Shown here: positions 1 to 29,436 of the stretch, in pieces | Layout of the letters: each line of letters starts with the position of its first letter | Position numbering within the stretch: position 1 is the first letter of the stretch | DNA from: a virus | Length of the DNA stretch: 29,436 nucleotides | Strand: one strand, 5' to 3' | Virus record (IMG/VR): IMGVR_UViG_3300027782_000275 | Coordinates: 1-29,436 of that record | Made by a program: the position numbers and the translations under genes | Notes under the pieces: generated by a model | What the model was told of the DNA's origin: nothing | What the model saw: only the letters and a program-made list of their open reading frames with translations | Database searches by the model: none

Positions 1-608
1 ATTACTTTAGATGTTTGTCCAGATGAGATAACAGGATACGTTGATGTAAAGAACTCAACTGCCATGTTATGTGGAACGAACGCAAACTCATCAAGGAAGA
101 TTAAGTTATATGTACCACCACGAACACCTGCTGCTGATGTGGCATACGCAAATATCTTAGAACCGTTCTCTAACTCTAACGAACCTTTGTTCCATGTCAT
201 GATACCTTGCTGCAACCACTGTGGCAAGTATTCATATGCTTTTTGAATACGACCTAAAATATCACGTGCTAACTGACCTTTGTTGGCAAGAATACCAATG
301 GTATATTCTTCATTAAAAATTGCTGCCCAAAGCATATAGCCCACAGTGGTAGTTGTCTTACCAACCTGTCGTGGCATCTTTGCAATGGTAAATCTATTCT
401 CATGAAAGGTACGTACCATGTCCTCTTGAAAATCCCACATATCAAATGTGATAAGACCACGGTCAACGTTCACAATCTTAACGTAAGTTTTGATAAAGTA
501 TACAGGATCGTCTGCACACTTTGCGATTTCTAATACTTGTTCTTCAGTATAGGATAGTTCAGTGCCCGTTCTTTTGAGCCTAGCATTACCAAGGTATCCG
601 TCATCCAT
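1..608 (-). CDS. 17: Terminase large subunit, gp17-like, N-terminal part (cut by window edge)
   Basis: This is the ATP-driven DNA-packaging motor subunit, which loads the genome into the prohead through the portal and carries a C-terminal nuclease. Only about 202 N-terminal residues are in the window. Seen directly: a Walker A motif PRQVGKTTT at about residues 79-87, close to T4 gp17 SRQLGKTT, and a Walker B motif LIFLDE at about 169-174. The nuclease domain lies beyond the left edge. The ATG at 608-606 follows the Dps stop by one base and has no clear Shine-Dalgarno, so translational coupling is likely. Walker A lies about 80 residues nearer the start than in T4, as I recall it, so the N-terminal region is shorter. 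Identity is near certain from the motifs and from gp16 two genes upstream. Confidence 0.96.
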   Translation of the reverse strand, partial: MDDGYLGNARLKRTGTELSYTEEQVLEIAKCADDPVYFIKTYVKIVNVDRGLITFDMWDFQEDMVRTFHENRFTIAKMPRQVGKTTTTVGYMLWAAIFNEEYTIGILANKGQLARDILGRIQKAYEYLPQWLQQGIMTWNKGSLELENGSKIFAYATSAAGVRGGTYNLIFLDEFAFVPHNMAVEFFTSTYPVISSGQTSKV

Positions 609-609
609 T

Positions 610-1044
610 TTATTTAATGATGCTTCTCAACATCCATCCATGTTTTTGGTGTGCATCCAAAATGTCTTGTAAAAAATTACCTACAGCAGGTTCGTTAGCA
701 CCATCAGCAGCAACAATACCAGCACGAAGATGCATTATGAAACGATCATTATCCGCAGCAAGATCACGCATCATTGTAATGCCGTCTGGTATGTTTGTTG
801 CTTCTTGTAGGTCTGCAAGTTCAAGCATACGAGAAAGTGAACCTGGCGCATATGAATTCAATGCACGAAGGTGTTCTGCAATAGGGTCTATCTGTGCAAA
901 TAAAGAAGTGTAAAGATTATTTAAGAAATCATGGTATTGTGGAAAGTTTGGACCTTCAACGTTCCAATGGTATCCATGTGCTTTTAAATACAAAGCAAAG
1001 TTTGTACCTAGAATTGTTTTGAGTTGTTCAATTAATGTTTCCAT
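610..1044 (-). CDS. dps: Dps-family ferritin-like DNA-protection protein
   Basis: A 144-aa Dps (DNA-binding protein from starved cells) homolog. The family forms 12-subunit shells that oxidise Fe(II) with peroxide, store iron and often bind DNA. The signature region AHGYHWNVEGPNF is present. The ferroxidase ligands are H26, H38, D53 and E57, with spacing 12/15/4, identical to the spacing of E. coli Dps H51, H63, D78 and E82. The enzyme is therefore predicted to be active. It lacks the lysine-rich N-terminal tail that E. coli Dps uses for DNA binding. It has a good ribosome site (CAGGAAACG before ATG), its start overlaps the gp16 stop (TAATG), and it abuts gp17. A host-derived gene between the two terminase subunits is atypical of T4. 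Whether it acts in the infected cell or is carried in virions is unknown. Confidence 0.93.
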   Translation of the reverse strand: METLIEQLKTILGTNFALYLKAHGYHWNVEGPNFPQYHDFLNNLYTSLFAQIDPIAEHLRALNSYAPGSLSRMLELADLQEATNIPDGITMMRDLAADNDRFIMHLRAGIVAADGANEPAVGNFLQDILDAHQKHGWMLRSIIK

Positions 1045-1454
1045 TACGTTTCCTGTTTTTGATTTTTAAGCATCTTCACCAACTGTGCGGTAGATCCGAC
1101 GAACACTGCTTTATCTATGTTCAGATTATTTTGTGATTCCGCTTTTGGTGCTAAATCTTTTTTGCGTTTCTGTATCTCAAGCAAGTCTTTATTCATGTCT
1201 GCCAAGTTCTTCATCAAACCAGACAGCACCTCAAATGCTCTTGGGTGTTGACCATCTCTTGCTATGAGCATCAATTCATCCACTGCTTGATTGCCTTGGA
1301 GTACCAGTCCACGAATGTTGTCTCTTGCAAAGTCTGCATCAGCATTTACTGGATCAGCATAATCTACCACAGCAGGTAAAGTTTCTACTTTTGGTTCTTC
1401 TTTGATGGGTTCAACATCAAATAACTCAGAGAGATTTGCGTTTAGTTTTTTCAT
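1044..1454 (-). CDS. 16: Terminase small subunit, gp16-like
   Basis: A 136-aa homolog of T4 gp16 (T4 about 164 aa), the DNA-recognition and regulatory partner of the gp17 packaging motor. The central segment reads like T4 gp16: an acidic, disordered-looking N-terminus, then a long helical region ARDNIRGLVLQGNQAVDE...PRAFEVLSGLM...NKDLLEIQK (about residues 42-95). A short C-terminal block NIDKAVFVGSTAQL corresponds to T4 NIQNATVFMGSPTEL. The helical core is expected to form the coiled-coil oligomerisation ring. The gene overlaps the end of gp15 by four bases (ATGA) and overlaps the Dps start. No strong ribosome site is visible, so expression is probably coupled to gp15. Confidence 0.9.
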   Translation of the reverse strand: MKKLNANLSELFDVEPIKEEPKVETLPAVVDYADPVNADADFARDNIRGLVLQGNQAVDELMLIARDGQHPRAFEVLSGLMKNLADMNKDLLEIQKRKKDLAPKAESQNNLNIDKAVFVGSTAQLVKMLKNQKQET

Positions 1455-2455
1455 AATGTAATGTTAGGGAATTCTTTTATTGTTTCAACGAATCCAAATT
1501 CATCGCCCATTAATGCGGTATTTGGATTGGTTCTAGTCTGTATTTGTACAACATTAAGAGTATTAATATCCGTTATGGTAACATTAAATGCTGCACCAGT
1601 ATAATCTCCAGTGAGTCTATCACCTACTTTAATGGACATATTGCCACCAGTTACAACCAATATGCCACTTGCAGTGTTACTGAAGTAATCCACTGTTCCA
1701 AAGAATTCTGAATTGTTAGCACGAAGAGTTTCTCCTTGAGCAAACACACCATTACCGTTGGCATAATCCACATAAACTTTTTGTATGTCTTTAGTGGTAA
1801 GATCAATCATCGAATTTGTATTCGCAGTCTTAATATATTTACCAGAGTTGACTGGTGGCCATATGTAACTCTTAGCGGTAAATGTTAAGTCCCAAAGAAT
1901 CAATCGTGTTGAACCTTCAGTCAATCCACCTTCATACTCTACAGTCGATGCTACCGAATCTAATATAATAGGCACATTATATTTTTGGTCCATTTCAGGT
2001 ATAAAATCTACTGTGACGTTGAAGTCTGGTGTAAAGAATGGTAGAATCTGTTCTAGAATCTGTGTACCATCTTCGGTGTTACGAACATAAATTGATAATG
2101 AAAACTGAAAGTTGTATGGTATAGGAACAAACTGTGTGCTTACCGTAGTGTTGTCACTACTCTTAGCAAAGTTCATTAAAGTTGAAATTTGCTTACGTTG
2201 AACATCGTATTCCAAACTGTCAAGATTGAATGACATGCGTGGAACAATAGTATTAATTGATTTTGTTAAATTAGGATCGGACGTAATTGCTGTTAGAAAA
2301 CGTTCTTTAGGTGAATATGTAAGGGGTACTTTCCATTTTTCTTTTGGAACACCTGCTTGTGTGTATCGTACAATCTCTAAGTCATTAAAGAGTGTGCCAA
2401 ATACAACTACCATCTTTCGAATGGTGCGATGATAGAACTGAGCATTACCTAACAT
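1451..2455 (-). CDS. 15: Tail completion and sheath stabiliser protein, gp15-like
   Basis: A 334-aa homolog of T4 gp15 (272 aa), which caps the top of the tail tube and sheath and connects it to the neck. Seen: an opening like MLGNAQFYHRTIRKMVVVFG, then RYTQAG...KVPLTYSPKERFL, VPRMSFNLDSLEYD, and the highly typical QILEQILPFFTPDFN (about 132-146). The block RLILWDLTFTAKSYIWPPV (about 184-202) ends the T4-like core. About 130 further residues follow. They include a beta-rich module FAQGETLR...GTVDYF...VGDRLTGDYTGAAF (about 237-292) that resembles repeats found in other phage structural proteins. A good ribosome site (TTGGAGAAC) precedes the ATG, which overlaps the gp14 stop (TAATG). Confidence 0.93.
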   Translation of the reverse strand: MLGNAQFYHRTIRKMVVVFGTLFNDLEIVRYTQAGVPKEKWKVPLTYSPKERFLTAITSDPNLTKSINTIVPRMSFNLDSLEYDVQRKQISTLMNFAKSSDNTTVSTQFVPIPYNFQFSLSIYVRNTEDGTQILEQILPFFTPDFNVTVDFIPEMDQKYNVPIILDSVASTVEYEGGLTEGSTRLILWDLTFTAKSYIWPPVNSGKYIKTANTNSMIDLTTKDIQKVYVDYANGNGVFAQGETLRANNSEFFGTVDYFSNTASGILVVTGGNMSIKVGDRLTGDYTGAAFNVTITDINTLNVVQIQTRTNPNTALMGDEFGFVETIKEFPNITL

Positions 2456-3345
2456 TACGGTTCTCCAAACGGATTGTGTTCCGTAAAGTCTATGATACCA
2501 TCTGAACCTGTTTCAATACGAGCATTGTCAAAGATGTCCTCAAATGCACTATTCATTAAAGCGGTATCAGAAATAACATTGATTGTCCATTGTGCGTTGC
2601 TTGTATTACCTTTGACTATACCTGTAGTAAAATTACCTTGAACACGATACACATCAATATACTGACCAGACACATAGTCATGGACAATTGCCTGAGCATT
2701 TGCTGTTGCTAAACTACTTCCTTGATATACTATCTCATCGTTTACATAACTACGTATACCGCCAGAAGAGAATAACAGTCTTGTTTTTGGATAGTAATCA
2801 ACAATTTGTTCGTCAATCATTTTCAAACCAGTTTCAATAATCTCACTAGAGAATATAAACTGTTTCATCTTCAGTGCATACACATAGACATTACCACCAC
2901 GACCACGGCCTAATGTGTAGAACATGGTCTGTTGATCTTCATGTTCAACAAATGTAATCTCAAAGAAGTTATTCAGTAATGGTACAAATATTAAATCGCC
3001 CTCACGTGGACGAGTATAACCATTTACTGCATAACGGAATCGTAGGCGTGATACCAACAGAGTTGCTTCATCACGAATTTCTAAACCAAATTTAGAAATA
3101 AAATCTTGCTCACCATCCATACCAGAAACATTCTCTAGGTACATTTCAATTGGATGAGCAGTGCGGTATTCTTTGAGTGTATCTTCACCATATAGATAAT
3201 CTACTTGATCACGTGTGGTACGTGGTAGATAATAAACATCCATACCATATATTTTCAATGCCTCAATAACCAAGTCCTCAACGAGCAGTTGCTCGGAAGT
3301 TATCTGGTTCGCAGGAAAGTTATTGAAGTAGAAGTTAGTTGCCAC
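2455..3345 (-). CDS. 14: Neck protein, gp14-like
   Basis: A 296-aa homolog of T4 gp14 (256 aa), which with gp13 forms the head-completion collar that joins head to tail. Matching features include EDLVIEALKIYGMDVYYLPR (about 23-42), LYGEDTLKEY, FISKFGLEIRDEATL (about 82-96), REGDLIFVP (about 114-122), and a C-terminal motif DFTEHNPFGEP like that of other gp14 proteins. Residues about 202-255 form a beta-rich module NDEIVYQGSSLATANAQAIV...GNFTTGIVKGNTSNA that seems additional to the T4 core and resembles the one in gp15. The start codon is GTG (3345-3343), chosen because MATNFYFNNF is a typical gp14 opening. Only a weak GGA ribosome site is seen, and the gene starts two bases after the gp13 stop. 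Confidence 0.92.
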   Translation of the reverse strand: MATNFYFNNFPANQITSEQLLVEDLVIEALKIYGMDVYYLPRTTRDQVDYLYGEDTLKEYRTAHPIEMYLENVSGMDGEQDFISKFGLEIRDEATLLVSRLRFRYAVNGYTRPREGDLIFVPLLNNFFEITFVEHEDQQTMFYTLGRGRGGNVYVYALKMKQFIFSSEIIETGLKMIDEQIVDYYPKTRLLFSSGGIRSYVNDEIVYQGSSLATANAQAIVHDYVSGQYIDVYRVQGNFTTGIVKGNTSNAQWTINVISDTALMNSAFEDIFDNARIETGSDGIIDFTEHNPFGEP

Positions 3346-3347
3346 AA

Positions 3348-4301
3348 TTATCCAGTCAGAATTTCAGACGGCAACGAACCCATCATGTAGATTTCTTCTT
3401 CCATCTTTTCAATTTCTTGGATTGCTTCATCGTAAATTACTTGACCGTTTAATGTAACACCACCCGGCATCTGTATACCCGCAAACTTTTTAAGGTTGGA
3501 TCCCCATTGACGTTTGATCAGTGCTGTGGCATACTTCTTTAGAAACCTATCATTCCATACATCCGTTACACCTTCAAGTGTGGCGGTTGCATTTGTATAA
3601 GTCTGTGCTGGATTACCAAGTAACTCTAAAGACGTAGGATTTGAAACTTTTCTTACTTGTTTTTGTTCAGTGCCGATTGTGATGAAGTCAAAATCAACAA
3701 GTTCTTGATCGAACTTTGTACTTGTACCAGTAACTGTATTAGAACCTGGAGCACATGATAACGTACCTGTCAATGTAATTGTGTCTGGTTCTAATGCACG
3801 ATAGCATTCTATGATAACAAAGTTACCTGGTTGAACATCACGTGACCAATCAATGTCTAAGAATACTTTGTTTTGATGTCTGTTAAAACGAAACTGTGGA
3901 GTACCGGAGAATAATAGATTCAATGTACGAAGGTGTTGCATGGTAATTTCATATGACACATACGATACCGATGTGAAGTCATAGAGATCATGGAGACGTA
4001 ATTGGTAACGCAGGTCAAACATATTCATTGATGCGTTAGATAAATCAAATGGCATTACACCAATAACAAACTGCACAGCATCAGGACAATAAATCCACTG
4101 CCTATCAATATCTTCAGCAGTCAGACAATGTTTCATAAACAATTTTTCTGTACCATCGTAATGATAATCACGCCAGAAAGAAAGTGCTTCGTCAATACGG
4201 TCATCTACCTGATCATCATCAACGTTGATTTCGATGACAGGAAAACCTAACTTGCGTAAGCAATAGGTTTTGAATTGTGCTTTGGTTGATATTTTTGCCA
4301 T
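3348..4301 (-). CDS. 13: Neck protein, gp13-like
   Basis: A 317-aa homolog of T4 gp13, the head-completion neck protein that acts with gp14. Seen: KTYCLRKLGFPVIEINVDDDQVDDRIDEAL (about 11-40), the usual opening of T4-like gp13 proteins, then SFWRDYHYDGTEK and a helical C-terminus KYATALIKRQWGSNLKKF (about 255-272) with YDEAIQEIEKMEEE. Between them, about residues 178-242 form an inserted beta module (TGTLSCAPGSNTVTGTSTKF...DFITIGTEQKQVRKV...TSLEL) of a kind found in unrelated phage structural proteins. No Shine-Dalgarno precedes the ATG. An AATAAATA late-promoter-like box ends only seven bases upstream of it. The gene is the first of the neck-terminase unit, 23 bases after a glycine-rich adhesin gene. 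Confidence 0.92.
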   Translation of the reverse strand: MAKISTKAQFKTYCLRKLGFPVIEINVDDDQVDDRIDEALSFWRDYHYDGTEKLFMKHCLTAEDIDRQWIYCPDAVQFVIGVMPFDLSNASMNMFDLRYQLRLHDLYDFTSVSYVSYEITMQHLRTLNLLFSGTPQFRFNRHQNKVFLDIDWSRDVQPGNFVIIECYRALEPDTITLTGTLSCAPGSNTVTGTSTKFDQELVDFDFITIGTEQKQVRKVSNPTSLELLGNPAQTYTNATATLEGVTDVWNDRFLKKYATALIKRQWGSNLKKFAGIQMPGGVTLNGQVIYDEAIQEIEKMEEEIYMMGSLPSEILTG

Positions 4302-4308
4302 GATTGCT

Positions 4309-4316
4309 TATTTATT
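4309..4316 (-). promoter_or_regulatory. Possible late promoter AATAAATA before gp13
   Basis: Minus-strand AATAAATA lies between the 1096-aa glycine-rich gene and gp13 but ends only seven bases before the gp13 ATG. If used, the transcript would have almost no leader, so it may be chance in AT-rich DNA. Confidence 0.3.
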
Positions 4317-4324
4317 GTTGTGTT

Positions 4325-7300
4325 TTATGTCCATGATAGGATCACAATACCAGAACCACCTGCTCCTGCTTGACCTGTTGAATTGTTATTTCTTCTTGCT
4401 CCGCCGCCACCGCCGCCAGTATTTGTAGTACCAGCAACAGCATTGTCGTCTCCTGGACCACCAGCACCGCCACCACCATTACCACCAGGTCCTATGCCTG
4501 AAGTGGCACTACCGCCACCGCCACCAGCATAAAATGTTGGTGTTCCAGAATATGATGATGATAAACCTACCCCACCTGTTCCACCAGCACTCGGAGTTCC
4601 ATTACCACCAACAGCACCAGCACCGCCGCCGCCGCCAGTAGCAACGTTAGGAGATGAGAGATTTCCACCAGCATTTCCTTGTCCTGGAGTTCCTGCACCC
4701 GCTGAACCAGGACCGTTACCTGCACCACCGCCGGAGCCACCATTACCAACACTAGAACCAGTACCCCCAAAACCGCCACCTATAGCAGTAAATGATGAGA
4801 ATGCTGAATTTGCACCGTTTGATCCAATACCAGTATAAGGTGGTCCAGGAGTGCCCACACCAGCAGCACCACCTGCACCAACTGTAACTGTGTATGTTTG
4901 TCCAGGAGTTACTGGATGACTTGTTCCTGTTAAAAGTCCACCTGCACCGCCTCCGCCACCGCCACTGCTGGTGCCAGCACCTCCACCTCCAACGACAAGA
5001 TAGTTTACTGTCGCTGATTGTGCAATGAATGTGCCTGATCCAGTAAATGATGTTATTTTTGTTGCAGGTGTAGATGAGTGTTTGAGTATGAATATACCTG
5101 AACCACCAGCACCGCCAGTAATGTTAAAAGGAACGCCACCGTTACCACCACCACCACTGCCAGTTGAAAAACTTCCATTACCTGAATTTGTTCCTCTTGC
5201 AGCATCTCCACCAATACTGGAACCACCTAATCCAAGAGTTCCAGAAGTATATGTGCCACCACCACCGCCAGCAGCAAGGTATACTATTGTGCCTGTTAGT
5301 GTAGTTGTTGAACCTGCACCACCATTGCCGCCTGCACCGCTTGTTCCATTTGATCCTACACCACCAGCACCACCACCACCGCCACCACCGTATGATCCAG
5401 GAGTATACACACCAGAACCGCCATTATTTCCTTGACTTGGTGTTCCTGCACCTCCTGGTCCAGGGTTCAGTGGTGAATCAGAAGCACCACCACCTCCAGA
5501 ACCACCAGCAGCACCCGGAACGTTAGTTGCACCTCCATCAGGTTGACAACCACCTGCACCACCACCTTGAGCAATTAATGAACTGAATACTGAACTTGAA
5601 CCGTTTGATCCTCTTTGGAATAAAGAACTTACACCACCAGAACCAATCTTAACTGAGTATGATTGTCCTGGTGCTACTGGATAACCTACACCTGATAGAT
5701 AACCTCCCCCACCTCCACCACCCGAACCAACTTTTGCGGTTGTTCCCATGTTACCACCGCCAGAACCGCCACCTGCAACAAGAACATAATCAATAGAATC
5801 TATTCCTGGCGGTGCTGTCCATTGTCCTGATGCTGTGTAGATGTATCTGTCAACAGTCGGTTGTGTTGTGGGTATAGAAACGATGATGATGCCTGAACCA
5901 CCTGTGCCGCCTATTTTTAATGTACCATTATATGTGCCGCCACCACCGCCACCGCCTGTATTAGTAGTTCCAGAAGTTCCATCATTTGAACCTGCTGCGC
6001 CACCAGCACCGCCTCCACCAGTACCTCCTGCGCCACCAGCATTTCCACCATATCCACCACCACCACCGCCACCAGCATAAGCAGTATTTGATCCAGAAAT
6101 TGATGAGTATAAACCTATACCACCAACACCACCAACTGATGCACCTCCATCCGAACCAACAGCACCCGCACCGCCACCACCTCCAGCAGCATAATTTGGC
6201 GCACCCTGCCCGGTGCCTCCAGCATTTCCCTGTCCAGGTGTTCCTGGTCCACCAGCACCAGTAACACCGCCACCACCAGAACCTCCTGCTCTTGCTGGAG
6301 TTGCTAATCCACTAGCACCACCGCCACCACCACGGGCAACGATTGTGCCAAATATTGAATTGCTACCATTGGCACCAAATCCATCTGATGTACCACCAGT
6401 ACCACCAGCACCAACAACGACTGAGATTACAGAATTTGAACCAACAGGATATCCAGTGCCAGTAAGATAACCACCAGCACCACCACCTCCTGCCCTAGCA
6501 CTACCGCCACCACCACCACCAGCAACAACAAGATAATCTACTTGTGAAACATTTGCTGGTACAAGGAATGCACCTGTGTTTGCATAGATAAAAATATTAT
6601 TGGTTGATGTGCTGACTGTATATTTCAAAACAACTACACCAGAACCTCCAGAGCCACCGTAAGATATAAAAGTTGAATAATTATCTTGTCCTCCTGCGCC
6701 ACCACCGCCACCAGTTCCGAGTCCAGCATCACCTCCACTAGAATCAACTACTCCAACCAAACCATCACGACCCGGATTTAAACCCGAAGTATCACCATAA
6801 CCTCCTCTTGCGCCAGCGGTTACTGCTGGTGTTTGACAGTTACCACCACCGCCACCACCACCAAGACCACCATTGCCAGGTATCCAAGAACCATTTGGTG
6901 ATTGCCATATACCACCACCGCCACCGCCAGCATAATATAAACTTGCTCCTGTCATCGATGATACTAAACCAATTCCACCATTTCCAGATTGACCTGGCGT
7001 AGCATTACCACCAGCACCACCAGCACCACCACCTCCGCCAGTTGATCTAGAATCAGGAGATACATATGCTATACCATTACCTCCACTGTATCCTTGACCA
7101 GGAGTTCCAACAGCACCTGTAAGAACACTACTTTCATTTGAACCACCGCCGCCACCTGAACCACCAGTTGCAGCATAACCTGCGGGATATGAACCTCCAC
7201 CACCACCGCCAATCGACCAAGGAATTAAAGGTGTACCACTGCTGGTAATGAATACGCCTGAGTTTGTTCCATTAGCACCAGGATTGTTTGAACCTTTTGT

Positions 7301-7615
7301 TCCTGCACCACCAGCACCAACAGCAACAGTATATGTGGTTGAAGATGATACAGTTATACCTGTACCCGTTTGAAATCCACCAGCACCGCCACCACCACCG
7401 TGACGAGAACCACCAGCACCTCCACCAGCAACAATAACATAATCAACTGAAGATACTCCTGAAGGAGGTGTCCATGTTTGTGATGCAAATAATAATTGTG
7501 TTACAATACGAGTTGTTGGCGCAGCAGGACCAGGCGTAGTGCCACCACCGCCAACTCCTGGTGCAGTGAATCGTTTTAGACTAAATCTACCATTGGTAAA
7601 TTTGCGAATTGGCAT
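4325..7615 (-). CDS. Glycine-rich tail adhesin-like protein, four modules (1096 aa)
   Basis: A very glycine-rich structural protein, probably a tail fibre tip or adhesin. After a basic/proline N-terminus (1-40) it has four homologous modules at about 44-332, 341-582, 591-850 and 857-1096. Each opens with a beta lead-in (for example QTWTPPSGVSSVDYVIV) and continues through runs of 5-7 glycines with the recurrent pieces GTPGQGNAGG, YAGGGGGG and TNTGGGGGG. Each closes on GGSGIVIL plus a few residues, and the last one ends SWT. This matches the glycine-rich domain common in phage tail proteins, which probably packs as polyglycine-II helices. Module order and linkers (IPTTQPTVDRYIY, ILKHS) are the same as in the next upstream glycine-rich gene. 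The start overlaps the preceding stop (TAATG). Receptor specificity is not readable. Confidence 0.85.
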   Translation of the reverse strand: MPIRKFTNGRFSLKRFTAPGVGGGGTTPGPAAPTTRIVTQLLFASQTWTPPSGVSSVDYVIVAGGGAGGSRHGGGGGAGGFQTGTGITVSSSTTYTVAVGAGGAGTKGSNNPGANGTNSGVFITSSGTPLIPWSIGGGGGGSYPAGYAATGGSGGGGGSNESSVLTGAVGTPGQGYSGGNGIAYVSPDSRSTGGGGGAGGAGGNATPGQSGNGGIGLVSSMTGASLYYAGGGGGGIWQSPNGSWIPGNGGLGGGGGGGNCQTPAVTAGARGGYGDTSGLNPGRDGLVGVVDSSGGDAGLGTGGGGGAGGQDNYSTFISYGGSGGSGVVVLKYTVSTSTNNIFIYANTGAFLVPANVSQVDYLVVAGGGGGGSARAGGGGAGGYLTGTGYPVGSNSVISVVVGAGGTGGTSDGFGANGSNSIFGTIVARGGGGGASGLATPARAGGSGGGGVTGAGGPGTPGQGNAGGTGQGAPNYAAGGGGGAGAVGSDGGASVGGVGGIGLYSSISGSNTAYAGGGGGGGYGGNAGGAGGTGGGGAGGAAGSNDGTSGTTNTGGGGGGGTYNGTLKIGGTGGSGIIIVSIPTTQPTVDRYIYTASGQWTAPPGIDSIDYVLVAGGGSGGGNMGTTAKVGSGGGGGGGYLSGVGYPVAPGQSYSVKIGSGGVSSLFQRGSNGSSSVFSSLIAQGGGAGGCQPDGGATNVPGAAGGSGGGGASDSPLNPGPGGAGTPSQGNNGGSGVYTPGSYGGGGGGGAGGVGSNGTSGAGGNGGAGSTTTLTGTIVYLAAGGGGGTYTSGTLGLGGSSIGGDAARGTNSGNGSFSTGSGGGGNGGVPFNITGGAGGSGIFILKHSSTPATKITSFTGSGTFIAQSATVNYLVVGGGGAGTSSGGGGGGAGGLLTGTSHPVTPGQTYTVTVGAGGAAGVGTPGPPYTGIGSNGANSAFSSFTAIGGGFGGTGSSVGNGGSGGGAGNGPGSAGAGTPGQGNAGGNLSSPNVATGGGGGAGAVGGNGTPSAGGTGGVGLSSSYSGTPTFYAGGGGGSATSGIGPGGNGGGGAGGPGDDNAVAGTTNTGGGGGGARRNNNSTGQAGAGGSGIVILSWT

Positions 7616-7944
7616 TAATAAATTTCCGTGCCAAATGCTGAGAATGAAACTGTAGATGAGTTAGCATTGACAGACAACTGTGAAGATGCATTCAATGTTA
7701 CACCTAAACTCAATGCAATAGAGTCGTTACCTGGCACTAATACACGAAATGCAAGAAAGTTCGCATTTGCAACTACAGCACCAGATACGTTTGCAGCAAT
7801 ACTAAACAATGCACCATTTGCATCCAGATTAGCAATATTGATTGATGAGATAACAGCAGAGTTTCCCGCTGGTACCGCATACAGTGATGTCAATGTATTT
7901 GCTGCTGGATTTCTTTGTCCTAAGATTGTATAATTTCTTGGCAT
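7615..7944 (-). CDS. Small beta-rich structural protein, paralog 1
   Basis: A 109-aa protein of unknown function. It opens MPRNYTILGQRNPAANTLTSLYAVPAGNSAVIS and ends VSFSAFGTEIY. It is clearly paralogous to the proteins at 11466-11804 and 28404-28751: shared ILGQ..P, TLY.VP, I..LxAN and AFG.E motifs. It has the alternating hydrophobic pattern of a small beta sandwich, with no signal peptide or membrane segment. It lies directly upstream of, and overlaps, a giant glycine-rich gene, as do its two paralogs (four and six bases away). A role as an accessory cap, connector or decoration of that fibre is an inference from this repeated pairing. A ribosome site AGGGA precedes the ATG. Confidence 0.85.
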   Translation of the reverse strand: MPRNYTILGQRNPAANTLTSLYAVPAGNSAVISSINIANLDANGALFSIAANVSGAVVANANFLAFRVLVPGNDSIALSLGVTLNASSQLSVNANSSTVSFSAFGTEIY

Positions 7945-7953
7945 TTTTTTTCC

Positions 7954-8160
7954 CTATGAGCCTAAGCCCAATAAAAAGTAATCTTCGAAAGCATTAGGCT
8001 CCGAAAGTTTTGAATTCGTAACAGAGTTATCTGCAATTAAATTTCCTGTAATTTGTCCTGCAACAATGTTATTCGCACGGACAGAATTATCAGCAATCTT
8101 GTTTCCTGTGACTGCATTGTTTGCTAATCGATTTGAACCAACTCTGATGGTATCTGGCAT
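7954..8160 (-). CDS. Short decapeptide-repeat fibre protein (68 aa)
   Basis: A 68-aa protein made almost wholly of a 10-residue repeat of the form (V/I)(T/S)G(N/D)x(I/L)Axx(S/A). Visible copies are SNRLANNA, VTGNKIADNS, VRANNIVAGQ, ITGNLIADNS and VTNSKLSEPN. The chain closes with AFEDYFLLGLGS. Related repeats occur in phage tail fibres and probably form a short trimeric beta shaft (inference). The closing F.D.FLL motif recurs at the end of the repeats in three other genes of this window. It has its own late-promoter-like box (GATAAATA, 8181-8188) and a good ribosome site AGAGGAC, so it starts a transcription unit that continues into the small beta protein and glycine-rich protein downstream. 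Confidence 0.8.
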   Translation of the reverse strand: MPDTIRVGSNRLANNAVTGNKIADNSVRANNIVAGQITGNLIADNSVTNSKLSEPNAFEDYFLLGLGS

Positions 8161-8180
8161 TGCTGTCCTCTAGTTTACTC

Positions 8181-8188
8181 TATTTATC
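8181..8188 (-). promoter_or_regulatory. T4-late-like promoter GATAAATA
   Basis: On the minus strand GATAAATA matches the T4 late consensus TATAAATA at seven of eight positions. It ends 20 bases before the ATG of the 68-aa decapeptide gene, which leaves room for a short leader holding AGAGGAC. It lies just after the stop of the 1088-aa glycine-rich gene. Confidence 0.6.
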
Positions 8189-8195
8189 GTTATGT

Positions 8196-11100
8196 TTATG
8201 TCCATGACAAGATAACGATTCCTGAACCACCAGCACCTGCTGCTGATGGACCACCACCACCTCCACCAGAACCTGAGTTTGAAGGCGCAGGAGTTGCCGC
8301 GACTGAAGGATGTGCTCCTCCATTACCACCAATACTTGAACCACCAGTGCCACCGTTAGAAGTAGGAGAATTAACACCACCTCCCCTATCAGTTGCACCA
8401 CCGCCACCAGCAGCATAGAATGTTGGTGCACCTGAAAGAGGTGATGATAATCCAGCACCGCCATTACCACCATTATTGTTTGGAGCACTTGCAGACGGTC
8501 CAGAATTTCCACCTACACCACCAGCACCACCACCGCCACCAGCAAGAGTGATTAATGAAACACCATCATGTCCAGCACCACCAGCATTACCTTGTCCTGG
8601 AGTTCCTGCTCCACCTAGACCGCCAGGAGAAGGAGAAGTTCTATTACCACCACCACCAGAACCACCAGCATTTCCTGTATAAGGTGCAGCGGCTGAAACT
8701 GAACCACCACCGCCACCTATAGCAGTAAATGATGAGAACGATGAATTTGTTCCATTGCTTCCTAATCCTGATGGTGCTCCTCCAGCACCACCCGAACCAA
8801 CAGTGACAGTATATCTTGTACCTAGTGTAACAGGGAATCCTGTACCAGTAAGATATCCACCGCCACCACCACCTCCACCTACATAAGGACCACCGCCACC
8901 GCCGCCACCAGCAACAATAAGATAATCTACTGTAGGAGTCAATGCATTGAAAGAACCAGTTGCAGTATATGTTATTCTTGGAGTTCCAGCAGGTTGTGAT
9001 GCTGAGTGTTTGAGTATCAATATGCCCGAACCACCTGCAGAAGCGGGTGAAGGAGTATTACCACTACCACCGCCACCGCCACCTGTTCCAGGAGTTCCAG
9101 GAGTTTGACCAATAGTTCCTGGCGCACCACCAGCAGGAGCAGGTCCACCTCCGCCACTCCCACCGCCACCATTTCCACCTGCTCCACCATTATAATGTCC
9201 ACCACCACCACCGCCGCCAGCAAGATATACTAATGATCCTAATAAAACGTTTCCTAATCCAGCACCACCTGCGCCACCTATGTTAATGGGTGATGTGCTA
9301 TTATTATTTCCTGCACCACCTGCACCTCCACCACCGCCACCGCCATTAGGCCCACTTTGACCATTCCCACCAGCACTTCCTTGTCCTGGTGTTCCAGGAC
9401 TTCCTGTGCCACTAACGCCACCGTAAGCACCACCACCGCCAGAACCACCAGAAAATGCATTAGGTGCAGCAGAAGTACCACCAGCACCACCGCCTAATGA
9501 TGTGAGTGAAGAGAATGATGAATTTGTTCCATTTGCACCATTGTTGGTACCAGTTGATCCAGTGCCTCCTGCACCGATTGTAACTGTATAAGATTGACCT
9601 GGCGCTACTGAAAATCCTGTTCCTGATCTATAACCCCCCGCACCACCGCCACCGCCTGTTCCACCGCCACCGCCACCTCCAGCAACAAGAACATAATCAA
9701 CCGCAGTAATTCCTGGCGGTGCTGTCCACTCTCCTGATGCTGTAAAAATGTATTTGTCAACAGTTGGTTGTGTCGTAGGAATCGAAACGATGACTATACC
9801 TGAACCACCTGCAAATCCTGGACCACCAGCACCACTAGTGTAACCGCCACCGCCACCACCGCCTCCTGTATTCGGCGTTCCAGCAGTTCCTCCTGCGTCT
9901 GAATTGTTATATGAACCATGTCCACCACCGCCAGTGCCGCCATCACCACCAACGCCATTTTCCATTCCACCACCGCCACCACCAGCATAAGTAACAGGCG
10001 CACCCGATATTGGTGATGCTGTTCCATTACCTCCTGCTGATTTTGCATTCGTGTTTCCAACTTGTCCAGCACCGCCACCGCCACCACCAGCATTTGCTCC
10101 ACCACCACCAGCGTATCCAGCACCGCCATTATTTCCTTGTCCAGGAGTTCCCAATCCACCAGGATCAACTTCATTATTATGAGAAGTTCCACCACCAGAA
10201 CCACCAGTACCACCATTTTCTTCACCTGTGTGTGATCCACCACCACCGCCACCAAATGCTGTTATAGTACCAAATATAGAGTTACTTCCGTTACTTCCAC
10301 GTGCTGTAGTTGTGGACCTAGCACCACCAGCACCAACAACAACTGAAATTACAGAATTTGAACCGACAGGATAACCTGTTCCAGTTAAAAAACCGCCGCC
10401 GCCACCACCACCACCATCAAGTTTTCCACCTCCACCACCACCAGCAACGACAAGATAATCTACTGATGATACATTTGCTGGTGTTATAAATTGACCTGTG
10501 TTAGAAAATGTAAAGATGATGGGAGAAGATGTGGATTGTGTCCATTTGAGAATAATAATTCCTGAACCACCTGCAAATCCTGTTAGATAACCAGCAACTG
10601 GAGAAGAACCACCGCCACCACCACCGCCTGTAAATGATTGACCAGCGGTTCCTATTGTTACACTCCAAGTTCCACCATTACCACCTCCACCTAAACCACC
10701 TTCTCCACCGTTAGATGATGTAATTCCACCACCTGCACGGTCAGTTGCACCTCCACCACCACCTGCATAATAGGTATTATTATATGTTAACCCAATGCCA
10801 CCAATACCACCATTATTGTTTGGTGGAGTATGAGAAGGTCCAGCGTTTCCACCAACAGCACCTGCACCACCACCGCCACCACCTAGAGTGATATTAGTAA
10901 CTCCATCATGTCCAGCACCGCCAGCATTTCCTTGAGTAAGCGTTCCTGCTCCACCTAAACCGCCAGGAGAAGGGGCAGTTCTATTGCCACCACCGCCAGA
11001 ACCGCCAGCATTTCCTGCATGGGGTCCAGTGGCTGAACAAGAACCTCCACCTCCACCAATTGACCAAGGAAGAAATGCGGAACCTGTGCTTGTATTAAAT

Positions 11101-11462
11101 ATGCCTGAATTGGAACCGTTATTGCCAACTGTACTTGCACCAACACTTGCGCCTCCTGCACCAACTGCCATAGTGTATGTTGTTCCTGGCGTTACAGTAA
11201 TTCCTGTACCTGTTTGAAATCCACCCGCACCGCCACCACCACCTACATAACCTCCACCACCAGAACCTCCACCACCAACAATAAGATAATCAACTGAAGA
11301 TACGTCAGTAGGAACTGTCCATGTTTGAGATGCTAAAAATGCTTGTGATACGATACGTGAAGTTGCAGGAGCAGGACCAGGTGCAGCACCACCAGTGCCT
11401 GAACCTATTGCACGGAATCGTTTGAGTGATACTTTGTTTAGTGCTATTCTATTGAGTGACAT
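8196..11462 (-). CDS. Glycine-rich tail adhesin-like protein, four modules (1088 aa)
   Basis: Full-length paralog of the 1096-aa glycine-rich protein that follows it. The N-terminus SLKRFRAIGSGTGG...PGPAPATSRIVSQ corresponds to SLKRFTAPGVGGGG...PAAPTTRIVTQ in that protein. Four modules follow, starting near residue 44, each with a VDYL(I/V)V lead-in, poly-glycine stretches, GTPGQGN and YAGGGGGG pieces, and a GGSGI(V/I)IL closure. The linkers IPTTQPTVDKYIF and ILKHSASQ occur at the same places as in the paralog, and both end ILSWT. The protein is therefore a whole-gene duplicate, not merely a shared domain. No ribosome site is seen, and the ATG lies close behind the small beta gene, so coupling is likely. 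Probable tail adhesin; receptor unknown. Confidence 0.85.
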   Translation of the reverse strand: MSLNRIALNKVSLKRFRAIGSGTGGAAPGPAPATSRIVSQAFLASQTWTVPTDVSSVDYLIVGGGGSGGGGYVGGGGGAGGFQTGTGITVTPGTTYTMAVGAGGASVGASTVGNNGSNSGIFNTSTGSAFLPWSIGGGGGSCSATGPHAGNAGGSGGGGNRTAPSPGGLGGAGTLTQGNAGGAGHDGVTNITLGGGGGGAGAVGGNAGPSHTPPNNNGGIGGIGLTYNNTYYAGGGGGATDRAGGGITSSNGGEGGLGGGGNGGTWSVTIGTAGQSFTGGGGGGGSSPVAGYLTGFAGGSGIIILKWTQSTSSPIIFTFSNTGQFITPANVSSVDYLVVAGGGGGGKLDGGGGGGGGFLTGTGYPVGSNSVISVVVGAGGARSTTTARGSNGSNSIFGTITAFGGGGGGSHTGEENGGTGGSGGGTSHNNEVDPGGLGTPGQGNNGGAGYAGGGGANAGGGGGGAGQVGNTNAKSAGGNGTASPISGAPVTYAGGGGGGMENGVGGDGGTGGGGHGSYNNSDAGGTAGTPNTGGGGGGGGYTSGAGGPGFAGGSGIVIVSIPTTQPTVDKYIFTASGEWTAPPGITAVDYVLVAGGGGGGGTGGGGGAGGYRSGTGFSVAPGQSYTVTIGAGGTGSTGTNNGANGTNSSFSSLTSLGGGAGGTSAAPNAFSGGSGGGGAYGGVSGTGSPGTPGQGSAGGNGQSGPNGGGGGGGAGGAGNNNSTSPINIGGAGGAGLGNVLLGSLVYLAGGGGGGGHYNGGAGGNGGGGSGGGGPAPAGGAPGTIGQTPGTPGTGGGGGGSGNTPSPASAGGSGILILKHSASQPAGTPRITYTATGSFNALTPTVDYLIVAGGGGGGGPYVGGGGGGGGYLTGTGFPVTLGTRYTVTVGSGGAGGAPSGLGSNGTNSSFSSFTAIGGGGGSVSAAAPYTGNAGGSGGGGNRTSPSPGGLGGAGTPGQGNAGGAGHDGVSLITLAGGGGGAGGVGGNSGPSASAPNNNGGNGGAGLSSPLSGAPTFYAAGGGGATDRGGGVNSPTSNGGTGGSSIGGNGGAHPSVAATPAPSNSGSGGGGGGPSAAGAGGSGIVILSWT

Positions 11463-11465
11463 GGT

Positions 11466-11804
11466 TTAAAATGCTTCGATGCCAAATGCTGAGAATGCTA
11501 AAAGAGATGAGTTTGCGTTTACTGATAATCTAGAACCTGCGGCAAGAGTAATGCCAAGTGACATTGTGATTGAATCAAGACCAGGCACATTGATACCATA
11601 AGCAATGTAATTACTATTTGCTGTTACATTTCCTGTAGTGTTTGCTGCAATTCTAAACGCACCACCATTGGCAGCATTTTCATCTAAGTTAGCAATAGTA
11701 ATTGACGATATAATTGCCGAGTTACCTGCTGGAACTGTGTATAAAGTAGTCAATACATTCGCTGATGGATTTGATTGACCTAAAATTTTATATGCTCTTG
11801 CCAT
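11466..11804 (-). CDS. Small beta-rich structural protein, paralog 2
   Basis: A 112-aa paralog of the proteins at 7615-7944 and 28404-28751. It opens MARAYKILGQSNPSANVLTTLYTVPAGNSAIIS, has a central AYGINVPGLDSITMSLGITLAAGSRL segment, and ends AFSAFGIEAF. The first ten residues (MARAYKILGQ) are identical to those of the copy at 28404. The function is unrecognised, and its length and strand pattern suggest a single beta domain. It has a late-promoter-like AATAAATA box 26 bases upstream and a GAGAG-type ribosome site. It ends three bases before the 1088-aa glycine-rich gene, repeating the small-beta plus glycine-rich pairing. Confidence 0.85.
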   Translation of the reverse strand: MARAYKILGQSNPSANVLTTLYTVPAGNSAIISSITIANLDENAANGGAFRIAANTTGNVTANSNYIAYGINVPGLDSITMSLGITLAAGSRLSVNANSSLLAFSAFGIEAF

Positions 11805-11830
11805 TTTTCTCTCTTAGTGTTTGTTTACTT

Positions 11831-11838
11831 TATTTATT
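11831..11838 (-). promoter_or_regulatory. T4-late-like promoter AATAAATA
   Basis: Minus-strand AATAAATA, 26 bases before the ATG of the small beta protein (paralog 2) and directly after the stop of the MAHF-family gene. Position and sequence fit a late promoter for the cassette downstream. Confidence 0.5.
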
Positions 11839-11839
11839 C

Positions 11840-12214
11840 TTAGGAATACAGATCATGTTCATCCCATGATAGAGTGGATTCATTCCAAGTATATGTTTTA
11901 TTTTCAGTTGTTGGTGCAGGAGTTGGGGGATTCCAACCACAACTGCTTTCATCTAGTATCCAAGAAGGATATGGTTTAGGTGGAATAAACGCATCACGGG
12001 TACTATCATATGTGAATCCAACACCAGCATAATTTTTACGGAAACTTCTGTTATATGAAGTTTGTTTCCATGTTTCATGACCTGTTAATTTTCGTAAAAA
12101 CTCTACACCAATTTCTTCTCTTTCTTCACCTTGTGGAGTCATAGTGTCAACATTATTGACAACCAATACTCTTATTACAATATTATCAATTCCTAGTTTT
12201 GCAAAATGTGCCAT
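11840..12214 (-). CDS. Conserved T4-like phage protein, MAHF family (paralog 1)
   Basis: A 124-aa protein of a family I recognise from marine T4-like phages but to which I cannot assign a function. Conserved landmarks are the MAHFAKL opening, VLVVNN, GEEREEIGVEFLRKL (about 28-42), WKQTSYN, RKNYAGVGFTYDSTRDAFIPPKPYPSW (about 59-85) and a Trp-rich C-terminus (TYTWNESTLSWDE). A second copy lies at 21432-21803. The tryptophan/tyrosine-rich C-terminal half suggests a small virion or fibre-assembly domain, which is inference only. It has a ribosome site TAGGAAAC and lies between the decapeptide/glycine-rich fusion gene and a small beta gene. A promoter-like box follows its stop within two bases. 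Confidence 0.82.
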   Translation of the reverse strand: MAHFAKLGIDNIVIRVLVVNNVDTMTPQGEEREEIGVEFLRKLTGHETWKQTSYNRSFRKNYAGVGFTYDSTRDAFIPPKPYPSWILDESSCGWNPPTPAPTTENKTYTWNESTLSWDEHDLYS

Positions 12215-12229
12215 TTTAGTTTCCTATTA

Positions 12230-13426
12230 TCATGTTACAAAACTACTTGTACCAGTGAAAGTGTGTACCGTATACCCACCTGCTGAAGTAATTGTTCCTC
12301 CTGTTGCTCTTTGACCTCCAAGATAACGAACAATCACAATGCCTGAACCACCAGCGATAAATGCTGCCCAAGAAGTATTATTACCTTGTCCACCATTGCC
12401 ACCACCACCACCACCCGTATTGGTTGTACCTGGTGTTGGTTGATTCGAATTTGAATTATAACTTCCGTTACCACCACCACCCAATCCACCATAGCCTAAA
12501 GCAGCAGTTGGCCAAACACCACCACCACCACCACCGCCGTAATATGTTGAGGTACCTGATATTGTTGATGCAAATCCTATACCACCATTACCTGCTATAC
12601 TACCTGATGCAGCGGCTTGTCCTACAGCACCAGCACCACCGCCACCACCGCCAGCATGACTATTTTGGCCATTACCACCATTATTTCCTTGACCAGGAGT
12701 TCCTAGTGCTGCACTAGGAAAAGCAGCATCTCCATTACCACCTGCTCCAGACCCACCTGATGATGCTGCTGTAGTTTGATAGTTTCCACCACGACCACCA
12801 CCAATAGCAGTTAAACTAAAAGCAGTAGAGTTATCACCATTAGCACCAACAACACTTGTAGGGTTACTTCCACCAGAACCGCCAGCACCAACTCCAATTG
12901 GATATGTGGTTCTTGGTGACAGAGTTAATCCTGATCCTGTCAATAGTCCACCAGCACCACCTCCACCAGCATGCCAAACTCCACCTGCACCACCACCAGC
13001 AACAATTAAATAATCAACTTCTAATACATCAGATACTACGTTGGTCCAACCAGCCGTAGGCATATATGATTCAAGTCTACTTAATGTGGTATTGTATCTT
13101 AATGATCCATTTGAAGATGACGTTGGTCGTTGTGCTGTAGTTCCAACAGATACGGCAAAATATCCAGTTGATGTTGTGTTTGCATCATAAGAACTACCAC
13201 CACCACTTCCACCAGAACTTTGTACTGTAAATCGTTGATTGGTAAGTCTACTTGCTGGAGAATCATTCATCAAAAAGAAATCTTCCAACGCATTTGGTTC
13301 TGCTAATTTTACATTTGTAATTGAACCATTGGCAATATTGTTTGAACTAACAGCACCAACACCAATCTTATCGCCTGTTACAGCACCAGTTGCTATACGA
13401 CCCGATTCGACTTTTTGTTCTGGCAT
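12230..13426 (-). CDS. Hybrid tail fibre: decapeptide repeats + connector + one glycine-rich module (398 aa)
   Basis: A mosaic fibre protein. Residues about 5-44 are decapeptide repeats (VESGRIATGA, VTGDKIGVGA, VSSNNIANGS, ITNVKLAEPN), followed by the closing motif ALEDFFLMNDSP. Residues about 80-130 match a common tail-fibre connector (GTTAQRPTSSSNGSLRYNTT...GWTNV). From about 133 a single glycine-rich module runs to GGSGIVIVRYLGG. The last ~25 residues, ending YTVHTFTGTSSFVT, look like the first beta strand of another module, so the module may be closed by a C-terminal strand or a second module may have been lost. It has a strong ribosome site TGGAGGT, and the start overlaps the preceding decapeptide gene (TAATG). 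Likely a virion fibre subunit. Confidence 0.84.
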   Translation of the reverse strand: MPEQKVESGRIATGAVTGDKIGVGAVSSNNIANGSITNVKLAEPNALEDFFLMNDSPASRLTNQRFTVQSSGGSGGGSSYDANTTSTGYFAVSVGTTAQRPTSSSNGSLRYNTTLSRLESYMPTAGWTNVVSDVLEVDYLIVAGGGAGGVWHAGGGGAGGLLTGSGLTLSPRTTYPIGVGAGGSGGSNPTSVVGANGDNSTAFSLTAIGGGRGGNYQTTAASSGGSGAGGNGDAAFPSAALGTPGQGNNGGNGQNSHAGGGGGGAGAVGQAAASGSIAGNGGIGFASTISGTSTYYGGGGGGGVWPTAALGYGGLGGGGNGSYNSNSNQPTPGTTNTGGGGGGNGGQGNNTSWAAFIAGGSGIVIVRYLGGQRATGGTITSAGGYTVHTFTGTSSFVT

Positions 13427-13686
13427 TACATACCTCCAAAGAGAAGAGCATCATCAAAAATTTCAGGAAGTGATACAATATTATTTCCACTTACAGCATT
13501 GTTTGCTATGAGATTACCTGTGATTGTACCTGTAGCAATATCATCACCAGTAATTGTTTGTAATGCAATCAGATTACCTGTAATTGTACCTGCAACAATG
13601 TTATTACCACGAACAGAATTTACAGCAATTTTATCTCCTGTTACGGCAACGGTATCAATTAAATTTGTTCTAACTCTTTGTATCAT
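13426..13686 (-). CDS. Decapeptide-repeat fibre protein (86 aa)
   Basis: An 86-aa protein composed of about six uninterrupted 10-residue repeats: VTGDKIAVNS, VRGNNIVAGT, ITGNLIALQT, ITGDDIATGT, ITGNLIANNA and VSGNNIVSLP. It closes with IFDDALLFGGM, closely similar to the C-terminus FDDAFLLGGM of the partial gene at the right edge. The strict period and the G-N/D turn fit a beta-spiral or beta-helical fibre shaft, probably trimeric (inference). There is no recognisable enzymatic motif. It has an AGGG ribosome site before the ATG and is packed between two other decapeptide-bearing genes, which suggests that the three arose by local duplication and may assemble together. Confidence 0.8.
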   Translation of the reverse strand: MIQRVRTNLIDTVAVTGDKIAVNSVRGNNIVAGTITGNLIALQTITGDDIATGTITGNLIANNAVSGNNIVSLPEIFDDALLFGGM

Positions 13687-13694
13687 GACTTACC

Positions 13695-14345
13695 CTATGG
13701 ATTCTGATTCAGTGCTGTTTGAAAATTAGAGTTTGATGCCAATACCGTATATACATTTGCAGCAGTCTTAATAATATTAAACGAGTATGTGTCAATCGAT
13801 TCTTGTTGTGTTGTTGCATAACCAGGCGCAGAGTTACCTAACCAAAATGGTACTTGCAATGCACTATCAATATACACATTAGCACGATATTTTGTAGCAC
13901 CTTGCTTCAAAAGAATAGCAGAAGAAACTGATTGACCAATAGAAAGTAAACTATTCAGATTGCCACCATTGGAATTATTTGCTCTAAAATTAAACGTTAC
14001 ATTCGCTGTGGTATTTGAAGTAAAATAATAAACGGTATTGTTAGACACATCGATATTTACATTACCACCAACTCCAGTGGTGTAGATATTGGCGGTTTCT
14101 AAAACACGAATTAAGGATAGATTTAAATTTGATGCCAGAGTGTTACTTGATACTGCACCAACACCAATATCATTACCAAGAACCGCACCATCAACAATAT
14201 TGTTTGAATTGATTACGCCTGTTCCTAATAAATTACCTGTGATCTGACCAGCAACAATGTTGTTACCACGAATGGCATTGTCTGCTACTTTTAAACCAGT
14301 AACGGATGTGTTTGCAATTCTATTTGAGCCAATTCTTTGTCCCAC
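13695..14345 (-). CDS. Fibre protein: decapeptide shaft plus shared C-terminal beta domain (216 aa)
   Basis: A two-part protein. Residues about 5-72 are decapeptide repeats (VTGLKVADNA, IRGNNIVAGQ, ITGNLLGTGV, INSNNIVDGA, VLGNDIGVGA, VSSNTLASNL). Residues about 75-216 form a beta-rich domain, RVLETANIYTTGVGGNVNID...LKQGATKYRANVYID...FWLGNSAPGYATTQQ...TVLASNSNF, which matches the last ~150 residues of the 1703-aa protein almost block for block. The start is GTG (14345-14343) behind a strong GGAGG ribosome site. The domain may be a fibre tip or an attachment knob that lets two different shafts share one partner (inference). I do not recognise a named family for it. Confidence 0.83.
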   Translation of the reverse strand: MGQRIGSNRIANTSVTGLKVADNAIRGNNIVAGQITGNLLGTGVINSNNIVDGAVLGNDIGVGAVSSNTLASNLNLSLIRVLETANIYTTGVGGNVNIDVSNNTVYYFTSNTTANVTFNFRANNSNGGNLNSLLSIGQSVSSAILLKQGATKYRANVYIDSALQVPFWLGNSAPGYATTQQESIDTYSFNIIKTAANVYTVLASNSNFQTALNQNP

Positions 14346-14347
14346 TA

Positions 14348-15646
14348 TTAACCTCCAAATACAATTGACATAGCAATTGCTTTACCTGTTGTTGCTGCTG
14401 CATTTGCCGTTACGAATGCACCATTGGCATAAATTCCTGCTGAGTTAGCGGTATTAAATCCTGCATTCGCTTGATTCAATGCCAATTCAATTTTATTATT
14501 TACTGTTGATTGCAGTTTATTAAATGTAATACTACCATCATCTATCACATAAACATTTGCAGCATTACTAAGGGTTGTTACTGAAATGTATTCACCATTA
14601 CTTGGTGTGGTTAAAAATGTAATTGTGTTAGAAGAAGGAATAACACTATATGTTGTTGGTGATTGTAGAACACCATCAATAGCAACAATTAATGCTAGAT
14701 TACTTGTTGGTCTATAACCCAAATCAAAAGAAGGCGTGGTACCATTAGCAGTAGTTTCAAAGTTTCTTACTGTGACATTTGCTGCAACCAATTGAATAGC
14801 AACTGTATTTACGTTTGTGTAAAAGGTAACTACACGAATTAATTCACCGTTTGTTGGTACTTCATCAAGAATAATTGCACTGTTACTTGACGAAACTCCA
14901 TATGCAGTTAGCGGTTGAACTACACCATCAATAGTTACTAATAGTTTTTCTTTTGGTGCAGGATCAAATCCAACATTGAATGTACTGGTTGTTCCGTTAG
15001 ATGTAGTTTCAAATACCGATACTGCAACATTCTGTGTAGCATAATTGATTACAAATGGATTGACTTTTGAGTATCCAACAACACGAATGTTTTCGTTTAA
15101 TCCAGGTGGAGTATTAAATGATATTGAACTGTTTTGATTGTTAGTTGTATACGCAGAATCTGGTTGAACAATACCACCAATAGTAACAAAAATATTGTTG
15201 GCGGTGTATGGTGTATATCCTAAAGCAAAACTTTGTGTTGTTCCATCACCAACAAAGTTGTTTGCATTGACAACGGCACCAATAGAATTTGCCGCATCAA
15301 CAGCATATGGCGTAACTGTTTTATATCCTGCTACACGAACCACTTCTGAAATAGGTGGTGGCGAAGTAAACGAAATTGTATTGTTACCAGAATTAATTAC
15401 ATAATCATTCTCGCTCTGAACAATGCCACCAATCGAAACAAACACCGCACTATTGCCACCAATTGGAGAAAACTGTAAATCAAATGTTGACGTTGTACCA
15501 TCTGCCGTAGTAGTGAATGATGAAACCTCACTGTTTGCTAATGTTACTTGTTGTAATTTCCATCCATACCCGTTATAAATCCAAGTCTTACTTCCTAAAG
15601 TATAAGACTGATTTGTAGTTGGACTGCTAGGAAAATTTAAAGGCAT
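14348..15646 (-). CDS. Tail fibre-like protein with four DGxxQ beta repeats (432 aa)
   Basis: The N-terminus NFPSSPTTNQSYTLGSKTWIYNGYGW (residues 4-29) is a motif common at the start of phage tail-fibre proteins. Four homologous ~65-residue beta domains follow at about 43-108, 130-193, 212-276 and 296-358. Each reads TxxGTTxxFxLxxxP...(F/L)VxIxGxxQ...Y.V...(N)xIxF...P...E.I.V. The C-terminal tail has a short ANAGF/ANGAF segment like the 1703-aa rod and ends TTGKAIAMSIVFGG, a terminal motif I recognise from other T4-like phage tail proteins. A related single domain makes up the 81-aa protein at 24946-25191. It has an AGGGA-type ribosome site, and the gene overlaps nothing but sits six bases from the rod gene. 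Probable virion fibre component; receptor unknown. Confidence 0.83.
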   Translation of the reverse strand: MPLNFPSSPTTNQSYTLGSKTWIYNGYGWKLQQVTLANSEVSSFTTTADGTTSTFDLQFSPIGGNSAVFVSIGGIVQSENDYVINSGNNTISFTSPPPISEVVRVAGYKTVTPYAVDAANSIGAVVNANNFVGDGTTQSFALGYTPYTANNIFVTIGGIVQPDSAYTTNNQNSSISFNTPPGLNENIRVVGYSKVNPFVINYATQNVAVSVFETTSNGTTSTFNVGFDPAPKEKLLVTIDGVVQPLTAYGVSSSNSAIILDEVPTNGELIRVVTFYTNVNTVAIQLVAANVTVRNFETTANGTTPSFDLGYRPTSNLALIVAIDGVLQSPTTYSVIPSSNTITFLTTPSNGEYISVTTLSNAANVYVIDDGSITFNKLQSTVNNKIELALNQANAGFNTANSAGIYANGAFVTANAAATTGKAIAMSIVFGG

Positions 15647-15652
15647 ATTCTA

Positions 15653-18600
15653 TTATCCCTGACCTGGTTGACCTTGGGCCAAACCAAAGTTACTATTTGC
15701 TGCTAACACACTGTATGTATTTGCTGCTGTTTTAAATACGACAAATGAATAAACATCAATCGATTGTTGTTGTGTGGTTGCATAATCTGGTGCAGAATTG
15801 CCTAACCAATAAAGGGTTTGCAACACACCATCAATGTGTAAGTTTGCCTTATATCTAGTTGCACCTTGTTTCACTGCAAGTGCTACTGTAGATGCTTGAC
15901 CAATGTTTACCAAACTATCATAGATGCCACCTGCATTACCATTTGCTCTCAGATTGAATGTGACATTGGCAGTTGTGTTTGCTGAGAAAAAATAAGAAGT
16001 ATTATTTCCAATATCAATGTTGACATTACCACCAACAGCAGTAGGATAAATGTTAGCAGTTTCAAGTACCTGAATAATATTGATTGCTAAGTTCGAACCA
16101 AGTCTATTGGATGTAATCGTTCCGTTTGCGGTGTTTGCTTGATTAAATGCTGATTGTGCATGTGTTATACCAGAGTTTGCTTGTATGAATGCAGCATTTG
16201 CTTTATCGTATGCAGCATTTGCCTGACTGAATTGTGCAGTTACATTGGCAGTGACAAATGTATTTGTCGTTACGTTTGAACTACTAGGTCCAAACTCTAC
16301 CCACTGAAAACTATCATTGTCTTTAAAGTATGTGTATTCAGTACCATCATTTGAATCAATCCAAAGATGGCCATTTGCATTTGCGGTTGCTGGTGGTGCA
16401 GTAGCATAGGTAACGACAACACTACCACCATTTGCAGCGGCAGCATTCGCAGTATTCGCAACAATAAAAGCAGCATTTGCGTGAAAGAATGCAGATTGTG
16501 CATGAAGTATACTAGCATTTGCTTGAATGAATGCACCGTTAGCATAGACACCTGCTGAACCACCACCAAAGTTTTCGTAAGTAGTTCCATCATTTGTAAA
16601 CTGCCATGAGGTTGTTCCTTCATTCCAGAGCAAGTAAACATTTGCAGAAGAACCACGGTCAACTTCAATACCTGCATTCATCGTTGGTGCTGATGCTTGA
16701 TTGATTGCAGCATTCAATGTGATGATGTTGTCTGCAATCAGAACTGTCTGTGTATTGGCATATACTGTATTGCCAATAATAACAAGATTACCAGTAATAG
16801 TAACATCACCAGTAATCTGACCACCAACGTTTGCATTCAGTGAATTATTGGCACGAATGAATGCAGTTTGAGCATGTGCTATACCAGCATTTGCTTGAAT
16901 GAATGCAGCATTCGCAGTATTAAATGCTGGTTGTACTTGCGGTGCTACATTATTTGCGGAAATAAAAGCAGCGTTAGCATGATTAAATGCTGACTGTGCA
17001 TGGAATATTCCAGAGTTTGCTTGGATAAATGCTGTTTGTGCATGGAATATACCAGCATTCGCTTGGATAAATCCTGCGTTGGCATGATTGTATGCAGTTT
17101 GTGCATGAAATATACCAGCATTGGCCTGTACAAATGCAGTCTGTGCATGAAATATTCCAGCGTTTGCTTGAATGAATGCTGACTGTGCGTGGAATATTGC
17201 ACTATTCGCTTGAATGAATCCACCATTTGCATGATTGTATGCCGTTTGAGCATGTGCTATACCAGCGTTTGCTTGGATAAACGCCGACTGTGCATGTGCT
17301 ATACCAGCGTTTGCTTGGATGAATGCAGACTGTGCGTGAAATATTCCTGCATTTGCTTGGATGAATGCAGACTGTGCGTGAAATATTCCTGCATTTGCTT
17401 GGATGAATGCCGACTGTGCATGAAGTATACCAGCGTTTGCTTGAACGAATGCCGACTGTGCATGAAGTATACCAGCGTTTGCTTGAACAAATGCCGACTG
17501 TGCATGAAGTATACCAGCGTTTGCTTGAACGAATGCCGCATTTGCTTTGGCAAAACCAGCATTAGCATTAGCATATGCATTATTGGCCCAAAGCATTAAG
17601 TCTATAGTACCATTTGCCGCAAAAACATAATTCGCAAAAATGGCATTAGCACCAGTAATGTCACCAGCAGGTCCAGATGTTTGAATTGCATCTGCTACCA
17701 CATTACCAATAACAACAACGTTACCTGTTACTGTGCCACCAACGTTTGCATTCAGCGAATTGTTGGCACGAATGAATGCAGATTGTGCATGTAATATTGC
17801 TGCATTTGCTTGGATGAATCCAGCGTTGGCATGATTATAAGCAGTTTGAGCATGTGCTATTCCAGCATTTGCTTGTATAAATGCCGACTGTGCGTGAAGT
17901 ATACCAGCATTTGCTTGAATGAATGCTGACTGTGCGTGAAGTATACCAGCATTTGCCTGAATGAATCCTGATTGTGCATGAAGTATTCCTGCATTTGCTT
18001 GAATGAAACCTGATTGTGCATGAAGTATACCAGCATTCGCTTGGATAAATCCTGCGTTTGCCTGATTGTATGCAGTTTGTGCATGTGCTATTCCAGCATT
18101 TGCTTTTATAAATGCAGAGTTGGCATATGATTCAGCAGCATCGGAACCTATGTTAAAATAATTTGTGCCGTCATTAGTAACTGTCCACTTTAGTCCACTT
18201 TCATTCCACAACAAATAAACATTTGCAGAAGAACCACGATCAATCTCTAGGCCTGCATTTAGTATAGGTGAAGATGCTTGATTGATTGCAGCATTCAGGG
18301 TTAATATATTATCTGCAATTAATACTTGAGTAGTATTTACATACGTTGTGTTGCCTGTTACAAAAAGATTGCCTGTAATAAAAACATCACCAGTAACTGT
18401 GCCGCCAACGTTTGCGCTGAGAGAATTGTTCGCTCTTGTGAATCCTGCATTAGCATGATTAAATGCCGACTGTGCATGAAGTATGCCAGCGTTCGCTTGT
18501 ATGAATGCGGTCTGTGCATGAAATATACCAGCGTTTGCCTGAATGAATGCGGCATTCGCTTGGTTGTATGCAGTTTGAGCATGTGTTATTCCAGCATTTG

Positions 18601-20764
18601 CTTGAATGAATGCAGTCTGTGCATGAAATATTCCAGCGTTTGCTTGAATGAATCCAGAATTCGCTTGGTTATATGCAGTTTGTGCGTGTGCTATACCAGC
18701 ATTTGCTTGAATGAATGCCGACTGTGCATGAAGTATGCCAGCATTTGCTTGAATGAATGCAGATTGTGCGTGTAGTATTCCTGCGTTTGCTTGGATGAAT
18801 CCAGCGTTGGCATGATTATAAGCAGTTTGTGCGTGGAATATTCCTGCGTTCGCTTGTATGAATGCAGTCTGTGCGTGGAATATGCCTGCATTGGCCTGAA
18901 CGAATGCGGTCTGTGCATGAGATATACCAGCGTTTGCTTGTGTAAACGCAGACTGTGCATGAAATATTCCAGAGTTCGCTTGTATAAATGCTGTTTGTGC
19001 ATGGAATATACCAGCGTTTGCCTGAATGAATGCCGCATTTGCTTTGGCAAAAGCACCGTTAGCATTTCCATATGCATTGTTAGCATACATGAACAAATCA
19101 ATTGTGCCATTTGCAGCAAAGATATAGTTGGTAAAGATGGCATTAGCACCAGTGATGCTACCATTTGAACCTGATGTTCTTAGTGTGTTAGATGTTACAT
19201 CACCAGTGACTACTACATTCTGTGTGAACGTGACGTTACCCGTAACAACTCCACCATTGTTAGCATCTAATGAGTTGTTAGCACGAATGAATGCAGACTG
19301 TGCATGATATATTCCAGAATTTGCTTGAATAAATCCTGCGTTTGCATGATTAAATGCCGACTGTGCATGGAATATACCAGAATTTGCTTGTATAAATGCT
19401 GCTTGTGCATGGAATATTCCAGAGTTTGCTTGAATAAATCCAGCATTTGCTTGCCTAAACGCAGACTGTGCATGTGCTATTCCAGCGTTTGCCTGAGTGA
19501 ACGCGGATTGTGCATGAAATATTCCAGCGTTTGCCTGAGTGAACGCGGATTGTGCATGAAATATTCCAGAGTTCGCTTGTGTGAATGCTGCTTGTGCATG
19601 TGCTATTCCAACATTTGCTTTTAAAAATGCAGCATTGGCATATGATTCAGAAGCATCAGAACCTATGTTAAAATAATTTGTACCATCATTTGTAACCGCC
19701 CACTTATCAATCGTTTCATTCCAAAGAACATAAACATTTGCAGAAGAACCACGATCAATTTCTATACCAGCATTTAGTAACGGAGCAGATGCTTGATTGA
19801 TTGCTGCATTCAGTGTTAGAATATTATCAGCAATCAATACCTGAGTTGTATTTACATACGTTGTGTTGCCTGTAACACTAAGGTTACCTGTAATGAAAAC
19901 ATCACCAGTAACTGTGCCGCCTACGTTTGCACTAAGAGAATTATTTGCTCTTGTGAACCCAGCATTCGCATGATGGAACGCAGACTGTGCATGAAATATA
20001 CCAGAGTTTGCTTGGATGAATGCAGCATTTGCTTGATTGTATGCAGTTTGTGCGTGTGCTATTCCAGCATTTGCTTGGATGAATCCTGTGTTGGCATGAT
20101 TGTATGCTGTTTGAGCATGAAATATTCCAGCATTGGCCTGTGCAAATGCAGTTTGTGCATGAAATATACCAGCATTCGCTTGAGTAAATGCAGTTTGTGC
20201 ATGAAATATACCAGCGTTCGCTTGAGTAAATCCTGCGTTGGCATGGTTGTATGCCGTTTGAGCATGTGCTATTCCCGCATTTGCTTGTATGAATGCAGAC
20301 TGTGCATGAAATATACCAGAGTTCGCTTGAATGGATGAGGCATTTACTTCTCTAAACGCAGATTGTGCATGAAGTATTCCAGCATTTGCTTGAATGAATG
20401 CAGTTTGTGCGTGAAATATAGCAGCATTGGCCTGAATGAATCCTGCATTGGCATGATTGTATGCTGTTTGAGCATGAAATATTCCAGCATTGGCCTGTAC
20501 AAATGCAGTTTGTGCGTGGAATATTGCAGCATTTGCTTGAGTAAATCCTGACTGTGCGTGTGCTATTCCAAGATTTGCTTTTTCAAATGCTTGTTGTGTA
20601 AATATAACTGCACTTAAACCACCAATCTCAATAACACCAGTGCCTGCAGGTGTACCAATGAACAAAGTATTACTTACAAAAGAGTAAGCAGGTTCACCTA
20701 CATTTAATCTTGTCGGAGCAGCAGTTACTAACGACTGCTTTAATTGGATAACTGTATTTGCCAT
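15653..20764 (-). CDS. Giant repetitive tail fibre-like rod protein (1703 aa)
   Basis: The N-terminus (1-48; IQLKQSLVTAAPTRLNVGEPAYS...LFIGTPAG) resembles the Mtd N-terminal-type domain found at the start of many phage fibres. The body consists of 14-residue repeats of the form xQANAGIFHAQ(T/S)AFI; I count about 53 HAQ motifs. Five beta domains interrupt them, in alternating types A-B-A-B-A. Type A (VTGDVFITGN...LIADNILTLNAAIN...NAGIEIDRGSSANV...WNE...VTNDGTNYF) is a known tail-fibre module, and type B is shorter (NAIF.NY.FAANGTIDL). Near the end lies a HLWIDSNDGTEYTYFKD...WVEFG connector, then a C-terminal domain shared with the 216-aa protein. The repeats probably form a helical or coiled rod. 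Likely a long virion fibre. Only a weak ribosome site is seen, nine bases after the preceding gene. Confidence 0.86.
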   Translation of the reverse strand: MANTVIQLKQSLVTAAPTRLNVGEPAYSFVSNTLFIGTPAGTGVIEIGGLSAVIFTQQAFEKANLGIAHAQSGFTQANAAIFHAQTAFVQANAGIFHAQTAYNHANAGFIQANAAIFHAQTAFIQANAGILHAQSAFREVNASSIQANSGIFHAQSAFIQANAGIAHAQTAYNHANAGFTQANAGIFHAQTAFTQANAGIFHAQTAFAQANAGIFHAQTAYNHANTGFIQANAGIAHAQTAYNQANAAFIQANSGIFHAQSAFHHANAGFTRANNSLSANVGGTVTGDVFITGNLSVTGNTTYVNTTQVLIADNILTLNAAINQASAPLLNAGIEIDRGSSANVYVLWNETIDKWAVTNDGTNYFNIGSDASESYANAAFLKANVGIAHAQAAFTQANSGIFHAQSAFTQANAGIFHAQSAFTQANAGIAHAQSAFRQANAGFIQANSGIFHAQAAFIQANSGIFHAQSAFNHANAGFIQANSGIYHAQSAFIRANNSLDANNGGVVTGNVTFTQNVVVTGDVTSNTLRTSGSNGSITGANAIFTNYIFAANGTIDLFMYANNAYGNANGAFAKANAAFIQANAGIFHAQTAFIQANSGIFHAQSAFTQANAGISHAQTAFVQANAGIFHAQTAFIQANAGIFHAQTAYNHANAGFIQANAGILHAQSAFIQANAGILHAQSAFIQANAGIAHAQTAYNQANSGFIQANAGIFHAQTAFIQANAGITHAQTAYNQANAAFIQANAGIFHAQTAFIQANAGILHAQSAFNHANAGFTRANNSLSANVGGTVTGDVFITGNLFVTGNTTYVNTTQVLIADNILTLNAAINQASSPILNAGLEIDRGSSANVYLLWNESGLKWTVTNDGTNYFNIGSDAAESYANSAFIKANAGIAHAQTAYNQANAGFIQANAGILHAQSGFIQANAGILHAQSGFIQANAGILHAQSAFIQANAGILHAQSAFIQANAGIAHAQTAYNHANAGFIQANAAILHAQSAFIRANNSLNANVGGTVTGNVVVIGNVVADAIQTSGPAGDITGANAIFANYVFAANGTIDLMLWANNAYANANAGFAKANAAFVQANAGILHAQSAFVQANAGILHAQSAFVQANAGILHAQSAFIQANAGIFHAQSAFIQANAGIFHAQSAFIQANAGIAHAQSAFIQANAGIAHAQTAYNHANGGFIQANSAIFHAQSAFIQANAGIFHAQTAFVQANAGIFHAQTAYNHANAGFIQANAGIFHAQTAFIQANSGIFHAQSAFNHANAAFISANNVAPQVQPAFNTANAAFIQANAGIAHAQTAFIRANNSLNANVGGQITGDVTITGNLVIIGNTVYANTQTVLIADNIITLNAAINQASAPTMNAGIEVDRGSSANVYLLWNEGTTSWQFTNDGTTYENFGGGSAGVYANGAFIQANASILHAQSAFFHANAAFIVANTANAAAANGGSVVVTYATAPPATANANGHLWIDSNDGTEYTYFKDNDSFQWVEFGPSSSNVTTNTFVTANVTAQFSQANAAYDKANAAFIQANSGITHAQSAFNQANTANGTITSNRLGSNLAINIIQVLETANIYPTAVGGNVNIDIGNNTSYFFSANTTANVTFNLRANGNAGGIYDSLVNIGQASTVALAVKQGATRYKANLHIDGVLQTLYWLGNSAPDYATTQQQSIDVYSFVVFKTAANTYSVLAANSNFGLAQGQPGQG
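17321..17404. repeat. Exact tandem duplication of a 42-bp unit
   Basis: Two 42-base units, 17321-17362 and 17363-17404, are identical base for base, although most units in the array differ at several sites. This points to a recent duplication or gene conversion. Confidence 0.9.
17409..17534. repeat. Three near-identical 42-bp tandem units
   Basis: Units 17409-17450, 17451-17492 and 17493-17534 match except for a single g/a difference in the middle copy (gaacaaat against gaacgaat). They encode three VQANAGILHAQSAF-type repeats. Confidence 0.88.
19481..19564. repeat. Exact tandem duplication of a 42-bp unit
   Basis: Units 19481-19522 and 19523-19564 are identical; they encode consecutive TQANAGIFHAQSAF-type repeats. 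This is independent of the duplications near 17.4 kb. Confidence 0.9.
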
Positions 20765-20772
20765 TTAAATTC

Positions 20773-21003
20773 TTAGAAAAGACCGCCGAAAACTGAAGTA
20801 ATACTTGCTGTCAAGTTTGCCGAACTCTTAGTTTCAAACTTACTATTGGCCGCATTGTAGATGATTGTAAATCCATCTTCTAAACCTGTGGTTGAAACAT
20901 CATTAATTTCAGCAAAAGAAACGTTAGGTTTTGGTCGAAAATTCGATGATGTTATTGTTGTTCTGTTGGGTTGTGCTATTACAACCTTACCAATATCTGC
21001 CAT
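20773..21003 (-). CDS. Small conserved phage structural protein (76 aa)
   Basis: A 76-aa protein that opens MADIGKVVIAQPNRTTITSSNF and contains a short beta-hairpin-like segment (GLEDGFTIIYNAANSKFE). Proteins of this look occur next to tail-fibre genes in marine T4-like phages, but no function is known to me. It ends SVFGGLF, reminiscent of the FGG endings of neighbouring fibre proteins. It has a good ribosome site (GAGGTAAG) and lies between a 111-aa beta protein and the giant rod gene in one transcription unit. An adaptor or base segment for the rod is possible, on position alone. Confidence 0.75.
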   Translation of the reverse strand: MADIGKVVIAQPNRTTITSSNFRPKPNVSFAEINDVSTTGLEDGFTIIYNAANSKFETKSSANLTASITSVFGGLF

Positions 21004-21006
21004 ATC

Positions 21007-21342
21007 TTACCTCGTAACGGATGGTAATACAACTGCGGTACCTTCTACTACACGGGTCACAAGACCACTGGCAGTATTTGCAATTGTCAGATCATATACA
21101 TAACGACCTGCTGAAAGGAGAGCAGTATTTGCTGCGGTCATTGAAAGAGTAATCTCACCATTAGCATTACCAGTAATGGTTGCTGTCATGGTGTTTGCAG
21201 AAGTGGAATAGTAGGATTTACGTAATTGAGAAGATGCTCTATAATAATAAAGATTTAATGCATCACCTTGAGTATCATTGACAGAAACAGTTGAATTTAA
21301 ATTCGCACCCTGTTCTATTGTAATTTCTACATAAGCAGCCAA
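21007..21342 (-). CDS. Small beta-sandwich phage structural protein (111 aa, TTG start)
   Basis: A 111-aa protein that opens MAAYVEITIEQGANLNSTVSV and ends YVYDLTIANTASGLVTRVVEGTAVVLPSVTR. The alternating strands and the AGRYVYDL motif resemble small Ig-like/BppU-type phage domains common beside tail-fibre genes. The start is a TTG codon (21342-21340), supported by a strong AAGGAG ribosome site six bases upstream and by the in-frame MAAYVEITIEQG-type opening. A late-promoter-like CTAAATA box lies 21 bases upstream of the start and just after a strong terminator, so this is the first gene of the rod-containing unit. The role is unknown, possibly a baseplate or fibre connector. Confidence 0.8.
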   Translation of the reverse strand: MAAYVEITIEQGANLNSTVSVNDTQGDALNLYYYRASSQLRKSYYSTSANTMTATITGNANGEITLSMTAANTALLSAGRYVYDLTIANTASGLVTRVVEGTAVVLPSVTR

Positions 21343-21363
21343 GATTTTCTCCTTTTAATGCTA

Positions 21364-21370
21364 TATTTAG
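21364..21370 (-). promoter_or_regulatory. Late-promoter-like CTAAATA box
   Basis: Minus-strand CTAAATA lies 21 bases upstream of the TTG start of the 111-aa gene, followed by the AAGGAG ribosome site. It follows the UUCG terminator, so a promoter is required near here for the rod-containing unit. CTAAATA is a known late-promoter variant in cyanophage-type T4-like phages. Confidence 0.6.
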
Positions 21371-21393
21371 TCAATCGTATACCGCTAATAAAA

Positions 21394-21413
21394 AACCCTG
21401 CCGAAGCAGGGTT
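21394..21413 (-). terminator. Rho-independent terminator with UUCG loop
   Basis: Read on the minus strand, an 8-bp perfect stem AACCCTGC/GCAGGGTT closes a TTCG tetraloop (the very stable cUUCGg type) and runs into TTTT. It lies 18 bases after the stop of the 123-aa MAHF-family gene and before the next promoter-like box, so it separates two late units. It is the only clear intrinsic terminator that I see in the window. Confidence 0.92.
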
Positions 21414-21431
21414 CTTTTGAATGAAAATAAT

Positions 21432-21803
21432 TTATGTTGGTTGAACTTCGTTCAGAACCCACGACAATGACTCTTCTACCCAATGATAGTATTTACCATC
21501 ATCAGGCATTGCTGTAGGTGCATCCCATGCTGCCGTTTCGTTATTCAGTGTCCACGAAGCAAATGGTTTTGGAGGAACAAACGCATCGAGTTGTGAATTG
21601 TATGAATAACCAATTCCAGCATAGCGTTTACGTATGCTATGATTATACGAAGTTTGTTTCCAGTTGCCGCCAAATAAACGCTGACAGAATGCTACCCCGA
21701 TTTCTTCACGTTCTTGGCCATGTGCATCAAGACAATCATTATTACTTACAACGATGACTTGTGTAACAACATTATTATTATCAAGTTGTGCAAAGTGTGC
21801 CAT
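21432..21803 (-). CDS. Conserved T4-like phage protein, MAHF family (paralog 2)
   Basis: A 123-aa paralog of the protein at 11840-12214. Shared blocks are MAHFA.L, V.VV.N, GQEREEIGVAF, WKQTSYN, RKRYAGIGYSYNSQLDAFVPPKPFASW and a Trp-rich end (HWVEESLSW). The two copies differ at many positions, so the duplication is old or the copies were acquired separately. It has a strong ribosome site (AGGAG) and a cluster of NATAAATA/CTAAATA boxes upstream, and a UUCG-loop terminator follows its stop. It thus appears to be a nearly single-gene unit that follows a glycine-rich gene. Function unknown. Confidence 0.82.
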   Translation of the reverse strand: MAHFAQLDNNNVVTQVIVVSNNDCLDAHGQEREEIGVAFCQRLFGGNWKQTSYNHSIRKRYAGIGYSYNSQLDAFVPPKPFASWTLNNETAAWDAPTAMPDDGKYYHWVEESLSWVLNEVQPT

Positions 21804-21834
21804 TTAATACTCTCCTAAGTTAAACAATTTAATC

Positions 21835-21854
21835 TATTTAGTTATTTATTTATG
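21835..21854 (-). promoter_or_regulatory. Cluster of late-promoter-like boxes
   Basis: Three overlapping or adjacent minus-strand matches (CATAAATA, AATAAATA, CTAAATA) span the stop codon of the 899-aa glycine-rich gene and lie 31-50 bases upstream of the 123-aa MAHF gene, which has a strong AGGAG site. At least one is likely a functional late promoter; CTAAATA at 21835-21841 has the best spacing. Confidence 0.55.
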
Positions 21855-24549
21855 TCCATTTGAGGATGACAATTCCAGAACCGCCTAAAGCACCTGTGCC
21901 AGATCGTCCACCACCACCACCACTGCCTGTACTTAATGTTCCAAGCAAACCATTATTTCCAGGCGTACTGCCGTTACCGCCACCACCAGTACCACCAGTA
22001 CCACCAGTTGATGCTCCACTACCACCACCACCGCCAGCATAAGTTACTGGCGTACCCGAATAAGGTGATGCTAATCCTGCACCACCATTGCCACCTTTAG
22101 GAGCAGTTCCAGCATCACCAACAGCACCAGCACCTCCACCACCGCCAGCATTAAAATCACCCGAGTAAGAATTGCCACCATTATTTCCTTGTCCTGGTGT
22201 TCCTGCACCGCCTGTTGCGCCCTGTGAAGCAGCACCTCCACCAGATCCACCACTAAATCCAGCACCACCACCTCCAGGAGGAAGAAAACCTCCACCAGCA
22301 CCACCACCCAAAGAAGTGATAGAAGCAAACACGGAATTAGAACCATTTGTACCGTTGTTTGTTGGTGAATATGGAGATCCAATATTAGTTCCACCACCAC
22401 CACCAGCACCCACTACAATAGGGATTGTTTGTGCAGAAGATACTCCATAACCTGTCCCCGTTCTAAAACCACCAGCACCGCCACCTCCGCCAGTATGACC
22501 TCCACCACCTCCACCACCTCCAATAACAAGATAATCTACTGTCGATACACCAGTAGGTACTGTAAATAATCCTGAACCTGTAAATACTGCAAGTTTATTT
22601 TGTGTCGCAGGAATAGATATGATGATTACACCTGAACCGCCAGTGCCTCCAGCAGAAGCAAAGTTTCCTGCACTTCCACCTCCAGAACCAGTGCTTTGTC
22701 CTCCAGCACCACCTGTAGCACTTGAACTTGGTGATGTTCCACCATCTCCTCCATTATTATAACCTACACCACCTCTTCCTTGTCTACTTGTATTAGTGCC
22801 ATCACCACCGCCGCCGCCACCTCCGGGTCCACCAGAACCTGCTCTTGTATGATACGCAGGTTGTCTTGGATCACCACCATAAGGTGCTGAGAAATCTACA
22901 CCACCGCCGCCACCGCCACCAGCAAATGCAGTATTTGATCCTGTGATTGTAGTAAATATTCCCATACCGCCATTACCACTTGTTAATCCTTGAGCGGGTG
23001 TTGTTGCGATACCTGAATACCCAGCACCGCCAGCACCACCACCGCCACCACCATTACCTGTCCAGAAAGACATTCCTGTACCGCCAGCAAATCCTTGACC
23101 CGGCACTCCTGTGCCACCTGCACCAGGACTACCGTCAGGTGCTCCACCACCACCTGAACCACCATCTTTACCTAATGAAGTACCACCTGCACCATTGTAA
23201 GAACCACCACCACCGCCACCAAAAGCAAAGAATATTCCTGAATTGCTATTTGCATGATATGAATTAGAAGTATTTGCTAAAGTCCATGCAGAGTTTGAAA
23301 CTGCAAATATGGTATTTGAACCATTAGTTCCTCTAGCATTACCACCGTTTGGACCCGATGCGCCTGCACCGCCTGCACCAATAACGAATGAATATGCTTG
23401 ACCTGGACCTACTGGATAACCTGTACCTTGAAGCAGACCACCAGCACCACCGCCACCGCCATGTTGATAACCGCCACCGCCACCTCCAGCAATAACAAGA
23501 TAATCGATTGTTGTTATACCAGTAGGTACAATAAATTCGCCTGTGTTTGCAAATACAAATGATGCATTTGGAGGAACAACATAATAACTTAGGATAACAA
23601 TACCTGAACCGCCAGCACCACCTCCATATGCTGTACCACCAGGATCGGTATATCCACCACCACCTCCACCACTTCCTTGATTTGTATTTGCAGAACCTCC
23701 TACTGATGCTGCTGGTGTTGACAAACCATTACCAGCACCAAACATAGGATTTCCATTGCCACCTTGACCAAATGGTTGTGGTGTTCCTGGACCATAAACA
23801 CTTCCACCACCACCGCCCGCATAACCTGTATTAGAACCTGTTATCGATGAAAATATACCTATACCACCATTACCAGAATCATTTCCTGTAGCACCAGCAC
23901 CACCAGCACCACCACCTCCACCAGAACGATCAAAAGGAGAAGAAGGACCGCCATTAGGAGCACCTCGTCCACCATTATTGCCTTGTCCAGGAGTGCCTAA
24001 TCCACCAAGACCACCCGCAGGATATCTACCACCTCCACCACCAGAACCACCAGACATGCCATTACCAGCATCTGTGCCACCACCACCACCGCCACCATTT
24101 GACCAAGAAGTTAATGTTGCACCACTACTTGTGACAAATATTCCAGAGTTTGTTCCGTTTGCGCCAGTTCCGCCAGATGAAGCCGCACCTCCAGCACCTC
24201 CAGAACCAATAGCAATTGTATAAGATGTTGCTGGAGTTACAGGTAATGAAGTTCCCTGAACAACACCACCACTACCACCTCCACCGCCAATACGACCACC
24301 ACCGCCGCCTCCGCCACCAACAACAAGATAATCGACGGTTAATACGCCAGATGGCGGTGTCCATGTAGTGGAACCTTGAAATACTTGTATACCTAGAACT
24401 TGACCTGAACTAACTTCTTGTGGCCATAAACCAGCAAGTTTGAATATTAGTGCCTCATTAAGTGAATAGATACCTGTAGCAGCACCAGTTGTACCACCAG
24501 TGGTTAGATTTCTTGCACCAATAATACCACCGTTGAAACCTTTTGCCAT
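21850..24549 (-). CDS. Glycine-rich tail adhesin-like protein, three modules (899 aa)
   Basis: The N-terminus (about 1-55) is distinct from the other glycine-rich genes: GGIIGARNLTTGG...GIYSLNEALIFKLAGLWP, a lead motif frequent in marine phage fibre proteins. Three glycine-rich modules follow. Their lead-ins are FQGSTTWTPPSGVLTVDYLVV, FANTGEFIVPTGITTIDYLVI and FTGSGLFTVPTGVSTVDYLVI. Each module contains 5-8-glycine runs, GTPGQGNNGG- or GVPGQGFAGG-type pieces, and a GGSGIVIL/GGSGVIII closure; the protein ends ILKWT. It is likely a polyglycine-II-type adhesin on the tail. The start overlaps the stop of a 127-aa gene (TAATG), with a GAAGAG-type ribosome site. The stop lies next to promoter-like boxes for the next gene. 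Confidence 0.85.
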   Translation of the reverse strand: MAKGFNGGIIGARNLTTGGTTGAATGIYSLNEALIFKLAGLWPQEVSSGQVLGIQVFQGSTTWTPPSGVLTVDYLVVGGGGGGGGRIGGGGGSGGVVQGTSLPVTPATSYTIAIGSGGAGGAASSGGTGANGTNSGIFVTSSGATLTSWSNGGGGGGGTDAGNGMSGGSGGGGGRYPAGGLGGLGTPGQGNNGGRGAPNGGPSSPFDRSGGGGGAGGAGATGNDSGNGGIGIFSSITGSNTGYAGGGGGSVYGPGTPQPFGQGGNGNPMFGAGNGLSTPAASVGGSANTNQGSGGGGGGYTDPGGTAYGGGAGGSGIVILSYYVVPPNASFVFANTGEFIVPTGITTIDYLVIAGGGGGGYQHGGGGGAGGLLQGTGYPVGPGQAYSFVIGAGGAGASGPNGGNARGTNGSNTIFAVSNSAWTLANTSNSYHANSNSGIFFAFGGGGGGSYNGAGGTSLGKDGGSGGGGAPDGSPGAGGTGVPGQGFAGGTGMSFWTGNGGGGGGAGGAGYSGIATTPAQGLTSGNGGMGIFTTITGSNTAFAGGGGGGGVDFSAPYGGDPRQPAYHTRAGSGGPGGGGGGGDGTNTSRQGRGGVGYNNGGDGGTSPSSSATGGAGGQSTGSGGGSAGNFASAGGTGGSGVIIISIPATQNKLAVFTGSGLFTVPTGVSTVDYLVIGGGGGGGGHTGGGGGAGGFRTGTGYGVSSAQTIPIVVGAGGGGGTNIGSPYSPTNNGTNGSNSVFASITSLGGGAGGGFLPPGGGGAGFSGGSGGGAASQGATGGAGTPGQGNNGGNSYSGDFNAGGGGGAGAVGDAGTAPKGGNGGAGLASPYSGTPVTYAGGGGGSGASTGGTGGTGGGGNGSTPGNNGLLGTLSTGSGGGGGRSGTGALGGSGIVILKWT

Positions 24550-24932
24550 TAACTTATCTCTTCAAACGATGTGATAAGGTGCAGACGATTATTCGCATCT
24601 GCTTTTGCTTTGATTTGATCACCTTCTTCAAGGTAAAGTGATTTAGACATAACATCTAAAGATGATTTGGCAGGCACAGTCATATTATTAGCAATACCAT
24701 AAGTTGCATTACCAGAACCTGTGGATACATTCTGTGCGCCAAACTTGAACAATTCAACTGATACATTACCTGCGTTTGTACCATCAACATTCGAAATTAT
24801 AATTGTATTGATTTTGAATACTTGTCCAGAATTTACAGGATTTACAATAACAGAAGATGAGACCGTAGTAATATTAGCGACATTTGATTTGCCACGAATC
24901 GTAGTTACTCCGACTATGTTGGGTGCTGCCAT
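24549..24932 (-). CDS. Small conserved tail structural protein (127 aa)
   Basis: A 127-aa protein of a family familiar from T4-like phages of aquatic bacteria but without a known function. It opens MAAPNIVGVTTIRGKSNVAN. The core VFKINTIIISNVDGTNAGNVSVELF (about 38-62) and the block VPAKSSLDVMSKSLYLEEGDQIKAKA (about 86-111) have beta-sandwich character. The strand order and the VPA..S motif resemble the three small beta paralogs of the window, so a distant common origin is plausible. Like them, it directly precedes a glycine-rich gene and overlaps its start. It has an AAGGAAA ribosome site. Probably a virion accessory of that fibre, by position. Confidence 0.8.
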   Translation of the reverse strand: MAAPNIVGVTTIRGKSNVANITTVSSSVIVNPVNSGQVFKINTIIISNVDGTNAGNVSVELFKFGAQNVSTGSGNATYGIANNMTVPAKSSLDVMSKSLYLEEGDQIKAKADANNRLHLITSFEEIS

Positions 24933-24945
24933 TTATTTTCCTTAG

Positions 24946-25191
24946 TTAATATCCTAAATGATGCACAACAACATTATAATTTCCAAGAGCAGGAGCATTA
25001 GTAAAAGTTAGTACATCACCACTGATTGTCCAAGTAATAGTAGGTGTTTTATAAAGACCATCAACATATACAGCAATTGCAGCAACGCCATATGGAGCAC
25101 GTGACAATTGAAATATTGCTTGTGATCCAGTTCCGTTAAACACATCGACTTTATGTGGTGTTGAATATACTGGGTTGCCAATGTATGCCAT
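24946..25191 (-). CDS. Single-domain fibre-type beta protein (81 aa)
   Basis: An 81-aa protein that is one beta domain of the type repeated four times in the 432-aa protein: VDVFNGTGSQAIFQLSRAP...IAVYVDGLYKTP...WTISGDVLTFTNAPALGNYNVVVHH. The pattern (GTG..F.L.RAP, VYVDG, the F-T-AP strand) is common in T4-like phage fibre proteins. A similar domain begins the partial gene at the right edge. It has a CAGGAAA ribosome site, and the gene starts directly at the stop of the 142-aa gene. A stand-alone copy may act as a cap or as a decoration of fibres that carry the same fold (inference). Confidence 0.8.
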   Translation of the reverse strand: MAYIGNPVYSTPHKVDVFNGTGSQAIFQLSRAPYGVAAIAVYVDGLYKTPTITWTISGDVLTFTNAPALGNYNVVVHHLGY

Positions 25192-25620
25192 TTATTTTTC
25201 CTGTTCGTAACTTGGTCTTACTGGTGCATTACCTTCGGGTTTAGGATACTTATCATTGATTTCTTTGATTGTATCGTAGAATTCTGTTCCTTTACCTGGA
25301 ATCTTACTTTGATCCATTGCTTCCCATAACAAATTAATTAAGACCGTAATATCAGGATAGTTTGATGCACGATCTAAAAAATATTGATGATGTTCAATAA
25401 ACTTATTTTGATACTCCAACTCGGCCATAATTTCTGCTCTTGTTGGTGCTACTGTATTTGCTTCATCTTCCCACCGTGTGAACTCAAAATGTCCACCTGA
25501 TGCAGACATATCATATCGTCCTGTTGGGCGTAATGCTTTAATTGCTGTGTCAATACCACAAACTAATTTATTGTTATTACCAATTAGAAAATGTGCATAT
25601 TCAATTTCTGTGTTGTTCAT
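25192..25620 (-). CDS. Hypothetical protein, possible tail-fibre chaperone (142 aa)
   Basis: A 142-aa mainly helical, charged protein, unlike its beta/glycine-rich neighbours. Seen: an N-terminal IEYAHFLIGNNNKLVCGIDTAIKALRPTGRY and a central EFTRWEDEANTVAPTRAEIMAELEYQ (about 46-71). The latter resembles the short acidic 'PTxxEIxAEL' stretch of small tail-assembly proteins such as XkdW. A helical C-terminal half follows, with a proline-rich end. It is not composed of the repeats used by fibres, so a chaperone or assembly role fits, but this is inference. It has a late-promoter-like CATAAATA box (25653-25660) and a strong AGGAGTG ribosome site, so it opens a unit with the following three genes. 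Confidence 0.7.
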   Translation of the reverse strand: MNNTEIEYAHFLIGNNNKLVCGIDTAIKALRPTGRYDMSASGGHFEFTRWEDEANTVAPTRAEIMAELEYQNKFIEHHQYFLDRASNYPDITVLINLLWEAMDQSKIPGKGTEFYDTIKEINDKYPKPEGNAPVRPSYEQEK

Positions 25621-25652
25621 TCAATCACTCCTATAAAAAAGTTATTACTCAA

Positions 25653-25660
25653 TATTTATG
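25653..25660 (-). promoter_or_regulatory. T4-late-like promoter CATAAATA
   Basis: Minus-strand CATAAATA in the 47-base gap after the 909-aa glycine-rich gene, 32 bases before the ATG of the 142-aa gene, with AGGAGTG between. It matches the late consensus at seven of eight positions. Confidence 0.6.
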
Positions 25661-25667
25661 TTCGTTT

Positions 25668-28397
25668 TTAACCACCATCATAAGGTTGTCCTAGAGTGAA
25701 TGATCCAGCACCTGCAAATCTTAGTATCCTCTGGCCACTAACTTCTGAATATGTTCCACCAACAAGACTTTGTACGTTAGCATATTCAACCGGATAACTA
25801 TAGATAGCAATTCCAGAACCACCAGCACCTCCACCAGCACCACTAAACGCAGAAGCACCACCACCACCACCCCCGCCAGTGCCTGCTGTACCAGATTGTC
25901 CACCAAAACCAACACCGTTGCCACCACCATTAGCAGCACCTCCAGGTGATCCTACTGGTCCTCCATTTGTACCACCAATACCGCCTTCACCACCAAAAAC
26001 TCTAGTTGGTGCTGTGCCAAAGTGTACTGTCATTCCACCACCGCCACCGCCACCAGAATAAGTTACTGGAGTTCCAGTTATTGAAGAAGCGACTCCTTTT
26101 CCACCTGCCCCACCATCCCAGATTTGAGTGCCGTTGGTACCTGCATATCCTGATCCGCCACCTCCACCGCCACCAGAGTAGTATACTTGTCCTGCAGGGT
26201 TTGTAAATCCTGGACCACCGCCAGAATAACCACCAGCAGTTCCGGGTGATCCACCACCTGCACCGCCAGCATTTGTGTAACCAGAAGGCCAAGCACCCAT
26301 ACCTCCACCGCCACTTGCGCCAGAACCACCAGCACCTCCTATAACATTTATTCCTGGAGAAATTGCTTGACCACCACCATAACCACCACCTTCTGCCCAA
26401 CCACTTAGTTGAGTACCTGTAGATGTATTAAATGCTCCAGTGTTTGAACCCATAACACCACCTGCACCACCTGCACCAACAACTACAGTATATTGACCCG
26501 CAGCATTAGTGAAATCAATTGTGCCTGTTCTAAAAGCACCGCCACCGCCACCGCCACCGCCAGCAAAGTAAGCATCGCCAGCACCTTGTCCACCACCGCC
26601 ACCACCGCCAACATAAAGATAAGATACGACAGTGGGTCCTGCTGGATCGCCATATGCGGGTCCAGCAGTTACAGTTAATGCTCTACGAGATGCTGTTGAA
26701 AAATCTAAAGTCATGCTACCAGAATCTACAAATTGATGTACAAGCCAGCCAGCATCAATTTTTGTTTTAATTGGTGTTCCTGTGGTTGTTGTATTACCAA
26801 ACACACTAGGATATCTGATTATAACAATTCCAGAACCGCCACGGCCACCCTGCCTAAAACCAGCACGACCAGGCCAATTTCTTGTACCTGTGTCTGTTGG
26901 CCAAAGTGGTGCATATGCATGTGGAGGAGCATTTGCATCTGGACTCCACAAATTTCTTGGTTCTGCTAAATTTGAAATAAAAGGACCACTTTCTCCGTTT
27001 GGTCCAAGGTCACCCCAATCACGATAGTATGAACTATTATATACACCTCCTCCACCACCGCCACGATTATTTAAAGCATTTGTTTGCGATCCAACTCCAG
27101 GATATCGATAACCGCCAGTTGGATAAGGACCAGATTCACGAGGACCATAACCTATTTTTCCACCAAATGGTGGGAGCGGAAAAGCACCTCGAGGTCCAGT
27201 TGGTCCTTCACCTGCGCCACACAAGTTACCATTACCATCATATATTGTATCACCAACACCAGTGCCTCCAGGATTTTGACCTGCTTGATATATTTCATTG
27301 CCACCACCTTTTACATTTCCGTATCCAGCACCATTACTTGGATTGCCTTTAGGACCATTGGTCGGTGAACTTGAACAACCGCCTCCACCGGCAGCATACT
27401 CTCTATTAAATCCAAGTATGGATGAATTATAACCACCACCACCTTCTCCACCGTCACCTTGTGGTCCAGGAGTATACCCGGAACCACCACCGCCGCCACC
27501 ACCATAACCACGTGGATTCATTTTACCTTTTATTTCTCTAGGAGTTACTGTTTGTGGTGCAGGTGATATGCGATATGTGCCCGAACCACCAACGCCAGGC
27601 GAAAATGAAGGTGTAACTAATGCGGCAGTTATTACTGTTCCTTGAAGCCAACCTGTTGGATTTGAATATGGTCCACCCTGTAATGTCATTCCGACTTGAA
27701 AATTACCGTCTGGAAAATTACTTCTTGGTCCATCTAACGTTAATACATCACCAGAAATTGAACCTGATATACATGTTGATTCGGATCCGTCATTACCACC
27801 TCGTCCATTTGATTCAGTATTTGTGCGATTTGGATTACCATCGTTACCAGTGACTTTAGCCATGCCACCTTGCCCACCTTGATTTGATCTGGATCGTGTA
27901 GACTCATCACGAAGGCCTCCTCCACCTCCACCAGCAACAGATTCTGGATTACGATTTGCCATAGATGCGTTTGGTGGATCCCATTCTTTTCCACCACCAC
28001 CACCGCCTAAAGCAGTAAGAGAGAATCCGTTAGGGCCAGACATTGCAAAGGTAGTAGCATTACCATCATTACCACGGGCATCTTGATTGTTACCTGTTAC
28101 TGCACCGATACCCATCGAGAATACACTAGCACCAGTTAATCCAATTGCTACATTTCCACCTGTAGTTATACCATCAAGTGATCCAATCCAAACACCGCCT
28201 CCACCACCACCCCCGCCGCCGCCGCCACCTCCGCCGCCGCCACCTCCGACAACGAGATATTCGAGAACGAATCTTTCTTGTTCGCCTCTGACTACGCCAA
28301 GTATGGATTTCCGACGAGTTAAATAACTACCAACTTTATGGAAGCCACTTAATAATTTAATTCTATTGCCAGTTGTACTAACTCTTCGTATTGTCAT
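25668..28397 (-). CDS. Glycine-rich tail adhesin-like protein with Gly18 run (909 aa)
   Basis: A glycine-rich adhesin-like protein that is more divergent than the others. After a basic N-terminus (RRKSILGVVRGEQERF) and the VLEYLVV strand comes a run of 18 consecutive glycines (residues 51-68). The first module (about 45-540) is unusually long. It holds a non-glycine insert at about 207-290 (ISGSISGDVLTLDG...VGMTLQGG...GGSGTYRISPAPQTVT), which resembles a small phage beta repeat. It closes with GGSGIVIIRYPS. A linker (KIDAGWLVHQF) leads to a second module that starts VVSYLYVGGGG and ends GGSGIAIYSYP, then a C-terminal ILRFAGAGSFTLGQPYDGG. No ribosome site is seen; the ATG is six bases from the previous stop. 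Probable virion adhesin. Confidence 0.83.
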   Translation of the reverse strand: MTIRRVSTTGNRIKLLSGFHKVGSYLTRRKSILGVVRGEQERFVLEYLVVGGGGGGGGGGGGGGGGGGVWIGSLDGITTGGNVAIGLTGASVFSMGIGAVTGNNQDARGNDGNATTFAMSGPNGFSLTALGGGGGGKEWDPPNASMANRNPESVAGGGGGGLRDESTRSRSNQGGQGGMAKVTGNDGNPNRTNTESNGRGGNDGSESTCISGSISGDVLTLDGPRSNFPDGNFQVGMTLQGGPYSNPTGWLQGTVITAALVTPSFSPGVGGSGTYRISPAPQTVTPREIKGKMNPRGYGGGGGGGSGYTPGPQGDGGEGGGGYNSSILGFNREYAAGGGGCSSSPTNGPKGNPSNGAGYGNVKGGGNEIYQAGQNPGGTGVGDTIYDGNGNLCGAGEGPTGPRGAFPLPPFGGKIGYGPRESGPYPTGGYRYPGVGSQTNALNNRGGGGGGVYNSSYYRDWGDLGPNGESGPFISNLAEPRNLWSPDANAPPHAYAPLWPTDTGTRNWPGRAGFRQGGRGGSGIVIIRYPSVFGNTTTTGTPIKTKIDAGWLVHQFVDSGSMTLDFSTASRRALTVTAGPAYGDPAGPTVVSYLYVGGGGGGGQGAGDAYFAGGGGGGGGAFRTGTIDFTNAAGQYTVVVGAGGAGGVMGSNTGAFNTSTGTQLSGWAEGGGYGGGQAISPGINVIGGAGGSGASGGGGMGAWPSGYTNAGGAGGGSPGTAGGYSGGGPGFTNPAGQVYYSGGGGGGGSGYAGTNGTQIWDGGAGGKGVASSITGTPVTYSGGGGGGGMTVHFGTAPTRVFGGEGGIGGTNGGPVGSPGGAANGGGNGVGFGGQSGTAGTGGGGGGGASAFSGAGGGAGGSGIAIYSYPVEYANVQSLVGGTYSEVSGQRILRFAGAGSFTLGQPYDGG
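28194..28247 (-). repeat. Trinucleotide tract encoding Gly18
   Basis: Eighteen consecutive GGN codons (residues 51-68 of the 909-aa protein), read on the plus strand as a (c-c-n) tract with runs of ccg. It is the longest pure glycine stretch in the window and is likely prone to in-frame slippage. Confidence 0.9.
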
Positions 28398-28403
28398 TTT
28401 ATA

Positions 28404-28751
28404 TTATGATATTTCAGTGCCAAACAATGTGAATGATGAGGATGTTGTATTTGCTGCTATCTTTACTACAGAACCCGAGGCAAGTGTAATGCCTAAAGTC
28501 ATCGTTACTGTATCGGATGAAGGTACATTAACTCCGTAACATAGGTAGTGTTTGTTTGTTACCGAAGCGGCAGCATCTTGAACTGCAACATATACAGCAG
28601 CAGAAGTTCCCGCAGAAGTAGCCAAACTAGAAATCACTAAAGATGAAACTACTGCCTGTGTTGATGATGGTACGGTGTACAATGTAACAAAATCAGTTAT
28701 TGTTGCTGAAGTTGGAACCGATTGACCTAAAATTTTATATGCTCTTGCCAT
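28404..28751 (-). CDS. Small beta-rich structural protein, paralog 3
   Basis: A 115-aa paralog of the proteins at 7615-7944 and 11466-11804. It has the same MARAYKILGQ opening as the latter, then TLYTVPSSTQAVVSSLVIS, CYGVNVPSSDTVTMTLGITLASGSVV and a FTLFGTEIS ending. Compared with the others it carries a few extra residues in the first third. It sits between a decapeptide-repeat gene upstream and a glycine-rich gene downstream, the third instance of this order. An AAGGGA ribosome site precedes the ATG; no separate promoter is seen, so it is probably co-transcribed with the upstream gene. Function unknown; a fibre accessory or cap is inferred. Confidence 0.83.
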   Translation of the reverse strand: MARAYKILGQSVPTSATITDFVTLYTVPSSTQAVVSSLVISSLATSAGTSAAVYVAVQDAAASVTNKHYLCYGVNVPSSDTVTMTLGITLASGSVVKIAANTTSSSFTLFGTEIS

Positions 28752-28771
28752 TTTTCATTTCCCTTAATTTT

Positions 28772-29436
28772 TTACATTCCACCAAGTAAAAACGCATCAT
28801 CAAAATTTGCAGCATCATTCGACAGATTGTTTGCACTAACGGCACTCAACCCTAAGTTATTACCACTTATAGAATTAGTGTGAAGAGTGTTACCACTGAT
28901 TGAACCAACAACAATATTATTACCACCAATTGAGGTAACGGTTAGATTGTTGCCCGAAATTGCACCCGTGTGAAGAGTATTACCACTGATTGAATTTACA
29001 ACAATGTTATTACCACCAATTGATGTGGGTGCTATATTGTTACCCGAAACTGAACCTAATCCTAATTTAGTACCAGTGATTGCTCTATTAATAACTTTAC
29101 TTGATGTGATTGCATCTGTTTGTATAGCACTTTCGCCAACACTTAATGCAGTTAATTGATCTTCAAAAACAGAATTGAATGTGTAAGTATTTGGAGCACG
29201 ATACGTAATAACAATATTATTAGTAGCAGTGTTTGGTGCAACTGAAAAGTTTACTGACGAATTTGCAGAAGTTACTGTGTAATCTCTATCTGGAGTTAGT
29301 TGTTGTTTGTTAAGAACAACCTCAATTGCTCTAGATGATTCCGCAGTCCTTGCTAATACAAAAGATGTGCAAGAACTGGTACCACTAAATAATTCATAAT
29401 CAACTGTGAATGATGTTATTTCTGGTCTATTGCCAA
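28772..29436 (-). CDS. Decapeptide-repeat tail fibre protein, C-terminal part (cut by window edge)
   Basis: An open frame from the right edge to a TAA at 28772-28774; the start is outside the window. The visible 220 residues contain a DGxxQ-type beta domain first (DYELFSGTSSCTSFVLAR...IEVVLNKQQLTPDRDYTV...NIVITYR). Then comes a run of about nine 10-residue repeats (ITGTKLGLGS, VSGNNIAPTS, IGGNNIVVNS, ISGNTLHTGA, ISGNNLTVTS, IGGNNIVVGS, ISGNTLHTNS, ISGNNLGLSA, VSANNLSNDA). It ends NFDDAFLLGGM. The frame is stop-free over about 220 codons, and its ending matches the 86-aa protein at 13426, which supports it as real. It is probably a fibre shaft whose product works with the small beta and glycine-rich proteins downstream. 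Confidence 0.85.
   Translation of the reverse strand, partial: GNRPEITSFTVDYELFSGTSSCTSFVLARTAESSRAIEVVLNKQQLTPDRDYTVTSANSSVNFSVAPNTATNNIVITYRAPNTYTFNSVFEDQLTALSVGESAIQTDAITSSKVINRAITGTKLGLGSVSGNNIAPTSIGGNNIVVNSISGNTLHTGAISGNNLTVTSIGGNNIVVGSISGNTLHTNSISGNNLGLSAVSANNLSNDAANFDDAFLLGGM
28775..29070 (-). repeat. 30-bp repeats encoding decapeptides
   Basis: About nine consecutive 30-base units encode the 10-residue fibre repeat. Higher-order pairs are visible: the IGGNNIV and ISGNTLHT units alternate with near-identical DNA (attattaccaccaattga and gtgtgaagagtattaccac types). Confidence 0.75.

Follow-up and report, generated by a model that had tools for sequence, protein, structure and literature searches.

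A long heptad-repeat fibre gene, most likely for a tail or baseplate fibre, in an uncultured T4-like phage

We report a gene of a T4-like phage that, with a probability of roughly 0.78, encodes a large structural fibre, most probably of the tail or baseplate, built as a trimeric coiled coil with inserted beta domains. The window, that is the whole stretch of DNA analysed here, is a full linear virus record of 29,436 bases, and its source is an uncultured T4-like (Pantevenvirales-type) tailed phage. Long phage fibres govern the reach distance and stiffness toward the host. In this case, a single polypeptide appears to build a rod of about the same length as the T4 long tail fibre out of one heptad repeated ~145 times, following sequence rules (near-zero charge, Asn or Gln in nearly every heptad) that depart from those of the textbook coiled coil. 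Genes for such AN-heptad fibres are common in metagenomes, yet neither a Pfam family nor a solved relative was found for them. Coiled-coil phage fibres with beta insertions are of a known kind; the expansion of the heptad variant HAQ is so far unique to this fibre.

Layout of the fibre gene

Nearly all large plausible genes of the window are located on the minus strand, as are all features of the window described below. The fibre gene spans positions 15653–20764, with an ATG start and zero internal stops, which confirms the 1703-aa rod gene that a previous sequence-only reading had placed there. The N-terminal domain (residues 1–52, positions 20609–20764) is kept in 23 deduplicated relatives and is the probable virion-attachment end. 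Heptad block 1 (residues 60–276, 19937–20587), consisting of in-phase heptads, is followed by beta domain A1 (residues 274–377, 19634–19945), heptad block 2 (residues 373–498, 19271–19648) and beta domain B1 (residues 496–570, 19055–19279). The next three blocks, likewise of in-phase heptads, each precede a beta domain: block 3 (residues 558–781, 18422–19093) leads to A2, the sister of A1 (residues 779–882, 18119–18430), block 4 (residues 878–1003, 17756–18133) to B2, the sister of B1 (residues 1001–1069, 17558–17764), and block 5 (residues 1057–1308, 16841–17596) to A3 (residues 1306–1409, 16538–16849), which differs in descent from A1 and A2. The A-B-A-B-A order of five beta domains had been recognized before and was recovered at all five places. 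Heptad blocks 6 (residues 1405–1439, 16448–16552) and 7 (residues 1512–1546, 16127–16231) flank domain D (residues 1446–1493, 16286–16429), a 48-aa insert that is present in other fibre genes too. The protein ends with a C-terminal domain assigned to phrog_5906 (residues 1555–1703, 15656–16102). Domain D and the C-terminal domain are non-repeat elements that the previous reading did not contain.

Within the C-terminal domain, AF2 predicted a beta domain at residues ~1571–1694 with a pLDDT of ~90, a candidate for the tip of the fibre. The C-terminal domain is common among predicted viral proteins, with matches in BFVD down to E 5e-14. A Foldseek search of the PDB with the C-terminal segment reached a best E of 0.2 and did not find a clear solved relative. 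Structural comparison of the same segment yielded the capsid spike of Pseudomonas phage Pa223 (Z 6.4) and T4 gp9 (Z 5.4), values too weak to assign the domain to either family. A second copy, with 62% identity over 155 aa, forms the end of a 216-aa gene product encoded two genes downstream of the fibre gene (13695–14345). Judged from the sequences, this second copy suggests that fibre genes exchange tips.

The heptad repeat and its predicted fold

The fibre is built on a heptad, [FIY]-x-[HQ]-A-[NQ]-x-x, present in ~145 copies. The motifs HAQ, QAN and HAN occur 53, 57 and 12 times, respectively, the first count agreeing with the previous estimate of about 53 HAQ repeats. AN/AQ pairs at a spacing of exactly 7 residues number 135, whereas 1000 shuffled sequences averaged 3.3 such pairs and never exceeded 11, and A[NQ] is kept in 143 of 145 in-phase heptads (seven arrays with 1015 residues in total); therefore, the basic period is 7. 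The 14-residue unit assumed in the sequence-only reading does equal two heptads, FxQANxG followed by IxHAQxA, but it is not the true period.

An AF2 monomer model, calculated with alignments of relatives, contains continuous helices at residues 228–277, 370–502 and 559–598, of which the second covers heptad block 2 as a single helix with a pLDDT of mostly 70–91. Two further helices were modelled in the C-terminal segment (residues ~1404–1443 and ~1506–1552). For the A and B domains, the model was poor (pLDDT <76, partly <50). Because each modelled block forms one continuous helix and the heptads stay in phase throughout a block, the fibre repeats are predicted to be an alpha-helical coiled coil, a known fold type. 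The fold of the repeat had previously been considered not obvious from known families; the AF2 helices together with the heptad phase largely correspond to a known simple coiled coil, and we rejected the novelty of the fold. The suggested lining of the rod interior with histidines was discarded as well, since His occupies heptad position 3, which lies outward with a core at positions 1 and 4 or at positions 1 and 5.

The hydrophobic moment of the heptad is oriented at -19 degrees, close to the value for a core in which a and d are positions 1 and 4 (-26 degrees). In orthologues, Asn/Gln at position 5 is kept in 92–100% of the in-phase heptads and Ala at position 4 in 73–85%, in a comparison in which the selection of runs favours both positions equally. 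In three more distant relatives Ala at position 4 is better kept than Asn/Gln at position 5. If conservation marks the core, the heptad register could be positions 1 and 5, and Asn would then form a polar ladder within the core. Only 18 of the 1015 residues in the heptad arrays are charged, which is unusual for a coiled coil and counts against the interpretation as a coiled-coil fibre. Tentatively, and with more doubt than confidence, we propose that the AN/AQ heptad may define a so far undescribed type of coiled coil, very long and nearly uncharged, in which Asn/Gln, the residue kept best, possibly forms an uninterrupted polar ladder in place of salt bridges, within the core or next to it. 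The HAQ heptads might then be a lineage-specific remodelling, with Asn changed to Gln in many alternate heptads and a surface His every ~14 residues. Searches of PDB sequences with the fibre protein and three profiles returned zero solved-structure matches, no Pfam family was found for the heptad repeat, a fold search with the model of the repeat and A domain returned helix matches only (best Z 5.8), and no published description of the HAQ/AN heptad repeat was found in the open-licence literature.

Two other explanations of the repeat were weighed against a coiled coil maintained by selection. The repeat could be a beta-solenoid or another novel fold of 14-residue units with His inside; its sequence has hardly any charge and abundant Gly, Asn, Ser and Thr residues, and among the lags tested the identity autocorrelation peaks at lag 14 (0.375 vs 0.176 at lag 7). 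We regard this as very improbable in view of the continuous helices modelled in block 2 and the C-terminal segment, an unbroken 7-residue phase, insertions in multiples of 7 (21-residue steps are present besides those of 14), and the same phase in relatives that possess the heptad with almost no HAQ. Even slightly less credible is that the array arose as a by-product of DNA slippage or recombination and is under little functional constraint. The tandem arrangement of the repeats and the widely varying order and number of modules among relatives would fit such an origin, but 50 of the 53 repeat units of 42 bases are distinct at the DNA level and the similarity between neighbouring units hardly exceeds that between distant ones (0.804 vs 0.786), which disfavours recent slippage. 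Third-position identity among units is only 61% where the amino acid is the same. Because synonymous sites have diverged while the HAQ/QAN residues were held, selection acts on the protein; the heptad array is old.

The Ile codon preceding HAQ is ATA in all 53 units but in only 15 of the 92 other Ile codons of the fibre gene (Fisher p 3e-26, a nominal value since the units are related). In relatives, ATA was found at this site in 20 of 29 cases, compared to 124 of 505 at a control site.

Relatives and duplication of the A-B super-unit

In a scan of IMG/VR for relatives, 80 of 236 were kept; a second scan with the HAQ pattern gave 28 stretches. The orthologues in IMG/VR (L005–L014, L022, L025, L098, L106, L111 and others) resemble the window in their neighbourhood, N-terminus, A and B domains and long AN arrays, which extend to up to 112 consecutive heptad steps. 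They differ in the order and number of beta domains, which vary widely, and in possessing only 1–3 HAQ heptads per gene, compared to 53 in the window fibre. The latter also has 31 back-to-back HAQ doublets, a pattern with zero matches in the other viral contigs or genomes scanned, from which its own or near-identical records were possibly left out. Because of the low HAQ count in the relatives and the restriction of doublets to this gene, we conclude that an existing minor heptad was expanded in the lineage of the window virus. A large number of identical homologues had been named previously as a possible objection to the distinctness of the repeat; many homologues do exist, but none has the HAQ array. 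The suggested search for HAQ/QAN repeats in metagenomic phage proteins recovered the heptad at this low frequency in relatives and the doublets in none of the other contigs or genomes scanned.

The AN/AQ heptad array was not seen in the structural regions read of phages HTVC008M, Mosig, Sf-CH8, ACG-2014i and C48C1. A tblastn search of cultured phages with the repeat segment of a relative gave zero matches under low-complexity masking, which made BLAST insensitive. Pfam did not find the Mtd_N domain (PF18454) in the window fibre and found it weakly in the orthologue L007 (E 0.026, below the cut-off); a profile comparison gave a probability of 1.2%. Other AN-heptad proteins of the set have a clear Mtd_N (E ~1e-11 to 1e-12). 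In one related fibre with a clear Mtd_N start (L036, 5115–11460), a TLAQ/TVAQ Gln heptad is expanded, with 40 Gln at position 5. Asn-to-Gln heptad variants have thus apparently been expanded more than once.

The spacing from A1 to A2 and from B1 to B2 is exactly 505 aa in both cases, while A2 and A3 are 527 aa apart. Amino acid identity is 90% between A1 and A2, 70% between A3 and either of them and 70% between B1 and B2. A tree built from 98 A domains of the window virus and its relatives places A1 and A2 in a clade with a support of 0.955 that includes one domain of L008, and A3 together with the A domain of L112 and the last A domains of L005 and L006. B1 and B2 form a sister pair (support 0.927), although a distant one. 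These relationships support one duplication of an A-B super-unit of 505 aa, not two; a second duplication was rejected as A3 branches apart from A1 and A2. The super-unit duplication proposed earlier therefore stands for A1-B1 and A2-B2 and fails for A3, which clusters with the A domain that comes last in other viruses. Because the L008 domain falls inside the A1/A2 clade, this duplication may predate the split from the L008 lineage.

Genomic neighbourhood and place of the fibre

The fibre gene is part of a common neighbourhood with the order fibre-assembly homologue, 76-aa gene, fibre, 432-aa gene, C-terminal-domain genes, gp13, gp14, gp15, gp16, Dps-like ferritin and gp17, which was found whole or up to the contig end in ~30 IMG/VR contigs. 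The conserved 111-aa assembly homologue (21007–21342), two genes upstream of the fibre gene, matches phrog_3304 'L-shaped tail fiber protein assembly'. In the C-terminal part of the 432-aa fibre-like gene (14348–15646), Pfam matched the N-terminal domain of the T7 tail fibre. The fibre gene is accompanied by structural genes for the virion of a tailed phage, with gp13–gp17 downstream and fibre-like and glycine-rich genes around it. A partial terminase is ~60% identical to terminases of myophages of Synechococcus and Pelagibacter. Annotated tail-fibre-like proteins share both the A domain and the C-terminal domain; the A domain matches such proteins in BFVD (E 1.6e-6 to 6e-4, identity ≤52%) as well as cyanophage tail-fibre genes.

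In the proposed fibre, three parallel chains would coil around one another as alpha helices over ~145 heptads, and the trimer would probably gain stability from the beta domains A, B and D that interrupt the rod. Attachment to the virion would be through the conserved N-terminus, with the C-terminal beta domain as the distal end in contact with the host. The modelled helix length implies an elongated fibre: 1015 residues at 0.1485 nm correspond to ~151 nm, with the beta domains extra, and the T4 long tail fibre, made of four proteins, measures ~145 nm (PMC5537660). Tail-fibre and receptor-binding genes rank among the most variable loci of marine phages (PMC3909814), and a variable and modular shaft within a trimeric tail or baseplate fibre is the best-supported interpretation. 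The exact location on the virion is presumably the tail or baseplate; the neck is possible.

Alternatively, the protein could be a neck whisker or collar fibre that functions like T4 fibritin (wac), forming a segmented coiled-coil trimer where head and tail meet and either sensing conditions or holding other fibres. Downstream of the gene, a few fibre genes precede gp13-gp14-gp15-gp16-gp17, and wac of T4 is located in the gp13–gp17 region. Loops, moreover, interrupt the trimeric coiled coil of T4 fibritin (PMC3797505), an architecture similar to the one predicted here. We nevertheless consider this assignment improbable, as no fibritin match was obtained in Pfam, PHROGs or the PDB-sequence search, the beta and C-terminal domains are common to tail-fibre-like proteins and a tail-fibre assembly homologue is encoded nearby. 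In addition, T4 fibritin is much shorter, the window protein being 3–4 times longer, and has small loops instead of beta domains of ~70–100 aa.

The modular tail-fibre-like proteins of Kyanoviridae and uncultured Caudovirales, e.g. those of Synechococcus phages ACG-2014h/i and S-H9-1 and of phage C48C1 (BFVD A0A6J5NH40, V5UTB4 and A0A873WKI0), have the A beta domain in common with the window fibre, and the C48C1 fibre gene occupies the same place upstream of the neck genes gp13-gp14. However, ACG-2014i and C48C1 are without the AN/AQ array in the regions read, and the others were matched via the A domain only. The T4 long tail fibre (gp34/35/36/37) is similar in predicted length and as a thin, trimeric rod with small domains, but is composed of four proteins and showed no sequence similarity to the window fibre. 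The solved part of gp34 consists of modules with short three-helix bundles, not of a long coiled coil (PMC5537660). The stalks of trimeric autotransporter adhesins such as SadA likewise alternate coiled coil with small beta domains. In these stalks, polar residues of the coil are conserved. These adhesins are, however, anchored in the bacterial outer membrane, and a sequence match to the window fibre was absent; a fold match to SadA (Z 4.6 with an rmsd of 68 Å) is meaningless. Pfam gave no match to a C-terminal beta-barrel membrane anchor of the YadA type at the phrog_5906 C-terminus.

A Dps/ferritin-like gene (610–1044; PF00210, E 3e-22; phrog_3636 'DNA binding protein') sits between the genes for the small and large terminase subunits, a position kept in most related contigs at 48–69% identity. 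Five glycine-rich genes (4325–7615, 8196–11462, 12230–13426, 21850–24549 and 25668–28397) look like further fibre or adhesin proteins of the cassette. Gly_rich_2 (PF21722) was detected above the cut-off at 4325–7615 (four stretches) and 12230–13426, and below it at 25668–28397. Three paralogous genes of ~110 aa (7615–7944, 11466–11804 and 28404–28751), with starts such as MARAYKILGQ and MPRNYTILGQ, are each located close to one of the glycine-rich genes.
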